IMG/VR virus record: IMGVR_UViG_3300037316_000027
Span: 1-64,000 of that record
Source: a virus
DNA length: 64,000 bases
Reading direction: 5' to 3' (one strand)
The position numbers were made by a program, and so were the translations under genes. The notes beneath the pieces are model-generated. The model made no database searches. It was not told the DNA's origin and saw nothing but the letters and a program-made list of their open reading frames with translations. The first letter of the stretch is position 1; each line of letters starts with the position of its first letter. Shown piece after piece: positions 1 to 64,000 of this stretch.

Positions 1-2
1 TC

Positions 3-317
3 CAGACGATCTCCGAGCGCGCGGCCGAAGTCCGCCAAGTCGCGATCGACGTGAACAGTTTGATCGCCGCCGGCAAAGTCAAGCCGGTCGTTGACAAGCG
101 GACCGGAGCCATTGCCTTTCAGGGGCTTGACGACAACGTTCGCGATGGCGCGACCGACGCGTGCATCTACAGGCGGATCATGGTGACAGGCTCGTCGCTG
201 ACCAAGGCCAAGCTCGCTCAGGCCGAGGCTATCGCCGGTCGCACGGTCAACAAGCAAGCCCTCGCCGCAGGCGTGCATTCGCACGACGGCGGCGGTAGTT
301 GGCATGACGGACACTGA
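3..317 (+). CDS. Partial hypothetical phage protein (5' end outside window)
   Basis: The reading frame is open to the left edge, so only the last ~104 residues are visible; a GTG at 51 is in frame but is probably internal. The visible part is mixed alpha/beta-like, with a lysine/alanine-rich stretch and a His/Gly-rich tail ending in HDGH. I recognise no family. It is the first of a co-directional plus-strand set; a 105-bp gap separates it from the next gene. Function unknown. Confidence 0.6.
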   Translation, partial: QTISERAAEVRQVAIDVNSLIAAGKVKPVVDKRTGAIAFQGLDDNVRDGATDACIYRRIMVTGSSLTKAKLAQAEAIAGRTVNKQALAAGVHSHDGGGSWHDGH

Positions 318-422
318 GCTAGGAGCGTCGCCTTTGCCCCAAGGTGATTGCTCCCTGCGCGGGTCGGCGGAGGGTGTGCTGCCCTCCGCCGACTTCCCCT
401 CTTCCAGCACAGAGAGCGAAAC

Positions 423-1109
423 ATGAAACGCGAGAGCAAAGGCCAGCGGGTCAAGACTTTCAAGGCATTTATACCTAACTCCGATCTCACTCGGACCGAG
501 ACGCAAGTAGTCGTCTACTTCAAGGCCGACAACGGCCTCTTTTACATCTTCGACGGCGCACATATGTTTAACTCCGCCCGCGATCGGGCGAAAAAGTATA
601 GCGACGTGGGGCGCGTCAGCATCCATGCCGACATGATCACGGATAACACGCTCGACGGCATTGTGCGCGGCTTCGAAGCTATCTGCACCGCGTATGAGCA
701 TGCGATGCGCGAGGCCCAGAAAAAGAAAGTCATTCGCTTCACGTTCAAGCGCAACACGTCATGGGACGGCGAGCGGCCGGCGGCCAGCGATATCAGTTTT
801 TGCGGAACGCCAGCGGTGCATTTCACTTTTGAAGTGCTCTATCAGGTCGGCGACCAGCTCTATTACAAGCACGCCGACGACGCGAACTTGCAGTACCGTG
901 GCAAGGTCAACGAGGCGCGCTTCCGGGACGGTGACGCGGTCACCATCGATTGGACTGAAGAGCGCGAAGCGTTCTTCATGAACATGCAGGCGTCTCTTGT
1001 GTCGTTGATCCATCGCGTTGACGACTTCCAAAAGGACTTGCTCACCAACATCGATAAGGCTATAGCAGGAACCGCGCCGCTTCTGCTTGCCCACAACAAG
1101 GAAGACTGA
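423..1109 (+). CDS. Hypothetical phage protein, 228 aa
   Basis: The start at 423 is chosen over an in-frame GTG-type start at 348 because a purine-rich stretch (agagagcga) precedes the ATG and the upstream part translates to low-complexity sequence. It is a soluble protein with no membrane segment, an aromatic-rich middle and an acidic, helical C-terminus. The stop lies two bases before the rtcB start, so the two are probably co-transcribed. No family recognised. Confidence 0.75.
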   Translation: MKRESKGQRVKTFKAFIPNSDLTRTETQVVVYFKADNGLFYIFDGAHMFNSARDRAKKYSDVGRVSIHADMITDNTLDGIVRGFEAICTAYEHAMREAQKKKVIRFTFKRNTSWDGERPAASDISFCGTPAVHFTFEVLYQVGDQLYYKHADDANLQYRGKVNEARFRDGDAVTIDWTEEREAFFMNMQASLVSLIHRVDDFQKDLLTNIDKAIAGTAPLLLAHNKED

Positions 1110-1111
1110 TC

Positions 1112-2479
1112 ATGGCACAACGGACCGACCCGCACCAAGCCCGCGCTCGTGAACTTTGCATCGCTGCCGGGATCGAGCCCGACAGCCGACGCGGAGAAGG
1201 TCGCGGTCACCCTGCATGGACCGAGTACCGCGACGCCGCGCGCAAGGAGATGATCGCAGCCGAACAGGCGGAACTCGCCGCCGATCTAGCCGCCATGTCC
1301 GTGCCGGCGCAAACGGCCGACTACGCTAGCGCGCCGCTGACGATCTTCGGCGAGCACGATGCGCAGACGATCGACCAGATGAAAAACTGCATGAAGGTCG
1401 GCAATGTCGTCGCGGGCGTGATCTGCGCTGACGGGCATCTCGGCTATGCGCAGCCGGTCGGCGGCGTGATCGCCTACGACAAAGGCCACGTCTCGATCTC
1501 GGGGGTCGGGTACGATATCGGTTGCGGCAACAAGGCCGTGCGGCTTGACACGAAGTTCGCTGACATCGCCGAGCACATTCCGACGATCATCCGCGACGTG
1601 CAGAAGACGATCTCGTTCGGCGTCGGTCGCTCGAATGACGACGAACGCGTCGAACATCCGCTGTTCGACAATGCCGAGGCTTGGGCCGACGCGGACATGG
1701 AGGCGTATCGCCCGAAGGCGCAGGCGCAGCTCGGCACGGTCGGATCAGGCAACCACTATGTGGACGTGCTCCGCGACGAGGATGGCTATGTCTGGATCGG
1801 CGTTCACTTCGGCTCGCGCGGTCTGGGCCACACGTCGGCTAGCAAATATATCAAGGCGGTCGGTGGCAGGGACGGCATCAACGTCGCGCCCGCCGTCGTC
1901 GATCTTCACACGGAAGTCGGCGCTCGCTACTACGAGGCGATGAAGCTCGCCGGTAGCTACGCGTCCGCCGGTCGCGACTGGGTGACCGAGCGCGTGCGCC
2001 AGATCATCGGCGGCAACGTCACGATGGAAGTGCACAACCATCACAATTACGCGTGGGAGGAAACGCACGTCATCAACGGTGTCTCCCGCGATCTGCTCGT
2101 GGTCCGCAAGGGCGCGACGCCAGCGTTCCCGGGCCAGCTCGGTTTCGTCGGCGGCTCCATGGGTGACGACGCCGTGATCCTCGAAGGCGTCGATAGCCCG
2201 CAGGCCAAGGCAGCGCTCTATTCCACGGTGCACGGGGCCGGGCGCGTCATGGGCCGCAAGCAGGCCAAGCGCACGTTCACGAAGGCGCAGATGGATCAGT
2301 GGCTACAGGCCCGTGGTGTGACGCTGGTGGGCGCTGATCTCGATGAAAGTCCGATGGCATATCGGAGGCTCCCGGAAGTTCTGGCGCATCACGAGGCGTC
2401 TGTGCGCGTCCTGCACACGCTCCGGCCGTTCGCAGTGGCGATGGCCGGCGAAGGCGAGTTCGATCCATGGAAAGATTGA
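1112..2479 (+). CDS. rtcB: RtcB-family RNA-splicing ligase
   Basis: 455 aa. RtcB joins RNA 2',3'-cyclic-phosphate or 3'-phosphate ends to 5'-OH ends using Mn2+ and GTP. The family signature residues are in order: DIGCG (Asp135, Cys138), GSGNH (His215), HFGSRG (His232), VHNHHN (~308-311) and the guanylylated-histidine motif VHGAGR (His374). The first ~70 residues are an N-terminal extension. Length is typical of the family. It sits directly upstream of a 12-tRNA array, which suggests repair of tRNAs cut by host anticodon nucleases; that role is inferred. Its last codons overlap a tiny membrane-protein ORF. Identity is very secure; the biological target is not. Confidence 0.95.
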   Translation: MAQRTDPHQARARELCIAAGIEPDSRRGEGRGHPAWTEYRDAARKEMIAAEQAELAADLAAMSVPAQTADYASAPLTIFGEHDAQTIDQMKNCMKVGNVVAGVICADGHLGYAQPVGGVIAYDKGHVSISGVGYDIGCGNKAVRLDTKFADIAEHIPTIIRDVQKTISFGVGRSNDDERVEHPLFDNAEAWADADMEAYRPKAQAQLGTVGSGNHYVDVLRDEDGYVWIGVHFGSRGLGHTSASKYIKAVGGRDGINVAPAVVDLHTEVGARYYEAMKLAGSYASAGRDWVTERVRQIIGGNVTMEVHNHHNYAWEETHVINGVSRDLLVVRKGATPAFPGQLGFVGGSMGDDAVILEGVDSPQAKAALYSTVHGAGRVMGRKQAKRTFTKAQMDQWLQARGVTLVGADLDESPMAYRRLPEVLAHHEASVRVLHTLRPFAVAMAGEGEFDPWKD

Positions 2480-2574
2480 TTGACTTCGTTTGGCGCTATA
2501 CGCCTGCGATCTTGATCGTAGGTGCTATCCTCAGCATATCCCTGACAATTTGGGGAGCTTACTGCCGATGCTGA
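2467..2574 (+). CDS. Small single-pass membrane peptide, 35 aa
   Basis: An ATG inside the rtcB 3' end, in another frame, opens a 35-codon ORF. Residues ~13-31 form one hydrophobic helix (PAILIVGAILSISLTIWGA), with a short MERLID N-terminus and a Cys-Arg-Cys C-terminus. The overlap is typical of translational coupling. The gene is too short for standard callers. No function assigned; it could be a chance ORF, though the clean transmembrane pattern argues otherwise. Confidence 0.45.
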   Translation: MERLIDFVWRYTPAILIVGAILSISLTIWGAYCRC

Positions 2575-2578
2575 GGAC

Positions 2579-2607
2579 TTGACAAGTCATCCGGCTTCGT
2601 CTATAAG
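2579..2607 (+). promoter_or_regulatory. Sigma-70-type promoter of the tRNA array
   Basis: TTGACA (2579-2584), exactly 17 bp, then TATAAG (2602-2607): a near-consensus promoter immediately downstream of the rtcB-associated genes. The predicted start near 2614 lies just before a highly structured segment and the tRNA cluster, so the array likely has its own strong transcript. Confidence 0.75.
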
Positions 2608-2630
2608 CCGCAACTCAATCGCGACGAGAG

Positions 2631-2745
2631 CCCAGTGGCCCGTCCATACCGCCCCGTAGGCGCACCGCTTCGGCGGTCCCCGAGTTCGCTCGGGTAGCGT
2701 CACGGGGATGCACTGGGAAACGAACGAGGCGTCATCTGCACGCCT
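2631..2745 (+). ncRNA. Candidate structured RNA at the head of the tRNA transcript
   Basis: A perfect 7-bp closing stem (2631-2637 with 2711-2717) and a second stem (2639-2643 with 2702-2706) enclose three hairpins: a 4-bp stem at 2650-2662, a 5-bp stem with a TTCG tetraloop at 2664-2677, and a 6-bp stem with a TTCG tetraloop at 2679-2694. A further 6-bp hairpin follows at 2727-2745. The cloverleaf-like fold lacks tRNA T-loop and anticodon features, so it is not a tRNA. No convincing ORF covers it. It could be a leader, a processing element or an independent small RNA. Confidence 0.5.
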
Positions 2746-2816
2746 ACAACGTCGAAACGAAAGAAGACGATGAAGCTCGAAGGCCACACAAGCTATTGAT
2801 GCTCGCTCCACGTTTT

Positions 2817-2900
2817 GGGCGGGCTGGGCATGAGTGAGCCTACCGATCTGTAAAATCGTTCCTTAAGGTGTGAAGGTGCAAATTCCTTCTCCGCCCACCA
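2817..2900 (+). tRNA. tRNA-Tyr(GTA)
   Basis: Class II tRNA with acceptor GGGCGGG paired to TCCGCCC (one G-U), anticodon loop CTGTAAA, a long variable arm and encoded CCA. The T-loop appears to be 8 nt, slightly irregular. Confidence 0.85.
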
Positions 2901-2968
2901 TTGCTGAAAGAACTGATCCGATGATGCGACGCGCGAATAGCAACAGTCCGATGAACCCTGCCCCATTT

Positions 2969-3047
2969 CTGGGCGTGGGGGAGTTTGGCCGTCCCCGCTA
3001 CTCTCGGACAGTAGAGATCGAAGGTTCAAATCCTTCCGCCCCGACCA
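2969..3047 (+). tRNA. tRNA-Pro(CGG)
   Basis: Anticodon loop CTCGGAC on a perfect 5-bp stem, a GGGG/CCCC D-stem, a perfect T-stem and encoded CCA. The acceptor has one mismatch at pair 2-71. Confidence 0.88.
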
Positions 3048-3105
3048 TTCTCACAACATCGACTATTAGCGCCGCCGCGCAATCGCAAAGCTGGTCCTGA
3101 TCTAT

Positions 3106-3179
3106 ACAGGATTGGTGTAGCGGTAGCACGGCGGTCTCCAAAACCGCTGGCCATGGTTCGAACCCATGATCCTGTGCCA
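3106..3179 (+). tRNA. tRNA-Trp(CCA)
   Basis: Perfect 7-bp acceptor (ACAGGAT/ATCCTGT), anticodon loop CTCCAAA, discriminator G and encoded CCA. Confidence 0.93.
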
Positions 3180-3180
3180 T

Positions 3181-3255
3181 GCGGGTTTGGTGTAACGGTA
3201 GCACAACGGGCTCTGAACCCGTTAGGTCAAGGTTCGAAACCTTGAGCCCGTGCCA
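3181..3255 (+). tRNA. tRNA-Gln(CTG)
   Basis: Anticodon loop CTCTGAA on an ACGGG/CCCGT stem, a perfect T-arm and encoded CCA. The acceptor GCGGGTT/AGCCCGT uses wobble pairs. It lies one base after tRNA-Trp. Confidence 0.92.
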
Positions 3256-3257
3256 AC

Positions 3258-3333
3258 GTCGATGTAGCTCAGCGGTAGAGCAATCCTTTCGTAAGGGGTA
3301 GGTCGCAGGTTCGATCCCATGCCATCGGCACCA
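3258..3333 (+). tRNA. tRNA-Thr(CGT)
   Basis: Acceptor GTCGATG pairs with CATCGGC; anticodon loop TTCGTAA; CCA encoded. The T-stem GCAGG pairs with CC-TGC only if one adenine is bulged, an unusual insertion that may weaken the elbow. Confidence 0.82.
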
Positions 3334-3337
3334 ATTC

Positions 3338-3414
3338 GCCAGTCTAGCTCAGTCAGGTAGAGCGCCGGGCTCATAATCCGGATGTCGTCGGTTCAAATCC
3401 CTCGGCTGGCACCA
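3338..3414 (+). tRNA. tRNA-Met(CAT), elongator-like
   Basis: Acceptor GCCAGTC/GGCTGGC, D-arm GCTC/GAGC, anticodon loop CTCATAA, CCA encoded. The paired 1-72 end and the absence of the GGG/CCC initiator anticodon stem favour an elongator. The T-stem has two mismatches. Ile2 with a modified CAU cannot be excluded. Confidence 0.85.
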
Positions 3415-3457
3415 ATCATCGGCAACTCGTGAGAGCTGCCGACATCTGATAACACAA

Positions 3458-3533
3458 GGGGCGATAGCTCAGATGGGAGAGCACCTGTTCTGCAAGCAGG
3501 GGGTCGCCGGTTCGAGGCCGGCTCGCTCCACCA
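3458..3533 (+). tRNA. tRNA-Ala(TGC) with C33
   Basis: All helices pair and the G3-U70 alanine identity pair is present. The anticodon loop reads TCTGCAA, so position 33 is C rather than the near-universal U. CCA is encoded. Confidence 0.88.
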
Positions 3534-3540
3534 AAGAATG

Positions 3541-3615
3541 CCCCGTGTAGCTCAGCGGTAGAGCAAGCGGTCGATAACCGCTAGGTCGCTGGTTCAAATC
3601 CAGTCACGGGCACCA
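3541..3615 (+). tRNA. tRNA-Ile(GAT) with C33
   Basis: Anticodon loop TCGATAA on a perfect AGCGG/CCGCT stem, so C33 again replaces U33. Six of seven acceptor pairs form, with a C1-C72 mismatch. CCA encoded. Confidence 0.83.
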
Positions 3616-3660
3616 ACAAGGAGACGCGCGTCATGTCATCAAGTAGTAGTCGATCGTTAC

Positions 3661-3748
3661 GGAAGGGTGGCAGAGAGGCAATGCAGCGGCTTGCTAAGCC
3701 GTACTAGGTTTGCGCCTAGCGTGTGTTCGATCCACACCCCTTCCGCCA
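3661..3748 (+). tRNA. tRNA-Ser(GCT)
   Basis: Class II tRNA: acceptor GGAAGGG/CCCTTCC, anticodon loop TTGCTAA, a long variable arm (CTAGG/CCTAG), a perfect T-arm, discriminator G and encoded CCA. Confidence 0.92.
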
Positions 3749-3752
3749 GACT

Positions 3753-3839
3753 GGAGGGTGGCGTGTACGGTCGCACGAACGGTCCCGAAAACCGCGCCCG
3801 GCGCAAGCCGTGATGGTTCAATTCCTTCACCCTCCGCCA
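3753..3839 (+). tRNA. tRNA-Ser(CGA) with C33
   Basis: Class II tRNA: perfect acceptor GGAGGGT/ACCCTCC, variable-arm hairpin CGGC-GCAA-GCCG and encoded CCA. The anticodon loop CCCGAAA again has C33. The T-stem has one mismatch and so does the anticodon stem. Confidence 0.78.
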
Positions 3840-3843
3840 ATCC

Positions 3844-3918
3844 GCAGAGATAGCTCAGAGGTAGAGCGGCACGTTGAAGGCGTGCGCGTCAGTGGTTCGA
3901 TCCCATTTCTCTGCACCA
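3844..3918 (+). tRNA. tRNA-Phe(GAA)
   Basis: Perfect acceptor GCAGAGA/TCTCTGC, anticodon loop TTGAAGG on GCACG/CGTGC, encoded CCA. Confidence 0.92.
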
Positions 3919-3925
3919 CTGTTGT

Positions 3926-4001
3926 TTGGGGATAGCTCAGCCGGTAGAGCGACGCGCTGTTAACGCGTAGGTCGCAGGTTCGAACCCTGCTCCCCGAGCC
4001 A
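3926..4001 (+). tRNA. tRNA-Asn(GTT)
   Basis: Anticodon loop CTGTTAA on ACGCG/CGCGT, perfect T-stem GCAGG/CCTGC, acceptor TTGGGGA/TCCCCGA and encoded CCA. Last tRNA of the array. Confidence 0.92.
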
Positions 4002-4051
4002 TCGGCAACCATTTGCCTCTTCATGCGTTGTCGGTGAAGGAGGATACTCTC

Positions 4052-4207
4052 ATGGTAGTTATTCTATTGCTCGTCGCCCTGATCTGCGAAGTTCTGGCAG
4101 CCCTTGGCGTCCCACTCGGCAATCGTGTTCACCTAGGCTGGCTTGGCCTCGCCTTCATGATCGCCGCGATGCTGGTCGGTCCGATGTCCTTGCTCGTTAG
4201 GGGTTGA
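4052..4207 (+). CDS. Small two-helix membrane protein, 51 aa
   Basis: A consensus ribosome binding site (AAGGAGG, 4038-4043 region) lies eight bases before the ATG, which fixes this start rather than the upstream in-frame TTG/CTG region. Two hydrophobic segments (about residues 2-17 and 24-46) separated by a short Gly/Asn/Arg loop suggest a two-pass inner-membrane protein. It closes the tRNA transcript before a terminator. Function unknown. Confidence 0.7.
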   Translation: MVVILLLVALICEVLAALGVPLGNRVHLGWLGLAFMIAAMLVGPMSLLVRG

Positions 4208-4310
4208 CAGCCGCCACGAAATATGCGATGTACTCGCGAATGAGTTCCACCCCGCCGGGCGCTGGCAAGCAGTAAGCTCGGATTTGCGCGACGGAAAGAA
4301 ACATGAACGG

Positions 4311-4345
4311 ACGCCGCCCGGCTTGCAGGGCGGCGTTTTTCTTTT
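4311..4345 (+). terminator. Rho-independent terminator after the tRNA array
   Basis: A perfect 9-bp GC-rich stem (4311-4319 with 4328-4336), an 8-nt loop, then TTTTCTTTT. It ends the rtcB/tRNA transcript. Confidence 0.85.
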
Positions 4346-4418
4346 GAGACCCCCTTGCATTCACTCCAGAGTTAGTGTAGGCATCGTTCTGCATTAACCA
4401 TATCTGGAGCTGCCGCTG

Positions 4419-4688
4419 ATGTCTCATTTCACCTTGGTCAACGCCCGCCACACTCAAGGTCTCGCTGCTTATCGCGCCGGTCTCACTCTCAAAGAACTGA
4501 TCACAACGGCCGAAGAGATCGACCTGATGCACGAACAGGTCCAGCCCGGCGAAAACGCGCACGCCGAACATCAAGAGATCGCCAACGCCGGCCCGTCCCT
4601 CATCGCTGGTTTCGCAGATGGCCTGCTCGACGACATTCGGAAGCTGGCCAACTCAACCAATCTCACGCGTCGCGGTCAATCCGCCTAA
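4419..4688 (+). CDS. Small hypothetical phage protein, 89 aa
   Basis: The ATG at 4419 is preceded by a TGGAG box. The protein is soluble and mostly helical, with an acidic middle and a basic end. No motif recognised. It follows the terminator, so it starts a new unit; TTGCAT with a weak TAGGCA 17 bp downstream, near 4357-4385, could serve it. Confidence 0.7.
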   Translation: MSHFTLVNARHTQGLAAYRAGLTLKELITTAEEIDLMHEQVQPGENAHAEHQEIANAGPSLIAGFADGLLDDIRKLANSTNLTRRGQSA

Positions 4689-4710
4689 CCCCTTACCTGT
4701 CCCCCGACCC

Positions 4711-4731
4711 CGCCCGCTTACATAGCGGGCG
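4711..4731 (+). other. Intercistronic hairpin
   Basis: An 8-bp perfect stem (4711-4718 with 4724-4731) with a 5-nt loop lies between the genes ending 4688 and starting 4753. No T-run follows, so it is more likely an mRNA processing or stability element than a terminator. Confidence 0.4.
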
Positions 4732-4752
4732 CACTTATGTAAAGGATCAGCC

Positions 4753-5298
4753 ATGCCCGTCGTAGAGAAGCGATACCTGTCCCTGTTCGATAGCGCCGGT
4801 CGCAAGAAAGTGCCGATGTTCTCCGGTCTGCTCGCATACTTCCCCGACGCCTGCGCCGCTGTTGCCGAGCACTCGTACAAGGGCAACGAGAAGCACAATC
4901 CGGGCGAGCCGCTGCATCACGCGCGCGGCAAGAGCATGGATCACACCGACTGCATCATCCGTCACGTGGTGAACTACAAGGGGATGGACGGCGATTGTGA
5001 GGAAGTCGTCGCGCTGGCGTGGCGCGCTCTGGCGCTCGCGCAGGAATTTCTGGAACGCAAGCACGCGCTGACGTTGCCCGAGGGCGTTGTTGATGCGCGC
5101 GCCTTCCCAGAGACCAACTCACTCGTTGGCCCGAACGGAGAGCAGGCTCCCGCAGAATTCAAGCCGACGCCGCGTGACATTGAACGAGACCGGGTCATCG
5201 ATCGGCTCGTTGCTGACCGTATCGAGCTTCTCGCGCCGGGCTCGCCGATACCCGATACCGAATTCATACCCGATCGATTGCAGTCACGGCGACGCTGA
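4753..5298 (+). CDS. dATP/dGTP diphosphohydrolase-like (DUF5664-type) protein
   Basis: 181 aa. Residues ~22-110 match the pattern of the phage DUF5664/dGTP-diphosphohydrolase N-terminal family: an FSGLLAYFPDA-like segment, a KHNPG motif, a K-S-x-D-H-x-D-C-x-x-R-H helix and a C-terminal AWRALALAQ helix with preceding acidic residues that would bind metal. Such proteins are thought to act on purine dNTPs. The C-terminal ~70 residues look like a tail. An AAAGGA box precedes the ATG. The stop overlaps the next start by one base. Assignment is by pattern recognition only. Confidence 0.6.
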   Translation: MPVVEKRYLSLFDSAGRKKVPMFSGLLAYFPDACAAVAEHSYKGNEKHNPGEPLHHARGKSMDHTDCIIRHVVNYKGMDGDCEEVVALAWRALALAQEFLERKHALTLPEGVVDARAFPETNSLVGPNGEQAPAEFKPTPRDIERDRVIDRLVADRIELLAPGSPIPDTEFIPDRLQSRRR

Positions 5299-5735
5299 TG
5301 GCCAAGGAGAAATCTCTTTGGGGCCGATGCCAGACAGGCATCAAGAACCTGAAGGAGTGCGGACACGCGACGCACTTCTGTCGGCTGGAGAACTCCGCAG
5401 GCGAAGGCAACCCGGATGTTGAAGGCGTGATCAATGGGGATCAGTGCTGGATCGAACTGAAATCGAACCTGCGGCCGAAGCGGCCGAACACCATGGTCCG
5501 ATCGAAGACGCGGGAGAGCCAGTCGATCTGGCACAACGCTAGAACGACAGCCGGCAGCAAGATACACTGGGTCCTGATACAGGTCGGCGAAGCGCACAAG
5601 GCTAAGCTCTACCTGATCCCCGGGAGCTTCTACGATGAGATCATCGCGACCGAGGCCGATCTCGCCGCGCTGAGTGTGATAGACCCGAACGAGAACATGG
5701 CCTCTGTGCTCTTGAGAGCATGTGAAGGCTGGTAA
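5298..5735 (+). CDS. PD-(D/E)XK-superfamily nuclease-like protein
   Basis: 145 aa. The segment G-N-P-D followed ~12 residues later by W-I-E-L-K is the classical PD-(D/E)XK metal-binding core, as in Holliday-junction resolvase or VRR-NUC-like phage nucleases. The His/Cys residues nearer the N-terminus do not form an obvious finger. It is translationally coupled to the gene upstream (TGATG overlap). It probably acts in DNA or RNA processing; the substrate cannot be read from sequence. Confidence 0.6.
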   Translation: MAKEKSLWGRCQTGIKNLKECGHATHFCRLENSAGEGNPDVEGVINGDQCWIELKSNLRPKRPNTMVRSKTRESQSIWHNARTTAGSKIHWVLIQVGEAHKAKLYLIPGSFYDEIIATEADLAALSVIDPNENMASVLLRACEGW

Positions 5736-5744
5736 GGTGCCCTT

Positions 5745-6182
5745 GTGAGCATGAAGACGGATAAAACGGTCAAGGAGGCGGCGGAGGCTTTGCTCTTGCA
5801 AGTGAGCTACGTGGACATCTATGGCCGCAAAGTCGGGCTCACCTACAAGGCTATTCTGAAGAAGCTGCATGAGAGCTTCCCGAATGGGTCGCCAAACTGG
5901 CCGAAGTACCGCACGTCGCTGCGCTCGTTGCAGATGGTGGCTTACGCGCTGAATGGCTCTGACAAGAAGATGCCAGTGCGGCGTCGCTCGTCGAAAGTTC
6001 TGGCTCGGGACTTCGCCCGGGTGCTGCTTCTTAAAACAGACGAACACGGAAAACGCCTCAGCTATGTTTCGATCGCTCGACAAGTCAAACGAAAGTTTCC
6101 TGAGTATGATTATCTTTCAGCCGAGCAACTAGGCGGTCTCGCGCTGTATCTATCCAAGCAATTCAGATTGCCCCCTCGTTAA
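5745..6182 (+). CDS. Basic protein with two tandem helix-turn-helix-like repeats
   Basis: 145 aa. GTG at 5745 is favoured (AAGG seven bases upstream); ATG at 5751 is the alternative. Two halves resemble each other: each has a D-x-x-G-(K/R) turn, a (T)Y-x-x-I-x-x-x-(L/V) helix and an F-P end (~residues 24-50 and ~96-121). This suggests an internal duplication of a DNA-binding module. It is strongly basic. A regulatory or DNA-binding role is inference. Confidence 0.65.
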   Translation: MSMKTDKTVKEAAEALLLQVSYVDIYGRKVGLTYKAILKKLHESFPNGSPNWPKYRTSLRSLQMVAYALNGSDKKMPVRRRSSKVLARDFARVLLLKTDEHGKRLSYVSIARQVKRKFPEYDYLSAEQLGGLALYLSKQFRLPPR

Positions 6183-6185
6183 TCC

Positions 6186-6542
6186 ATGGCGCAAGACCCG
6201 GAGAAGATCAAAGCCAAACATCTACGCTACAAGCGAAGCCCCAAAGGCCACGCGCGGACGATGCGATACCAGCATTCTCCGAAGTACCTTGAACGAAAAC
6301 GCGCCTATCAAACATCGCCTAGAGGCAAGGCAACAAACAGGGAATACAAATCATGGGTAAGTCAAAAACAGATGCCGAGCGTCTCGCCGACGCCAACGAT
6401 ATCATCCGCAACAAAGAGACCACCATCCGGGCGCTCAACAAGGAGTTGCGGAGCCGCTCCCAAAGCAACGACACGGCCGAAAGCCTCCGCGAAGAAATCT
6501 TCGGGCTCGAAGCGTACACGCGTGAGCCGCCGACGTGGCTGA
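6186..6542 (+). CDS. Basic repeat protein, possible HNH-endonuclease remnant
   Basis: 118 aa. Residues 1-60 contain repeats of the type R-Y-x-x-S-P-K-(G/Y), like the N-terminal repeats of endonuclease VII-type HNH proteins, including the one encoded at 53320-53814. No Cys/His nuclease core follows. The last ~63 codons overlap the next gene in another frame and are Ser/Thr/Pro/Lys-rich, as expected of a shadow frame. It may be a truncated homing-type gene whose 3' part was lost. Confidence 0.45.
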   Translation: MAQDPEKIKAKHLRYKRSPKGHARTMRYQHSPKYLERKRAYQTSPRGKATNREYKSWVSQKQMPSVSPTPTISSATKRPPSGRSTRSCGAAPKATTRPKASAKKSSGSKRTRVSRRRG

Positions 6543-7486
6543 CGCCGGCCAAGACCGCTTCTCACAAGACGACTGGTGTTCCGCTGATCCTCGCATCGGA
6601 CTGGCATTGGGGTGAAACGGTCGATCCCGATCAGGTCGGCGGCATGAACGCCTTTAATCGGAGGATCGCTAAGGAGCGCGTCAAGATTTTCGGCAGTGCC
6701 GTAATCGACCTGTGCTTCAATCACATGACCAACCCGAACTACCCGGGCGTCGTGTTCTGTGTCGGCGGTGACATGATCACTGGCGGCATTCATGAGGACC
6801 TTCGCGAAACCAATGACGGCCCGGTGACACTGGCCGTGGTCGAAGTCGAAGAGCAACTGATTGGTTTCATCACGATGCTCGCCGACAAGTTCGGCAAGGT
6901 GTTCGTGCCGTGCGTTCCGGGCAATCACGGGCGCACGACGCTGAAGCCGCGCGCGAAGAACCGGGTATTCGACAGTTGGGAGTGGGTGATCTACCAGCAC
7001 CTTGAGCGCCATTTCGCGAATGACCCGAGGGTGACCATCCATGTCCCGAACGAAGTTGACGCCCACTTTGCGATTTATGGTCATCGTTTTATGCTCACTC
7101 ATGGTGATACGCTTGGGGTCAAGGGTGGCGATGGCATTATCGGTGCTCTTGGTCCGATCGCTCGTGGCGCGATCAAGGTCGGCCGTTCGGAAGCTCAGTG
7201 TGGTCGTGACTTCGATACTCTTCTGATCGGTCACTACCACACGTACATCCCGCGCGGCGACGCGGTGCCGGTGCTCGCCAACGGCTCACTGATCGGCTAC
7301 AACGAGTACGCCCGTCTGTTGCTCCGCGCCGGTCCGACGCGCCCCACTCAGGCGTTGGCCTTCATCCATCCACGCCGGGGGATCACCGCTCAGTGGCCGA
7401 TCTATCTCGACGGGGCCGAACGCCGCAAGCCGGGCTCTCAGGCTTGGGCTTCGTGGGAAGGAAAAACCCCGAAGAAAGTGGATTGA
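6353..7486 (+). CDS. Calcineurin-like metallophosphoesterase
   Basis: 377 aa. The five metallophosphoesterase motifs are present: SDWHWG (D-x-H), GGDMITGG (GD), GNHGRTT (GNH), LTHGDT (H) and IGHYHTY (GHxH). The fold begins at about residue 75; the first ~70 residues are charged and coiled-coil-like. The family includes SbcD/Mre11-type nucleases and 2',3'-cyclic phosphodiesterases; the substrate here is unknown. A 2',3'-cyclic-phosphate activity would connect it to RtcB chemistry, which is speculative. A weak hairpin terminator follows. Confidence 0.9.
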   Translation: MGKSKTDAERLADANDIIRNKETTIRALNKELRSRSQSNDTAESLREEIFGLEAYTREPPTWLTPAKTASHKTTGVPLILASDWHWGETVDPDQVGGMNAFNRRIAKERVKIFGSAVIDLCFNHMTNPNYPGVVFCVGGDMITGGIHEDLRETNDGPVTLAVVEVEEQLIGFITMLADKFGKVFVPCVPGNHGRTTLKPRAKNRVFDSWEWVIYQHLERHFANDPRVTIHVPNEVDAHFAIYGHRFMLTHGDTLGVKGGDGIIGALGPIARGAIKVGRSEAQCGRDFDTLLIGHYHTYIPRGDAVPVLANGSLIGYNEYARLLLRAGPTRPTQALAFIHPRRGITAQWPIYLDGAERRKPGSQAWASWEGKTPKKVD

Positions 7487-7511
7487 CAAGATCAAGGACC
7501 CGGGCTAACAA
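7483..7511 (+). promoter_or_regulatory. Promoter candidate, TTGACA-N17-TAACAA
   Basis: TTGACA (7483-7488) overlaps the stop codon of the phosphoesterase gene, and TAACAA (7506-7511) lies 17 bp on. It would start a transcript near 7518 that runs through the structured intergenic region into 7764. The -10 lies inside a hairpin that may terminate the upstream gene. Confidence 0.5.
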
Positions 7512-7524
7512 GCTCGGGTCTTTC
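7497..7524 (+). terminator. Weak intrinsic terminator
   Basis: Stem GACCCG (7497-7502) with CGGGTC (7515-7520), plus an inner GCT/AGC helix, followed by only three T residues. Confidence 0.4.
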
Positions 7525-7527
7525 GGC

Positions 7528-7740
7528 ATAAAGAGGGGCGCGCGGAGAGAGGCCTCGTCCTCAATACTGTGCGGCGTGAAGCTACAACGTGGCAGGGGCT
7601 AGTAGTCAGGAACCCTGCCCCTCTTTATACCGAACTTTCACGAACGCCGGGGCGAGGGTCCGCGTAATTAACGGATCATAGAACCCAAACGGTCCCGCCG
7701 AGCGAGCGCATCTGGTCTTTCCAGAAACGTTGGCGGGACC
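7528..7740 (+). ncRNA. Structured intergenic region / long leader
   Basis: A perfect 12-bp inverted repeat (7528-7539 with 7617-7628) encloses 77 nt. Part of its 3' arm can instead pair in a local hairpin GGCAGGG/CCCTGCC (7591-7597 with 7613-7619), so two folds compete. A second element has a perfect 9-bp stem (7691-7699 with 7732-7740) capped by TCTGG/CCAGA, 24 bases before the 7764 start. No ORF of note covers it. It may be a regulatory leader or a small RNA; no known riboswitch was recognised. Confidence 0.4.
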
Positions 7741-7763
7741 GGGCGCACAAAATGGAGCTACCA

Positions 7764-8174
7764 ATGGCAGCCGATACCTACGATCTTCTTGCGTCCATCG
7801 TTGCAGAGACCAAGTGCAAGCCGGGCTGGAAGTTCCTGCTGATCGACGAAGATGGCGCGAAGCGCCTCCGCATCACACTCACCACCACCGACAATTACGA
7901 TCCCGAGGACGGCGCGTATCGTCTCAATCATTTTCATCCTGTGCCGGCTGGCGTGACCTACAACGCGGCCACGTGGCGGCGTTGGATTTACGATCAGTGC
8001 ATCCGCACGATGCAGCATGAACTCGGTGAAGCCCTGCGCTTCGGCGCTGAAGAACTTCGCCCATTCGCCCCCATGCACGGCCCCGGGGAAGACCCTTACA
8101 CAGTGCATGAGTGGCGTCCTGAGAAGGATGCACTGACGACGCAAGACGGCTCGCTACGCGAAGGGCCGGTCTAA
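7764..8174 (+). CDS. Conserved-looking hypothetical phage protein, 136 aa
   Basis: The ATG at 7764 is chosen because GGAG lies six bases upstream, inside the alternative start at 7752. The protein is soluble, with a basic/aromatic N-terminal half and a Pro/Gly/His-rich C-terminal half (PFAPMHGPGEDPY). The composition resembles small phage proteins that recur next to nucleotide-metabolism genes, but I cannot name the family. Confidence 0.7.
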   Translation: MAADTYDLLASIVAETKCKPGWKFLLIDEDGAKRLRITLTTTDNYDPEDGAYRLNHFHPVPAGVTYNAATWRRWIYDQCIRTMQHELGEALRFGAEELRPFAPMHGPGEDPYTVHEWRPEKDALTTQDGSLREGPV

Positions 8175-8348
8175 ATGTGGGTGGCCGTTAAAGTGGTGCT
8201 AGCTGGGGCCGCACCCATTATTGGCTGCGTAGTCGGGCCGTTCGACAATCGACAAGCAGCCGAGGACTATGGCGAAAAAGCAGTCTACGGCAGTCTTGGG
8301 TACGAGCGATGGATCGTTAGAGAGCTGGAAGCTCCGAAGGAAATCTGA
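8175..8348 (+). CDS. Small hypothetical protein, 57 aa
   Basis: The ATG immediately follows the stop of the previous gene, suggesting coupling. Residues ~4-22 are hydrophobic, possibly a signal or transmembrane segment; the rest is charged (D-N-R-Q-A-A-E-D-Y-G-E). This frame is preferred over the overlapping 8269-8496 frame because of its position. Confidence 0.5.
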   Translation: MWVAVKVVLAGAAPIIGCVVGPFDNRQAAEDYGEKAVYGSLGYERWIVRELEAPKEI

Positions 8349-8379
8349 TGTTGCTGACCGCTCTTTGAAGGGATGTAAA

Positions 8380-8496
8380 ATGCTGGATTGTTTTCGAGAC
8401 TTCGATCTGTCGCGCCCCGTGTGTCATCGGTGCGTCTACTTTGCCGTGCTTATGTCCATCCTCACCGCTGGCGTGGCGCTGGGGCTCGGTAGATAG
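8380..8496 (+). CDS. Small membrane protein, 38 aa
   Basis: GAAGGGA lies seven bases before the ATG. The N-terminal half carries a C-H-R-C motif; residues ~19-36 form one transmembrane helix. The same frame extends upstream to 8269, but that part lacks a ribosome binding site. Function unknown. Confidence 0.5.
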   Translation: MLDCFRDFDLSRPVCHRCVYFAVLMSILTAGVALGLGR

Positions 8497-8557
8497 CACC
8501 CGGGCTTGACTTGAAAAGAGATCGTTCAAATGTATCGGTTCTATGTGGGAGGCTAAT

Positions 8558-9136
8558 TTGCGCATATATATGGCTGGGCCGCTGTTCTCAACGGCCGAAT
8601 GCGACTTCAATACCTTGCTTGCTGAGCAGCTCCGTTTGCGCGGGCACGAAATCTTTCTGCCGCAAGAGCACGAACAGCGCTCCGATCGGCCGGACCTGAT
8701 CTTCAAGAGCGATGTCGCTGGGATCGATTGGTCCGACTGCGTGCTCGCCAATCTCGACGGACCGGACCCGGACAGCGGCACGTGCTGGGAGCTGGGTTAC
8801 GGCTTCAAGAATAAGCTGATCGTCGTCTACCGCACGGACTTCCGCCTGTTCGAAGGTTCTGACAAGGTCAATCTCATGATGACCGAGAGCGCTGACCACG
8901 TCATCTACGCGCCGAAGGCATCCGTGCAAGAGCTTGCCGAGCGCATCGATCGCGCCCTTCGCTCTCTGCGAGATCACACCGTAGCCGATCAGTTCGGCGG
9001 GTTCGACCGCGTCGTAAAGTCCGATCGCGGCAACGATGCCGGGATCACGCGCGAGAGCGCCTATGCGCGCCATGTAGCGGGCGGACGATCCGGCGAAGTC
9101 AGACTGACGCCGGTCTATCAGCACGCGGACAAGTAG
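8558..9136 (+). CDS. Nucleoside 2-deoxyribosyltransferase-like protein
   Basis: 192 aa from TTG 8558, which has a strong GGGAGG five bases upstream; ATG 8543 is an alternative. The N-terminus IYMAGPLF, the helix ending in HEIFLPQE, the FKSDVAGIDWSDCVLANLDG strand-turn and GTCWELGYG (catalytic-type Glu) follow the nucleoside deoxyribosyltransferase fold. Such enzymes exchange or hydrolyse the base of 2'-deoxynucleosides. With the DUF5664-type protein it suggests remodelling of the deoxynucleotide pool. The C-terminal ~45 residues are an extension. Confidence 0.8.
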   Translation: MRIYMAGPLFSTAECDFNTLLAEQLRLRGHEIFLPQEHEQRSDRPDLIFKSDVAGIDWSDCVLANLDGPDPDSGTCWELGYGFKNKLIVVYRTDFRLFEGSDKVNLMMTESADHVIYAPKASVQELAERIDRALRSLRDHTVADQFGGFDRVVKSDRGNDAGITRESAYARHVAGGRSGEVRLTPVYQHADK

Positions 9137-9137
9137 A

Positions 9138-9617
9138 ATGGTCGTCCGCTCAATGGAGTGCCCGGATATCCGAGCCTGTCTCAATCTCGTAAGAGAGAAC
9201 TGGGACGCGGTCTCTGTCGCGCGTGCCGAAGAGCAGATGTACGAATACTTCAGGGGCGGCAAGTACGCGCCTAAATTTTTCGTGGCCGACAACGCCGCCG
9301 ACAGGGGCGTCGTCGGCTTCGCCGCCTACCAGCGATCAATGCGGATGCACGGTGCCTTCGACCTGATCTGGCTTGCCGTGGATAAGCAACGCCACGGCAC
9401 AGGCATCGGCGAGGCGCTGACGAAGCATCGCATCAACGAGATCAGAACGCTCGGCGGGGCGAACGTCACCCTCGTCACGCAGAAGCCGGGCTATTTCAAC
9501 CGTTTTGGTTTTATCACGGTCGCGGAACTGGGCAACGACTGGGTCGAAATGATCGTACTTCTACGTCCAGCACACATGGAGCACGTACATAATGACCATG
9601 ATCAAGATCGTTCCTGA
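9138..9617 (+). CDS. GNAT-family acetyltransferase
   Basis: 159 aa. The core AVDKQRHGTGIGEAL is GNAT motif A (acetyl-CoA pyrophosphate-binding Q/R-x-x-G-x-G/A); VTLVTQKPGYFNRFGF is the following strand and C-terminal YxxxGF motif. It begins one base after the stop of the upstream gene. The substrate is unknown. The last residues are His-rich and overlap the next gene by 26 bp. Confidence 0.85.
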   Translation: MVVRSMECPDIRACLNLVRENWDAVSVARAEEQMYEYFRGGKYAPKFFVADNAADRGVVGFAAYQRSMRMHGAFDLIWLAVDKQRHGTGIGEALTKHRINEIRTLGGANVTLVTQKPGYFNRFGFITVAELGNDWVEMIVLLRPAHMEHVHNDHDQDRS

Positions 9618-9795
9618 CAGCTCGCCCAATGCTGATGGAGAATGGGTTGACATCCCGGTCACTTTCCCCCGCAGCATGAAGTGGCTGGAGACAGAGCAAT
9701 TGGTCCGATCTCACATCCCCGCAGGTTTCCATCTTGTTGCCGTCTCTCGCGATCCGCGCGAGACGCTCAACAGCATCATGAAGCTGAGGCCATGA
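9592..9795 (+). CDS. Small hypothetical protein, 67 aa
   Basis: It overlaps the GNAT gene by 26 bp and the next gene by four (ATGA). It is a soluble, compact alpha/beta-like protein with no motif recognised. Codon use and overlap pattern fit a genuine small phage gene. Confidence 0.6.
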   Translation: MTMIKIVPDSSPNADGEWVDIPVTFPRSMKWLETEQLVRSHIPAGFHLVAVSRDPRETLNSIMKLRP

Positions 9796-10061
9796 CCGGA
9801 GAGAGCGCCTTCGTTGTTCATCGCTTGCGATCGAAGCCAGTCGAATATACGGTGACGATCTCGCACTTCGTGCGCGCCGGGCAGTGGGTTATGAGCGTGG
9901 GCGTTGACGATGTTGACGAGGATCGCGAGAACCGGCTCCGCGTCGCCGCCGATCTTCGCGCCGCTGCCGAGTGGATCGAGGAAGACTACGGTTCGCCGCC
10001 TTCGGACGACAACCCAGTCCCGCCGGCTGCATCACGAAATGTTACTCCAGAGCCGCAGTGA
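9792..10061 (+). CDS. Small hypothetical protein, 89 aa
   Basis: The start at 9792 overlaps the previous stop (ATGA). It has an N-terminal beta-rich half and an acidic helix (residues ~40-65), then a Pro-rich tail. An in-frame upstream extension exists but lies inside the preceding gene. Function unknown. Confidence 0.6.
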   Translation: MTGESAFVVHRLRSKPVEYTVTISHFVRAGQWVMSVGVDDVDEDRENRLRVAADLRAAAEWIEEDYGSPPSDDNPVPPAASRNVTPEPQ

Positions 10062-10206
10062 CTTCTCGCGCTGCCCCGTTGAAAATTCATGCAAGTTGTC
10101 CAGCATCGATCGTGTCAAGAAAAACTTTTTGATGCAAGATACCCAATCAAACCGGGCATCTGATCCGCTATTCTATATCGAAACTGGAAAATCCAAAAAG
10201 TCGATT

Positions 10207-10215
10207 TGCTATAAT
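10207..10215 (+). promoter_or_regulatory. Extended -10 promoter
   Basis: TGC-TATAAT (10207-10215) is a perfect extended -10; no good -35 is seen at 16-18 bp. The start would fall near 10222, giving a ~20-nt leader for the gene at 10244. Confidence 0.6.
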
Positions 10216-10243
10216 GCCTCCATCGTAACAAATGGAGAGCACG

Positions 10244-10474
10244 ATGTACGACTACCCAGAGCTACCCGACTTCTGTCGGATACCGCAGGCCGAACGCAAG
10301 GCAGCGTGGAGGGGCCGCAAGCTGACGAGACAAGGATCGATGTTCGTCAAGCCGACGAAGGCGGAAGACGCAGCGACGCGCAAGTTGCGTCGGGAGATCG
10401 AAGCGTCCGAAGCCGCCAAGAAGGCAGCCCGGTTCGCGCGCCTCAAGGAGATGGCCGCCGAAAGGAAACGTTAA
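10244..10474 (+). CDS. Small basic helical protein, 76 aa
   Basis: The ATG at 10244 has GGAGAG six bases upstream; an in-frame ATG at 10232 overlaps that site and is less likely. The protein is very Lys/Arg/Ala/Glu-rich and helical, consistent with a nucleic-acid-binding peptide. It has its own TATAAT promoter. Confidence 0.65.
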   Translation: MYDYPELPDFCRIPQAERKAAWRGRKLTRQGSMFVKPTKAEDAATRKLRREIEASEAAKKAARFARLKEMAAERKR

Positions 10475-10493
10475 CCATCGTGCGAGACCCTCG

Positions 10494-10522
10494 TTGACAT
10501 TCTCAGGGACAAGCTTTAGGTT
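10494..10522 (+). promoter_or_regulatory. Promoter of the 10.5-kb RNA
   Basis: TTGACA (10494-10499), 17 bp, TAGGTT (10517-10522). Downstream is a long region without a credible gene that ends in a strong terminator. Confidence 0.65.
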
Positions 10523-10528
10523 CGGGTG

Positions 10529-10863
10529 ACTGGAGCGGCCCAAGCGAAAACGGGATCAGCCAGTAGCTCGTGCCGCAAGGAGAACGCACTCCGATGAAGA
10601 ACTGAAACGCCGGCCACTCCGGGCCTGCCCTAGCTGGGACCCGGTAGGCGAGAGACAGATAGGGCGCGCTCCGGGAAATCTGGCCGGGGCGCGTAGCGAG
10701 AGGGACGCAGCTCAATAGACAAGGCCCAGTGCACATCGAACTGTGTTTTCCCGGTACGCGGCGTAGGGTGGTTGCCTACGGGACATAGGAGAGTAACTTC
10801 TCTCCGGGAACTACACATAGGAACCGCCCCGGAGATGATCTCTCCCCGGGGCGGTTCTGTTTT
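10529..10863 (+). ncRNA. Candidate novel structured RNA, ~330 nt
   Basis: It is bounded by its own promoter and a strong intrinsic terminator, with no credible ORF. Helices I can draw: 10530-10540 with 10612-10622 (10 of 11 pairs); 10623-10629 with 10643-10649 (7 bp, one G-U); 10664-10674 with 10684-10694 (11 bp, 9-nt loop); a possible pseudoknot between CAGAT at 10656-10660 and ATCTG at 10678-10682, using the loop of the preceding hairpin; 10762-10767 with 10775-10780; 10788-10793 with 10800-10805. A-rich strands separate the helices. I find no RNase P, tmRNA, 6S or group I intron signature. Confidence 0.6.
10821..10863 (+). terminator. Strong intrinsic terminator of the 10.5-kb RNA
   Basis: A perfect 10-bp stem GAACCGCCCC (10821-10830) with GGGGCGGTTC (10848-10857), an internally paired loop, then TGTTTT. 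It lies between converging transcripts, so it may also slow the minus-strand transcript ending at 10919. Confidence 0.85.
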
Positions 10864-10918
10864 GGGTACGTTCCGCCCCGATTTGGGGGCGGTTTCCCGG
10901 GGCTGGCGAGCCCGCCTG

Positions 10919-11473
10919 TTAGGCGGTCAGGCCGGAGGCTCCGGGAGCCGCGCCGGAAGCGGCAGGGCTCGCAGCGGCGGCGGCAGCCACGGCACCAGCG
11001 GCACCAGTAGCGGCCGAAGCGGCCGGGGCAACTGCACCCGGGGTCCCAGAAGCGTCGCTGGCAGCCGCCGCAGGGGCAGCCGCGCCAGTCGCGCCGGTAG
11101 CGGCCGGAGCCGGGGCAGCCGCGACAGCGGTAGCTACGGCGGCGGTCGCCGGGGTCAGGGCCGCGACAGCGGTCTGGGCAGCCTGAGTTCCAGCGACAAG
11201 GCGCGCAACCTGAGCCTCAATGGCTGGGTCGAGAGCCGTGCTGGAGCTGGCCACGGCAGCCGCGAGGGCAGCCGCGTCGGTCTGAAGGTCTCCGACCACG
11301 GTCGTCAGCTCGGCAACAACGCCGTCAACGGCAGCAGTCAGGTCAAGGATGGCTTGGTCGGTCATTTTCATTTCCTCTCGGATGGTAGCTCGGATGGTGC
11401 CGACGAGCCGTTCGGCAATGTGTTCCAAAATTCGGTCAGCGACGGCGTCGATTTCATGTTGCATCAATGTCAT
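10919..11473 (-). CDS. Coiled-coil protein with Ala/Pro/Gly-rich tail
   Basis: 184 aa. Residues 1-36 form an amphipathic helix, ~37-105 continue as alanine-rich helix, and ~110-184 are low-complexity Ala/Pro/Gly/Ser. AAGGG precedes this start; a second start at 11365 (ATG after GAGGAAA) would give a 148-aa form, so both may be used. It is the last gene of the minus-strand arm, and a late-promoter element lies 40 bp upstream. A structural or surface role is a guess. Confidence 0.65.
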   Translation of the reverse strand: MTLMQHEIDAVADRILEHIAERLVGTIRATIREEMKMTDQAILDLTAAVDGVVAELTTVVGDLQTDAAALAAAVASSSTALDPAIEAQVARLVAGTQAAQTAVAALTPATAAVATAVAAAPAPAATGATGAAAPAAAASDASGTPGAVAPAASAATGAAGAVAAAAAASPAASGAAPGASGLTA

Positions 11474-11513
11474 GGCTTGACCCTTTTCAGCGTGGATAAC
11501 TCTAGCACGCTGT

Positions 11514-11542
11514 CATCGTTCCGTCCACTGACTTTTCCGCAA
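11514..11542 (-). promoter_or_regulatory. Late-promoter element, copy 1 (weak)
   Basis: Minus-strand TGATTGCCAGTTGCGG matches the late element found elsewhere, but the -10 position reads ACGATG, so this copy is degenerate. It precedes the gene starting at 11473. Confidence 0.4.
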
Positions 11543-11555
11543 CTGGCAATCACCT

Positions 11556-11813
11556 TCAGTGCAGACGATGTCCGCCGAAGTCGAAGCCATTGAGATCGGT
11601 GATGATCTGCGATCGGTGTAGCGTGTGCCCGACGCGGACCGCGACAAGCGGCCCTTCGATCTCAGCCTCCCAGAAGCGCAAGAACTTCATGAGCGCCGGA
11701 AAGTCCGGAAGCGCGTCATAGTTCTGCCAGATGAACTCCTGCAATATCGACAGACGATCCGGCATTCGATAGACGATGTGCGCCGTCACCAGACTAGTCT
11801 TTCCGTGCCACAT
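11556..11813 (-). CDS. usg: Usg-family protein
   Basis: 85 aa. It carries the Usg signature along almost its full length: YRMPD, SILQEFIWQNYD, a K-F-L-x-F-W-x-x-E-x-(E/D)-G-P-L helix and VRVGHT. Usg is a small protein of unknown function known mainly from alphaproteobacterial chromosomes, often beside tryptophan genes. Its presence in a phage suggests capture from such a host. The C-terminus differs from typical Usg (Gly/His end). Confidence 0.85.
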   Translation of the reverse strand: MWHGKTSLVTAHIVYRMPDRLSILQEFIWQNYDALPDFPALMKFLRFWEAEIEGPLVAVRVGHTLHRSQIITDLNGFDFGGHRLH

Positions 11814-11828
11814 GCGAGCCCCCTCGTG

Positions 11829-12014
11829 TTAGTGAATGACGGTTTGGATCAGTTTGATCGCAGCATAGGTCGCCAACATTTCTATGAGAACCCACGCGAT
11901 GGAGCCGATCACAGTCGCGACCCGATAGCGCGCGAGCTTCGCGCGGTCCATCGGGCTCTGAAGGGGAGCGGCTTCGTCGATCTCCACCACCACTATTTCC
12001 GGCTTCTTGTCCAT
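11829..12014 (-). CDS. Small single-pass membrane protein, 61 aa
   Basis: The start at 12014 follows an AGAGGA box; longer in-frame upstream sequence belongs to the gene before it. It has an acidic cytoplasmic-like N-terminus (~25 residues) and a C-terminal hydrophobic helix (~35-58). It lies in the lysis region. Function unknown. Confidence 0.65.
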   Translation of the reverse strand: MDKKPEIVVVEIDEAAPLQSPMDRAKLARYRVATVIGSIAWVLIEMLATYAAIKLIQTVIH

Positions 12015-12024
12015 GACGGTCCTC

Positions 12025-12516
12025 TTAGCGAATGGTGAGATTGAGACTTCGTCTGACTGATGTATAGGTGCGCCCGCCCGGACAAAGATCGAAAACTTCC
12101 GAGATGTATTTGTACTCGCCGGGCTCAACGCTGGCCGGCACCCAACGCGTGCTGGCCGGAAGGTCTTGCGTCCCGAGCTGGGCGGGCGGCTGCGTGACGG
12201 GCTCAATGATCTTCACGACTTCGAGATTGTCCGTCAGCCGCACGAGTGACCATCGCACTTCATATGGACAGAGCCGATTGAGGGTCACGTTGACATGGGC
12301 GTTGAACGGCTTCCCCGCGAGCAGAATAGTCGGCTCCAGCGTGAGGCTGTTGACAATGCGAGGCGGGATATCCGCGTCGCGCGCGGAGAACACGCTATAG
12401 GAGAACCATGCAGCGGCGATCAGCAGCGCCGCCCCTGAGAGCATGTTCAAGACGAGGGTGGCCCACGTCCCGTTGTTGTAGAACTTCGCGAACTGGGAAT
12501 GGTAGCTATCGAACAT
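12025..12516 (-). CDS. Membrane-anchored protein with predicted extracytoplasmic domain
   Basis: 163 aa from ATG 12516, which has GGAG upstream; ATG 12543 is nine codons earlier. A transmembrane helix at ~18-42 is followed by a ~115-residue beta-rich domain with three cysteines, likely in the periplasm. It is in the lysis module, so a spanin-like or envelope role is possible but unproven. Confidence 0.7.
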   Translation of the reverse strand: MFDSYHSQFAKFYNNGTWATLVLNMLSGAALLIAAAWFSYSVFSARDADIPPRIVNSLTLEPTILLAGKPFNAHVNVTLNRLCPYEVRWSLVRLTDNLEVVKIIEPVTQPPAQLGTQDLPASTRWVPASVEPGEYKYISEVFDLCPGGRTYTSVRRSLNLTIR

Positions 12517-12707
12517 AATGCCGCTCCACTTTTCCAATGGCACAAGGGAATAATGTGCCCAATCGCGAACCCTAGCGCGGCGGAGATGATGAAGACCGCG
12601 ATGCCCTGAATAAAGAAGTTGAGGACATTGCGGTTCCGAAATGGGAAGTGCTGAATACCGACGAGCAGCAACTCAGCCGGTATGTGGATATCCTTTTCGA
12701 TGTCCAT
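12447..12707 (-). CDS. Small membrane protein, 86 aa
   Basis: AAGGGA lies just before the ATG. A hydrophobic helix at ~33-55 follows an N-terminal amphipathic region. The last ~23 codons overlap the next gene and are Ser/Thr-rich. Holin-like in size; function not assignable. Confidence 0.55.
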   Translation of the reverse strand: MDIEKDIHIPAELLLVGIQHFPFRNRNVLNFFIQGIAVFIISAALGFAIGHIIPLCHWKSGAALCSIATIPSSRSSTTTGRGPPSS

Positions 12708-12928
12708 CAGTGTTGTCCCTTGAAGAACAGGTTGGCGACCCAGCCAATCATGCCGCCGAGAAAAATCAGAATGGTCGTCGCGCCCTTCCAGCGGTTCGTC
12801 ATCGCGACGACCGCGTCGAGCTTCTTCTCCATGTCTTCTTGTTTTTTCATGATCGTCACGATGTTGGCACCCATCTCGCCGATGGCCTTCGCCGTGTTGA
12901 TCTCTGTTTCTGTTGCCCCGCCGGTCAT
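12707..12928 (-). CDS. XhlA-like coiled-coil/transmembrane protein
   Basis: 73 aa. An N-terminal charged helix (~10-45, K-K-Q-E-D-M-E-K-K-L heptads) is followed by a C-terminal transmembrane helix (~50-68) ending K-G-Q-H. This is the layout of XhlA-type proteins that accompany phage holins. ATG 12928 overlaps the previous stop. Confidence 0.6.
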   Translation of the reverse strand: MTGGATETEINTAKAIGEMGANIVTIMKKQEDMEKKLDAVVAMTNRWKGATTILIFLGGMIGWVANLFFKGQH

Positions 12929-13188
12929 CACTTAGCCTTCTTTTTGTCGAGGCACTCCAATACCCGGTGCTGTTGTTCTACAGGAAATTCACTGACCCAA
13001 TCATCTTGGTTGCCCCAACTATCAAACCCTCTCGTGATCTGCTCGCAGCTCTTACCTCGCGTATTGAGGACTTTTGTCTTGACGCCGCTAGCGATCGTCT
13101 CGGTCGAAGACGCGGGCGCGTGCCGATGCTTGGGAGCATAGTGGTGCCCGCAGAATATCAAGAGGAAACAGACTGCTAAAATCTTCAT
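12928..13188 (-). CDS. Small exported protein, 86 aa
   Basis: An N-terminal signal-like hydrophobic segment (~3-14) ends in F-C-G-H-H; the cysteine is not in a canonical lipobox. The mature part is polar, with two further cysteines. Position between a holin candidate and an XhlA-like gene suggests an envelope role, for example outer spanin. Low certainty. Confidence 0.6.
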   Translation of the reverse strand: MKILAVCFLLIFCGHHYAPKHRHAPASSTETIASGVKTKVLNTRGKSCEQITRGFDSWGNQDDWVSEFPVEQQHRVLECLDKKKAK

Positions 13189-13607
13189 CGCTTTCCAAAC
13201 GTTCCTGAAATGATGCGCGTGATCCGGGTTGAGGTTTCCGAGAGAAAATAAAAACCGAGGACTACCATAACAACATTCCAGAGGTTTGGGTCCAGTGTAT
13301 CAGTGCGGGTTTGAAAGAAAAATCCAAAAACCTTGTCGATTACGAAAATCTTGAACAGGTACAGTGCCGGGCCGATGGCGATCATAGACCTGATCCAGAT
13401 ATCGAGTGAGCCGTGCGCGGCGTCCGCGATCAGCACGTCGCGCCGCTGGCGGAGCGCGTCAATGTTCTCGTTGGCTGCAATCTGATCTTCTTGGGTCTGA
13501 GCCGTGATCAGCGCGATCTTCTGGTTAGAGATCGCAGCCGTGATACCGTTGATGGTGCCGAAAGCACCCGCAATCAGGGACGGAAGACCCGTAAGTAGTG
13601 CCCACAT
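13185..13607 (-). CDS. Putative holin, three membrane segments
   Basis: 140 aa. A short N-terminal hydrophobic segment (~3-25), a charged coiled linker (~35-65), then two helices (~72-95 and ~112-130) and a basic C-terminus. Size, topology and position three genes from the endolysin fit a phage holin. The linker W-x-R-S-x-x-A-x-G-P is also seen in gene-transfer-agent holins. Confidence 0.6.
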   Translation of the reverse strand: MWALLTGLPSLIAGAFGTINGITAAISNQKIALITAQTQEDQIAANENIDALRQRRDVLIADAAHGSLDIWIRSMIAIGPALYLFKIFVIDKVFGFFFQTRTDTLDPNLWNVVMVVLGFYFLSETSTRITRIISGTFGKR

Positions 13608-13623
13608 GGCGGCGTCCCTTCTT

Positions 13624-13971
13624 TTACTTGCTACTGGCTGAAGTTGGTCCCAGAGGCGACGCCGGAGCCGGGGCCGCTGCGTTGTTAACCGTGATATTGA
13701 CTTCCTGATCCTGATCCTGCCGGCGAGGCATCAAATGCCCGTCATCATCTTCATATGTATTGGACCGGCGCGACATCTCAGTGATAAGCCCAGAGCCGAT
13801 CAGCCATAAGGTCAGGTATTTCTGGTCCGTGATGATGGGCGAGAGATCGATAGTGGTCAGGACGCCAAACACCATACCGAGAAAGACTTGAACGCGTGCG
13901 AACCAGATCACGCCCGATTGATGGAACGAGCGGTGAAAAGAGATTGCTCCGGTCTTGACAGTTTCCCACAT
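13624..13971 (-). CDS. Small membrane protein, 115 aa
   Basis: Two hydrophobic segments (~20-40 and ~50-66) and a polar C-terminal tail with an acidic patch and an Ala/Pro-rich end. Directly downstream of the endolysin gene. It may be part of the lysis apparatus. Confidence 0.65.
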   Translation of the reverse strand: MWETVKTGAISFHRSFHQSGVIWFARVQVFLGMVFGVLTTIDLSPIITDQKYLTLWLIGSGLITEMSRRSNTYEDDDGHLMPRRQDQDQEVNITVNNAAAPAPASPLGPTSASSK

Positions 13972-13987
13972 AGCGGAAGTCCTTTTA

Positions 13988-14824
13988 TTATGCGGTAGCC
14001 GCCGGGATGGTCGGGAGAACGATGCCCGGCGGAAGCATGACGGATGCGTTCGCGCCTGATGCCTTGTTAGCGGAGAGAGCTTCGAAGACGACGCCCGAGA
14101 TAACGGTCAGGGCTGCAACGCCCGCCGTGTAATACCACTCGTATCCTGCCGTGTGTACGGCAGCGGCAGCCGCGAGAGTGCTGCCCGCCGTGGTCTTGGG
14201 GGCCGTGGTGCCGACGTGGATAGCTTTGGGCTGGACCAGATGCGACAGGTCGGCTGCCGCAGGGGCGGCGACCGGCGTACCACCCTTGGCAAGATGCAGA
14301 CAGTAGGTCTGAAGGTCCACTACGCGAGCGCCCCACCCGTTGCCGAATTCTCGCCACGCTTCGCCGCCACGGATGGCGTGCATGAAGTGCAGGCGCTCAG
14401 CGCACATGGCCTTGACGAAGACGCCGGGATCGGATTTCTTGATAGCGTCAAGCAGGGCCTGATCCATCACACCGCGTCCCGGTATTTTCAGAATGGCGCG
14501 AGCTGAGAGCACGCCGCGCGAAGAGCCAGAGTTGATGCCGTAGTCCAGCATGCAGGCATCGGGGCCGGCCGGGAGATCGTCATACCGAATGGCGGTGGCG
14601 TACTTCGTCTTGTAAATCTGTTCGGCGGGGGCCCGCGTCATCGCTTGAACGATGGGAGCCCACTTCGCCATGGAAGTCATCTTTTGACCCATGTGCTCCG
14701 CGAGATCATAGCACGTGATGCCGTACTTGGTCGGGCCGCCCGGGTCCTTCTTGTTCCAGCCGTAGCCGCCCTCATACTTGTCAATGATGCGGTCGATGGT
14801 TTGAATGTAGGTGATCACTGACAT
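13988..14824 (-). CDS. Endolysin, GH108-type muramidase with C-terminal membrane segment
   Basis: 278 aa. The N-terminal EGGY motif (catalytic-type Glu ~18) followed by D-P-G-G-P-T-K-Y-G-I-T identifies the glycoside hydrolase 108 family, which cleaves peptidoglycan glycan strands. Residues ~90-175 match the peptidoglycan-binding half usually found with it (MLDYGINSG, an F-V-K-A-M-C-A-E-R-L helix). An Ala/Pro/Thr linker leads to a hydrophobic helix (~233-250). The C-terminal membrane anchor is unusual for this family. Confidence 0.9.
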   Translation of the reverse strand: MSVITYIQTIDRIIDKYEGGYGWNKKDPGGPTKYGITCYDLAEHMGQKMTSMAKWAPIVQAMTRAPAEQIYKTKYATAIRYDDLPAGPDACMLDYGINSGSSRGVLSARAILKIPGRGVMDQALLDAIKKSDPGVFVKAMCAERLHFMHAIRGGEAWREFGNGWGARVVDLQTYCLHLAKGGTPVAAPAAADLSHLVQPKAIHVGTTAPKTTAGSTLAAAAAVHTAGYEWYYTAGVAALTVISGVVFEALSANKASGANASVMLPPGIVLPTIPAATA

Positions 14825-14852
14825 GGGAGATACTCCGTGCGTAGATTAGGAT

Positions 14853-14885
14853 ATCCAGTCGCCGTAACGGGTGCGGCGACTGGAT
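14853..14885 (-). other. Perfect 11-bp hairpin without U-tract
   Basis: ATCCAGTCGCC (14853-14863) pairs with GGCGACTGGAT (14875-14885). It lies between two minus-strand genes; no T-run follows on the minus strand. Likely an mRNA stability or processing site. Confidence 0.5.
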
Positions 14886-14899
14886 TAACAGGCTAGCTG

Positions 14900-15277
14900 T
14901 TACGCGACCGGCGGAACGAGCGGAGCAGGGGCCGGGGCCGGGGCAGGCGCGGGCGCAGGCGCGGGGGCCGGGGTCAGGGCAGCGGCCGGAGCGGGCGCAA
15001 CCGGAGTACCGGCAACGGCGGCAGCGGAGGCGGCAACGAGCGCGGCGGCCGGAGACGACGGCTTCTTGGCCGCGACCGGGGCTACGACCTTGGCGGCCTT
15101 GATCTTCGCGACGGCGTCAGCTTCTACGCTGGTCAGTGCCGTGCGGACATCGGACGGAACACCCTTGAAGAAGTCGGTGATCTTTGTCGAACAAAGAACG
15201 CCGACGCCAAGGGAAACAACGCCGATGATGATATCGACTTCAAGATCGGTGAGCAGGGAGGGGTCGAATACGGACAT
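14900..15277 (-). CDS. Membrane protein with Ala/Pro-repeat tail
   Basis: 125 aa. The start at 15277 has AAAGG upstream. A transmembrane helix (~14-33) is followed by a charged linker and a long Ala/Pro tail with (PA)n repeats. The tail is similar in style to the protein at 10919-11473. It is the first gene downstream of the second late-promoter element. Function unknown. Confidence 0.7.
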   Translation of the reverse strand: MSVFDPSLLTDLEVDIIIGVVSLGVGVLCSTKITDFFKGVPSDVRTALTSVEADAVAKIKAAKVVAPVAAKKPSSPAAALVAASAAAVAGTPVAPAPAAALTPAPAPAPAPAPAPAPAPLVPPVA

Positions 15278-15309
15278 GGCGGTGCCTTTCATGGGAATTA
15301 GGGTTCCCA

Positions 15310-15338
15310 CGTGTAGCACAACTGACGCGCTCGCCCAA
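15310..15338 (-). promoter_or_regulatory. Late promoter, copy 2 (lysis unit)
   Basis: Minus-strand TAATTGCCAGTTGGGC with -35 TTGGGC (15333-15338), 17 bp, and TACACG (15310-15315). It precedes the gene starting at 15277. Confidence 0.5.
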
Positions 15339-15345
15339 CTGGCAA

Positions 15346-16284
15346 TTACGCTCGGGTCCGGTGCGCCTTATACCAGTCGTATGTGAGACTTAGGCCCTTC
15401 GCGATCGAATAATCCGGCGCGAAGCCGAGTGCCCTAAGCTTGCTGAGATCAGCGTAGCAGTCCGGGCGGCCGTTCGGCTTGGTTTTATCGAACTGGATGC
15501 GATCGAGGCCCACGCCGCTGATATCTGAAAGCATGCCGGCGACGCGGCGGATGCTGCTCGCTTCGCCGCTGCCGATGTTGATCGCCCCGGATGTGCCCAA
15601 AGCCAGCATGCCGTGCACGATCCGCGCAAGGTCGGCGCTGTAGAGGAAGTCACGCGTCGGCGAGCCGTCTCCCCAGATAGAGACAACAGCATCCGGGTTG
15701 ACCGAGGCATCGTAGAACTTCTTGATCAGGGACGGCAGCACGTGGCCGGTCTCGGTGTTGAACCGATCACGCGGACCATACAAATTGCCGGAGACGAGAT
15801 AGGTGTAATCGAGCCCATGGCTTTCCTTGTACGCTTCGAGCATTGCCAGCATGTGCCGCTTCGCGTGACCGTAGCCGCTCTCCATGTTATGGGGCCGACC
15901 GTCGAAGATGTCGTCTTCTGTGTAAGGCAGTTTCGGCGGCCATGGATAGATCGCATTCGTCCCCATCGCCACGATTTTCTTGACACTGGCGACGACATGA
16001 GCCGAGTGGATCACGTTGGTATTGATCAGTGTGTTGTCGTAGATCGACTTCGCTTGGTTCTTCATGTTGCCCATGATGCCGTAGACGGTCGCGGCCGGAT
16101 GGTAGACGTACTCCGGTTCGATCCGATCGAACATCTTCATCACGGCGATCGGATCGCGGAGATCGCAGTCGCGGCGTGTGACTGGCACGACGCATGTGAG
16201 CCCGTGCGCGCAGAGATGTTCGACGACGGCGGAGCCGGCGAGCCCGTTGGCCCCGGTGACAAGAATACAGGAATTCTGTTTCAT
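15346..16284 (-). CDS. fcl: GDP-L-fucose synthase-like epimerase/reductase
   Basis: 312 aa. An N-terminal GANGLAGSAV NADP-binding motif, a catalytic YGHAK (Tyr-x3-Lys) and the GPRDRFN...HVLPSLI segment typical of GDP-fucose synthase (WcaG/Fcl). The family epimerises and reduces GDP-4-keto-6-deoxymannose; with the Gmd-like gene at 24433 it could complete GDP-L-fucose. In a heptose context it could instead act on a 6-deoxyheptose. ATG 16284 overlaps the upstream stop (ATGA); the frame extends upstream but that part is not coding-like. Confidence 0.85.
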   Translation of the reverse strand: MKQNSCILVTGANGLAGSAVVEHLCAHGLTCVVPVTRRDCDLRDPIAVMKMFDRIEPEYVYHPAATVYGIMGNMKNQAKSIYDNTLINTNVIHSAHVVASVKKIVAMGTNAIYPWPPKLPYTEDDIFDGRPHNMESGYGHAKRHMLAMLEAYKESHGLDYTYLVSGNLYGPRDRFNTETGHVLPSLIKKFYDASVNPDAVVSIWGDGSPTRDFLYSADLARIVHGMLALGTSGAINIGSGEASSIRRVAGMLSDISGVGLDRIQFDKTKPNGRPDCYADLSKLRALGFAPDYSIAKGLSLTYDWYKAHRTRA

Positions 16285-17147
16285 GCTTTTAATCCCTTGG
16301 TAGCCCGGGCAGCAGCTTGCCGCTCGGCCAGAAGTCGTAGCATATACTGACGGTGTCCGGGAGAGATCACGGTCCCGCCGCGAAGCTGTATTGGAGTTGA
16401 GGGCTGATACCGCCCCCACGCTTCCGGTCCGATCGCTTTCTCAAGCCATGAGACCGTGCTGTGGCGAAAGATATCTTTCATCTTGCCGCAGAGATAAGGC
16501 GTCTCGGTCATCAGCTTCGCGCGGGCGACAAGCTCGTCACGTTCCAGCATATCAATCCAGCGGAAGGCCCCATGGAAGCCGAAGTTCTCTGGGTTGCGCG
16601 GGCCAAGCTCCCACGAGAAACACGAGGCCAGCTCGTGGCCGGGCCACTTGAAGCCGCCTGCCAACTCCAGCCCCGCGCGCCGGTTGCGGCAGAGGTCCCA
16701 ATCGGTTGTGACCGGGTGCTCTTTCGGGTGGTCGGCGAGGAACCGGCCCAGACGTTTCGACATGAGGGTGAAGCCGCCATTGCCCACGTCGTGCGGATCG
16801 CCCGGTCGCACGAGCCACGGCGCTCCGATGTAGTCGTAATTGAAAAATTCCGGCCGCCACTTCGCGGGATCGTAGATGCCCGCGTCCCATTCGAGCATCA
16901 GGGCGAAGTCCGTTGTGATGCCGGCGCAGGCGTATTGATAGTAGAACTGTCCGGCCTCGCGCTTGTTGGGAAAGTCCTTGCACAGGATCAGGCGCGCGTC
17001 GAGCCCGTTGAACTCAGCGGGCTTGTCGGTATAGATCAGCACGTCTCCGAAGGTCGCCTTCGAGAGGCAGTCCTCGATCACGCGCTTGGTGATCTTATGG
17101 GCACGCGTCTCGACGAAGAGCAGGGTGCAGCGGGACAGATCGAGCAT
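16281..17147 (-). CDS. DUF5672-type glycosyltransferase-like protein
   Basis: 288 aa. LMLEWDAGI (aspartates in place of DxD), FFNYDYIGAPW and VGNGGFTLMSKR are hallmarks of the DUF5672 family found in polysaccharide clusters. A paralogue lies at 22256-23059. The C-terminal ~80 residues are basic and family-specific. The likely role is transfer of a sugar made by the flanking enzymes; acceptor unknown. Confidence 0.8.
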   Translation of the reverse strand: MLDLSRCTLLFVETRAHKITKRVIEDCLSKATFGDVLIYTDKPAEFNGLDARLILCKDFPNKREAGQFYYQYACAGITTDFALMLEWDAGIYDPAKWRPEFFNYDYIGAPWLVRPGDPHDVGNGGFTLMSKRLGRFLADHPKEHPVTTDWDLCRNRRAGLELAGGFKWPGHELASCFSWELGPRNPENFGFHGAFRWIDMLERDELVARAKLMTETPYLCGKMKDIFRHSTVSWLEKAIGPEAWGRYQPSTPIQLRGGTVISPGHRQYMLRLLAERQAAARATKGLKA

Positions 17148-17148
17148 T

Positions 17149-18129
17149 TCACCGCGCTCCCAGTTTCTTCATGGTGCGGACATTGTAGTACCAGTCGTCG
17201 GTGATGCTGTCCGGAAGAAGGTGATTGTCGAACGCGCGGACCAGATCATAGACCCCGTCTTCGATGCCGCGCTTCGGCACGAAGCCGAGCACGCGCATTA
17301 TCTTGTCCGAATTGAGCCGATACGAGCGCGGGTCATCGGAGGGCGTCGTCACTATTTCGAGACGATTGTCCCCAACTATGCGGTTCACGGTGTTGGCGAT
17401 ATCCTTGATCGAGCGGTTCTCAAAACCGATGTTGAATATCTCGCCCTGTACCTTGTTGTGTGGGGCGACCAGCATCACTAAGTAGGCGTCCACCATGTCA
17501 TCGATATGGAGATTAGGGCGCATCTGGTCGCCCCCGAATACGGTGATGCGACCGGTCTTGACTGCCTGATTGGTAAGAAGGTTGACGGACAGATCGAACC
17601 GGGTGCGCGGGCTGTAGCCGCAGATTGTGGCCGGACGCAGGATCGTGCACGTGAAGTCATCGGCCCGATGCTCCAACAGCAGCGGCTCGCACATGCCCTT
17701 GAACTTGTTGTAGAGGGACACCGGCACAAGCGGATGATCCTCGGTCACATCAGGGGAGTTGCTAATGCCGTAGACAGAGCCCGACGAGGCTAGGATGAAG
17801 CGCTGCACGCCTGCCATCTTGGCCGCCAATACCATCGGCTGGAAGCAATCATAGTTGGTCGTCTGGGAGAGCTGTTCGTCAAGTTCTACGCTCGCGTCGT
17901 TCGAGATGCAGGCCAGATGGATGACTGCGTACTGATGCTCGAAGTGACGCGAAAGCTGTTCGGTGTCCCTGATATCGCCCTGCACGACGTTTAGGCGCGG
18001 ATGGTTGGGGAGCCGACAGCCGAAGTAGAGCATGTCGTAGACAGTGACAGTGTAGCCTTCGTCAAGAAGGCGCGGCACAAGGACGTGCCCCACGTATCCG
18101 GCACCGCCAGTCACAAGAACATTTGTCAT
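17149..18129 (-). CDS. NAD-dependent epimerase/dehydratase (extended SDR)
   Basis: 326 aa. The GGAGYVGHVL dinucleotide motif, SSGSVYG and YNKFK (Tyr-x3-Lys) are all present. It belongs to the UDP-glucose 4-epimerase/dehydratase-like extended SDR group, acting on nucleotide sugars. In a heptose cluster it could epimerise a heptose (HldD-like) or make a ketosugar. The start overlaps the upstream stop by one base. Confidence 0.85.
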   Translation of the reverse strand: MTNVLVTGGAGYVGHVLVPRLLDEGYTVTVYDMLYFGCRLPNHPRLNVVQGDIRDTEQLSRHFEHQYAVIHLACISNDASVELDEQLSQTTNYDCFQPMVLAAKMAGVQRFILASSGSVYGISNSPDVTEDHPLVPVSLYNKFKGMCEPLLLEHRADDFTCTILRPATICGYSPRTRFDLSVNLLTNQAVKTGRITVFGGDQMRPNLHIDDMVDAYLVMLVAPHNKVQGEIFNIGFENRSIKDIANTVNRIVGDNRLEIVTTPSDDPRSYRLNSDKIMRVLGFVPKRGIEDGVYDLVRAFDNHLLPDSITDDWYYNVRTMKKLGAR

Positions 18130-19229
18130 CAGAAGGGTCCTTTGAAAGACGGATCGGGCTTATCGATAGGAACGCCCTCACGGGCAGCGATCACGGCAGC
18201 CCGCGCCTCAGCGAATTGTAATCGCCGGACAGGCCCGGCAGTATCGTCGCAGAGGCGCTCCGTTGCATCAATGATATCTGCGGAGCTTGGATAGTAGGCT
18301 TCGGCAAGAGCGATCGAACTGGGGGTTGGGTGGTCCGGCAGACCGATACGCTCAACGGGCCGGTGAAGCATCTGGGGATCGCGCTCCGCGATCGAGGCGA
18401 TGATCTCCGCTCCCGCTCCGTATTGCCGGGAGCCGATGTCACACGTGATGAGCCGTCCTGTCCGGCGTACTGAGGCCATGATCAGATCGAGACTGAGGGG
18501 GCGCAGAACTCTCGCATCGATAACTTCAACGAAACAGCCGACATCCGCAAGCGCCTTCGCGGCCCGAATTGCCTCTAGGACCATATAGGAAGTCGCGACG
18601 ATCGTGGCGCAGTTTCCCTTCATGACGACCCGAGAGCCGACGAGCGGCACTGTGTAGTGTTCGCGCGGGACGATGCCTGTCACGTGATGCAGCCATCTGT
18701 GCTCAAGCATGATGACGGGGTTCTGGTCTTCGACGGCGGCGAGGATCATTCCCTTGAATTCATACGGGGTCGAAGGCATCACAACTTTGAGGCCCGGGAC
18801 GAGAGCGAACATCGCTTCCAAGCTTTGCGAATGCTGCGGCCCTTGGCCCCAGCCGCGACCGATGATCATCCGCACGAGCAGCGGCACCTTGTGCTTGCCC
18901 GTGCTGACGTAGCTGCTCTTCGCAGCCGCGTTGAACAGTTGCTCAAGACACAGGAGCCCGAAGTCTACGCGACGATGGGACATGATCGGGTGCAGTCCCA
19001 TCAAGGCACTGCCGATCGCCATCCCGGTCATCCCGTTTTCGGAGATGGGCATTTCGATGACGCGCTCCGGACCGAACTCGGCCGGGAGGCCCTTGGTCGT
19101 GCCGAAAACGGCGTCGAGAGCCGTGACGCCCTCGCCAGTCAGATAGACGCCCGGGTTATCGCGCAGGGCGATCGTCAGTGCCTCCCGGATTGCTTCGACC
19201 GAAGTGATGGCGTCACGATCATCCTGCAT
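18129..19229 (-). CDS. TPP-dependent dehydrogenase E1 beta-type subunit
   Basis: 366 aa. It resembles the beta subunit of pyruvate/2-oxoacid dehydrogenase E1: an N-terminal E(G)-V-x-A-L-D-A-V-F segment, IEMPISENGMTG (catalytic/TPP-contact Glu), GRGWGQGPQHSQSLEAMF and a transketolase C-terminal domain with V-E-V-I-D-A-R-V-L-R-P-L. It pairs with the E1 alpha domain of the next gene upstream (11-bp overlap). No E2/E3 genes are near, so the pair probably performs a free TPP carboligation or decarboxylation in sugar synthesis. Confidence 0.85.
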   Translation of the reverse strand: MQDDRDAITSVEAIREALTIALRDNPGVYLTGEGVTALDAVFGTTKGLPAEFGPERVIEMPISENGMTGMAIGSALMGLHPIMSHRRVDFGLLCLEQLFNAAAKSSYVSTGKHKVPLLVRMIIGRGWGQGPQHSQSLEAMFALVPGLKVVMPSTPYEFKGMILAAVEDQNPVIMLEHRWLHHVTGIVPREHYTVPLVGSRVVMKGNCATIVATSYMVLEAIRAAKALADVGCFVEVIDARVLRPLSLDLIMASVRRTGRLITCDIGSRQYGAGAEIIASIAERDPQMLHRPVERIGLPDHPTPSSIALAEAYYPSSADIIDATERLCDDTAGPVRRLQFAEARAAVIAAREGVPIDKPDPSFKGPF

Positions 19230-20736
19230 AGACGTGATCTCCTGCGGTCTCGGGATCAGGGAACGGCGCGGCCTCGGCGAATGCAAATGCCTCAGCGATC
19301 TCTGCCGTGATCTCCTGCCGTAGCGTATTGATGGTGCTGCTCAGCGCGGGTTGGAGCTTCAGCAACGGGTCTGTCGCCTTCCACGCTTCGAACTCTTCCG
19401 GTGTCCGATAGCCGAGCGTATGGTCGAAGTTGGGGCCGCAGTGTTCGCGCAATCGATAGGTAGTAGCTTCGATGAAGCTCGGCCCATTCCCGGCGCGCGC
19501 CTTGGCAACGGCGACGGTCATGGCGTCGCGGACGGCGAGCACGTCGTTGCCGTCCACGCGCTGAGCCTCGATACCATGCGACTGGGCGAGCCCGAGAATG
19601 GGCCGCTCCGGCTGCCGTTCGTGCAGCGGCGAGTAGCCGGCGTAGAGATTGTCTTCGCAGACGAAGATAACGGGCAGCTTGCGCAGGGCCGCGAAATTCA
19701 GGCTTTCGTGAAACGCGCCCTCTTCGACGGCGGCGTCGCCCATGTAGACCACGGAGACATCGTCCGTGCCCTTGTACTTCATCGCGAACGCAGCGCCGAC
19801 CCCGATCGGGATCGAGGCCCCGACGATCGGCACACTGACTAGAACCCCGGCCGAGGGATCGAACAGATGCATCGATCCGCCCCGGCCTCCGCAACATCCG
19901 GCCTCGCGGCCCATCATCTCGCAGATCATGGTTTTGAGATCGCCGCCTTTGGCAAGGTAGTGGGCGTGGCAGCGATGCGTGGAAACGATCTGATCGGACG
20001 GGCGCAGCGCGGCGCTGACACCGACCGCGACGGCCTCTTGCCCGACTGACAGATGGATTGGACAGCGCATTTTCTGGTCCGCGTAGCGGGTCGCGATCTC
20101 TTCCTCGATCATGCGAATGCGAAGCATGTCGCGGTAGAGCTTGTTGGGGCGGTGCTCATTTTGCTCCCACACCGCGATAGCAAGATCGAGGATCGCGTGA
20201 CAAATCGTCAAGTGTCCGATCTCGACGAAGCCATAGCGGTTATCGGGGAGCCAGAAATTGATATCACCTGTCTTGCGGAGCGGGTTGTCCGCCTCGAAGC
20301 CGGAGAGCGTGATGACATGCATTAACTTGGCGCGCGCGGCAGCGACGGCCGCCAGAATGTTCGGTGACTTTCCGGAGCTGGAGATCGCGATCAGCAAATC
20401 TCCTTCGCGTCCGTGTCGTTCGACCGGCAGCGCGAAACTCTGCTCGTAGCCGAGATCGTTGGTGAGGCACGTGAGTTGCGGCCCGTCGTTGAAACAGAGA
20501 GCGGCGAACCCACCGTTTTTGAGCCAGTCCGTGGCCATATGACTGGCGATAGCGGCCGAGCCGCCATTGCCTACGAAGATGACACGGCCGTCGTTCGATT
20601 TGACGGCCAGCGATAAGCCAACTGCCCGCGTGAACGCTTCCTCGCTATCGATCGCTTCCGTAGCCCCGAGGTTATTCGCCTTGATTTGTGTGCCAAGAAA
20701 TCCGAGACGGGCGAAGTATCTGACCAGATCGTTCAT
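19219..20736 (-). CDS. Fusion: SIS (GmhA-like) domain + TPP-dependent E1 alpha domain
   Basis: 505 aa. Residues 1-195 are a sugar isomerase domain with GNGGSAA (56-62), His66, SSSGKSPN (119-126) and VEIGHLTICH (171-180), like phosphoheptose isomerase GmhA, though the expected Glu four residues after His66 is Asp70. Residues ~200-505 are an E1 alpha subunit with H-L-S-V-G-Q-E-A, a GDAA...EDN TPP motif (333-363) and the phosphorylation-loop region. I know of no common enzyme with this fusion. It likely links heptose-phosphate formation with a two-carbon transfer by E1 alpha/beta. Sequence continuity across the junction is clean. Confidence 0.85.
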   Translation of the reverse strand: MNDLVRYFARLGFLGTQIKANNLGATEAIDSEEAFTRAVGLSLAVKSNDGRVIFVGNGGSAAIASHMATDWLKNGGFAALCFNDGPQLTCLTNDLGYEQSFALPVERHGREGDLLIAISSSGKSPNILAAVAAARAKLMHVITLSGFEADNPLRKTGDINFWLPDNRYGFVEIGHLTICHAILDLAIAVWEQNEHRPNKLYRDMLRIRMIEEEIATRYADQKMRCPIHLSVGQEAVAVGVSAALRPSDQIVSTHRCHAHYLAKGGDLKTMICEMMGREAGCCGGRGGSMHLFDPSAGVLVSVPIVGASIPIGVGAAFAMKYKGTDDVSVVYMGDAAVEEGAFHESLNFAALRKLPVIFVCEDNLYAGYSPLHERQPERPILGLAQSHGIEAQRVDGNDVLAVRDAMTVAVAKARAGNGPSFIEATTYRLREHCGPNFDHTLGYRTPEEFEAWKATDPLLKLQPALSSTINTLRQEITAEIAEAFAFAEAAPFPDPETAGDHVYAG

Positions 20737-22259
20737 TTGAGAAGCGTCCTTATGTAGGCAAGGGTCTGGGCCTTCTCCACCGGCTTGCGATGGCCGAGAA
20801 TGCCGACTTTGATAGCGCCGACAGCATTGCCGATGAAGCTGACCGCTTCCAGATCGTCCGAGACGGCCGCTAGTGGCGATGTGACGGCGAAGAATGCATC
20901 ACCAGCCCCCATGGTGTCAACCACTCGCTTCGTGAAGGCAGGCACGATAACCGCGTCGTCTTCGCCGAGCCAGCTTGCGCAGCCCTCGCTCCCGTGCGTC
21001 AGGATCAGGCGATCCACGTCGATCTTCTCCCGTAGAGCGGCAGCGACGGCGCTCAGGTCCGTGTCCTTGGTCGAGATTGCGAGACGTGCTTCTGGTGCGT
21101 CAAGACAAAGGTAATCGGCCCTCGGATACTTGGTCGCGAGGTTATAGCCAAAGTTGCCGGCGTTGCTCTGCACATTGAGCGCAAGAAATTTCGAGTTCTC
21201 CAACAGGGCCGCGCGGACCCCCGGCGTGAGCAGTCCGTGACCGAAGTCATTCACGATCACCACATCGAAATCTTTCGCCCGTTGCTCGATCTTTTCGACG
21301 AACCGATCGTTCAAGCTTCCAGTCAGGGGCGAGGCGTCCATGGTGTAAACTTCGAACAGCTTGCGCAGGTACGCGCTGTCGATGAAACGCGTCTTGCGCA
21401 CGGTAGGCATTCCGGGGCGGATGATAGAGCGCACCGTAACGTTCGGTCGGATCGAGCTATGTATGAGGTCTTCGTAGCTCTCTACCTCGCCGAGGCAGGT
21501 AAACACTTCCACGTTGGCGCAGAAGTCGGCCACGTGATTGGCAGTGGCGATAGCGCCACCAGCGAAGACTTCCCTGTTGAGCCGCAGTGTCGCCAGCACA
21601 TTCTCCTTCGGCGGCTTGCCAAGCGGGGCAACGTAGGTGTACTCGTCGATGATCGCTTCCCCGACCACCAGTACGTTCAATCCCGCGATCTGTGAGAGCA
21701 ACTCGGGGATGCGCTTGGCGAGACCCCGCTCTCGGGCGTGATCCAGATATTCGCGCAATTCGAGGTTCGACGTATCGAGATATTGGTTGATCAGGGCGGA
21801 AGAGCTGAAGGTGATGTCGTCGGTGAAGTGGATGCGACCGCCGTGGCTCTCAACGGCGCGCTGCTCCGCAATGATGTTGCCCGTGATGTCCGTGCTCGTG
21901 TCCTTGTAGTCAGGACCCTTGACGTAAACATCGGGCATGATCGCGTCGATCACGCTGACCGCACTTCCGGCGTGAGTGATGACGACGCCGCCGACGCATC
22001 CGATCGCGCCGACCATCTCCGCTCGCAAGTCGTGCGGAAAGTGAGGGCGCTCGGGACCCTTGTTGACAAACTCGTCAGCCGTGACGGTCACCAGCAAAAC
22101 ATCGCCCTGTCGGCGCGCTTCCTCGAAGTAGCGGACGTGGCCCAGATGCAGGAGATCGAAGACGCCGTTGGTCAACACGACGCGCTGACCCGTGTTACGG
22201 CATACTCTCGCATACTCGGTTAGCTCGGCGAGAGTTTTGATCTTCGACTTCGCGCTCAT
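20733..22259 (-). CDS. HldE-like bifunctional enzyme with reversed domain order
   Basis: 508 aa. Residues ~5-150 are a cytidylyltransferase-fold nucleotidyltransferase (GVFD 32-35, HLGH 38-41). Residues ~170-508 are a PfkB-type sugar kinase with the anion-hole motif GAGDAF near the C-terminus. E. coli HldE has kinase first and adenylyltransferase second; here the order is swapped. Expected activity is phosphorylation of heptose-7-phosphate at C1 and nucleotidyl transfer giving an NDP-heptose. ATG 22259 overlaps the upstream stop; 93 extra upstream codons are not coding-like. Confidence 0.85.
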   Translation of the reverse strand: MSAKSKIKTLAELTEYARVCRNTGQRVVLTNGVFDLLHLGHVRYFEEARRQGDVLLVTVTADEFVNKGPERPHFPHDLRAEMVGAIGCVGGVVITHAGSAVSVIDAIMPDVYVKGPDYKDTSTDITGNIIAEQRAVESHGGRIHFTDDITFSSSALINQYLDTSNLELREYLDHARERGLAKRIPELLSQIAGLNVLVVGEAIIDEYTYVAPLGKPPKENVLATLRLNREVFAGGAIATANHVADFCANVEVFTCLGEVESYEDLIHSSIRPNVTVRSIIRPGMPTVRKTRFIDSAYLRKLFEVYTMDASPLTGSLNDRFVEKIEQRAKDFDVVIVNDFGHGLLTPGVRAALLENSKFLALNVQSNAGNFGYNLATKYPRADYLCLDAPEARLAISTKDTDLSAVAAALREKIDVDRLILTHGSEGCASWLGEDDAVIVPAFTKRVVDTMGAGDAFFAVTSPLAAVSDDLEAVSFIGNAVGAIKVGILGHRKPVEKAQTLAYIRTLLK

Positions 22260-23059
22260 TTTCCACGGCTCTCCCAAGCGAGGGAGGGGCGGATCACAGG
22301 GACGCCGCCGCGCACGAAGCTGACATCGCCGTCCGGCTGGTGGGACATCATGTCGAGATGGGTCGGCATCTTGGGGTCCACCGTGTTCTCCCGCATGAGG
22401 CGCACCCGCTCGGCGAGGCGCTCGCCCTCCAGCACTTGAGGGAAGTTGAAACTGTCGTGGAACATGAAGTGCTTCGATGTCAGTGACGGGCGGGTATACT
22501 CGAAAGCGAGCCGGGAGGCAAGCTGTTCGTCGGGCCATTTGAACCCGTAGCGCTCAAGCGCCGGCCGATAGACGATGGAGAGGGTCGTGTCGTCGTTGCC
22601 CTCGAACGGCACCTGATCGTCGGACAGCTTGAACTCGTCCGGGTGATCCTTCAAGAATTGCATCAGCCGCTTCGAGCGCAGCCCGCAACCGTTGCCGACG
22701 TTGTAGTTGCCCGGGGGCGTCCACCACGGGGCTCCGATGTAGTCGTATTCCAGAAATTCGTCGGTCCACATCTCCGGGTTGGTGATCCAGCAGTCCCACT
22801 CCGTGAGCAAGAAATGGCTTGTCTTCAGGAAGGGCGCGAGATCGGACCACATCCAGCGGCCGAAGACTTTGCTGCTAGGCCATTTGGGGACCTGTACGAA
22901 GCGTACATCCGGAAAGCCCTCCAGCGGTTCGTCGCAGAAGATCACCACGTCTCCGTAGTCAGCCGCTTCGAGACTGTCGCGCAGCGACAGGGCCGCCAGA
23001 TCGTGGCATACGATATCAACCATCATGAGGGTCACGTCAGGCAGTTGCAGCTTGCTCAT
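22256..23059 (-). CDS. DUF5672-type glycosyltransferase-like protein, second copy
   Basis: 267 aa. LLTEWDCWI, FLEYDYIGAPWW and VGNGCGLRSKR match the paralogue at 16281-17147. The C-terminal part shares a F-K-W-P-x-(E/D)-x-L-A-S helix with it. The two copies flank the sugar-synthesis genes, suggesting successive transfers to one glycan. Confidence 0.8.
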   Translation of the reverse strand: MSKLQLPDVTLMMVDIVCHDLAALSLRDSLEAADYGDVVIFCDEPLEGFPDVRFVQVPKWPSSKVFGRWMWSDLAPFLKTSHFLLTEWDCWITNPEMWTDEFLEYDYIGAPWWTPPGNYNVGNGCGLRSKRLMQFLKDHPDEFKLSDDQVPFEGNDDTTLSIVYRPALERYGFKWPDEQLASRLAFEYTRPSLTSKHFMFHDSFNFPQVLEGERLAERVRLMRENTVDPKMPTHLDMMSHQPDGDVSFVRGGVPVIRPSLAWESRGK

Positions 23060-23748
23060 TGAACTTCTCCCCTAGCGGCTATGAGCGCGGCCCACGCTTC
23101 GCGCGTCTTGGCCCCGTGGATGAAAATGTATCCGTCGTTCTTGACGGCATTGATCCCGACCGTGAGATGCTCTGGGACAGTCGAGAAGTGGCCGCCGACC
23201 GCGCCCTCGAAGCCACGCCACGGCAGCCCAGCCGCGTAGGCCAGTTGCACCATGTAGTGATCGATGTTGAGCAGCCGTGGATCGTAGACGATCTTGTCGG
23301 CGCTCGCGAGCATCGCCTCGATCGTTTTGCGCGACAGAAAATACGGAGGCTGGAATGCGACGTGCGGAAGGGTCTCGTCGAGATACGGGTCCGGGTCCGC
23401 GTCAGTCGCTACCATGGACCATACAAGGTCCGGCTCGGCATAGAGATAGGCGGGCAGTTCTGGCGTGAGGCACGCGCTGTCCGCGTCGTTGATGAAGAAA
23501 TACTTCTCCGGGTAGCTCAAGAGGATTTCAAGGTGCCGACGCTGACGCTCCAGCGATGGAATGCCCGTGTAGGCGCGCGCGCCGCCGAACCTGTTCTCGA
23601 CGCCGGGATGGATGATCTCTACGCGGCTATCGTCTGGCGACAGGATGGTGACCGGCCGACCGTGATGTATGTGAAGGCCAAGGTTACCCTGCACGAGGGG
23701 ATGATCCCCCGCGTAGCAACAGACGGCTACCCGCGTGTCCTCGTTCAT
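23056..23748 (-). CDS. Glycosyltransferase-like protein, tandem paralogue A
   Basis: 230 aa. Starts [14 protein letters not shown]; contains F-I-N-D-A-D-S (DxD-type metal/nucleotide motif), [14 protein letters not shown] and a C-terminal I-F-I-H-G. About half of its residues are identical to the next gene upstream. Probably a GT-A-fold glycosyltransferase. ATGA overlaps on both sides place it firmly in the operon. Confidence 0.7.
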   Translation of the reverse strand: MNEDTRVAVCCYAGDHPLVQGNLGLHIHHGRPVTILSPDDSRVEIIHPGVENRFGGARAYTGIPSLERQRRHLEILLSYPEKYFFINDADSACLTPELPAYLYAEPDLVWSMVATDADPDPYLDETLPHVAFQPPYFLSRKTIEAMLASADKIVYDPRLLNIDHYMVQLAYAAGLPWRGFEGAVGGHFSTVPEHLTVGINAVKNDGYIFIHGAKTREAWAALIAARGEVQ

Positions 23749-24449
23749 GCGGTCAACTTCCCGACTGCCCCGAGGAAGGTTCGTCGTGCGACTACAAGGG
23801 CTCGCATGTCTTCAGGCTTCTTGATCCCGTGGAAAATACTGATGCCGTCGCTGAGGGCGAGGCGCAATGCCAGCGAGGGGTGACAACAAACACAACTCTC
23901 GAACCTGCGCCACGGCAGCCCGGCCGCGTAGGTCAATTGAACCATGTAGTAGTCGATGAAGGGCATCATGTCGAGAGATGGCACGACCTTGTCGGCGCTC
24001 GCGAGCATCGCCTCGATCGTTTTGCGGGAGAGAAAGTAAGGCGGCTGGAACGCGACGTGGGGCCAGCCCTTGGGGAAGGTTGCCTGATGCTGAGGGATGT
24101 CGTCGTTGACTTGGTTCGACCAGACGAGATCAGGTTCGGCATAGAGGTAGGGCGGAAATTCCGGATCGAGACAAACGCTGTCGGCATCGTGGATCATGAA
24201 GTGTGTCTCAGGAAACTCCAGAAGGATTTCGAGATGACGGCGCTCACGCTCCAGCGTGTGACCGCCAGTGTGCCCGGCCAATCCGCCATGACGGTTATCG
24301 ACGCCGGGAATGACGACGGGGCTGTCCTCGGGGGAGAGGATTACGACCGGGCATTCGTGATGCAGATAGAGATCAAGATTTTCTCTGACCACTTGCGCAT
24401 CGCCGGCATAGCAACAGACCGCGACGCGGGTGTCAGAGTTCATCGTCAT
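23745..24449 (-). CDS. Glycosyltransferase-like protein, tandem paralogue B
   Basis: 234 aa. Same architecture as 23056-23748: N-terminal [16 protein letters not shown], the identical [14 protein letters not shown] block, and F-H-G-I-K near the end. A recent tandem duplication with divergence in the acceptor-side regions. Confidence 0.7.
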
Positions 24450-25467
24450 AGACCTTACCGGCTTTCAGATCGCTAACGACCATTTCGTGAACGAGTTCTT
24501 CGAAGCCGACCTTGGGCCGCCATCCCAGAACGCGCCGGGCCTTGGACGCGTCGCCTTTGAGGAAGTCAACTTCGGTCGGACGGAAGTATTTGGGGTCTAT
24601 ACTGACAAGAGCCTTCCCTGTCAAGTCGCTGAAGCCTACTTCGTCCGCTCCCTCCCCTTTCCAGACGATCGGCTGTCCGATCAGGGCGAAAGCGGTCTCC
24701 ACGAACTCGCGGACAGAATGGGCCTCTCCCGTAGCGATTACATAGTCGTCCGGCTTGTCCTGCTGGAGCGCCAACCACATTGCTTCGACGTAGTCCTTGG
24801 CATGGCCCCAATCGCGCACGGCGTTGAGGTTGCCGAGCTGGAGATGCTCCGACCGGCCTTGGTGGATCGCGGCGACAGCCTGCGTGATCTTGCGCGTGAC
24901 GAACGTCGGACCGCGACGCGGGCTCTCGTGATTGAACAGGATGCCATTGCTGGCGTGCATGCCGTAGGCCTCCCGGTAGTTGACCGTGATCCAGTAGGCG
25001 TAGAGCTTCGCAACGCCATAGGGTGAGCGGGGCTTGAAGGGGGTCTTCTCGTCGAGTATCGGCCATGTCTGGAAATTCAGTTGATCGCCGTACATCTCTG
25101 ACGTGCTCGCCTGATAGAGACGTGTCTTCAGGCCGAGCGTGTTGACAGCTTCAAGCAGCCTCAGCGCCCCGATCGCATCCGCGTTAGCAGTATACTCAGG
25201 CGTCTCAAAGCTGACTTGCACATGGGACTGAGCCGCGAGATTGTAAATCTCATCTGGAGCCACATCATGTATAATGCGAGTGAGATTTGATCCATCTGTC
25301 ATGTCCCCGTAGTGCAGCTTCAGGTCCGGCAGATGATCGATACGCGATGTGTTGAACGAAGACGCGCGTCGTTTGAGACCGTGGACTTCATAGCCCTTGC
25401 CGAGCAACAGCTCCGCGAGATAGCTGCCGTCCTGCCCGGTAACTCCGGTGATCAATGCGCGTTTCAT
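24433..25467 (-). CDS. gmd: GDP-mannose 4,6-dehydratase-like protein
   Basis: 344 aa. [12 protein letters not shown] (GxxGxDG, typical of GMD), [17 protein letters not shown] (Tyr-x3-Lys) and [10 protein letters not shown] are classic. The reaction is GDP-mannose to GDP-4-keto-6-deoxymannose; homologues in Campylobacter and Yersinia act on GDP-heptose to give 6-deoxyheptose. Pairs with the Fcl-like gene at 15346. ATG 25467 is chosen because it matches the family N-terminus; it overlaps the upstream stop. Confidence 0.93.
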
Positions 25468-25808
25468 TCGAAAACTCCCTCTAAGACTATTTCTCCCTTC
25501 ACGATCGAACCATGAAAGAGGCATGTCGGATGTTTGCGGCCGTGACCACCGCTTCTCGTGTTATCGATACTGGGGATCAAAGTCAGACGATCGGGCCAGC
25601 TTGCGCCGTCTGGAAGGATGTTCGCTTGCCAACGATGTGTCTTTTCATCTTGAAGACCGAGCCCTAACTTGATCGAGACCCGGAATGGAGGACCGCACGC
25701 CGGGCACGTGAAAGTGAGATCATACTCATCAATGAGGACGCCGCCTGTCTCCGGTGTAAAACCCCGAACGCATTGTCGCCATTCTGGACTAAGCTCTATG
25801 AGTTTCAT
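25464..25808 (-). CDS. Hypothetical protein with CPAC motif, 114 aa
   Basis: A C-P-A-C pair and C-terminal His/Cys residues (K-H-P-T-C-L-F-H-G) could bind zinc. The W-x-x-R-L-T-L-x-P-S-I...F-H-G-x-I arrangement is reminiscent of DUF6527-type phage/bacterial proteins, but I am not sure. It is tightly coupled to gmd. Confidence 0.55.
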
Positions 25809-26128
25809 GGGAGACACCTTTCGGCTTTGTTGATGATCCACTGTGGCACGTGTTTCTCGATAGCCTCAGCCCGAGCTTCGGCCCGTGAGTGCGTTATGAG
25901 ATAGGCCCTGATCTTGTCGCAGAGTGAGTTCATTTCGTTGCACGGGGTCCAGCCTGAAGACATGGCTTCGTACCGTGCGGCTCCGTAACAGGTCCACACG
26001 TCTTCGTCAGCGTGCGCGGGCCGCGCCATCGCGCATGCGCCGATTGCCAATAGCGCAGCGAGCGCAAGGAAGAGCGCCCACGGAAACAAACCCCTGATGC
26101 TAGGAGGAACGTCTTTCAACTTCATCAT
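25805..26128 (-). CDS. Exported cysteine-containing protein, 107 aa
   Basis: The signal peptide is clear: basic start, hydrophobic core (~13-32), cleavage after A-H-A. The mature ~65 residues hold four cysteines that could form two disulfides in the periplasm. The start at 26128 overlaps the upstream stop; the longer ORF upstream is a shadow of the next gene. Confidence 0.65.
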   Translation of the reverse strand: MMKLKDVPPSIRGLFPWALFLALAALLAIGACAMARPAHADEDVWTCYGAARYEAMSSGWTPCNEMNSLCDKIRAYLITHSRAEARAEAIEKHVPQWIINKAERCLP

Positions 26129-26763
26129 GCTTTTAGCCCCGCAAGTGGTCTTGGCGTGTGCTGATCGACAATATCCGTCCGAAGCCAAGTCTCGGTCGGT
26201 GTCCCAAACTGTTCTTGCGTCCATCCCCCGTAACATCTCACGTAAGGCTGCAACTCTTTCATGTGGGCGTTCCAGCCCCGGCGGAAACCGTGCGCCGCGT
26301 TCCACGGCTGGTCGCGAACGAAGTGCTTGCCCTCTACCGTCATGTGGACGCCGCACGTGATGACATGAACGAACCCCAACTCGCGGGCGATCTTTACACA
26401 AAAGAGGCCGGTCGAGCCGGACCAGTCTCGGGTCCAGTGCGTGACAGCCCCTTCGTAGTTCCGATGAGCCCAGACTTTCTCCGGTACGTTGAGCCCCGCT
26501 GCCCTGCGACGCGGGAGCCAGATAGAGAGCTTGTCCGGGTGCAACGTGATCGCATGCATGATGTCTTCCGGGAATTTTTCTATCATGTCATTGCCCGCGA
26601 AGATAGTGATAGTTCGCTCAGCCCTCGCGCAGAGTTCCTTCGCCTGTGCGTATTCAGCGAACGGGTCGCCGCCGCCACACATGACAACGGCGACATCTTG
26701 CCGCGTCGGCGACAGGGCGCGCGGAGGCGGCGCGATCGGCGGACGCATGATACGCAGGGTCAT
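26125..26763 (-). CDS. Hypothetical protein, Rossmann-like, 212 aa
   Basis: V-A-V-V-M-C-G-G-G-D-P near the N-terminus and T-I-F-A-G-N-D look like a nucleotide-binding strand-loop; the middle S-G-S-T-G-L-F-C-V-K-I-A and C-G-V-H-M-T could be a second half. The end is rich in Trp/Tyr/Arg. Found between a GT9-like gene and gmd, so a sugar-related role is likely but unassigned. Confidence 0.65.
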   Translation of the reverse strand: MTLRIMRPPIAPPPRALSPTRQDVAVVMCGGGDPFAEYAQAKELCARAERTITIFAGNDMIEKFPEDIMHAITLHPDKLSIWLPRRRAAGLNVPEKVWAHRNYEGAVTHWTRDWSGSTGLFCVKIARELGFVHVITCGVHMTVEGKHFVRDQPWNAAHGFRRGWNAHMKELQPYVRCYGGWTQEQFGTPTETWLRTDIVDQHTPRPLAGLKA

Positions 26764-27707
26764 GCCTTGTCCCTAATCTGTATACAAGTTTCGGAGACAA
26801 ACCCCTCTACCGCGCCCCGAGCGAAGTCCATATTAAGGCTTTTGTCGCAGACTTTCCGACACTGGGAAGTCCAGCACGTGCACGAGACCCTAGGGCCGAT
26901 TGCCATGTAGGGTGCGAACTTCTTTCCGGCATCGTGACAGCGCGGGTCTTCGTAACCGCCGACGATCGAGAGCGTCGGCGTCCCAACCGCCGGCCCGAGG
27001 ACAGCCGCGAAGCCACTTGACGTGAAGACGAGATCGGATTGCTTGAACAAGGCAGCTAGAGCTTCGAATACAAGCTCACCGTGATGGAAACTCAGGTCCG
27101 CTTTAGTTTCCGGTCCGACGATCCATTCCTTCCCGTCACAAAGGTCTGCGACCGATATCGTGAAGAACTTCTCTCGGACGATTTCGAAAAGCTCGGCGTA
27201 AGCAGCTTGATCAGCATTGCGTGCGATGCTACCACGCCATTCCGGGCGCGCGACCAAGGGTCTGTATACGCACCACGGTCGCTCAGAAGCGATTTGCGGA
27301 AGTGGTCCGAGTTGCTTGAACAATAGTCCAGTCCAAGCATCAGGGACAGGGAGAGTAAAGTCCGCCGTGGCGAAATCGGTGCCGGTAACATTGCACATAA
27401 CCTCAAGGATTGTTTTGCTGGGCGTCTGTAGCACTTGTTGGCCGCCGTAGGCAATACGCATCCCGGCGCTCCGGGTGAGTGGGTGACGCGCCGTGAATTT
27501 GTCCGCCTCGCGCTGCTCATTCTTCATCTGGGTCCGCAGAGCGATGCCGCGACGCACGACGATCAGGCCCTCGGCAATCAGGTCGTGATACATCGCAGGC
27601 CATGGGGTCATGAGAGTGACGGTGTGACGTTGCATGAGCTGCCGCAGGACCGCGCGCTGATGCAGACAGTCGCCGAGCCCTCCCATGCCTTGGATGAAGA
27701 GCGGCAT
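26760..27707 (-). CDS. Heptosyltransferase-like glycosyltransferase (GT9 type)
   Basis: 315 aa. GMGGLGDCLHQRAVLRQL is the N-terminal GT-B loop, and SSGFAAVLGPAVGTPTLSIVGGYEDP the C-terminal donor-site motif, of ADP-heptose:LPS heptosyltransferases. A cysteine cluster (C-T-C-W-T-S-Q-C) near the C-terminus is a feature of phage-type members. It would use the NDP-heptose made by the cluster. ATG 27707 is preferred over GTG 27710. Confidence 0.75.
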   Translation of the reverse strand: MPLFIQGMGGLGDCLHQRAVLRQLMQRHTVTLMTPWPAMYHDLIAEGLIVVRRGIALRTQMKNEQREADKFTARHPLTRSAGMRIAYGGQQVLQTPSKTILEVMCNVTGTDFATADFTLPVPDAWTGLLFKQLGPLPQIASERPWCVYRPLVARPEWRGSIARNADQAAYAELFEIVREKFFTISVADLCDGKEWIVGPETKADLSFHHGELVFEALAALFKQSDLVFTSSGFAAVLGPAVGTPTLSIVGGYEDPRCHDAGKKFAPYMAIGPRVSCTCWTSQCRKVCDKSLNMDFARGAVEGFVSETCIQIRDKA

Positions 27708-27710
27708 CAC

Positions 27711-27893
27711 TCAATTACCCCACTGATATGTGTAGGTCGGTTGTTCAGGTTTCGCTACGGCACGTGGTCGGTTCTGCTCTACTGGAGGCAACGAAAAATC
27801 CCGCGCTGCTTTGAGCATCGCGAGATAGTCGCCACCATGAAAGTAGAGCATCGACGCCGTCAGAAACGCCGACAGAGGAATTTGCCAGCGCAT
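27711..27893 (-). CDS. Small protein with N-terminal hydrophobic segment, 60 aa
   Basis: Residues ~3-18 are hydrophobic (weak signal or membrane anchor); the rest is polar with a Pro-rich end (YTYQWGN). It links the fibre genes to the sugar cluster with minimal spacing. Function unknown. Confidence 0.5.
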   Translation of the reverse strand: MRWQIPLSAFLTASMLYFHGGDYLAMLKAARDFSLPPVEQNRPRAVAKPEQPTYTYQWGN

Positions 27894-27905
27894 CCCGACC
27901 TCCGG

Positions 27906-28280
27906 TCACCCATGAGTAATAGTCGCCGAAGTGATCGTGACCGGCTGGCCGGCAACGATGTTCGTGCTCGACAGCACGATGTCCGACGCCGAAACGCCGA
28001 CCGTCAGTCCGGAGACGATTACAGTGCCGCCGCCATTGACAGCGGTCGAAATCGTTGCCGCGACTGCGGTGCCCGAGGCGTTCGCGCTCGCCTCGGTCAG
28101 CGGAGTGCTGCCGAAGGTCAGGACACCGCCGGTCACGGTGCCCGCCGGGTTCGCCAACGCGATCGACGCCAGAAGCGTCGGGACCGAGTTGAAGATGTTG
28201 AGATAGCCCGTCGTGCCGATCGCGGTGACGACATCCGTCATTCGGGTATTCTTTAGCGTAGCATTGTAGTTGACTGCCAT
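27906..28280 (-). CDS. Small virion-type protein, 124 aa
   Basis: Ser/Thr/Ala/Gly/Val-rich, beta-strand-rich and Cys-free, with an A-L-A-N-P-A-G-T-V-T-G-G-V-L-T-F block. This is typical of phage fibre or decoration proteins. It has a good GGAGG ribosome binding site on the minus strand. Likely structural, since it sits beside fibre genes. Confidence 0.65.
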   Translation of the reverse strand: MAVNYNATLKNTRMTDVVTAIGTTGYLNIFNSVPTLLASIALANPAGTVTGGVLTFGSTPLTEASANASGTAVAATISTAVNGGGTVIVSGLTVGVSASDIVLSSTNIVAGQPVTITSATITHG

Positions 28281-28296
28281 GGTGGCCTCCTATCAA

Positions 28297-29295
28297 TCAG
28301 GTTGTAAAGAACGTACGGCGGGGGCGAACCTGAGTAACGCCAGCGCCAAGAGCTGAGAAACGATCCTGCGCATCGGTAGCGGCGAGAGGACCTAGGACCG
28401 GCGTAACGCCGATCACTGCAAAAACATCCGGAGCTTCAGTCACGGTCAGCGTGCCGTTCACGCCTAGCCCGACCCCGAGCGCGAGAAAGATGTCCTGCGC
28501 CTCAGTTGCGGTCAGTGGACCTAGGGTCGGTTTGTAGCCGAAGGCGTTAAACACGTCGGCCGTCTCACGAGCTACCATCGGGCCGAAGGACGGGATGTTA
28601 CCGAGAGCATTAAACGCGTCGGCGGTTTCGACAGCTTCTACCTGTCCGATGATCCCGAACGCACCGGGATATCCGATGAACACCATCGTATCGGTCGGGT
28701 CGGTCGCGGCCAGCGTTCCTGTCTCTCCAGCGATACCATCCCACGGATTGAAGCCGGACGGCGCGGGATACGCGAATGTCGGCGAGGGGTAGTCGCCGCC
28801 GTCGATCGTGGTCGTGCACGGGTTGAACTGGAGCCACACATAAGGGAAGATCGGCGTTACCAAGGTCGAGAGAGAATGACCGCCCGTATTCGTCGATGGA
28901 TTAGCCGTGCCGCTGCCGTTCCAGTTGCCGCCGTCGTACCTAATCCAAAAAGACGAGTTGTCAAGATCGACCGCGAAGTCGATGATATGGCCCGTTGGAT
29001 TTACGCCGCCGAAATCGCTAAAGCTGCTGCTGTCCGGTTGATGAGTAATGCCGCTGGCATCAAGAGCGAACTGCCCATTGCCGCCGAGTGTGTCGCCGGC
29101 CGCCGCAAACCCGAGACGCGCGCCATACGGAAACGAGATGTTTGAATACTCAAGAAACCATTTGCCGGTCGAGTGTGAGACCGTGGCGCGCACGCCCTCA
29201 TTGCCCGACCCCGAACCCGACGTTGCTGTGTGGTCGGTATCGGAGAGGGCGATGTGGGCGGTTATATCGCCTGAGTTCCAGACTGTGTTAGTCAT
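28297..29295 (-). CDS. Fibre protein with SPRY-like domain and TEAxDxFxxxG repeats
   Basis: 332 aa. Residues ~1-160 resemble a SPRY/lectin-like beta-sandwich (K-W-F-L-E-Y, L-G-F-A, I-D-F-A-V-D-L-D-N-S-S-F-W). Residues ~195-325 hold five ~25-residue repeats of the type G-x-L-x-A-T-E-A-x-D-x-F-x-A-L-G. The same two modules occur in the protein at 42799-43530. A receptor-binding or virion surface role is likely. Confidence 0.75.
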   Translation of the reverse strand: MTNTVWNSGDITAHIALSDTDHTATSGSGSGNEGVRATVSHSTGKWFLEYSNISFPYGARLGFAAAGDTLGGNGQFALDASGITHQPDSSSFSDFGGVNPTGHIIDFAVDLDNSSFWIRYDGGNWNGSGTANPSTNTGGHSLSTLVTPIFPYVWLQFNPCTTTIDGGDYPSPTFAYPAPSGFNPWDGIAGETGTLAATDPTDTMVFIGYPGAFGIIGQVEAVETADAFNALGNIPSFGPMVARETADVFNAFGYKPTLGPLTATEAQDIFLALGVGLGVNGTLTVTEAPDVFAVIGVTPVLGPLAATDAQDRFSALGAGVTQVRPRRTFFTT

Positions 29296-29302
29296 GCGAG
29301 GC

Positions 29303-30145
29303 TCAGGTCAGGGGAGCGACGAACGTGAACGATATGTTCGCGTGAGTTGTGTCGGGAACAGCGGGCGCGACAAAGGTGATAAGGTCTCCGTAGACGAAAG
29401 TGATATCGGTAGGGAAAGTCACGTCAATCGCCGAACCGTTGAAGACGAGGGTCCCGATGGGGCTCCCGTTTTTGTTGATCGTGTAAACAGTGTCCGCCGT
29501 CGCCGTGGTCAGATTGTAGAACTTCGAACCCGCCAGCCCGGCAGGCAGCGTCATATTATCGACGACGCCGTACAGCAGGAGCGTTTCACCCGGGAGCGGC
29601 CGGCCTTCGACGAAGAGCGCCAAGCGCAGACGATCATCCACCCATGCTGTTACATAGTCCGTGTCGCTGCTCTTGATGAGTTTCTGTCCGGTAGTGCCAC
29701 CAGCCGGCAGCGCGGCGGCGGGCTGTTGCAGTACGAGGTTGTAGAGATTATGTCCGTTACCATCCGTCGCGAATGCGGAGAACGTCGCTCCGCTCGTGTG
29801 CGGGATGGTGATGAGATAGAGCGAACCGCCGTTCGTGACGAGATCGTAAGCGTTGTAGGCCGTCGCCGCTGTCCACGGACCTTTCGGGTCCCACTGCGCA
29901 GTCGGGATCGTGAAGGGACCTAGCACGGCATGGTTCGTCAAATGAATGAAGAAGAGATTGCCGCCGGAGGGTTGATTGATATAATCAATCCCCGCGCCGC
30001 CTGCATCGGCATGATCTTCGAGCGCCTGCAACGCAGAAAACAGCGTCCAGAAATTCAAATCGACTTGCACAGCCGAAAGGTCTGACCCGAGGCCGCCGCC
30101 CCAACGTGTTCCGTCCGCTGTGCGGTATGTGAGGGTGGCTACCAT
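29303..30145 (-). CDS. Tail fibre/baseplate protein with carbohydrate-binding-like module
   Basis: 280 aa. A segment at ~92-125 (W-T-A-A-T-A-Y-N-A-Y-D-L-V, then G-G-S-L-Y-L-I, then T-S-G) resembles chitin-binding CBM5/12-type modules often found in tail proteins. The rest is beta-rich. It sits among tail-tip and fibre genes. Confidence 0.7.
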   Translation of the reverse strand: MVATLTYRTADGTRWGGGLGSDLSAVQVDLNFWTLFSALQALEDHADAGGAGIDYINQPSGGNLFFIHLTNHAVLGPFTIPTAQWDPKGPWTAATAYNAYDLVTNGGSLYLITIPHTSGATFSAFATDGNGHNLYNLVLQQPAAALPAGGTTGQKLIKSSDTDYVTAWVDDRLRLALFVEGRPLPGETLLLYGVVDNMTLPAGLAGSKFYNLTTATADTVYTINKNGSPIGTLVFNGSAIDVTFPTDITFVYGDLITFVAPAVPDTTHANISFTFVAPLT

Positions 30146-30190
30146 GTGGGTGATCCTTTATGTGTTGTTAACCATATTTCCGGGCCAAGG

Positions 30191-31771
30191 TCAAGCACTT
30201 GATGCCTTGAGCTTGGGATTGAAGGCGTCGGACGTGTCCCACTTCGACGGGTCCAGTTGCGCGACGCCGATCACGAGCGCGAACGCGGGGACCTCGCCGT
30301 CGAGCGTCCCCCAGTGTCCAATCCAGTAGCCGGGGCTCATCCCGCCCAAGAAACATCCGGCCCCTTGCACAGGAGAAGTCAATTCATTCGGCAGGGGGAC
30401 CCCGAAATCAGTCGTGGGGTAGCTGTACGTGCGCGGGATATTTCCGTTGCCAAACCTCTGGAGCGGAGGCCAATCGATATACCAATATAGGTTCGTTAGT
30501 GTGCCAGCCGCTCCAGCCATCTCTTCGTTCCATGCGTTGGATGTCCCGTTCCACGCGTTTAGGTACGCGTTCGCGACTTGCGCCTGTAACGCAGTGGACT
30601 GCGACCCCGCTGTCCATTTTCCTGCCGGGTCCGGAGGCGGGATGAGCGCAGGCGGCTCGACCTTCGAGAGTTGCCAGATGTCTGGCGTGCCACTGACGCC
30701 CGGGTCACAGTAGTTCTTGTTGCGGCCGTCTTGTGCGCCCGGATCAATGCGCGTGTCGGTGAAGTCGATCACGCCCCAGTCAACTCCGATCTGGCCGTGC
30801 TCAATTGCATCGTCGAGCGTCGCGAACCCGATAGGGTCGAGCGCCGGTCCCGGGTGATGTAGTCCGATGCTACCTTCCGTCCCGTTGTCATAGCCGACGC
30901 CAACGTTCGGGAGGCGTTGCCACGTTTCGGTAGACGGCGTTCCGGCGAAACTACTGTCGGCGGGATTGCCGACCCAGATGTATTGCCCGTTGTCGGTGAA
31001 CAAGCTCCACTGATACGGTTGCTGGATCGGCGTGAATGTGTACCACGGGCCGCTCTTCAGGCTCGTCGCGCGGGGCCACCAAAGCGGCCCACATGCGATC
31101 TTTGTATTTCCACTCATCGCACCCTTGCTGCTCGGCGGAAAGAAAATGTAGACCGAAGGGTCGGTATTATCCGGCGGGATGGTGACGTTCGGCACATAGT
31201 TCTGCGGCGTGCAGTAGGTCGAGGCCCGCCCTGTCCCTGAGCCGTCGTCACTCGACGGCAGATTGAGGACCATCTCTTCGCCCCTGACTTTCTTGAAGGA
31301 CATCGTATCACATCGGGTGACGGTGAGATAAGGCGACGTTTTGTCGGTAGGGTCACTATATATTTTCTCATCGTGAACACGACGAGTTGCACTTCGGCTA
31401 CCAGTGTCGGTCGTCGAGTTGTAGACATCGCTGTCGTCCGGAAAACTCAAAATCCACTCTTGACCATTCTGATCATTGAACGCGATTGCGTCCAGAACTT
31501 CGATGTCGAAAATCTGAGAACTATCGAACGAACCAGTGAGCCTTTTCATGAGCGAGCGCCGGGTAGCACCGGGCGTGGATTTACTATTGCCGTCTCCGGT
31601 TTGATCGATGATGTACGGCCTAGCCTCAGCCCCCGGAACGTTCATCACAATTTCTTCGCCGCGCTTGGTCTTGAACGAGATCGCGTCAAGCACTTCGATA
31701 TCCATCCAGACATCGCTCGTAGCACCGTGAACACGAACGATGTGAGTTCGACGTTTGAAGCCGCCCGTCAT
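30191..31771 (-). CDS. Virion structural protein with N-terminal triple repeat
   Basis: 526 aa. Three ~55-residue repeats near the N-terminus share the pattern (D-I-E)-V-L-D-A-I-x-F-x-x-x-x-G-(E/Q)-E-x-x-(M/L)-x-x-P (about residues 25-46, 88-110 and 147-172; the third is divergent). The remainder is aromatic-, Pro- and Gly-rich, with many Trp residues. Position between the tail hub and fibres suggests a baseplate or fibre protein. Confidence 0.7.
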   Translation of the reverse strand: MTGGFKRRTHIVRVHGATSDVWMDIEVLDAISFKTKRGEEIVMNVPGAEARPYIIDQTGDGNSKSTPGATRRSLMKRLTGSFDSSQIFDIEVLDAIAFNDQNGQEWILSFPDDSDVYNSTTDTGSRSATRRVHDEKIYSDPTDKTSPYLTVTRCDTMSFKKVRGEEMVLNLPSSDDGSGTGRASTYCTPQNYVPNVTIPPDNTDPSVYIFFPPSSKGAMSGNTKIACGPLWWPRATSLKSGPWYTFTPIQQPYQWSLFTDNGQYIWVGNPADSSFAGTPSTETWQRLPNVGVGYDNGTEGSIGLHHPGPALDPIGFATLDDAIEHGQIGVDWGVIDFTDTRIDPGAQDGRNKNYCDPGVSGTPDIWQLSKVEPPALIPPPDPAGKWTAGSQSTALQAQVANAYLNAWNGTSNAWNEEMAGAAGTLTNLYWYIDWPPLQRFGNGNIPRTYSYPTTDFGVPLPNELTSPVQGAGCFLGGMSPGYWIGHWGTLDGEVPAFALVIGVAQLDPSKWDTSDAFNPKLKASSA

Positions 31772-32004
31772 TGGGCCATCTTTCCGGTCGTCATATCAAA
31801 CGCAGTAGACGGAGCCTCTGTGTGGACGGCGGCCATGTAGGAAGAGAGGTTCGTGCTGTGGCTGAAAGGGAACGTCTTCGTTCCACCTACAAGGCCGACC
31901 GCCAACCGAACAGGGGGCGCACTCGCGCTGTTGCCCGGATGGAAGGGCATCGGCGCGGTATTCTCCCCGACGAACGGGCGAATGATGCCTTCAAGACCCG
32001 CCAT
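31768..32004 (-). CDS. Small virion-associated protein, 78 aa
   Basis: It has ATGA overlaps with its neighbours. A Gly/Pro/Ser-rich, non-membrane protein with an A-x-H-T-E-A-P-S-T-A-F-D-M segment. Probably structural by context. Confidence 0.6.
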   Translation of the reverse strand: MAGLEGIIRPFVGENTAPMPFHPGNSASAPPVRLAVGLVGGTKTFPFSHSTNLSSYMAAVHTEAPSTAFDMTTGKMAQ

Positions 32005-32206
32005 TTAACTTCTCCTGTTGCGGTGGGCGATGCGTGAATACGATAGCCGCTGCTTCCCGGACTTTGGGCGGCGCAGGACTGAGGTCTAAACGCGGACCAG
32101 CATTGATATCGGTATCGCCCTTGAAGCGACCGATGCTGAGGTTGGGAGCTATCAGCCCAGTACGCTTGGGAGCGGCGGGTCGCCGATTGAGTGCAGTAGG
32201 GATCAT
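31991..32206 (-). CDS. Small hypothetical protein, 71 aa
   Basis: The start at 32206 overlaps the tail-hub stop. The protein is basic and Pro-rich, without motifs. It overlaps the next gene by 14 bp. Lower certainty because of low complexity. Confidence 0.5.
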   Translation of the reverse strand: MIPTALNRRPAAPKRTGLIAPNLSIGRFKGDTDINAGPRLDLSPAPPKVREAAAIVFTHRPPQQEKLNGGS

Positions 32207-34788
32207 GGCGACGACGGTGCCTCCAGATTGATGCCTTGCTTCACCACGAGCGGCGAAACGTTGATCGCATACGACCCGCCGAACGGCCCGTTGCCCGCGC
32301 ATGGCTTGAGCAAGCACGACCAAGAGATCGGGTTCGCCGCCATCACGTAGGGCGTGTTCTGACTGAATAGCGCCAGTTGCTCGCGCAGAATTTTCCATGA
32401 CACGTCCGGCGGGACGCCCGTAGTAGTCGTCGTCGGGTTGGCAGTGCCGCCTTGGGTGACGCCGACCGAGCCGCCGCTCTCGTTCAAGAACTGAAGTTGA
32501 ACGGCAGCGGCGAACGAGCCGGTGATCGCAGCCGCTTGCGATGCAAGATCATTGCTCAAGATGCCGCCGTCGCTAATGTCTTCCCAACGCAGCGGGAAGA
32601 TCAGGCCGTCGTCGAACCCCTGAAAAACAGGAAGCGAGAATGTAGTGTCTCCGCTGCCGTGTGCCAGCATCGCGTTGTCGTAAATCTGGTAGCCATTCTG
32701 CACATAGCCAGCCGTGACGTATTCCGGCGTTCCCGTGATCTCCGCAATGCCCTCGCCGAAACCAATGGCGCATTCGATCTGGACTTTGCCAATTACCTTG
32801 CCGTCGCTGCCCGACAAGCTGTAGCTCGTGACTTTGCCATTCGCCGCGCCGCCGGGAATACGTGGGTCGAACAGCGTCGCGTTCATACGGCACGACAGCG
32901 CGACCGCGTCGCGGAAGCGACACTCCCAACCTACCTTGACAGCGCGAGAGCGATAGCGCAGCCGGGCGCGAGCACGACTGATCACGTATTGAACGCTATC
33001 GATGCCCCGCGCGGTAGGGAAGTAATCGCGCGCTGTAACGTTATCGGGCGTGCCGCCGATCGGGATACCAATCAGCGCGGGTGACGTGCCGAGCACAGTC
33101 CACGTGGCCGAGCCGTCCGTGATGATGGTCCCCACGCTGGTCCTGAAAGTAGGCGGCGAAACATAGTCGATATGCCTGATTGCCGGGGTAGGCTCAACGT
33201 TCGAAAAGACCGGCGGAGTGTACGAGAAGATCGTGTAGACGCCATTGGTCTGGCCCGCCCCAGTGCAGAGGTAGTAACTCGTTGCGCCCGGGACATCTTC
33301 GAACGCTCCGGTGTTGATATTGAAAAACTGATCCTGTAGCAGCATGATCTGCCCAAGCGGAACGAACGCGCCGGGCGACCACTTCGACGCCTCTGTAACG
33401 CTCTGCGTGCCGAGGCTAGCCCACGTCACGCCATTGTCTACCGTAACCGCGCCGGGGATGTCGCTGAAAACTGGCTCAGTCGTGCCGGCGGTGCCGGCGA
33501 CGACGCAAACCTGATACGATAGGCCGCCCGGCGTTGTCGGGTTGTTCGGAAAGATGGTTTGCGCGAGGCCGACAGCTTGTCCGGCGAAATCTGTCCACGC
33601 ATCGACTTCGATAAGCGGCTGCCCGATATCAACTGAAGAGAGTGTCAGCAATTCAGTGTGCTGATCGACTAGCGGGGATGCGAGGATACCCTGCACGCTC
33701 GCGAGCATGTCAAACGAGAGCACTTCGGAGAACTGACGGTTCGCATCGTAGCGCATCGTCATATCGAGCGCCACGCTCCACTGTGGGATGATGACGCCGC
33801 TGCACGAACTCTCCATCGGGGTATTCGTCGGTGGATCGCTGTCCGGGAAACAGACGCCAGACTTGTAGTAGCTCGTGAGCACGTTCTGCAACGGGCTAGG
33901 CGCGAGCAGCGCCGGGCCGCTCGACGAGGTAGAGGCCGATGCGTTCGAACACTGGCCCGGGTTCGGGTCCGTGTTCGTCCAGTTGTAATTGTAACTCGTG
34001 GTCGGCGTCTGCGACACGAAGTAGATGTCCGTAACGAAACTGCCCTCGCACTTGTAGCCGCCTCCGATGCCTGCGCCCGGCTTCGGCCAGTCACTCATCA
34101 ATGTCTCGCCCGTGTAGCTGGAGGCGTACACAGTCGGCACGACGAAGTAACCGGAGCTGCGCTGGGTCCAGTTGACCGTCGCTTCGACGCGGATGTTGTC
34201 GAGTGGGGGCTGACCCAGTTGCAGCGACACGCTGTTATAGAACGCCAAGTCTTCCGTATAGGTGATCGTACCGTCTTCACCTTCGAGGATATCGCTAGCC
34301 GTGATATCGAGTGTCAGCCGATCGATGTGCCAGAGAGCCGACCAGCCTTCGAGGATCGTATCAGGGTCGTCGCGCTTCGCCGGCTCGATCCAGATCGGAT
34401 CGTAGTAGGGGAACGACTTCATGGTTTCAGCAAGCGCTTGCTTGTTCCGGATGAACTGCGGCGAACGCGCGATGAATTGGAGGGTGACTTTTTCTTGGAA
34501 CAAGTTGGTAGGCACACCAACGAGCACGCCGAAGAAGAGGGGCACAAGCGCCCCTGCGTAAGTCGGGTCATCGGCCGGGCTCTGCCATGCAAACCATACC
34601 CACACCTTGCGGCCCGGTGCGAGCAGCCCGATACGTGGGTTCTTCACGATCACGTCCAGCGTCGGGTGCTGCCCTTCGTCATGCTGAATGACGAACGAGA
34701 AAAGGTCCTCGTCGAACACATTCATCGTGCTCGCGTTGAACGTCGTCTCGCTCTCATCGGCGTAGTAGAATGTAAACGGGAGGGTCAT
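32203..34788 (-). CDS. Large tail-tip / hub protein
   Basis: 861 aa. An N-terminal ~150 residues of beta-rich sequence (L-D-V-I-V-K-N-P, V-W-V-W-F-A-W) resemble the start of tail hub proteins; the middle and C-terminus contain repeated Thr/Pro/Ser-rich beta segments. It is the largest tail gene after the tape measure, in the usual distal-tail position. Enzymatic motifs were not recognised. Confidence 0.75.
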   Translation of the reverse strand: MTLPFTFYYADESETTFNASTMNVFDEDLFSFVIQHDEGQHPTLDVIVKNPRIGLLAPGRKVWVWFAWQSPADDPTYAGALVPLFFGVLVGVPTNLFQEKVTLQFIARSPQFIRNKQALAETMKSFPYYDPIWIEPAKRDDPDTILEGWSALWHIDRLTLDITASDILEGEDGTITYTEDLAFYNSVSLQLGQPPLDNIRVEATVNWTQRSSGYFVVPTVYASSYTGETLMSDWPKPGAGIGGGYKCEGSFVTDIYFVSQTPTTSYNYNWTNTDPNPGQCSNASASTSSSGPALLAPSPLQNVLTSYYKSGVCFPDSDPPTNTPMESSCSGVIIPQWSVALDMTMRYDANRQFSEVLSFDMLASVQGILASPLVDQHTELLTLSSVDIGQPLIEVDAWTDFAGQAVGLAQTIFPNNPTTPGGLSYQVCVVAGTAGTTEPVFSDIPGAVTVDNGVTWASLGTQSVTEASKWSPGAFVPLGQIMLLQDQFFNINTGAFEDVPGATSYYLCTGAGQTNGVYTIFSYTPPVFSNVEPTPAIRHIDYVSPPTFRTSVGTIITDGSATWTVLGTSPALIGIPIGGTPDNVTARDYFPTARGIDSVQYVISRARARLRYRSRAVKVGWECRFRDAVALSCRMNATLFDPRIPGGAANGKVTSYSLSGSDGKVIGKVQIECAIGFGEGIAEITGTPEYVTAGYVQNGYQIYDNAMLAHGSGDTTFSLPVFQGFDDGLIFPLRWEDISDGGILSNDLASQAAAITGSFAAAVQLQFLNESGGSVGVTQGGTANPTTTTTGVPPDVSWKILREQLALFSQNTPYVMAANPISWSCLLKPCAGNGPFGGSYAINVSPLVVKQGINLEAPSSP

Positions 34789-35021
34789 GTGACGATGTCG
34801 CTCCAATTGGTGTCAGGGCCGAAAGGCCCAAACCCTAGCGCCTCTGATGCCGCGTAGCGGCTGATCTCGGTAGCAATCGCACCAGTGACGTAGTCGATCG
34901 CCTGTTGTCGCGTCAGTCCGGAGGGCACATTGACTGTGATGCCCGTGCATAGACTGAAGTCGGTGCGTGGATCGACGATCACGCATCGGAAATTTTTCCT
35001 TACCATCACCGGGAGGGTCAT
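34785..35021 (-). CDS. Small tail-associated protein, 78 aa
   Basis: A compact alpha/beta-like protein with one or two cysteines, coupled by ATGA to the hub gene. No family recognised; structural by position. Confidence 0.6.
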   Translation of the reverse strand: MTLPVMVRKNFRCVIVDPRTDFSLCTGITVNVPSGLTRQQAIDYVTGAIATEISRYAASEALGFGPFGPDTNWSDIVT

Positions 35022-35401
35022 TTTGTTTTCACTCTAATGCTGCGCGGGTCGAGCGCGATGATCTCGCGCTTATCTGCCCGCATCAGCGCGTCGTGCCCCA
35101 TCGCCCGGTATTTATCGAGCTGTGCCTTTTCGTATCCAATCCATTCCATCGTATCGTCGTCCAAAATCTTTGGGTTGCGCGGCGCGAACTCCGCCTCAAG
35201 AACGCGGGCTGGCTCCCCGGTTACTTCGGACCGCGTCTTGGCGTAGTTGCGGGCGTCCCCGAGGTTGCTCGTAAAGAACGGGCTATGCGGCACTCCGCTT
35301 GCGCCGGCAGTGCCGTGAAAGACGCGGGTTCTGCCGACACTCTCGACGCCTTGCGAATGCAGGCCCTTCCCGTCGCTCCCGTGGCCCAGTGCGTCCTTCA
35401 T
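35018..35401 (-). CDS. ADP-ribosyltransferase-fold-like virion protein
   Basis: 127 aa. R-V-F-H-G-T, then F-F-T-S-N-L-G-D-A-R-N-Y-A and a downstream G-H-D-A-L...R-E-I-I-A-L-D-P-x-x-I resemble the His-Tyr-(acidic) arrangement of ADP-ribosyltransferase-like domains seen in phage head and tail proteins. If active, it could be injected to modify host proteins. The third catalytic residue is not evident, so it may be inactive. Confidence 0.5.
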   Translation of the reverse strand: MKDALGHGSDGKGLHSQGVESVGRTRVFHGTAGASGVPHSPFFTSNLGDARNYAKTRSEVTGEPARVLEAEFAPRNPKILDDDTMEWIGYEKAQLDKYRAMGHDALMRADKREIIALDPRSIRVKTK

Positions 35402-35871
35402 CAGACTTCCTCCAGATCGAGCGTCCAGCCAACCACGCACTTCCACTCGTCGAAGTGTTGCTCGACTTTCTTGACCATCATAGTCAGCTCCGGGCGATAG
35501 AACGTGTAGGCTCCGAGGACGTAGGATGAGCCGGAGACTTCCGGCCTGTTATGAGGGCCATTGCCGCCGGACGTGAGGTAAGCGAGCGTGACCCCGCACT
35601 GCACGGTCACGATCATTCCGGGCCAGACACCATCAAGCGGCGGTGCGTCAGTGTCGTTGGGTGAGTTGATCGTCGAAGAGTATTTGCGAAATTGCGGGGC
35701 CGAGATATCGACTAGGGTGCCATTGATCGTGCGCTCCTGTTGAGTGGCCTCGCCGATCACTTCGAGTGTCTGGCTGAGACCACGGGCTTGATACAGCATG
35801 TCTCCAAACGACGAGATCGTCAGGAGCGTGTCGCTATTCGCGGGAAGAACGTTTTCAAATCCACCACTCAT
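35401..35871 (-). CDS. Tail-tip protein, 156 aa
   Basis: Beta-rich, one Cys near the middle and one near the C-terminus; begins one base after the tape measure stop on the minus strand. Its place directly downstream of the tape measure matches distal tail or tail-completion proteins. Not recognised at family level. Confidence 0.65.
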   Translation of the reverse strand: MSGGFENVLPANSDTLLTISSFGDMLYQARGLSQTLEVIGEATQQERTINGTLVDISAPQFRKYSSTINSPNDTDAPPLDGVWPGMIVTVQCGVTLAYLTSGGNGPHNRPEVSGSSYVLGAYTFYRPELTMMVKKVEQHFDEWKCVVGWTLDLEEV

Positions 35872-38202
35872 TTACTTCATCCATGACGGGTTGTTGCCGG
35901 CGGCCGAGGCCTGTCGCGCAATCGCGAAGCTGGAGAGATCGTCAATCGTACTTTTCGGCCCGCGCAAACCATTGAACGATCGCCCGTCGATCGACAAGTT
36001 CAACGTACTCGTGGCCGGGACGCTACCGCTGCCCATGCGCACGGGCGACGGCACGAGGCCGCCGGACGCGAAGCCGGGCAGTTGCATGTTGTTCAAGGCA
36101 TGGAAGAGGCTAGCACCGTATGCTTGCACGGCCGCAGCCTTGACAACGAATTCCCCGCGCGAAAGCCGCGCCATGATGCTATCGCTTGTAGTCGTACCCG
36201 GGCCGTCAACTTGACCGCCGCCTGCCAGTGCCGTCGTGCCGCCGCTGAGATCGCCCGCAGTGCCGCCCTCTCCGGCGTTGCCGCCCCGCCCTACCGATGG
36301 GCCAGCGGGAGCCGCCGCACCGCCGTTGCCGCCAAGCCATTTAGGCAGCTTGCTGAGCCACCCCAGAAGCTCTTTAACTCGATCGGTGATGCCTTCGATG
36401 ATTTGACCGGCCGGGCTGGCCTTGAATTTCTCCCAGAGATCGACAACGTAGTTTTTGACTTTCGTCGTGATCTCACTGAGCCCGCCCATTGCCGTGATAA
36501 CCAAGACGATGGTAGCGGGGATAGCGACCCACACGCCCAAAAATAGCCCGACAATAACAGTCAGGGCGATCAAGAGCACTTGCATGCCTGTGCCGGGACC
36601 CAAGCTGAACGCCCGATCAATCGTGTTACCCAGTTGCTCGAAGAAGCCGACGACCAGTTTGACGCCGGTCCCGATCGCTTCAAGCCCGGTGACGAACGCA
36701 TGCAAAAGACCGCCGGTATTATCCAGAGACGATTGAAGGGTCTCGAAGAAAGAGACCAGAGCAGGGCTGGCCAGCGCCGCAAGATCACGCCGGGTCAGAT
36801 CGAGATCAATGTTGAGGTTCTCGAATGCTATCTTCAGATGCTCGGCAGCATCAGTCCCGGCTTTCTGGGTCGAGATATGCTTGCTCGCTGCCTCCGTCAG
36901 GTCCTTAAATTGGTCGCCCGTTCGCGACAAAGCCCGGGCCATCTCGGCCGCAGCCGCGCCGCCGGACTGAAAGCCACGGCTGATCAGCTCTTGAACAATC
37001 TCCAACCGCTGAGCTTCAGAGATCGTGTCCTTTGTCGAATTCTGGAAAACCTTCTGGAGTTCGGTGAAGGCTTGAATGCCCGTGGGTACTTTCACATTGT
37101 TGGCCGCCGCCGCCATAGCGATGACGCTCTTGGTGATGTTCCGCGTGGAAACTTCTCCAAGGTCGATCGACTTGGCTACATCAGCGTTCTTATCGATAAC
37201 GCCTTGCAAGGCAGTGGAGATTTTTGTGATGTCAGTGAGATCGCGCTGAGTGGCTTTCTCGCGCGCGCTATCCGCGCGATCGATAGCCTCATTAAGCGCA
37301 TTCTGGCGCTGAAGCCTCGCCGTCTCCATTTGAGCAATGTCCTTGGCCCGCGACAGTTCCGCATCGTCCGCCGCTTGCTTTTTCTGCGCTAGCTTGTCGG
37401 CCGCCTCAGCCTGATCCTTGATCCGCTTATTGATCGCATCAAGGTGCGCGGTCCGCGCGTTGTCCACCGCCTCCTGCGCTTGATTGAGCGCGAGAGACTG
37501 CTTCTCGGCGTCAGTGGGCGGGTTGCCTTGAACCGTATGGAGATGTTGCAGGGCCGCCTCAACGCTCGTAGCCGAACCGGCGACCGCTTCGTTATCATGT
37601 TGCATCAGGCTCGCCGCTTCGGCGGCAGCGAACTCAAGCGCTCGATAAGTCTCCCTTACGCGAAGGTTGGCGGCAGAGATTTTCTGAGCATCGCTCTCCG
37701 CGCCGAACGCAACAGCGTTCTGCGCCTCCTTGACGCGGATCGAGGCCGCAACGATTTGCTCCTGAGCCTCGCTCTGCTGTGTGGCGGCGGTGCGGATCGA
37801 GGCCGTGATCTGAGGCCACTCACGCGAGATCGTGATAGTAAGGCGCTGAGCGAAACGTTCGAAGTTACTGGCACTGATGCCGGCCGAAGCGAAGGCCGCT
37901 TCGATGCCAACGAGTTCTGCGGTGGTCGATCCAAAGGCTTCAGCCAAGAATGCGGTCTTCTGTGTCGCGTCGTCCGAAGCTTCGACGAAAGCGATCATAG
38001 CTCCGGTCACGGCAGCGATAGATGTTACGATAGCACTGGCGACGATGCCGATGCTCTCCATGCCGCTGGCACCGCTCTTCGAAGCCTCTTCCAGTTGCTT
38101 GAAGGCTTCCGCCCCGGTGCGACCGATCTCATTGAGCGCGGAGAGCATCTCTCCGTCGCCCTGAAGCAAAACTTTTTGGACTACGTCCTCAAGACCAGCC
38201 AT
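35872..38202 (-). CDS. Tail tape measure protein
   Basis: 776 aa. A long helical protein with coiled-coil stretches (~140-330, K/E/A/Q/R-rich), a hydrophobic segment near 51-72, a second pair near 530-570 and a Gly-rich C-terminal region. Located between tail chaperones and tail-tip genes, as usual. At ~1.5 angstrom per residue the tail would be roughly 115 nm. Confidence 0.9.
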   Translation of the reverse strand: MAGLEDVVQKVLLQGDGEMLSALNEIGRTGAEAFKQLEEASKSGASGMESIGIVASAIVTSIAAVTGAMIAFVEASDDATQKTAFLAEAFGSTTAELVGIEAAFASAGISASNFERFAQRLTITISREWPQITASIRTAATQQSEAQEQIVAASIRVKEAQNAVAFGAESDAQKISAANLRVRETYRALEFAAAEAASLMQHDNEAVAGSATSVEAALQHLHTVQGNPPTDAEKQSLALNQAQEAVDNARTAHLDAINKRIKDQAEAADKLAQKKQAADDAELSRAKDIAQMETARLQRQNALNEAIDRADSAREKATQRDLTDITKISTALQGVIDKNADVAKSIDLGEVSTRNITKSVIAMAAAANNVKVPTGIQAFTELQKVFQNSTKDTISEAQRLEIVQELISRGFQSGGAAAAEMARALSRTGDQFKDLTEAASKHISTQKAGTDAAEHLKIAFENLNIDLDLTRRDLAALASPALVSFFETLQSSLDNTGGLLHAFVTGLEAIGTGVKLVVGFFEQLGNTIDRAFSLGPGTGMQVLLIALTVIVGLFLGVWVAIPATIVLVITAMGGLSEITTKVKNYVVDLWEKFKASPAGQIIEGITDRVKELLGWLSKLPKWLGGNGGAAAPAGPSVGRGGNAGEGGTAGDLSGGTTALAGGGQVDGPGTTTSDSIMARLSRGEFVVKAAAVQAYGASLFHALNNMQLPGFASGGLVPSPVRMGSGSVPATSTLNLSIDGRSFNGLRGPKSTIDDLSSFAIARQASAAGNNPSWMK

Positions 38203-38726
38203 TAGCTCGCCGCCTTAAACGCTGTGTCAAAGATGTCACGGAAGTTCGCCATGACGTTCAATTGGATTTCTCCAAGGTGGAATTTCTTGGGCACGTTCAC
38301 ACTGGCGATGCCGAAGTATTTGGGGGACTTGTCTCGGACCGAGAAGAGCAGCGGCGGGCCGCCCGCTTTGCGATTGACTGAGAACAGCGTGTCACCGTAG
38401 TTGCTGGCTCGAATTCCTTCGGCATCAGTGCCACTGATCGGAAGCCACAAGAGCGGGTTGCCGACGATGGTGCCGCCGCTCTCGAAGAGCGATGCGCCGG
38501 GCATATCGAGCGTCGTGGTGATGGTCTTGTCTTCGACCGTCACTTCCAGTCCCTCGGAACTGAATTGGCCTGCGCTCTCGATATCCGCCGCGCTCTGTTC
38601 CTTGATCATGCTGGCCGCCATATTCAGGGCGGTCGCGAATGCAGTCTCAAAGCGCTCTCCAAGCCCGGCCCAATTCTGCGCGAACTTGTCAGGAGCTACC
38701 GCGTCCGTGGTGATGCTAAACGTCAT
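38202..38726 (-). CDS. Tail completion-type protein, 174 aa
   Basis: The start at 38726 overlaps the frameshifted chaperone stop (ATGA). Contains F-E-S-G-G-T-I-V-G-N-P-L-L-W-L-P and an S-P-K-Y-F-G-I segment, resembling DUF6441/HK97 gp10-like proteins. Likely tail or neck completion, though position after the chaperone rather than with connectors is less usual. Confidence 0.65.
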   Translation of the reverse strand: MTFSITTDAVAPDKFAQNWAGLGERFETAFATALNMAASMIKEQSAADIESAGQFSSEGLEVTVEDKTITTTLDMPGASLFESGGTIVGNPLLWLPISGTDAEGIRASNYGDTLFSVNRKAGGPPLLFSVRDKSPKYFGIASVNVPKKFHLGEIQLNVMANFRDIFDTAFKAAS

Positions 38727-38958
38727 CCGCCTTCCTTTTCCCATTCTTCAAGTTGCCGCTTCACCGCCTTCTCATCCCCGCTCTGAGCGAGTAGCAGGAG
38801 CGAGAGGGTGACGTAGTTCTCGCGATGCAGACGCTTGGTCGCGAGAAACATGAAGGCCGACATCTGTCGGGGAGTGTAATCCCAGACTACGCTTGGGGAG
38901 TGTCCGGCAGCGATGAGGGCTTCGATGCTGGCGGCGATGTCATAGCCGTCACCTTTGA
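38723..38958 (-). CDS. Tail assembly chaperone, frameshift extension (T frame)
   Basis: This frame has no start of its own but reads cleanly from the overlap with the gene at 38887 through D-I-A-A-S-I-E-A-L-I-A-A-G-H-S-P, then V-W-D-Y-T-P-R-Q-M and ends E-E-W-E-K-E-G-G. It is -1 relative to the upstream frame. Phage tail chaperones commonly use such G/GT frameshifts. A candidate slip site is TCAAAGG at 38952-38958 on the minus strand. The start of the extension is approximate. Confidence 0.6.
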
Positions 38959-39366
38959 AGAGAGGGCGGAGTTGGCTGCGTCTGCCAGAGCCATGATCCG
39001 CTCCGCGAAAGGGGCGAAGCCTTTTGTGAAGGTCAACCTCCCGACTGCTTCGAGAATATCGAACTGAATTTCGATCGGCAGCTCCGAGGCCGATTGCTCC
39101 GCGCTCTCGTCGCCGAGATCGCCCGTGGCTGCCGCGATGATCGCCGCGACGGCGTCGGGGGCAGCCGCGAGGAAGGTGCCCAAATTAAAAGTGGTCCCGC
39201 TTGTCATTCCACTGATATTGGGGAAACGGCGGAAGATTTCGAGGCCGGTCTTGGCTGAGATGCCGGAGACGCGGAGGAAGCTTTCACCGATCGGCACGTC
39301 TTCGTACATCGGTGCAAGATCGGTCAGATTGAGACCCGGCTTCTTGCCGGCCTTTTTCGAAGTCAT
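38887..39366 (-). CDS. Tail assembly chaperone (G frame)
   Basis: 159 aa. An N-terminal basic start, a beta-rich domain, then helices; the last ~20 residues are Ser/Pro-rich and probably a shadow of the T frame. It sits between the tail tube and tape measure genes, the standard chaperone position. The frameshift product continues to 38723. Confidence 0.75.
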   Translation of the reverse strand: MTSKKAGKKPGLNLTDLAPMYEDVPIGESFLRVSGISAKTGLEIFRRFPNISGMTSGTTFNLGTFLAAAPDAVAAIIAAATGDLGDESAEQSASELPIEIQFDILEAVGRLTFTKGFAPFAERIMALADAANSALSSKVTAMTSPPASKPSSLPDTPQA

Positions 39367-39409
39367 AGGATATTCCTTATCAAGAGGGGGACATTCGATA
39401 GGGTAGAAG

Positions 39410-39526
39410 TTATCGGGGGCCGACGAAGAGAGCGAACATCAGAATGATCTCTACGATCACAACGACGGCGATCAGGGCATTGCCGGTGCGTCCATGATCG
39501 ACGAATTTTATCGGACGCTGGATCAT
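39410..39526 (-). CDS. Small single-pass membrane protein, 38 aa
   Basis: Not found by length-limited callers. Residues ~17-35 are a hydrophobic helix (L-I-A-V-V-V-I-V-E-I-I-L-M-F-A-L-F) after a basic N-terminus (I-Q-R-P-I-K). ATGA overlap with the preceding ORF. Function unknown. Confidence 0.5.
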   Translation of the reverse strand: MIQRPIKFVDHGRTGNALIAVVVIVEIILMFALFVGPR

Positions 39527-39690
39527 GGGGCGCGACGCTGGAGCTGCTTATCCGTAGCCCGGCCTAGTAAAATGATGACGACGAAGCCTGTAGCGAGGCC
39601 CATCGCCCAACCCGGACCGACGAACGACATCGCGGCCGTAGTCAGGGCCGCATAGCCGGTCCAAAAGTCGGGGATGTTCCGATCGGGCAT
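39523..39690 (-). CDS. Small membrane protein, 55 aa
   Basis: The ATG at 39690 directly follows the stop of the upstream gene. Residues ~14-44 are hydrophobic and could span once or twice; the C-terminus is basic (K-Q-L-Q-R-R). It overlaps the 38-aa ORF by ATGA, forming a neat small-gene pair in the tail operon. Confidence 0.5.
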   Translation of the reverse strand: MPDRNIPDFWTGYAALTTAAMSFVGPGWAMGLATGFVVIILLGRATDKQLQRRAP

Positions 39691-40065
39691 TTAGGCGTGC
39701 CGGTGCGTGTGCTGGTGCCGGGGATGATCGGCGGGACCGGTTTGGACGCCGTGTTTGGCGTGGCGCGTCGCGCCGGCCGAGACCGGGGCATCTTCCTGTT
39801 CGTGGATCGCGGCAATCGGCTCTTCACTGATAGCCGCCGCATCGGGGGCGTCGGCGGTCGGGGTTTCAGCGGTCGAGGCTGTTTCAGCGGCCGTTGAAAG
39901 GGCCGGGTCCGCTACAATGGGGTCCTGCGGGGCAGCGGAGGGGTCTGGAGCGGCTGCCGGGTCGGCCGCGACTTCGGCGGCAATTTCCGGGGCGGGCGCA
40001 TCCTGAGCGACTACAGCGGGGTCAGCGGGCTGTTCGGCGAGGGTATTGTCAACTTGATCTGTCAT
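39691..40065 (-). CDS. Acidic Ala/Pro-rich protein, 124 aa
   Basis: Low-complexity A/P/D/E-rich throughout, with a His-rich C-terminus (H-Q-H-T-H-R-H-A). The start is at ATG 40065. Probably disordered. Located next to the tail tube gene; perhaps a tail-associated or linker protein. No homology claim. Confidence 0.55.
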   Translation of the reverse strand: MTDQVDNTLAEQPADPAVVAQDAPAPEIAAEVAADPAAAPDPSAAPQDPIVADPALSTAAETASTAETPTADAPDAAAISEEPIAAIHEQEDAPVSAGATRHAKHGVQTGPADHPRHQHTHRHA

Positions 40066-40162
40066 GGGGGATACTCCGTGAGTGAAAATGGACACTTTGG
40101 GGGTGTTTCTGCATACGAGACTTCAGCCCGGTACTGGGCGGGAGCTGGGCAGGGACAGCCTG

Positions 40163-40194
40163 TGGCCTGATTTACTGAGCAGTAAATCAGGCCA
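40163..40194 (-). other. Perfect 14-bp hairpin after the tail tube gene
   Basis: A perfect 14-bp inverted repeat with a four-base GAGC loop, six bases beyond the tail tube stop on the minus strand. No T-run on either side, so it is probably a 3' stabiliser or processing site rather than an intrinsic terminator. Confidence 0.6.
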
Positions 40195-40199
40195 TGGCC

Positions 40200-40769
40200 T
40201 TACAGAACGTTGGTCGGGCTATTGGGCAGCGAGACGGTCGCGGTGCCAAAGCCACCGGAAAGCTGATCGTACAGCACGTCACCTTCGAGATCGACCGTGC
40301 CCCACGTGTTGGCAATCAGCGAGATCGCCTTGTTGGGGCTCAGCTTCACGAGCGGGAAATTCACGGTCCAGATCGGGCCGATGTCGTTGGTGCCGACGAA
40401 TTTCACGGACCCGTAGATCACAGGCGTTCCGAGAATGTCGATAGTGTCCGGGGTCGGCGACGGGCCGCCGGTTGGAAGACCGAGCAGGGCGAAGCCCATG
40501 TTGCGCGCGGTCAACTCTTCGAGCTGCATCGTGAGCGAGCCGGAAATTTCGATGACGGCCGTGAAGTCCTTCACGCGCACGCCGGTCCGCGAGCTGTAGT
40601 GGTCAAGGTTCGTCACCTTGGCCATGAACTCGAACACGGGGGCGTTGCCGCAATCGACGAAGGCGCTCTCGCCGAGCAGCTTGATCGAGAGGATGCCCTT
40701 ACCGACGTAATAGTTGCCGATGTTGGGGGAGAGCAGCGAGCCCTCGATGAATTCGTTTCCAAGAGGCAT
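40200..40769 (-). CDS. Major tail tube protein
   Basis: 189 aa. N-terminal G-N-Y-Y-V-G-K-G-I-L-S, V-D-C-G-N-A-P-V-F-E-F, D-H-Y-S-S-R-T-G-V-R-V-K-D and a beta-rich body match the siphovirus tail tube fold. It has its own late promoter ~110 bp upstream and a strong hairpin downstream, both fitting high expression. Confidence 0.85.
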   Translation of the reverse strand: MPLGNEFIEGSLLSPNIGNYYVGKGILSIKLLGESAFVDCGNAPVFEFMAKVTNLDHYSSRTGVRVKDFTAVIEISGSLTMQLEELTARNMGFALLGLPTGGPSPTPDTIDILGTPVIYGSVKFVGTNDIGPIWTVNFPLVKLSPNKAISLIANTWGTVDLEGDVLYDQLSGGFGTATVSLPNSPTNVL

Positions 40770-40880
40770 GGTTTCTCTCCGCTAGAAAGGGGTTTTGATC
40801 TTACGGACGGCCCATGCCGGTGCAGGCGGCTGCCACGCTGCCCCACGGGCAGATCGTCACACGCCTCGAAAATCGTTCGT

Positions 40881-40909
40881 ATAATAGGCGGGAGGGATGA
40901 CAAGAACAA
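40881..40909 (-). promoter_or_regulatory. Late promoter, copy 3 (tail tube)
   Basis: Minus strand TAATTCCTAGTTGTTC; -35 TTGTTC (40904-40909), 17 bp, -10 TATTAT (40881-40886). This is the best match of both hexamers. A hairpin GAGCCC/GGGCTC (40920-40936 region) just upstream probably ends the preceding gene. Confidence 0.75.
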
Positions 40910-40936
40910 CTAGGAATTACGAGAGCCCAAGCGGGC

Positions 40937-41452
40937 TCAGGACGCTGCGATTTCATCCGGGATGAAGGGGTAGACGAACGTCAACATCAGGCCCATCTGG
41001 CCTTTCATAACCCGGTTGCGCGCGAGGTCCGTAACGCATCCATTATACGTGATCGATCCATTGCTGCCCGTAATCTGAAGCAACGTCGGATCATGCAACA
41101 CAAGGTCCAAAATCGCGGCCCGCGCCGTATTCAGGTCCTCACTTACGTTTTCGTTCTTAGGCTGTCGCAAATCAAGAACGATATAAATCTCCGGCGACAG
41201 CTTCATCAGCGACGGGCCGGTCCGCGTCATCCGTCCCGGAGCCATGGGCAGCGGGAGGGCCAGTTCGTCGGCGTCCAGCATGATCATGCCGGGGACCAGC
41301 TCTTTCGGCAACTGATCGCGCTCCTTCACGATGTTGCCGGGTACGATCGTGACCACCCCGTTGGGGCCGCCCAGAAGCGGAATACTCAGTCCCGACAAAA
41401 TGTCGTAGAGCTGCGTGAGGATCATCTGTCGTCGATCAACTTGAGCTGTCAT
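40937..41452 (-). CDS. Tail terminator-type protein
   Basis: 171 aa. R-R-Q-M-I-L-T-Q-L-Y-D-I-L at the N-terminus, a central P-E-I-Y-I-V-L-D-L-R strand and a C-terminal L-T-F-V-Y-P-F beta strand are typical of minor tail/terminator proteins. The location upstream of the tube in head-to-tail order is consistent. Confidence 0.7.
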   Translation of the reverse strand: MTAQVDRRQMILTQLYDILSGLSIPLLGGPNGVVTIVPGNIVKERDQLPKELVPGMIMLDADELALPLPMAPGRMTRTGPSLMKLSPEIYIVLDLRQPKNENVSEDLNTARAAILDLVLHDPTLLQITGSNGSITYNGCVTDLARNRVMKGQMGLMLTFVYPFIPDEIAAS

Positions 41453-41504
41453 TTTGTCTTGACCTATATCCTTGGACTGGAGATCACCTATCTAGCTTCG
41501 TCAC

Positions 41505-41891
41505 TTACCCTCTAACTGTGAACTCCCAGAGTACGGTAATGCCGGCGGGCGCTGTCGGCTTGGGCTTGCACGTCAGCGGTAGAATTTCGTTGATCACTGG
41601 CGGGTTCGCAAGGGGCTGTACGAACGTCACCAATTGATCAAGTTCATTATCTGGCGCAATCGCCAAAGACAGGTTAGTCGAAGGATCGAGCGGCGACAGG
41701 ACGACCTTGCGATCAGTGGGGTTAGCCAAGTCCGCCGGTTTCTCACGCGGGTTGTACTCAATAATGCAGACCGTACATGGGCGATCAGTTGGGCTACTAC
41801 TCACTCGGCGTAGGACGGCTCCCATCCCAAAATACTTGATCAGGTTGTCAGCATCCTCTTGCGTCTGAATGTAGTCAAATCCTTGGATCAT
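41505..41891 (-). CDS. Head-tail joining (stopper-like) protein, 128 aa
   Basis: A small beta-rich protein with F-G-M-G-A-V-L-R-R-V and C-x-V-C-I-I-E-Y segments; the place between adaptor and terminator is the usual position of the head-closure stopper. Identity is positional. Confidence 0.65.
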   Translation of the reverse strand: MIQGFDYIQTQEDADNLIKYFGMGAVLRRVSSSPTDRPCTVCIIEYNPREKPADLANPTDRKVVLSPLDPSTNLSLAIAPDNELDQLVTFVQPLANPPVINEILPLTCKPKPTAPAGITVLWEFTVRG

Positions 41892-42799
41892 CGCATCACT
41901 GTCCGGTTGCCGCTCGCCATGAGTAGTCCAGCACTCCGAAGCATCCGGTCTACGATGGGGAACGAGGCGAAGAACCCGAGCCCAAATTTTGTGTCAAAAG
42001 CCGTGACAGTCTCCAGCGGGCCGACCTTTTTGGTAACCGACGAAACAACACTGCCGGCACCGCCAACAGACGTATCGTAGTCAGGCTGGAGGTTCGTGCC
42101 GTTCAATGCCCGGATAGCCAGCTCCGCGCACGCGCGCTTGACCGCCTCGGGAATGCCGTTGATCGTATCGCCGCTCAGGTCGATGGCACCCTGCCGAGGC
42201 CATTGCGTCGCCTGCGAGGACGTGCTGGGAGTGAGATATGAAACGCCGTTGAGGGCGTAGGGCGTCAGCCATGCTTCGAGGAAGGTCGCGTTCGCGTCGA
42301 TCAGCGCATTGCCGACCGTCTGCAAAAGCTTGATGCCGACGAAGCGGTACTTCGCGTCGATATAGTCGGTCGCCTGCACGATGGCGCTCTGGATCATCGG
42401 AGTGGTCGCGCCGACCGGGAGCGCGTTGCCGCGCGAGTTGTGGTACTTCGTGAAGTAGGCAACCTCGATGTAAGCATTCGCGCCATCGATCTCGAACACG
42501 GTCGAAGTCTCGGTCGCATTCGCGCCCGTCTCCCACGTGATCTGACCGTTCGCAGGCCAATCGGCCATGGTCGCATTGGTCGTCGAAACTGAGAAGTGCT
42601 CATTGTCGAGAACTTGGACCACTGTGAAAGGGAGAGAATTGAAAGCGGGCGCATTCGTAAGATCGGTGCCGTCATCCGGGAAACCAGCATAGATACCCGT
42701 GTCGCCTACAGAAATGATCTGCGACGGCGACGGCGAGGACATCAACGTCACTTGCGTAACAGTGCCCGTCTCGTTTTGAACTGAGAAGACTGTGGTCAT
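41888..42799 (-). CDS. Head-tail adaptor with DnaT-like C-terminal half
   Basis: 303 aa. N-terminal ~105 residues are a beta-rich extension; residues ~110-250 (A-Y-I-E-V-A-Y-F-T-K-Y-H, A-T-D-Y-I-D-A-K-Y-R-F, Q-W-P-R-Q-G and K-R-A-C-A-E-L-A) match the DnaT-like fold used by phage head-tail adaptors. The extension may be a decoration. ATG 42799 is chosen by spacing to the previous stop. Confidence 0.75.
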   Translation of the reverse strand: MTTVFSVQNETGTVTQVTLMSSPSPSQIISVGDTGIYAGFPDDGTDLTNAPAFNSLPFTVVQVLDNEHFSVSTTNATMADWPANGQITWETGANATETSTVFEIDGANAYIEVAYFTKYHNSRGNALPVGATTPMIQSAIVQATDYIDAKYRFVGIKLLQTVGNALIDANATFLEAWLTPYALNGVSYLTPSTSSQATQWPRQGAIDLSGDTINGIPEAVKRACAELAIRALNGTNLQPDYDTSVGGAGSVVSSVTKKVGPLETVTAFDTKFGLGFFASFPIVDRMLRSAGLLMASGNRTVMR

Positions 42800-43530
42800 T
42801 ATGGCCCCCACGCGCTAAAGGTGGCAGGGATTGTCCCGACGAAATCCGAGGCCCCGGTGTTGATCGTGTAGACACCGCCAGAAGTATTTGTGACGACCCC
42901 GATTTGATAGCTGGTTTCAACCGCCAGCGCGAACGGACCCTGTCGCGTACCGCCAGACGTGATATTCTGGAACCAGACTTCATGGTTGTCCACATCGACG
43001 CTGACGCCTATCACATCGCCCGTAGTTGGAGATCGCACTCCGCCATTGGCGTTGCCCAGATGACCACCGCTACCGTACACGTCGCCTGAATTCAGGTACT
43101 CGGTCGCCCCATGCGCACCGAGGCCGGAGCCCTGATTGGCGTAAGTCGCGGTGGCGTCCAAAATCGTGATGCCGGTGTTGCCCGCGCTAGCTTGGTTATC
43201 CGTCAGCGTGATCTCGGCGTAGAACTTGCCGGTGGTCTTGGCCGTAGTCGTACGAACGCCGTCCTGCGTAGTAGTGGCCGAATGCGTGAAAATAAGATCG
43301 GGCGCGTCCAACGTGCCGTTGACGATCGTCACCGGGTCCCACGTAGAAGGCGAGAACTGACGAGCGGTGCCGATCGCCGCGAATATGTCGGCGGCTTCGG
43401 TGGACGCCCAGCCAAGGCTCTCGCCGAGTGAAGACGCGATCCGAATGAGCCGCTGCCGCTTGCGCGCATAATACATCGCCGCCTGCAAAGCAGGCGACGA
43501 TTTGAATTTTGGAAATAGGGGTTTCGACAT
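42799..43530 (-). CDS. Virion protein with SPRY-like domain and one TEAxDxF repeat
   Basis: 243 aa. A basic N-terminus, then S-T-E-A-A-D-I-F-A-A-I-G at ~43-54 (the repeat unit seen five times in 28297-29295), then a SPRY-like domain (K-F-Y-A-E-I-T-L, V-I-G-V-S-V-D-V-D-N-H-E-V-W-F-Q). It lies between head and connector genes, so it may be a head-surface or neck fibre. Confidence 0.7.
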   Translation of the reverse strand: MSKPLFPKFKSSPALQAAMYYARKRQRLIRIASSLGESLGWASTEAADIFAAIGTARQFSPSTWDPVTIVNGTLDAPDLIFTHSATTTQDGVRTTTAKTTGKFYAEITLTDNQASAGNTGITILDATATYANQGSGLGAHGATEYLNSGDVYGSGGHLGNANGGVRSPTTGDVIGVSVDVDNHEVWFQNITSGGTRQGPFALAVETSYQIGVVTNTSGGVYTINTGASDFVGTIPATFSAWGP

Positions 43531-43557
43531 TACGGGTCGCCTTTATGAGCGACCGCC

Positions 43558-44169
43558 TTAAGCCGCCACTGACGCGCCGCTGCGCCGGGGAAGAGCAGCG
43601 GTCTTGGCCGCATCATCAGCCGTCCGGCCGGGGATGGGGCGCTTACGCCCCGTCAACGCAGCCTGAAGCGGGGAAATCTCCGCCTCTTTTGCCGCCGCAA
43701 GAGACGCGAGATGGGCCTTGATGTTGGCGGCGGGCGTGATCGGCGGAAACTGCCGCTGATGATCGGTGTGCGCCCGGCCGAGACGTTTCTGGCACGCAAC
43801 CACTTCCGCAGTTGCGTCCGCCGCGTGTTGGGTCGCTTCGAGAAGCGCTTGCTCGGCATCTCGAATGCGCCGAGTGAGAATGGTCCGCATCTGGTCGTCC
43901 GTTAGACGGACATCGCCGGTCAAAACATCCGGCAGCGCGGCAGCGGGTTCGGCGGCGGCCGGCTCGTTGTAGGTCTTCTTCACTTCGTCGGGGGAGACGC
44001 GCGCGAACCCGGGATACGCATCGTTGATCTGGGCTCGGCTGATCGAAGTATCGTTGAGCGCCTTCTGGATCACACTGAGAGACGGCGAACCATCTTCGGT
44101 CCAGTTCGTGTCATCGGCGAGATCGAGAGTGGCGAGAAATTCCTTGATGGCTGCTTTGGGGGTCGTCAT
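43558..44169 (-). CDS. Hypothetical structural protein with coiled coil, 203 aa
   Basis: The start at 44169 matches a preceding purine-rich box. Acidic N-terminal domain (~1-60), then A/E/Q/R-rich helix (~85-135), then a basic Ser/Ala/Arg tail. Location next to capsid genes suggests a head-associated role; no family recognised. Confidence 0.65.
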   Translation of the reverse strand: MTTPKAAIKEFLATLDLADDTNWTEDGSPSLSVIQKALNDTSISRAQINDAYPGFARVSPDEVKKTYNEPAAAEPAAALPDVLTGDVRLTDDQMRTILTRRIRDAEQALLEATQHAADATAEVVACQKRLGRAHTDHQRQFPPITPAANIKAHLASLAAAKEAEISPLQAALTGRKRPIPGRTADDAAKTAALPRRSGASVAA

Positions 44170-44320
44170 TGTATACCTCTGGGGCTCGGGGGTGGTGACC
44201 CGGTCCCGCATGGGAGCCGGGGAAGTCAGCCGGAGGGCAGGTACGAGCCCTGCCTCTCCGGCGATCTGCCAACTACGGACCGAAAGTGTCCCCCTCTTAA
44301 TCCGCCGTCAGCAAACCAAT

Positions 44321-44572
44321 TTACGGAAGCTGACTGATGTTCGTTGCGGCCTTGACGCGATCCGCGCCATACTTCTCAAGCCTCGCTTCGATGATGGCGG
44401 ACGTGCTCGAAAGTCGGGTCGCTTCCATTGCGAGGAAGGCGAGCGCCTGTTGCGAATGCCGATCGCGCGCGGGGTGCCGCTGATGCTTGTTGTATTCTCG
44501 CGGAGTAGCGCCGCCCTGTCCACTCTTGACGGTGGCCGGGTTGAGATCACTACCTTGAAAAGGCTGGGCCAT
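44321..44572 (-). CDS. Small basic protein, 83 aa
   Basis: The start at 44572 follows AAGGAAA. Basic N-terminal half (E-Y-N-K-H-Q-R-H), helical C-terminal half with A-L-A-F-L-A-M-E-A. It lies between the capsid terminator and the next gene. Function unknown. Confidence 0.6.
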   Translation of the reverse strand: MAQPFQGSDLNPATVKSGQGGATPREYNKHQRHPARDRHSQQALAFLAMEATRLSSTSAIIEARLEKYGADRVKAATNISQLP

Positions 44573-44589
44573 GAGATGTTTCCTTCTTT

Positions 44590-44630
44590 GAAAGAAAAAC
44601 AGCCCGCCCGGTTTAGTGGGCGGGCTGTTT
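44590..44630 (-). terminator. Strong intrinsic terminator downstream of the capsid gene
   Basis: Minus strand: a perfect 10-bp stem CAGCCCGCCC/GGGCGGGCTG (44600-44609 with 44618-44627), then TTTTTCTTTC. It lets capsid mRNA end separately, with partial readthrough to connectors. Confidence 0.85.
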
Positions 44631-44676
44631 ATCCAGTGCGGCTTGTTAAAGGCCGGAATTCTTAAACCGAAGAGCC

Positions 44677-45783
44677 TTAGCTCTCGCGGGTGATCAGACG
44701 AGCCAGCTTGATCTGCTTGCGCTCGGGGAACACGCGGACCCACGAACCGTGGTAGGCGAGGTTGTTCGCCGTCGCCGCGTTGGTCGGGCCACCCTCGAAG
44801 GACGGGCTGCCGACGTAGGCATGGCCGACCGGATGGATGCACCATTCGACGCGGTTGTAGAGGATGTCCGACCCGGCACCGTTGCCGCGATCGGGGAAGC
44901 GGAAGACTTCGGTCGGGACGATGGGCGAGCCCACGCCGAGACGGAAGGAGGCAGGGCCAACCAGCCACGTATGGTAGATGCCGGAGGCGGTCTGTGCGCC
45001 GTTGCTGGCATCGCCGGCCGGGTTGGGCATCCCGTCGTCCACGATCACTCGGCGACCAAGGAAGACCGGAATGTTGGTCTTGCCTTCGCTGTCGGGGACG
45101 AAGTCGATCAGGTTGTTCTTCTGAGCGGTCGAGTACACGATCGAGTGCATGAACACTGCGGTCACATCCTCGGAGGCGTCGCCGAGCAGAGTGGCGGTGT
45201 TGATGAACTCGGGAGCCGAGAAGTTGGTGGTGCCCGCCAAGAACACGCCGCTGTTGTAGCCGGAGATGTCATGGGTCAGGTCGTTCTGGGAGCCGTAGGC
45301 GGCATTGATGCCGACCGAGCCGGACCGGCCCAAGGTGGGATCGGCCAGTGCGTTGTTGGCGAAGATGCCGTTGGCAACGGCGACGAACGCGCGCTGCAAC
45401 CGGCGGACCCAGTAGTCGGAAACACGCGATGCGATCGACTGCATCGGGTCCGCGCCGGCCAGAGCCGTCGCCAGACGCATCGTGCTCCAGCTTGAGTTAC
45501 GCGACAGGCGCACCGCGACTTCGGCGCTGGTCTGGGTGATGTTCGGGGTCGAAGTGGTGTTCGGGTCGTCCGAGGAAACGTTCTCCGCCGGATCGCCGAT
45601 GTCCTGCCAAGACGGCACGGTGAAGGTAAGACCGCCACCGGCAAGCAGGTTGTCGAGGAAGTCATCACGGGCGGCAACACCGCTCTGGATGATCGCGGTC
45701 TTCTCCATCGTGAGCTGCTGGGTGTAGGGAGTGAAGACGGCGGGGACGATAACGTCCGCGATTTGGGTGGACACGTTGACCAT
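44677..45783 (-). CDS. Major capsid protein
   Basis: 368 aa. N-terminal V-N-V-S-T-Q-I-A-D-V-I-V-P-A-V-F-T-P-Y, a V-P-S-W-Q-D-I-G-D segment and C-terminal W-V-R-V-F-P-E-R-K-Q are characteristic of HK97-fold coat proteins. It has a dedicated late promoter, a long leader and a strong terminator, so probably the most highly expressed gene. ATG 45783; the extra upstream codons lie in the leader. Confidence 0.88.
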   Translation of the reverse strand: MVNVSTQIADVIVPAVFTPYTQQLTMEKTAIIQSGVAARDDFLDNLLAGGGLTFTVPSWQDIGDPAENVSSDDPNTTSTPNITQTSAEVAVRLSRNSSWSTMRLATALAGADPMQSIASRVSDYWVRRLQRAFVAVANGIFANNALADPTLGRSGSVGINAAYGSQNDLTHDISGYNSGVFLAGTTNFSAPEFINTATLLGDASEDVTAVFMHSIVYSTAQKNNLIDFVPDSEGKTNIPVFLGRRVIVDDGMPNPAGDASNGAQTASGIYHTWLVGPASFRLGVGSPIVPTEVFRFPDRGNGAGSDILYNRVEWCIHPVGHAYVGSPSFEGGPTNAATANNLAYHGSWVRVFPERKQIKLARLITRES

Positions 45784-45923
45784 GATACTCTCCGCTAGGT
45801 GCGCGTTGGGGTGAAGGCGTTTCCGCATCTCTCCCCATGGAGAGTTTTGGTAAAACTTGCGCAGTGGAATTTCGCGACATCTCGACCATGCGAGGAAACG
45901 AAGTCACTGCAAATCGTGACGGG

Positions 45924-45952
45924 AGAATATCCGCTCATGTACTAGAAAACAA
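45924..45952 (-). promoter_or_regulatory. Late promoter, copy 4 (capsid)
   Basis: Minus strand TAATTCCCAGTTGTTT; -35 TTGTTT (45947-45952), 17 bp, -10 TATTCT (45924-45929). The ~130-nt leader that follows holds a 6-bp hairpin (45829-45844). Confidence 0.75.
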
Positions 45953-46004
45953 CTGGGAATTATCGCCAACCGTTTTTGCTGAATTTAGAGCGTAAATCGG
46001 CTCG

Positions 46005-47108
46005 CTACCGGAGAAGCTTCGTACGCTCCGGTCGGGGCTCGTACCAGCCCTTGCCGCCGAAAATATCTTTGACGGATTGGAAATAGTCGGTGTAGCGCGG
46101 GGCAACATTTTCGAGCGAAAATTGCTCTGCCCAATCGCGACAATCACTCGGCATGATCTGGTGGATGTTGCGCACGGCCCATTCGAACTGCTCGAAGGTT
46201 CGACAACGGAAGCCAGTCTTTCCCTGTAGATTATATTCGGCGAACGCGCCCCAGTCCGATGAGATGACCGGGGTCCCCGAAAGCATACTCTCGATTTGCA
46301 CGCCGCAGAACGGTTCAAGGAAGGTCGAAGCACAGATCGTCGCGCGCGCATCGCGTAGAAGAGCGCGACGCTTGATCGGACCGGCGTTTCCAACGTAGCT
46401 GATCAACTCGGTTGGCGGCTCCTGCACGCCGGGGCCTGCGATGACCAGCGGAGTGTTCGTCTTCTCCGCTAGCTGCTTGGCGATGTGAATGCCTTTACCG
46501 GAGTTGAGCCTGCCGAGGAACAGGAGGTAGTCCTTTTTCTGGTTGGAAAATTCAAAATCCCCGAGATTGAAAGCGTTCGGGATCACGGCATCATACCAGA
46601 ATTCGTTGCTGGCGCTCATCGCCGCCGCGTTGCCTTGATACGCGTGCATGATCGCGTAGCTCTCGTAGATTTTGAATTTCGCAAAGGTGCCATTCGGATA
46701 TCCGATGCCGCTCTCGACTACGATCATGTCTGGGTGTGCGTCGGCGACCGGCTTATGCCAGTCCCCGAAGGCGCAGAGCAGGAAGTCGCCCGGGTGCTTG
46801 CGCTTACCGATCTCCACGATAGCATTCTTGTAAAACTCGACGTAGCAGCGATCGGTCTTCGCGAAGGCAGGGAAACCGCTCTTGCGCCAGTTATGATTTG
46901 GATACGACTTGACAAGGTCGAACGCCGTCGTCACGGCGATGCTTTCATCGCACTCGACTTTCGAGTGAACGTTGCCATAGTGATAGACTTCGTGACCCTC
47001 CGCCTTCATCATCTTGCAGAGCTTGACGACCTTCTGAGTGAAGGCGCAGGATGAATACTCAGGCGTCGAGATTGTGTGCGGAATTCCCAGAATATGCAGG
47101 CGAGCCAT
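46005..47108 (-). CDS. GT4-family glycosyltransferase
   Basis: 367 aa. GT-B fold: F-L-G-R-L-N-S-G-K-G-I-H-I-A and E-P-F-C-G-V-Q-I-E-S-M-L-S-G-T-P-V-I are the donor-binding motifs of GT4 (WbaZ/RfaG-like) enzymes, with the E-x7-E pair. It lies inside the structural operon next to the collagen-like fibre genes, away from the main sugar cluster, which hints at a virion target. Confidence 0.85.
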   Translation of the reverse strand: MARLHILGIPHTISTPEYSSCAFTQKVVKLCKMMKAEGHEVYHYGNVHSKVECDESIAVTTAFDLVKSYPNHNWRKSGFPAFAKTDRCYVEFYKNAIVEIGKRKHPGDFLLCAFGDWHKPVADAHPDMIVVESGIGYPNGTFAKFKIYESYAIMHAYQGNAAAMSASNEFWYDAVIPNAFNLGDFEFSNQKKDYLLFLGRLNSGKGIHIAKQLAEKTNTPLVIAGPGVQEPPTELISYVGNAGPIKRRALLRDARATICASTFLEPFCGVQIESMLSGTPVISSDWGAFAEYNLQGKTGFRCRTFEQFEWAVRNIHQIMPSDCRDWAEQFSLENVAPRYTDYFQSVKDIFGGKGWYEPRPERTKLLR

Positions 47109-47703
47109 GTGTGAGGGCCTTCGGAGTTATGAGGGACAAGGCGTCATCGGTGCTCGACTTCACCGCTTTTGTGATGGCGCGGATGTGCGGCAGAAGCTCC
47201 GTCGCAAAATCCGGGTGACAACGCATATGGTGGAAGTGGTCGTGAGGGATCGTGCCCTGAGTGACCAAGAAGTTCTCAGCGCGTTCTTTCAGTTCGCCGA
47301 GCCACTCGTCACGCTGCGCCGCCTCGTTGGCCTCCAGCGTCGGAAGGTTCTTGTACTTTCGGTGCGGCTCCAGCTCTGCCATGATCTTGTCGATGGTCGC
47401 GAGTTCATTGCGCGCGGCCTTGACGTTGTTATTCCAGATTTCCAGTTCGCCCTTGGCCTCGATGATATTAGCTTCAGCCAACATTCTCTGCCATGGGGGG
47501 ATATCCTGAGAGAGCGCGAACCGCGCCTCTTCGATTTTGGCATCCCGACGAAGGCGCTGCGCTTCGGCGTTCTTGAGATTGGCGTCGATTGCGATCCGCT
47601 GTCCGTACATCAGCATCCACGCACCGTCAGGTGTATGACAGCCGCCAGCCAAGAAGTAGCGAAGCTGAAAGTCGGAATTGGTTCGATGAGGGTGGCTTTC
47701 CAT
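47059..47703 (-). CDS. Coiled-coil hypothetical protein, 214 aa
   Basis: AAGGAG lies just before ATG 47703. Charged long helices (~45-135, E/K/A/R-rich) and His-rich end (H-D-H-F-H-H). It overlaps the GT4 gene by 50 bp, so the two are coupled; a chaperone or partner role is possible. No family recognised. Confidence 0.6.
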   Translation of the reverse strand: MESHPHRTNSDFQLRYFLAGGCHTPDGAWMLMYGQRIAIDANLKNAEAQRLRRDAKIEEARFALSQDIPPWQRMLAEANIIEAKGELEIWNNNVKAARNELATIDKIMAELEPHRKYKNLPTLEANEAAQRDEWLGELKERAENFLVTQGTIPHDHFHHMRCHPDFATELLPHIRAITKAVKSSTDDALSLITPKALTHGSPAYSGNSAHNLDA

Positions 47704-47739
47704 GGGGCTCTCCTTAGCCGAGACCGGACGGTCTGTCAA

Positions 47740-48606
47740 TCACATATTGACGCCGGTCGTGCCGTTACTGGCCCCGGCACCCTGCGAACATGCTGTCTGT
47801 AGCGCGGTCCCGGTGGCTGTTGTGGCTCCCGAATATGTATAGGAATTGGTAGTCGTGGAGTTCACTCCGATCATGATAATGCCGACAGTTGGATTACCCG
47901 CAGAGCCGCCTCTCAGAGCCCCCGTTTGTAGAGCGGTGCTATTGGCGGTGGTGGCCCCGGCATACGTATAGGAGTTGGTGGCGGTGTTGGCAGAGGTGCC
48001 GCCTAGGGGAAAGATACCAATAGCTGAATTACCCACGCCACCGTCTGAGGGACCCAGTACTGATTGTAGACTAGTGCCAGCGGCCACTATGTCGCCGGAA
48101 TAGGTATACGCCCTAGTGGTGGAGGTTCCTTCGCCGACAGCAAAAACGCCTATCGTTGACATGCCCGCAGCCGCACCACGATACTCGGCATTAGTTAGGG
48201 TAGTCCCGCTTGCGCACGTATCACCAGAATACGTATACTTGTCGGTCGTGGCGCTGAATTGGCCGCACGCCAAAATCCCGACCGTCGCATTTCCCGCAGC
48301 AGCGCCCGAAGAGGTAACGGCATTTGGTAACGCCGCTCCGGCAACACACGTATCCCCGGCAAAAGTATATTTGTCACTCGTGTTAAATCCGGACCCGTGA
48401 GCAAAAATGCCCTTTGTCGCAGTACCAGCAGCACACCCCTCAAGAAAATTATTTGATGGGAGAGCCGTGGCAACGGTAGTCGATCCGCCCGCAAACAGAT
48501 ACTTGTTCGTAGTGGTCGTGAAATTGCCAACAGCGAAAATGGCGAGCGTCCCGCTCGTCGTCGTCGCGATTTCCGCAATTAGCAATGGTCCTACGAGCCC
48601 GACCAT
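47740..48606 (-). CDS. Repeat adhesin-like virion protein (kelch-type repeats)
   Basis: 288 aa. Six ~43-residue repeats with the pattern T-x-x-Y-x-(Y/F)-(S/A)-G-x-T, A-x-G-T-x-L, A-A-G-N-x-T-x-G-I-(F/L) follow one another from ~30 to 280. This could fold as a beta-propeller. Strongly Ser/Thr/Gly/Ala-rich and surface-like. Located beside the collagen-like fibres. Confidence 0.75.
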   Translation of the reverse strand: MVGLVGPLLIAEIATTTSGTLAIFAVGNFTTTTNKYLFAGGSTTVATALPSNNFLEGCAAGTATKGIFAHGSGFNTSDKYTFAGDTCVAGAALPNAVTSSGAAAGNATVGILACGQFSATTDKYTYSGDTCASGTTLTNAEYRGAAAGMSTIGVFAVGEGTSTTRAYTYSGDIVAAGTSLQSVLGPSDGGVGNSAIGIFPLGGTSANTATNSYTYAGATTANSTALQTGALRGGSAGNPTVGIIMIGVNSTTTNSYTYSGATTATGTALQTACSQGAGASNGTTGVNM

Positions 48607-50131
48607 TATGTTAGCCCCACACCAGAGATGACCCATTCGGTCGAAGTCACTTTTTCGGCGGTAGCAACGCCATAGGCCGTGAGCGTGCGCGATCCCGTCG
48701 TGGACGCCGCGCCCGCGAGATACATCGTGTCGGAAGTGATCGCAATGGTCAGTACGCCAGCTCCGTGCTGGTTGATGAAGTGCAAGAACGTTCCAACCGC
48801 ATAGGCGACGTTCGCGTTGCTATCGATAGTGAACGTGCGCGCGGAGCTATCGGCAGTCGGATGCAGAACGCCGTTATTAGCATCGCCGAGTACAGTCGTA
48901 TAGGCCGCGCTCTTCGAGAGCAGGGTCATCGCGACAGCGGGACCCGTTGCACCGGTAACACCGGTTGCACCGGTTGCTCCGGTGACACCGGTCGCGCCTG
49001 TAACGCCAGTCGCACCGACCCCGCCCGCGATATCGAGCGTACAGATGTCGCCGTTCGTGAATGTCCCGACTTCTGCGACAAACGTCAGAGCAATTTCGAC
49101 CCATGTGTCGGAGCCCTGTTGCGTGACGGCCCCTGTCGTGAAAATCGCATAACCACCGAGCGTCGTGATGTCGCGGAGGATCAACGTCGATCCCACTTTG
49201 ATGGCATTCAACCACGCTATAGCACTCGGGTTGCCGCTGTCATGAGATGTGCCCATAATCGCGATATTAGCAACGCTCGCCCACGTCGCGTTATCAACCC
49301 TAAATGTTCCAGTCCCCGGCGAAGCCATCGTCGTAGTGGATGAATAGGCCCACGTAAGGTTTCCCGTGAGGCCGGTCGCGCCTGTCGCGCCTGCCGCGCC
49401 TGTCGCGCCTGTCGCGCCTGTGACGCCGGTTGCGCCCGTGACGCCGGTTGCCCCGACTGCACCGGGCTGACCCGAGAGATTGATACTCCAGTCAGCGTGA
49501 GTTCCAGTTCCGCTGTTGTTGCTCATCGAAATCGTCAGAGTAGTCGAGCTATAGCTCGTGCAGATGCCCTCCATCCATTCGTTCGTGCTAGTCGAAGTCG
49601 CGCGGACATACGCCCCGGCTTGGTATGCGAGGCCTGCTTGCGTCGTAAAAATTCGTGTACCAAGGCCCACTGTGCTGAGGCTCGTTGTAGAGGTCGCGTA
49701 ATACCCCGGGCCGGTTGCGCCAGTTGCCCCGGTTGCGCCCGTGACGCCAGTTGCGCCGGTCGCCCCAGTTGCGCCTATTGTTCCGAGCAGGCCTGCGTTC
49801 CACGTCTCACCGCTAAACATCAACAGTTGGCCAGCGACGAGGGGGCCGCACCAAAGCACGCGATACGTTCCATTGTCGTCAAGTTTAACAGTGACAGTCT
49901 GAGTGACCACGTCGTTATTATAGATCGTGATCTGCTTGACGCGGCGGATCGTACTCGCGGCCGGCGCAGCGATAATCGTCACTGGCGCGGTGCCGTTCGT
50001 TGTCGTGTCAGTCGAGCCGTCCGTGTACGCCGAAGAAGTGATGTCCGCGTAAGAGACAGTCACATCGCAATCGGACGTGTTCTTTGCGCCCGCGAGGACG
50101 ACGGTGATTGATTTGGTAGTTGCATCTAAAA

Positions 50132-50135
<4 letters not shown>
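48606..50135 (-). CDS. Collagen-like tail fibre protein 1
   Basis: 509 aa. Globular N-terminal ~120 residues, then short Gly-X-Thr collagen-like blocks (G-A-T, G-V-T triplets) that alternate with globular parts; a ~100-residue domain (residues ~263-375) recurs in the next gene. The C-terminal ~100 residues ([17 protein letters not shown]) resemble a fibre tip domain. Triplets carry Thr in the third position nearly throughout. Confidence 0.85.
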
Positions 50136-52095
<1,960 letters not shown>

Positions 52096-52099
<4 letters not shown>

Positions 52100-52350
52100 G
52101 TCGGATCACCATCTCCGGCTGAGCCCATGCCACCGCTGCTCGTACTCGTCGTGGTGCTACCAACGGTTTTACGAAGTATCCATTGACGTTCGATGATGCG
52201 CTGAGCGGGATCGACGGCAGGCCGCGTTGCGCCAACAGACGAACCCGCTAGACGCGCGGTACGCTGAGCGACGGAAAGGCCATATGCTTTGATGTACGCA
52301 CCCTGAGCCGTGAGGCTCCAAAATTCTCGGGTCCACGGGTTGTCTACCAT
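52096..52350 (-). CDS. Small protein with scaffold-like NPW motif
   Basis: 84 aa. Residues 4-40 ([24 protein letters not shown]) closely match the C-terminus of the scaffolding protein at 52424-53281. This suggests a duplicated capsid-binding tail, here followed by a short linker. Late promoter lies 35 bp upstream. Confidence 0.65.
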
Positions 52351-52382
52351 CGTTCAATCCGATCATGAAAAAGCGCGCCCCC

Positions 52383-52411
52383 ATTCTACGAGGGCGCGCT
52401 CTCCCGAACAA
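52383..52411 (-). promoter_or_regulatory. Late promoter, copy 5 (fibre-proximal unit)
   Basis: Minus strand TAACTGCCAGTTGTTC; -35 TTGTTC (52406-52411), 17 bp, -10 TAGAAT (52383-52388). Confidence 0.75.
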
Positions 52412-52423
52412 CTGGCAGTTACA

Positions 52424-53281
52424 TCAGGCCGCTGTAGCCTTCGTCGCACCAAGATGCGAACCGACACTCTCGGCCAAGACCTTGGCTTTCTCTTCGCCGT
52501 ACTCCTTGACGTACTTACCTTGATTGGTGAGGTTCCATGCCTCCTTCGACCAAGGATTGTTCGCGCGACCGGCCGGGCCAGAGCCGCCCTTCGAGCCGCC
52601 GCCGACAGAGGCGGGCCACCAATGCGGGGACTTCTCCTGCATGTCCTTGAACCATTCACGCGGGGTCAGGCCCGGGACCGTCCCGAACACGTCCTTGGTG
52701 ATGATGCGACCATCGTCGGTCGCTTCGAACACGCGGTTGCCCTGCAAAACGGCGTCAGAGACAGCCGTGGGCACGAGCTTGGCTTCGATCGCCGCGTCGC
52801 GAATGGCGCGCTCGACGTTGCCGGTGACGATGGATGTCTTGAGGGTGTTGATCTCCCCATCCTTCTCGGCTGCGGCCTTGGTGATCGTATCGAGCTTGCG
52901 CTCGATATTGGTCTTGTCGCGCTCCAGCGGAGCGACGGCCTGCTTGACCCGGGCCGCGATGATCGGCTCCAGCTTGGTCTCGTCGATCGTGCCATCCTTC
53001 TTGATGGCGTCGAGCTGAGCCTTGGTCTCTTCCAGCTCCGTCGCCTGCAAGTGGATCAGCTCGGCATCGAGGCCTTCGAACGGCTTGAGCAGTTCCTTGA
53101 CGGCCTTGTGATCGGCTTTCTCCTTGCGGAGCGCTTCCGACACGCGGTCAACGTCGGCTTGGGTCTTGACGCCTTGCACGCCAGTCAATTCCCATTTGCC
53201 TCCGCGCTCCGTGTAGAGTTCGGCGTAGCCTTCTGGGATTTCCTCGGCCGTGTCGTAAATAGTCTTCAGAGTAACGGGCAT
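52424..53281 (-). CDS. Capsid scaffolding protein
   Basis: 285 aa. A highly charged helical protein (coiled coil ~40-160), Gly-rich hinge (~232-245), and a C-terminal N-P-W-S-K-E-A-W...Y-G-E-E-K-A helix likely to bind the coat. ATG 53281 is chosen. It is separated from the capsid gene by the fibre cassette, which is unusual. Confidence 0.75.
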   Translation of the reverse strand: MPVTLKTIYDTAEEIPEGYAELYTERGGKWELTGVQGVKTQADVDRVSEALRKEKADHKAVKELLKPFEGLDAELIHLQATELEETKAQLDAIKKDGTIDETKLEPIIAARVKQAVAPLERDKTNIERKLDTITKAAAEKDGEINTLKTSIVTGNVERAIRDAAIEAKLVPTAVSDAVLQGNRVFEATDDGRIITKDVFGTVPGLTPREWFKDMQEKSPHWWPASVGGGSKGGSGPAGRANNPWSKEAWNLTNQGKYVKEYGEEKAKVLAESVGSHLGATKATAA

Positions 53282-53319
53282 GGTAACTTCTCCTTGGTAG
53301 AACCTAGGTGGACATCCAC

Positions 53320-53814
53320 TCAGGCACCGCTCATGCGGGATTTTCGTTTCTGGGGTTTCGATGGAAACGCCCAATTCACTAATCCGGGCTGAAATGATCG
53401 CTCAAGATAGAGTGCCCGTAATCGCAATAGTTTAGGACTATCCTTGATGCCCGTACCATTGTTGCACCCATGACAGCACCAACCGCGAAAACGGCCGGTA
53501 GCATGGCAATGATCAAAATGTAGAGTTCGAGTTGAGACCTCACCGCAACACTCACAACTTTCCGGTGGCAAACGCCCGGGGATTTCAATAGGCATCATAT
53601 ATTGCGTAGCAATAGTTATCGCTCGCCTTTCAGGCCGCTGGCGATAAGCCCTCTTAGCCGCCTTAGCTTCTGGAGTTCGTTGTCGGGCAAGCGCCGCCGC
53701 TAGATATTCCGGCGTTCGGCTACGCTCGCGCTTTCGATCGCGCAGACGGGCACGAGAGCGTCTCGCATCCAATGATTGATCAACAAAATGCGAGGCACGT
53801 GTATCACCGGCCAT
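53320..53814 (-). CDS. Endonuclease VII-type HNH endonuclease
   Basis: 164 aa. C-x-x-C-G-E, L-H-F-D-H-C-H-A-T-G-R-F-R-G, C-H-G-C-N-N-G-T-G form the recombination endonuclease VII HNH core. The N-terminal ~75 residues are Arg-rich repeats (R-T-P-E-x). The gene lies between scaffold and virion genes and looks like an inserted homing-type element. AGAGGA lies just before the start. Confidence 0.88.
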   Translation of the reverse strand: MAGDTRASHFVDQSLDARRSRARLRDRKRERSRTPEYLAAALARQRTPEAKAAKRAYRQRPERRAITIATQYMMPIEIPGRLPPESCECCGEVSTRTLHFDHCHATGRFRGWCCHGCNNGTGIKDSPKLLRLRALYLERSFQPGLVNWAFPSKPQKRKSRMSGA

Positions 53815-54115
53815 AGTTTTTCCTCTTGTGCAACAGTCCTCGGCCTAGGCGGAAGATGTGCTGTCTCGTGATCTCTGTCGCGCCATTGGAGCCGTTCAAT
53901 CGACGGCTTCCGATGACGCGGTGAGCGATATCGGTGTTATCCTCGCCGGCTGTCAGGCCGACGCTGAGCGCGGAGTGGATGCGATTGGCATCATCAGCCG
54001 CGATACTTCGAGCCCATGCAACGAGCGTGTGCCCATGAATTTTCAGTGTTCGCGGTGCCCGGCGATGCCGGTCCCACGCGATGCCGTCGTGCTCGTGCTC
54101 TTCGACATCAGTCAT
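53804..54115 (-). CDS. Hypothetical virion-associated protein, 103 aa
   Basis: The start at 54115 is inside the larger frame whose N-terminus overlaps the next gene. Helical, with A-A-D-D-A-N-R-I-H-S-A-L-S-V-G-L and D-I-A-H-R-V-I-G-S-R-R-L, similar in pattern to parts of MuF-like minor head proteins. Overlaps the HNH gene by 11 bp. Confidence 0.6.
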   Translation of the reverse strand: MTDVEEHEHDGIAWDRHRRAPRTLKIHGHTLVAWARSIAADDANRIHSALSVGLTAGEDNTDIAHRVIGSRRLNGSNGATEITRQHIFRLGRGLLHKRKNYGR

Positions 54116-54977
54116 CTTTTCGGCCTTCGTCCTCAACCCACTTCGGGAGCAGGCCCATCTTCTGCGGCGCGTAGACAGTATGCTCGCTGTCCGCAGTCCT
54201 GTTCGAAACTCCATGCGGGCCGTAGTTGACCCACGAATTCTGTCCGCGCGTGCCTGCTGTCATCGCCGGACGCGCAAGGTCCGAATACATCGCAGCGTGA
54301 GAGCGCCAAGCATTCTCTTCGCCGCCAGCCCGGAAGCCATTTCCTTCTTTCATGTGTCCGTTCATGTCATGCACGATCCGGAAGACATCGTTGGCGACGA
54401 CTTTACGGCCGCCGATAACTTCGCCCGTTTTCTTGAGGACGGGGCTGTCCTTTTCGTAGGCCCTCGCCTCGGGGCCGGTGCCGAACCCCTGATCGGTGGG
54501 AAAGCCCCACCAGTGATTATTCTCACTCACATCCTGCGCTCCGAGACGCGGCGACGCGGCATACGGGTCCTTTTGGCCGGGCTTGATCCAATCGACTTTC
54601 AGTCCGGTTGCCTTGATGGCTTCCCACTGCGCTTGCGTCTCCTTGATCATCGCATCGTAACTGGCCTTCGTCGCCGGTTCGGTCGGCGTGTGCTTCATCT
54701 CGTCGAACGCGTCCGCGATGCGCTTGGAACGATCGACATCGACCGGCACGTACTTCTTCGGAGGGTCGTATGGCAGACCCGCCGACTTCATGTAGCTCGC
54801 CGCTGCGTCCTTGAGCCGACCGATCGGTCCGGGAACATACCACTTGCCGCCCAAGTTGATCGGCTTCTGCGGCAGGCCTTCGAGCGGCTTGTGACCGCCA
54901 GCGACCTTGTCCGCCTGCGCCTGCGCAGCGGCCCACTCGCCTTTCTCGTCTCGTGCCTCGTCGGGATTATATGTCAC
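54108..54977 (-). CDS. Conserved phage virion protein, 289 aa
   Basis: GTG start, four-residue N-P-D-E-x-R-D-E-K-G-E-W head like that of the protein at 55392. Residues ~200-285 (F-R-I-V-H-D-M-N-G-H, G-E-E-N-A-W-R-S-H-A-A-M-Y-S, R-G-Q-N-S-W-V-N-Y-G-P) form a block I have seen in phage head-associated proteins but cannot name. Probably packaged in the head or ejected. Confidence 0.7.
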   Translation of the reverse strand: MTYNPDEARDEKGEWAAAQAQADKVAGGHKPLEGLPQKPINLGGKWYVPGPIGRLKDAAASYMKSAGLPYDPPKKYVPVDVDRSKRIADAFDEMKHTPTEPATKASYDAMIKETQAQWEAIKATGLKVDWIKPGQKDPYAASPRLGAQDVSENNHWWGFPTDQGFGTGPEARAYEKDSPVLKKTGEVIGGRKVVANDVFRIVHDMNGHMKEGNGFRAGGEENAWRSHAAMYSDLARPAMTAGTRGQNSWVNYGPHGVSNRTADSEHTVYAPQKMGLLPKWVEDEGRKDD

Positions 54978-55395
54978 TGGGCAAGTTATCCCGTAGATGG
55001 CGGAACGCCGCCTTGATGTGGCGCTCCCGGTGTGCAGCGATCTTCTTCGTCAGCTCGTCGCGCGTGAGCATCGCGTCACTGACCTTGGTTCGATTGATCC
55101 CGGCCACATCCATCAGCTCGTTCTCGATCATGTCGCGGATTTGCGGTTCGCTCTGATCGAGGATGTTGATCGCCTCCATGAACGTCTTGATGATGTGCTT
55201 GACGTGCGGGTCGCTCGTCTTGTCGCTCACGTCCTGCGCAGCCTGCTTCAGCGCACCAAACGGCCCATCATTCGATTTGTCCACCAGCTCCGGAAACATA
55301 GCAGCGGCGTTCTTGGCGAAGTCGGCCGCATTGCCGCTCGGAATGTCTCCCGGACCATCCGGGTCCGTGATCTGCGGTGCGTAGGTATCTTTCAC
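54967..55395 (-). CDS. Hypothetical protein, 142 aa
   Basis: GTG start that overlaps the next gene's stop (GTGA). Charged helical protein; D-x-x-x-K-H-I-I-K-T-F-M-E-A and R-H-I-K-A-A-F-R-H-L. Not recognised. Context: between virion proteins and portal. Confidence 0.65.
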   Translation of the reverse strand: MKDTYAPQITDPDGPGDIPSGNAADFAKNAAAMFPELVDKSNDGPFGALKQAAQDVSDKTSDPHVKHIIKTFMEAINILDQSEPQIRDMIENELMDVAGINRTKVSDAMLTRDELTKKIAAHRERHIKAAFRHLRDNLPSDI

Positions 55396-56672
55396 AGCTT
55401 CACACCTTTCTCGGTCGCGATCTTTCGCAGCTCGGTGCTGTAGTCAGTGTTGAGACGTTCCGTGTTCCGGCTTCCCAGTTTCGTGTAGAGCCGCTTTTCC
55501 GGATACCACCACGTTGCCTGCATATCGGCGATCGTCATATGATGTCCCGCATCCGCGAGCTTCTGTTGGGCCTGATCGAACACGTCTCGAATGTGCTGGC
55601 GCTGGCTTCCGTTGCCGGGCTGATCCTTGATGCCCCCGACCGCGAGTTCATACCGCTCGGCCGCGTATGTCAATTCCGATTTGGTCTTCGTTCCGGCGTC
55701 GAAGTCCGCGCGGTTGTCCTTAAAATCCTTGATATGGGCCAGACGAATGTCTGCGGCCAGCTTAACCATTCGGGGCTCAGTCGTCGGGATTTTCTGCCCG
55801 GCGGCCTTGAGCGCAGCAGTGAAGCGCGCCTTCGGCTTTTCTACGTCTACCGTCCCAGTCAGCGTGCCCGTGAGACGGCCCCAGCCGCGCATGAGCCACA
55901 TATCGGCGGTGAGAGGTTTGAAGTTTCCATTGAGGTTCTGATAAAATCCCTGTCCGATTTTCGGTCCCAAGATCGCGGAGCCATACATCTTGGCCCCCAT
56001 GTTTTCGCCGCTCACGGGCATGCCCATCTTGTCGAGATCGCCAACGGTGTATTCCTTGTCCAGAAACGCTTGCGCGCCCGCGACGCCCATGGTCCCAATC
56101 AGCTTGTTGAGCTTGTCGAAATTGCCGTTGATGCTGATCCCAGCCTTTCCGGCCTCCATGTCAGTCGGGAATTTCCCGGTCTTCTCAAAAATTCCATATG
56201 CCTTGTCGGCGAGGGCGGTGTTGATCTGCACGGTTTGGTTCTGGCTCGTGACCGCCAGCGCGGCGGTGAAAGCGAACTTCGCCGCCGGGTTGTCGGCCAT
56301 TTCCGGGTGCAGCTTTTCGGCGACGCCCATGGCATCCTTCATGCTGCTCGTGTACCAGTCCTCTGCGTTGCCGCCGCGCTTCAGCTCGTTCTCAATCTCT
56401 GAAGCGATGGCGCTCGAAACGATGTTATCCGCTTTCGCGTTCGGCCCCTCTTTCCCTTTCGGCTCTTCGATCACGCCGCCCGGGATGCCGAGCGCCTTGA
56501 GAGCGGCCTGCCCGCGCGCATTCAGCTCCTTGGCGATGTCCGGGTTGCTGCGCGAGCCCGGTTTCGCCATGGTAGGATCATTCAGGATCGAGTTGACGGT
56601 GAGCTTGTCGTAAGCTCCGCCCGCCGTCCACTCTCCGTGCGCATCGCGCGGCTCGTCAGGATTGAAGGTCAC
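55392..56672 (-). CDS. Large virion-associated protein, 426 aa
   Basis: GTG start. The head N-P-D-E-P-R-D-A-H-G-E-W is shared with 54108-54977. Residues ~125-165 (F-A-F-T-A-A-L-A-V-T-S-Q-N-Q, N-T-A-L-A-D-K-A-Y) and ~235-265 (G-P-K-I-G-Q-G-F-Y-Q-N-L) are conserved-looking; no enzyme motif is evident. Located beside portal, so likely an internal head protein. Confidence 0.7.
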   Translation of the reverse strand: MTFNPDEPRDAHGEWTAGGAYDKLTVNSILNDPTMAKPGSRSNPDIAKELNARGQAALKALGIPGGVIEEPKGKEGPNAKADNIVSSAIASEIENELKRGGNAEDWYTSSMKDAMGVAEKLHPEMADNPAAKFAFTAALAVTSQNQTVQINTALADKAYGIFEKTGKFPTDMEAGKAGISINGNFDKLNKLIGTMGVAGAQAFLDKEYTVGDLDKMGMPVSGENMGAKMYGSAILGPKIGQGFYQNLNGNFKPLTADMWLMRGWGRLTGTLTGTVDVEKPKARFTAALKAAGQKIPTTEPRMVKLAADIRLAHIKDFKDNRADFDAGTKTKSELTYAAERYELAVGGIKDQPGNGSQRQHIRDVFDQAQQKLADAGHHMTIADMQATWWYPEKRLYTKLGSRNTERLNTDYSTELRKIATEKGVKL

Positions 56673-58378
56673 GCGCCGCCCTTCGTCTTGCCCGCTGACG
56701 CGCCCTTCTTGCCGACTTTACGCTTCAGAGGAACAGGTGACCCACGCGTGTAGCCCTTCGCACGTGCGGTCGGCACAATCGGCACGTTCTGATTTGGCGG
56801 TGTAGCGCCTGCGGGGGCGGCCGGTGGGGCGGTCGGGGCTGGTGGTGTAGTGCCGCCGTCGCTCGGTGGCGGACCCGCGACTGCGCTGAGATCAGTATCC
56901 AAGAAAGTATCATCGGTGACAGACTGCCCAAAGGGGCCGACCATGGTCCCGAGCATCGACGCCGCTTCTTCCTCGATCTGATTGTTCTCTTCTTCAAAGT
57001 CCATCTCCGTCATGTCGTTCATCTGCATCATGCGATGCATCGAACGGAGTGACAAGGGCAGTCCGAGCTGCTTGGCCTGCATGAACGCGAGCAGCGCGGC
57101 ACCAGCGACAGTCTGATCGGCGAAGTCCGTGGTCGGCTTGACCGATACTTCATCGGGGTCTTCCCCGACCCACTCCGCGCAATACTTAAGCGCGGTCTCC
57201 AGTCCCTTGCCGGCGCACTGGGCGACGGATGAAATCGTGGTCGTGCGAGCCGCGACGCGAATACGGAGGGCTTCGCCGCTCTCACCGCGCGCGTTGCCGA
57301 CATCCAAGAAGGCCACACCGAGCGAAGCGGCTTCGTCCTGATCGCTCTTGAGCGACTGACGCATCTCGCCAAGACCGGCGGCGGAGACGCCGATGTATTT
57401 CGCATCGCCATCGATACGCAGATCGATGACGCCCTTGTTGCCGACGCGGAGTTTATCCGGCGCGGCTTCATCGACGTTGCCACCGATGATGACGAGCGTG
57501 TTCTGTCCTTGCAGGTAAAGCGTTTGCCGGTAGTCGGCCTCGCCCCGGTAGATAGCCAGAGCGAGGTTCGACAGGCCAAGAAGTGGGGACACTTCCGGTT
57601 CGGGTACGAGATCGTTTGCGCCGATGAAGACGAACGGGATGTCGTCGAGTGCGCGACCGCCGATCGACGGGAAAATAAAATCTTCCATGATGGGCATGGA
57701 GCTGTCATTGACTTTCACGGCGACAGCGTAGGGCGATCCCTCCGGCGGGCGCTCCCAGCCGCTCTCAAGGCTCTCGGGACCGCCGCGCGTGAGCACGCGA
57801 TACTTGCGTTCGGTCTTCCACGTAAAGCCCTCGCGGCGAAAACCGCTCTCGTCCAGCACGACGAGATCGAGCATGTTGCGGCCCTCGTTAAGGCGTCCCG
57901 CGTCCCAGTTGATGATCCGCATCGGCTCGTAGAATGACAGGTACGGGGTCGCCTTGTCGATATCGACGCCCTGCGGTGCGTCCGCAAGCAGCCCGCAGCG
58001 CCCATACAGGAGTTGCGCGACGTTGATCCGGCGAAGCAACATCTGGAGCCCCTCGCCTTGGATTGTCGCCTTATCCATCATGGTCTGAAGACGCGGAGGC
58101 AGCGTGATCACGGCGGGCTTGTTATGCATTATTCCAACCATTGCCTTCACGGCATCCTTGACAACGTCGTGGAAGTAGGCGCGCATCAAGTACGCTTCGT
58201 AGTCGCGCCAGCCGGGAGAGCTTGGGGTCGTCATTCCATCCTGCACCATGCCCTCGGTCGCCGGGAGGTAGTCGAGACGCTTCGACTTGACGGCGCGCTC
58301 GCCTTGATAGGTGTCCGAGAGCTGGAGCCATTCGCCCAGTCTTTCTACGTACTCGGGATGCTTGTCTGGCAATGCCAT
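56669..58378 (-). CDS. Portal protein
   Basis: 569 aa. Matches the DUF4055-type portal: W-x-x-Y-L-x-R-A-Y-F near the N-terminus, M-V-G-I-M-H-N-K-P, L-L-Y-G-R-C-G-L-L-A-D, a long clip/stem and helical C-terminus, ending in a Pro/Ala-rich tail and basic K-R-K-V-G-K-K. It forms the dodecameric DNA gate. Starts just downstream of its own TTGACA promoter. Confidence 0.85.
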   Translation of the reverse strand: MALPDKHPEYVERLGEWLQLSDTYQGERAVKSKRLDYLPATEGMVQDGMTTPSSPGWRDYEAYLMRAYFHDVVKDAVKAMVGIMHNKPAVITLPPRLQTMMDKATIQGEGLQMLLRRINVAQLLYGRCGLLADAPQGVDIDKATPYLSFYEPMRIINWDAGRLNEGRNMLDLVVLDESGFRREGFTWKTERKYRVLTRGGPESLESGWERPPEGSPYAVAVKVNDSSMPIMEDFIFPSIGGRALDDIPFVFIGANDLVPEPEVSPLLGLSNLALAIYRGEADYRQTLYLQGQNTLVIIGGNVDEAAPDKLRVGNKGVIDLRIDGDAKYIGVSAAGLGEMRQSLKSDQDEAASLGVAFLDVGNARGESGEALRIRVAARTTTISSVAQCAGKGLETALKYCAEWVGEDPDEVSVKPTTDFADQTVAGAALLAFMQAKQLGLPLSLRSMHRMMQMNDMTEMDFEEENNQIEEEAASMLGTMVGPFGQSVTDDTFLDTDLSAVAGPPPSDGGTTPPAPTAPPAAPAGATPPNQNVPIVPTARAKGYTRGSPVPLKRKVGKKGASAGKTKGGA

Positions 58379-58403
58379 GGTGATATCCTTCCGGGGGCTA
58401 GGT

Positions 58404-58432
58404 CCTCTAGCCTATTAACCATATCCTGTCAA
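58404..58432 (-). promoter_or_regulatory. Portal promoter
   Basis: Minus strand TTGACA (58427-58432), 17 bp, TAGAGG (58404-58409). The -35 is embedded in a palindrome (58423-58447). It is of the sigma-70/early type rather than the late type. Confidence 0.55.
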
Positions 58433-58447
58433 TCATCTTGACAGGAT
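58423..58447 (-). promoter_or_regulatory. Inverted repeat over the portal -35: operator or hairpin
   Basis: ATCCTGTCA (58423-58431) is a perfect inverted repeat of TGACAGGAT (58439-58447), with a 7-bp spacer. It covers the -35 box and also follows the terminase stop, so it could be a repressor operator or an mRNA hairpin. Confidence 0.5.
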
Positions 58448-58449
58448 GA

Positions 58450-60072
58450 TTACGCGCCTGCTCGCCCGGACTTCATGCCCGGGGAGCTGTCAAAGCGCAG
58501 CATGTACCGCGTCTCGTCTCCAGCGTGGTCTTCGCTGTCATCGTCTACATCATCGATCTTGACTTCGTCGCGCGGCAGCACCGGCACGCATCGAAGCCAT
58601 TGCTGGCATTCCGTCGTGACGAACAGGCCGGGGATTTCCCGGAAGCCGTCCGGCGGCCGTTTGGCCGCCTTGAGCCGCTTGCGGATTTGCTCCCAGCCCT
58701 GCTCGCGCGAACCGGGGCCTTTGTCGGCCCTCTCCCAGAAAACGCCACGGTATTTCACGCCGTTGATCGTGACCGGCTTCTCGAAGTCGTCCGCGATGGA
58801 AACTGTCGATGAGGACTGATCGCCATCGAAAATCGAACTGTCCGCCGGTCCTCGGCTCACCCGGGTCCACGTACCTTGAGGATCACGTAGGCCCCATTTG
58901 ATTTCGCGTTCAATGATGCCCTTCGCGATATCGGCGACGAGCAGCCGCGAGCCTTCGTTCGGTTGTCCGCGCCAGCCGTACCATTCGTGGATACGGAAGA
59001 GATCGCCGCGCACTGTCGCCCGCATTCTACCGGGGACGATCTGCCCCTGTGAGTTCTTCGTGTCGCGCAATTTCAAATCGGTCCCGTCGCTCCGTGCGTA
59101 CCAGCCGACCGAGAACGGCTTCGACGAGCCATGGTCATAGGCCCGATAAATCTTCCAGCCCGGCGGCACGTCGAACGGCTCGATCACGACCGCGTCCCGG
59201 TACTCGTACCAGATGTCGTCGAACATGCCGCCGGCAACGATGTCCCACGAGCCCTCCATCCACGCCGCGAGTTCGGACTTGTTGCGGGCTGACGCTTTAA
59301 TTTTGTTCTTGTACTCCGGGTCCGAGTGCAACAGCAGCACGTTCTCGTCGAGATAGCCGTGAATGGCGCGGCGCGGCGGCTCCTTGTTACCTGCTTCGTC
59401 TACGGTGCCCGTAATGAGTGGGCCGACTGTCGGCTTGCGCCCGTTGATCGTCTCGCCGTTGATCGGCAATCGCCAGCGGGCCTTGACCCAGTTATGGCCG
59501 ACGCCGTAGGGATTGGTCGTTGCGCGCACCTTGCGCGGCATTCCCCTGATCGTCGAACGCGAGCACGAGAACATGCTCATGTAGCAATCCGGGCTCGGCC
59601 AGTTCGTCAACTCTTCCCAACCAATCCACGGATAGGCGTGACCGTGGTAGTTATCGTAATCGCTGCGCACGTTGAAGTGGGCGAAGTACAGGCGCTCGCC
59701 TGTCGGCCACTCCCACATCGTCTTGACTTCATTGTAGACCGCGTTAGGCCAGATACGCTTGATCCACTTCTTGGACTTCTCAATGATGTCGCGCAACTGC
59801 GGATGCGATTGTCGAAACAAGACGCCTTTCCATTCTGCACCATAGCCTTTGCCGACATCCTGACAAAAGTCCATGATCAGCGCGTCGGTCTTGCCGGGGC
59901 CGCGTGTTCCTTCGTAGAGAACTTCCATTGTCGGATCGGCGAGGAAAAACTCCTGTGACCCCGGTTGCGGGCACCATATCGCAGCTTTTAACACCCCTCT
60001 ATCGTCACGAAAATACGGGACGTAAGCCCCATCCTTGTCCTGCACGAATTTTTCGACACTGGGCCACTGCAT
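58450..60072 (-). CDS. terL: Terminase large subunit
   Basis: 540 aa from ATG 60072. An ATPase domain with a Walker A-type motif E-G-T-R-G-P-G-K-T (~53-61), a Y-P-W-I-G-W-E-E Walker B-type segment, and a C-terminal RNase H-like nuclease domain with Y-R-A-Y-D-H-G and later D/E residues. It packages DNA with the small subunit directly upstream. Longer in-frame sequence (to 60210) lies in that upstream gene and is unlikely to be translated. Confidence 0.93.
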   Translation of the reverse strand: MQWPSVEKFVQDKDGAYVPYFRDDRGVLKAAIWCPQPGSQEFFLADPTMEVLYEGTRGPGKTDALIMDFCQDVGKGYGAEWKGVLFRQSHPQLRDIIEKSKKWIKRIWPNAVYNEVKTMWEWPTGERLYFAHFNVRSDYDNYHGHAYPWIGWEELTNWPSPDCYMSMFSCSRSTIRGMPRKVRATTNPYGVGHNWVKARWRLPINGETINGRKPTVGPLITGTVDEAGNKEPPRRAIHGYLDENVLLLHSDPEYKNKIKASARNKSELAAWMEGSWDIVAGGMFDDIWYEYRDAVVIEPFDVPPGWKIYRAYDHGSSKPFSVGWYARSDGTDLKLRDTKNSQGQIVPGRMRATVRGDLFRIHEWYGWRGQPNEGSRLLVADIAKGIIEREIKWGLRDPQGTWTRVSRGPADSSIFDGDQSSSTVSIADDFEKPVTINGVKYRGVFWERADKGPGSREQGWEQIRKRLKAAKRPPDGFREIPGLFVTTECQQWLRCVPVLPRDEVKIDDVDDDSEDHAGDETRYMLRFDSSPGMKSGRAGA

Positions 60073-60073
60073 T

Positions 60074-60946
60074 TTAAGCGGCGTCCCCAGTGTCGTCCTC
60101 AGTACCCTCAACGCTGTCATCGAACGTGACGGCTGGCCGACCTTCGCGACGATAGGCACTTTCAAGTTCGTTGAGCGCTTCCGACGTGGCCGCGCGCATC
60201 CCGACGACAAGCACGCCGCCCGTGACGTTCATATCAACGATCGCCCGCTTGCCATATTCTTTCGGCTTGCGGTTTTCGAGATACCACCTGAGCATGTCGG
60301 GGTCTTGTTTGAAAATCGTCTCGGGGACTGGAGCACCGTTCTCGTCGCGAAGCCATAGCCTCGGGTTTCTGTCGTCAATGGGGTCGCCGAGCAGAACGAA
60401 CAGATCATACTTGTCTGGGTCGATTTTATATTGGACGCGCCCCCTGAAAGATTGTACCTCGAAGAAGCCCGTAGCCAGTGCCCACGAAGCCGTCTCCGCT
60501 TTCCCGAGGCCTTCATCCACCGCTGCGTCCCATGCGAGATGAAACCGCTGGGTGTTGTCAGAGTTCTCATTCTCTTCATCGTCGGGAAGAGCTACGTCGA
60601 AACCGTCCCCGGGAGCGCCCTCCTTGGATTTCTGTAGCCAGTATTTGAGTTGGGAGAGGCTGATGCCCGCGCGCTGCGCCGCGTCCGACGCATGGGGAAT
60701 TTCAGCGACGTTCTTGAGCAGACGATTGAGGCGTTCGGGAGTGTTCTTTCGCGGGGCGCGAGGGCCACGGACATCTAGGGGCGAAGGCCCAGACCCGTTT
60801 ACCGGATAGCTGCGGGATCGCTCTAGGACGCCCCGGCTTGCTGCGCCCATGGGACGAGACTTCGGCGGGGCTTTATCGATTAGCACTTCGGGGCCGACCG
60901 GAGCCGGGCCGAGCAAATCGTCGAGACTGGTTTCTTCTCCGCTCAT
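60074..60946 (-). CDS. Terminase small subunit-like protein
   Basis: 290 aa. Residues ~75-110 (E-I-P-H-A-S-D-A-A-Q-R-A-G-I-S-L-S-Q-L-K-Y-W) form a helix-turn-helix, and D-P-D-M-L-R-W-Y-L-E-N-R-K-P-K-E-Y-G near residue 225 is typical of terminase small subunits. N-terminal ~70 residues are Pro/Ser-rich. Start 60946 is chosen over 60967 by spacing. Confidence 0.8.
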   Translation of the reverse strand: MSGEETSLDDLLGPAPVGPEVLIDKAPPKSRPMGAASRGVLERSRSYPVNGSGPSPLDVRGPRAPRKNTPERLNRLLKNVAEIPHASDAAQRAGISLSQLKYWLQKSKEGAPGDGFDVALPDDEENENSDNTQRFHLAWDAAVDEGLGKAETASWALATGFFEVQSFRGRVQYKIDPDKYDLFVLLGDPIDDRNPRLWLRDENGAPVPETIFKQDPDMLRWYLENRKPKEYGKRAIVDMNVTGGVLVVGMRAATSEALNELESAYRREGRPAVTFDDSVEGTEDDTGDAA

Positions 60947-61140
60947 GCGGGTATCCCCTTCAGGCATTGCATCGGCCCAGCCGATGGGAGGCGCGCATGC
61001 GCACTCGCGTATATTCGTCTTTGATACGCAAACGCGGATATAGCTCAGCTATACCCGATGTTTTGTATCATTCGCAGCCCTTACAGATGTCCGCCGGTCC
61101 CGGCGGGACTGGCGGAAGCGGGGCTACCTGAGACTGTGGC

Positions 61141-61416
61141 CTAGCACTGATATCCGGGCGTGACCCCACACCCTGTTGTGTGCTGTGCGGACCCAAAAAA
61201 GTAGTGAGGGAGGCCACCCCCGACGCCCATCAGTCCAGCGAGCCAGAGCATGACCGCGATCAGGCACAAGAGCGCTACGATGATCTTCCCGACCTTCACC
61301 ATGTCCGCCGAGGGCGGATATCCGACGAGGGTGAGTAGCCAGAGCATTGTGAAAGCAACGAACACAACGATCGCACAGTAGAGCACGACGTTGGCCAGTC
61401 CGATAAGAATTTCCAT
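61141..61416 (-). CDS. Small two-helix membrane protein, 91 aa
   Basis: Transmembrane helices at ~5-30 and ~43-66; C-terminal ~25 residues with two Cys and Pro/Gly. Precedes the terminase genes. Unknown; holin-like in topology but far from the lysis module. Confidence 0.65.
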   Translation of the reverse strand: MEILIGLANVVLYCAIVVFVAFTMLWLLTLVGYPPSADMVKVGKIIVALLCLIAVMLWLAGLMGVGGGLPHYFFGSAQHTTGCGVTPGYQC

Positions 61417-61423
61417 GGTAGCC

Positions 61424-61573
61424 TCACTTGCCTAGTTCGGCGCGGATGATACTCGCGCGAGCTTGACTAAGCTTGTCATCGGGAAATTGTTCCAGATGCT
61501 TTTGGATACCTTCAAGTTGACGTTCTAGGCGCTTCTGTCTACTCGAAGGCGCGCACGTGTTGACTTTGCCCAT
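61424..61573 (-). CDS. Small charged protein, 49 aa
   Basis: Missed by length-limited callers. ATG 61573 overlaps the upstream stop by one base. Helical and charged (R-Q-K-R-L-E-R-Q-L-E-G-I-Q-K-H-L). No function assigned; codon pattern and overlap fit a genuine gene. Confidence 0.5.
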   Translation of the reverse strand: MGKVNTCAPSSRQKRLERQLEGIQKHLEQFPDDKLSQARASIIRAELGK

Positions 61574-61935
61574 CAGATTTTGCCGTCTTCAACGCCGAAG
61601 ATGACGCCTTTTTCAGATGTTGGGAAAGCGCCGTAGCCGACCATGCATCCGTTTCTGAAGGTGACGAAGACCGACAAGATGCCGCCGTCCTTATCGAAAA
61701 TTTCGGCGAGATCGACATCCGCATTCGGCGAGGGACTTCTCGCCATCATCCCCTTGAGCACGGCACCTTCGACCTTCCGATCGAATTTGAGCGGGGCTGG
61801 GGCGGTCTTGAGAACCACTTCAGGGGTGAGACAGACTTCTGCCGGGGCCTTGTGGGCGATGGATGTGTTCTTAGCGAGGACAGGGGGAGCGAGGGCGAGA
61901 AGAGCAGCGAGGGACAGCGATGCGACCTTCAGCAT
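61573..61935 (-). CDS. Exported small protein, 120 aa
   Basis: Signal peptide (~1-21, L-A-A-L-L-A-L-A-P-P-V-L-A) with a cleavage site after A-L-A/A-K region; mature ~100 residues are beta-rich with two Cys. It would act in the periplasm. A role in superinfection or adsorption is speculative. Confidence 0.65.
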   Translation of the reverse strand: MLKVASLSLAALLALAPPVLAKNTSIAHKAPAEVCLTPEVVLKTAPAPLKFDRKVEGAVLKGMMARSPSPNADVDLAEIFDKDGGILSVFVTFRNGCMVGYGAFPTSEKGVIFGVEDGKI

Positions 61936-61950
61936 TTGTTGAAACTCCTG

Positions 61951-62238
61951 TTACCGCTGAAATGAGCGATTGGTGATGGGACCACGGGCGCGCCGGATGT
62001 TGGCGGCCGGAATTTTCCCGCCCTCGTCATTGCGCGAGCGCATGGTCGGAGTGGTCGGCACTTTCTGCTCGGCGGAGACGGGGCGCGTTTGCGGGTTGAC
62101 GCCGACTGGCACAGTAGCCTGCGGCAGGAAGCCGGAAGTCGTGTGCTTGCCGGGAGTGTCGCTCGACGGACCAGCGAAGCCGTTCTGGCCGTAGCCATTG
62201 TCCGACTTCATCTTGCTTCCAACTACGTCAATCGCCAT
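61951..62238 (-). CDS. Small hypothetical protein, 95 aa
   Basis: Start at 62238. Disordered, Ser/Thr/Pro/Gly-rich, basic; ends R-R-A-R-G-P-I-T-N-R-S-F. Similar in style to the protein at 62345. Probably packaged or structural; unknown. Confidence 0.55.
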   Translation of the reverse strand: MAIDVVGSKMKSDNGYGQNGFAGPSSDTPGKHTTSGFLPQATVPVGVNPQTRPVSAEQKVPTTPTMRSRNDEGGKIPAANIRRARGPITNRSFQR

Positions 62239-62341
62239 GATCGTCTCTTTCGTCAATGTCGCTACCGTGCAGCCCGTCTTCCGCTTCCAGCCTTTCGGCT
62301 TCGGCGTCAGCTTCGAGCCACTCGCTCAGAAAGTCGTCCAC
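62228..62341 (-). CDS. Very short acidic peptide ORF, 37 aa
   Basis: GTG start at 62341, four bases past the upstream stop; acidic (D-D-F-L-S-E-W-L-E-A-D-A-E-A-E). Overlaps the next gene by 11 bp. No ribosome binding site is evident, so translation would depend on coupling. Confidence 0.35.
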   Translation of the reverse strand: MDDFLSEWLEADAEAERLEAEDGLHGSDIDERDDHGD

Positions 62342-62344
62342 AGA

Positions 62345-62719
62345 TTAGCGGCCGAGGCGCGCGGCCTCTGCGAGGACGGCCTTGCCGAGATTGCCGTTGA
62401 CCGACTGGCCGTTGGCGTCCTTCATGCCCCACGAGGACTTGAGTTCGCCCGGCTGCCGACGCAAAACCTTGTCGGTCGGCGACGGATCGAGCGGGTTCGG
62501 GCTGGAGGCGTCGGGCGCGTGATCGAAGCCCGGGCTCGTCGGCGACGCGCCGCGAAGCTTCGAGGCATCGGTCTGATCCTTCATGCCTTCCTTGACAGGG
62601 AATTTGGTCTGGGTGCGCTTCGCAGCGCCAGAGCGCGGATCGACGGGGCTGTTGGAAATGCGATCCTGCATCGCGGGGTCGATGGTCTTCGCTACAACGC
62701 CGCTACCTTTGACTGCCAT
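62345..62719 (-). CDS. Hypothetical disordered protein, 124 aa
   Basis: First gene of the packaging unit after the late promoter at 62754-62782. Ser/Pro/Lys/Asp-rich, mostly disordered; D-A-S-S-P-N-P-L-D-P-S-P-T-D. No family. Confidence 0.6.
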   Translation of the reverse strand: MAVKGSGVVAKTIDPAMQDRISNSPVDPRSGAAKRTQTKFPVKEGMKDQTDASKLRGASPTSPGFDHAPDASSPNPLDPSPTDKVLRRQPGELKSSWGMKDANGQSVNGNLGKAVLAEAARLGR

Positions 62720-62753
62720 GTGCGTGATCCTTACGAGTTGGAATTTCTCCGCA

Positions 62754-62782
62754 AGCATACGCGTAGCGCAGCTTCGGAACAA
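62754..62782 (-). promoter_or_regulatory. Late promoter, copy 6 (packaging unit)
   Basis: Minus strand TAATTCCCAGTTGTTC; -35 TTGTTC (62777-62782), 17 bp, -10 TATGCT (62754-62759). Divergent from the plus-strand promoter 20 bp away. Confidence 0.75.
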
Positions 62783-62802
62783 CTGGGAATTAGGACGGGG
62801 GC

Positions 62803-62831
62803 TTGACAGTCCTCAGTGAGAGCAGTATCAA
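62803..62831 (+). promoter_or_regulatory. Promoter of the GIY-YIG gene
   Basis: TTGACA (62803-62808), 17 bp, TATCAA (62826-62831). The predicted start falls on or next to the ATG at 62838, so the transcript would be leaderless or nearly so. Confidence 0.6.
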
Positions 62832-62837
62832 AACCAT

Positions 62838-63503
62838 ATGCCCCATTTTCTCTATCGCATCGTTGCTCCAGATGGTCGTGCCTACATAGGTGTTACCAAG
62901 AGCCCGAAAAAGCGTTTCAGTGCCCACTGCCATCGCTCTTCGTCGGCGGTCAACGCAGCGATCAGAGAGTTCGGCCGCGCCGCGATGAAATTCGAATTAC
63001 TCACCTGCGGACCTAACGAGTATATCTACGAGCTTGAAGCGGCAGCCATTACTGCTTTTAATACTCGGCAGCCGAACGGTTTCAATCTGGCGATTGGCGG
63101 TCCTGCCGGGCGGTCCAATCGCAACCCGCTTCCGTCTACGCGTACCCGACTGTCAGAGGCGGCTAAGAAAAATATCAAAGCTCAAGTGGCTATGACGCTT
63201 GCTGCGACGGCAGCGCGACTTGGGAAACCCCTCCCAGCCACAACACGCGCAAAAATATCTGCGGCAAACAGCGGCACAAAACCCGCCGCACATACGATTG
63301 CGGCGTCGGTAGCCGCGCGAAAAGGCAAGCCTGCATGGAATAAAGGAATATCACCGTCTGCCGCGACCCGCACGAAACAGTCGATAGCGAGCAAGAATAA
63401 CCCGAGGGTGGTAGCGGCACAAATTTTTGCGACGGCGAAAGCGGCAGAGAAGCGACGAATTATGTCGAGCCGAGCGGGCCGCCCGGACCTGAGCCGCCGG
63501 TAG
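62838..63503 (+). CDS. GIY-YIG homing-type endonuclease with NUMOD3-like motifs
   Basis: 221 aa. F-L-Y-R-I-V...A-Y-I-G-V-T (GIY-YIG variant), R-F-S-A-H, L-E-A-A-A-I-T-A-F and N-G-F-N-L make up the GIY-YIG catalytic domain (~1-90). Three NUMOD3-like DNA-binding repeats follow (T-R-T-R-L-S-E-A-A-K, T-R-A-K-I-S-A-A-N, G-K-P-A-W-N-K-G). It is antisense in a minus-strand operon, as expected of a mobile intruder. Confidence 0.88.
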   Translation: MPHFLYRIVAPDGRAYIGVTKSPKKRFSAHCHRSSSAVNAAIREFGRAAMKFELLTCGPNEYIYELEAAAITAFNTRQPNGFNLAIGGPAGRSNRNPLPSTRTRLSEAAKKNIKAQVAMTLAATAARLGKPLPATTRAKISAANSGTKPAAHTIAASVAARKGKPAWNKGISPSAATRTKQSIASKNNPRVVAAQIFATAKAAEKRRIMSSRAGRPDLSRR

Positions 63504-63690
63504 TTGGGGGACCATTTGCTCCGGGCGCAGCTCCGCTCCCCGGCGAGCCCGGAAGAACTTGAGCTGGTTCCGGAAAGCTCGGCGGATCACTCTTGGGATG
63601 GCCATTTGCCAACACATCAGCGGCTTCATCATCGGTCACGCTCCGGTTGGGTTTGTCCCACTGGATATTGCTTTTAGATGCTCGCAGCAT
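63460..63690 (-). CDS. Disordered Pro/Gly-rich protein, 76 aa
   Basis: Start 63690. N-terminal ~35 residues are charged; the rest is P/G/S-rich (G-S-P-G-S-G-A-A-P-G). Its 3' end overlaps the GIY-YIG gene by 44 bp on the other strand. Function unknown. Confidence 0.5.
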   Translation of the reverse strand: MLRASKSNIQWDKPNRSVTDDEAADVLANGHPKSDPPSFPEPAQVLPGSPGSGAAPGANGPPTTGGSGPGGPLGST

Positions 63691-63691
63691 G

Positions 63692-64000
63692 TTACTTCCC
63701 CTTGAGTTTCATATAGACGACATCGGGTCCGCCCGCTGTCCAATTCTTTTCGCGATGATCTTCAACGAACCCGTGCTTCGCGTAAATCTGCGGAAGCCCG
63801 ACATCGAACGCGTCGAGGGTTTTCCCGCCGGCCGCTTTCGCCGCTTCGATAGCCGCGCCGCCTGCGCCCTTTTCGCCTGAATTGTTGAACACGCTCTGCA
63901 CGTCACCTTCGGGAGAGACGGCGGAGCCGACCTTGCCGTCGTTGCGAAGGATCAGCGTGTGATGGTCGAGTTCGCTCGGGTCGGCGTGAGGCGTGAACAT
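63692..64000 (-). CDS. GNAT-like protein (partial at window edge)
   Basis: The visible 102 residues include a D-A-F-D-V-G-L-P-Q-I-Y-A-K-H-G-F block, the C-terminal YxxxGF motif of GNAT-like domains often found in phage structural polyproteins. The ATG at 63998-64000 may be internal, so the true start probably lies beyond the edge. Confidence 0.55.
   Translation of the reverse strand: MFTPHADPSELDHHTLILRNDGKVGSAVSPEGDVQSVFNNSGEKGAGGAAIEAAKAAGGKTLDAFDVGLPQIYAKHGFVEDHREKNWTAGGPDVVYMKLKGK

What the first reader, a model, noticed from the sequence alone, without database searches (positions are those of the whole stretch)
10494..10863. A ~330-nt promoter-to-terminator structured RNA of no known class
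Seen: TTGACA-N17-TAGGTT at one end, a 10-bp GC stem with a T-run at the other, no credible ORF between them, and several helices I can pair by hand. These include a 10-of-11 outer helix, an 11-bp hairpin and a possible pseudoknot CAGAT/ATCTG. Known classes considered and not matched by eye: RNase P, tmRNA, 6S, group I introns, GOLLD, ROOL. Inference: a free-standing phage RNA, possibly expressed early or constitutively, lying at the junction of the two transcription arms.
Basis: partly seen in the sequence, partly recalled or inferred. Interest (0 to 1): 0.85.

Follow-up and report, generated by a model that had tools for sequence, protein, structure and literature searches.

The report
Phage RNA with built-in micro-gene
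The stretch encodes a member of a previously uncatalogued family of folded RNAs, found here in very different bacterial viruses, in which a ribosome start site with a one- or two-codon 'gene' is fused to a conserved knotted RNA fold, suggesting a viral RNA that works by loading a ribosome onto itself.

Summary
Rfam 15 gave only sub-threshold chance hits, the best being the terminator hairpin. The promoter, the boundaries and the proposed CAGAT/ATCTG pseudoknot need correcting.

Pattern and covariance-model searches found the same core (window 10628-10729) in 16 other viral contigs: one syntenic sister phage (L004), one other phage (L060), and others that include T4-like phages. A model trained only on that third group finds the window core at E = 1.5e-11. 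Across 14 sequences 97.1% of pair cells are standard pairs and 16 of 23 pairs change on both sides; slid controls pair at most 55%. The true pseudoknot is CUGG 10680-10683 with CCAG 10726-10729.

Every copy with an intact 5' end also starts with a Shine-Dalgarno sequence, AUG, 0-2 codons and a stop (window AUGAAGAACUGA, 10594-10605). The peptide is not conserved but the layout is. The window and L004 copies are followed by a terminator-like hairpin and a convergent gene, so they regulate no downstream gene in cis.

I read it as a new RNA class that loads a ribosome on a minigene at the foot of a pseudoknotted core. Its function is inferred, not shown.

The parts
10577..10605 (+). Minigene: Shine-Dalgarno AAGGAG (10577-10582), AUG AAG AAC UGA (10594-10605)
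   Evidence: Sequence. SD + AUG + 0-2 codons + stop present in 12/12 homologues with complete 5' end; per-sequence shuffle P 0.009-0.126
10610..10622 (+). Small hairpin CCGG-CCACU-CCGG just downstream of the minigene stop
   Evidence: Read from sequence; similar hairpins in L004 (CCGG/CUGG) and L060; in the other group this position holds AGUAGGUUCNCC instead
10628..10664 (+). Helix A: CCCUA (10628-10632) with UAGGG (10660-10664), enclosing the conserved GGCG..A internal loop
   Evidence: Aligned by independent model R2; 5 of 7 pairs of this helix covary in A3
10665..10693 (+). Hairpin B, 10 bp, 9-nt loop GAAAUCUGG (10675-10683)
   Evidence: 8 of 8 counted pairs covary; loop conserved as a GAA-plus-CYGG type loop
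10700..10713 (+). Hairpin C: GAG / CUC closing the conserved loop GGACGCAG
   Evidence: GAG/CUC versus GGG/CCC covaries; loop near-invariant
10680..10729 (+). Pseudoknot: CUGG (10680-10683, loop B) with CCAG (10726-10729, in AAGGCCCAG)
   Evidence: 100% of cells paired in 14 sequences, pair types CCGG/CCGG, CUGG/CCAG, CCAG/CUGG, CCGG/CUGG
10748..10810 (+). 3' three-way junction (outer 10748-10754/10804-10810; hairpins 10762-10780 and 10788-10803) with invariant UACGCGGC, GGGACAUA and GUAACU
   Evidence: Window versus L004: 94.4% cells paired, 4 both-side changes in 18 pairs; not found in L060, L065, L067
10821..10863 (+). Terminator-like hairpin (12 bp) followed by TGTTTT
   Evidence: Fold; the L004 homologue also ends in a hairpin with CTTTCTC. 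Loop too long and T-run too short for the consensus scan
10028..10215 (+). Conserved promoter/operator-like block of the operon that the RNA may end
   Evidence: Alignment with L004, L005, L006: palindrome TCAAGAAAAACTTTTTGAT, extended -10 TTTGCTATAAT

Best explanation
Shown by sequence comparison: this is one member of a new family of phage RNAs with two invariant parts. The 5' part is a minigene (Shine-Dalgarno, AUG, 0-2 codons, stop) whose stop lies 4 to about 20 nt before the core. The second part is a pseudoknotted core of about 105-130 nt (helix A, hairpin B with a 9-nt loop, hairpin C with loop GGACGCAG, and 3' AAGGCCCRG pairing back to loop B). The window and L004 copies add a 3' three-way junction and a terminator-like hairpin. 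Inferred: a ribosome initiates on the minigene, makes at most a tripeptide, and terminates at the foot of the core. Its roughly +15-nt footprint reaches the first hairpin. The RNA thereby docks on a ribosome, and the core acts on that ribosome or is protected and delivered by it. It works as a self-contained, trans-acting ribosome-docking RNA during infection, most likely by holding or diverting ribosomes to bias translation towards the phage. The peptide is irrelevant.
For: Homology and fold: covariation 16/23 pairs, 97.1% paired against at most 55% in slid controls; out-of-sample model R2 finds window, L004 and L060 at E 1.5e-11, 6.7e-11 and 2.1e-12. Non-coding: most members have no frame open through the core; between L065 and L067 the RNA is 183/185 identical while the UvsX region is 927/1017 and the upstream gene 170/226. 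Minigene: 12/12 complete members, all three stop codons used, 0, 1 or 2 codons, second codon varies (AAG, AAC, ACC, GUA, GGA, GAU, ACU), AUG at a nearly fixed distance from the core start (-10 in window/L004/L060, -19 to -25 in the rest). No gene to regulate: window and L004 copies are followed by a terminator-like hairpin and a convergent gene. Start of transcript: promoter-like sequences sit just before the minigene in L073, L085, L086 and L091 (my reading).
Against: No expression or ribosome data exist for any member. Most of the other phages carry a small gene with its own SD soon after the RNA, which also fits a cis-acting leader. The 3' junction is known only from window and L004. The steps after ribosome loading are inference.
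Confidence: 0.45

Rival explanations
1. Cis-acting leader: a ribosome on the minigene refolds the core and thereby controls termination or translation of the next gene (a general ribosome-sensing attenuator); the window and L004 copies are strays.
For: In L060, L065, L067, L073, L085, L086 and L112 the core ends tens of nucleotides (up to about 110) before the SD of a small gene; promoter-like sequences sit directly before the minigene in several.
Against: The downstream genes differ even between close relatives (L065 versus L067). Window and L004 have no downstream gene. L091 has a promoter-like sequence between the RNA and the next gene.
Confidence: 0.25
2. The minigene only protects the 5' end of the RNA (a parked ribosome shields it from RNases), while the core does something unrelated to translation, such as binding a protein.
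For: The peptide is not conserved; the core fold is rich in conserved loops.
Against: The near-fixed spacing of AUG and stop to the core suggests a tighter link than generic protection.
Confidence: 0.17
3. Dipeptidyl-tRNA drop-off sink like the lambda bar minigenes: repeated start-stop translation ties up tRNA and peptidyl-tRNA hydrolase.
For: Minigenes of 2-3 codons with good SDs; dipeptidyl-tRNAs drop off at about 10% on average in E. coli (PMC10192219).
Against: The second codon is not conserved and L085 has none at all (AUG-UGA); does not explain the conserved core.
Confidence: 0.08
4. Guide or scaffold RNA (TnpB/Cas12f omega-RNA, retron) or an intron.
For: Core 3' end is followed by sequence that differs between relatives, as after a guide scaffold.
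Against: No TnpB/Cas12f zinc domain in the window's genome record or in the L004, L096, L085 and L060 records; no Rfam match; downstream genes have their own SDs.
Confidence: 0.04
5. Chance structure or unrecognised coding sequence.
For: High GC content makes strong folds easy (z only -2.27).
Against: Covariation and the out-of-sample model; no frame open through the core in most members.
Confidence: 0.01

Closest known systems
GOLLD / ROOL (large structured phage and prophage RNAs)
   Same: Phage-encoded, structured, non-coding, often near tRNA genes (10 tRNAs lie about 6.5 kb upstream here)
   Different: Much shorter; no sequence or covariance match; carries a minigene. Their functions are also unknown (PMC7567579)
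manA RNA (RF01745)
   Same: Pseudoknot-bearing RNA of marine T4-like phages, in potential 5' UTRs (PMC2864571)
   Different: Tested directly: no match to any core at E <= 10
Phage lambda bar minigenes
   Same: SD + AUG + one codon + stop on a phage transcript (recalled, not tested)
   Different: No conserved structured core is known there; second codon here is not conserved
Ribosome-mediated attenuator leaders (trp, tna, erm type)
   Same: Short translated ORF upstream of an RNA fold
   Different: Here the peptide is at most 3 aa and not conserved; the window copy has no downstream gene
tmRNA
   Same: Structured RNA with a tiny ORF and pseudoknots, acts on ribosomes
   Different: No tRNA-like domain found (ARAGORN); ORF is start-stop at the 5' end

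Membership tests
Any Rfam 15 family | Covariance-model score above the gathering threshold | tested here: not met
   cmscan of window, L004, L060, L065, L067, L073, L085, L086, L113: none over the core; best sub-threshold hit is the terminator hairpin
manA (RF01745) | Match to the manA covariance model | tested here: not met
   11 records, none over cut-off, none at the core
tmRNA | tRNA-like domain and tag ORF | tested here: not met
   ARAGORN finds only tRNAs in the window
TnpB/Cas12f omega-RNA | Associated TnpB/Cas12f-like nuclease | tested here: not met
   PF07282 absent from five records, some of them fragments
Lambda bar-type minigene | SD-AUG-codon-stop | tested here: met
   12/12 complete members
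Lambda bar-type minigene | Peptidyl-tRNA drop-off toxicity in Pth-deficient cells | not testable with these tools
   Needs an experiment
Ribosome-mediated attenuator leader | Controlled gene downstream in the same transcript | tested here: inconclusive
   Present in most other homologues, absent in window and L004
New family defined here | Helix A, hairpin B, hairpin C and loop-B pseudoknot with covariation | tested here: met

The most novel reading that the evidence does not exclude
A new kind of viral RNA that programs a ribosome: a start-stop minigene loads a ribosome which, on terminating, is captured or modified by a pseudoknotted core, giving phages an RNA-only device to control the host translation machinery in trans.
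Probability: 0.35. Interest if true: 0.93.

Novelty: categorically new. Interest (0 to 1): 0.8.

Why it matters
Very few natural RNAs combine a translated micro-ORF and a separate conserved pseudoknotted fold in one otherwise non-coding molecule. A family shared by a siphovirus-type lineage and T4-like phages, more conserved than the neighbouring genes, must do something useful in infection. Because it is small (about 150-330 nt) and self-contained, it can be tested at once in vitro with purified ribosomes. It would add to the short list of RNA-based ways by which phages handle host translation. It also shows that a fixed-spacing start-stop ORF can be a diagnostic of an RNA class, a feature that ORF-free intergenic scans would miss.

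Tried and rejected
- blastn of the RNA or its homologues in 50,697 phage and 72,556 plasmid records: only chance hits or none.
- First viral pattern had a wrong spacing and found only chance hits. Patterns on the 3' junction found only L004 plus chance hits in viral and bacterial collections.
- Ribosome bypass or IRES-like entry into the downstream ORF: the frame relative to the core differs between families and in L112 stops follow at once (my reading).
- manA, TnpB/Cas12f guide RNA, coding sequence.
- RNA in related phages at the same junction: L003, L005, L006, L007, L008, L009, L010, L011 searched with model R1, none found.
- Six named phages (C48C1, HTVC008M, Melnitz, S-RIM2, RDJL3, T4) searched with R1: none.

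Full report
WHERE IT IS. The window lies in a 126,820-base virus record. Its terminase is up to 59% identical over most of its length to siphovirus terminases such as that of Roseobacter phage RDJL3. The RNA sits where rightward genes (metallophosphoesterase-like, acetyltransferase-like, an 80-aa ORF) meet leftward genes (a lysis-type cassette with a GH108 endolysin).

OBSERVATION. The region 10494-10863 has no ordinary ORF of note on the + strand and folds strongly, though only moderately so for its composition (z = -2.27). No Rfam family matches. The claimed promoter is weak in its -10 and fails the consensus scan. The L004 alignment shows no trace of it. What is conserved between the window and L004, and more loosely in L005 and L006, is a block at 10028-10215 with a palindrome TCAAGAAAAACTTTTTGAT and an extended -10 TTTGCTATAAT. 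In L005/L006 that block precedes a SprT-like ORF (weak Pfam hit) followed directly by a terminator-like hairpin, with no RNA. So in this lineage the RNA may be the 3' part of a longer transcript, or may be started separately.

HOMOLOGUES. The metallophosphoesterase brought in 27 phage loci. One, L004, carries a clear homologue in the same position. Patterns from the parts shared by the two (GGACGCAG..CA..AAGGCCCNG and relaxed forms) then found homologues far away: L060; L065, L067, L073, L078, L084, L086, L089, L090, L091, L096 and L112/L113, several of which are T4-like by gp32, UvsX, gp33 or RNase H-type neighbours (gene names partly my reading); L111; and L085, a contig whose record number suggests an isolate genome. 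The other pattern hits lie in protein-coding sequence or score below the model's noise level, and were dropped. Model R1, searched over about 1.27 million bases of fetched sequence, finds 17 members and nothing else convincing.

IS IT ONE FAMILY? Model R2 was built only from ten sequences outside the window, L004 and L060. It finds L060, the window and L004 at E 2.1e-12, 1.5e-11 and 6.7e-11 and finds one place in the window's whole genome record. Caveat: those ten sequences were fetched by patterns that contain about 18 specified bases of the window, so part of the score is selected. Helix A and hairpin B were not part of any pattern.

STRUCTURE. On the 14-sequence alignment, helix A, hairpin B, hairpin C and the loop-B pseudoknot give 97.1% standard pairs; 16 of 23 pairs have both-side changes and the covariation score is 0.582. 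Slid controls give at most 55.4%, 8 pairs and 0.135; no shuffle out of 500 reaches the observed pairing, covariation or both-side counts. The pseudoknot occurs as CCGG/CCGG, CUGG/CCAG (window, L085, L111), CCAG/CUGG (L091) and CCGG/CUGG with one G-U (L096). The structure was chosen on these same sequences, so the slid control flatters it somewhat. The 3' three-way junction of the window and L004 shows 4 compensatory changes in 18 pairs with invariant connecting strands. With only two sequences the shuffle test is weak (20/500).

THE MINIGENE. All 12 members with a complete 5' end have a Shine-Dalgarno sequence, AUG, and a stop after 0, 1 or 2 codons: window AUG AAG AAC UGA; L004 AUG AAG UAA; L060 AUG AAC UAG; L065/L067 AUG ACC UGA; L073/L086 AUG GUA UGA; L090 AUG GGA UGA; L091 and L112 AUG GAU stop; L096 AUG ACU UAG; L085 AUG UGA. 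Per-sequence probability in dinucleotide shuffles is 0.009-0.126. For nine well-separated members the product is about 3e-14 if they were independent, which they are not fully. Stop codon identity, stop position and second codon vary while the layout and the distance to the core are kept. That is the signature of selection for initiation and termination at this place, not for a peptide or a base-paired motif.

NOT A PROTEIN. Most members have no frame open through the core. L065 and L067 are 99% identical over the RNA but 91% over the UvsX region and 75% over the upstream gene.

MECHANISM. Shown: conserved fold, conserved pseudoknot, conserved start-stop ORF, no downstream gene in two members. 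Inferred: a ribosome initiates and terminates at the foot of the core; the core then acts on, or together with, that ribosome. I prefer a self-contained trans-acting RNA because the window and L004 copies have nothing to regulate in cis, the downstream genes of the others are unrelated, and promoter-like sequences sit right before the minigene in several members (my reading). A cis-acting ribosome-sensing leader is the strongest rival.

NOVELTY. No Rfam family, no manA, no TnpB guide, no tmRNA. A literature search of open-access papers found no description of such an RNA; subscription journals and preprints were not searchable. I therefore call it a new class, with function unproven.

Noticed in passing
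window 10028-10215: Noncoding block conserved with L004 and, loosely, L005/L006: palindrome TCAAGAAAAACTTTTTGAT and an extended -10 promoter-like TTTGCTATAAT; looks like an operator/promoter.
   Followed up: partly
L009 4080-4400: At the same convergent junction a related phage has a GC-rich block without Rfam match that ends in a tRNA T-arm-like GGGGGTTCGACACCCTCC; fold not better than shuffles.
   Followed up: partly
L005 12959-13525 and L006: SprT-like ORF (weak Pfam hit) under the same promoter-like block where the window has the 80-aa ORF plus the RNA.
   Followed up: partly
window 1112-2479 and 2969-4001: RtcB RNA ligase gene (Pfam E 7.6e-66) just before an array of ten tRNA genes.
   Followed up: partly
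window 15346-25524: Long cluster of sugar-nucleotide and glycosylation-type genes (epimerases, dehydratase-like, transketolase-like) next to the lysis cassette.
   Followed up: no
window 48606-52099: Collagen-like GATGVTG repeats in two leftward ORFs, probably tail or appendage proteins.
   Followed up: no
L073 1232-1340, L090 1023-1130: Extra structured-looking 3' segment after the core, absent in the close relative L086 at an indel right after GGUAC; possibly related to the window's three-way junction (GACAUA shared) but not proven.
   Followed up: partly
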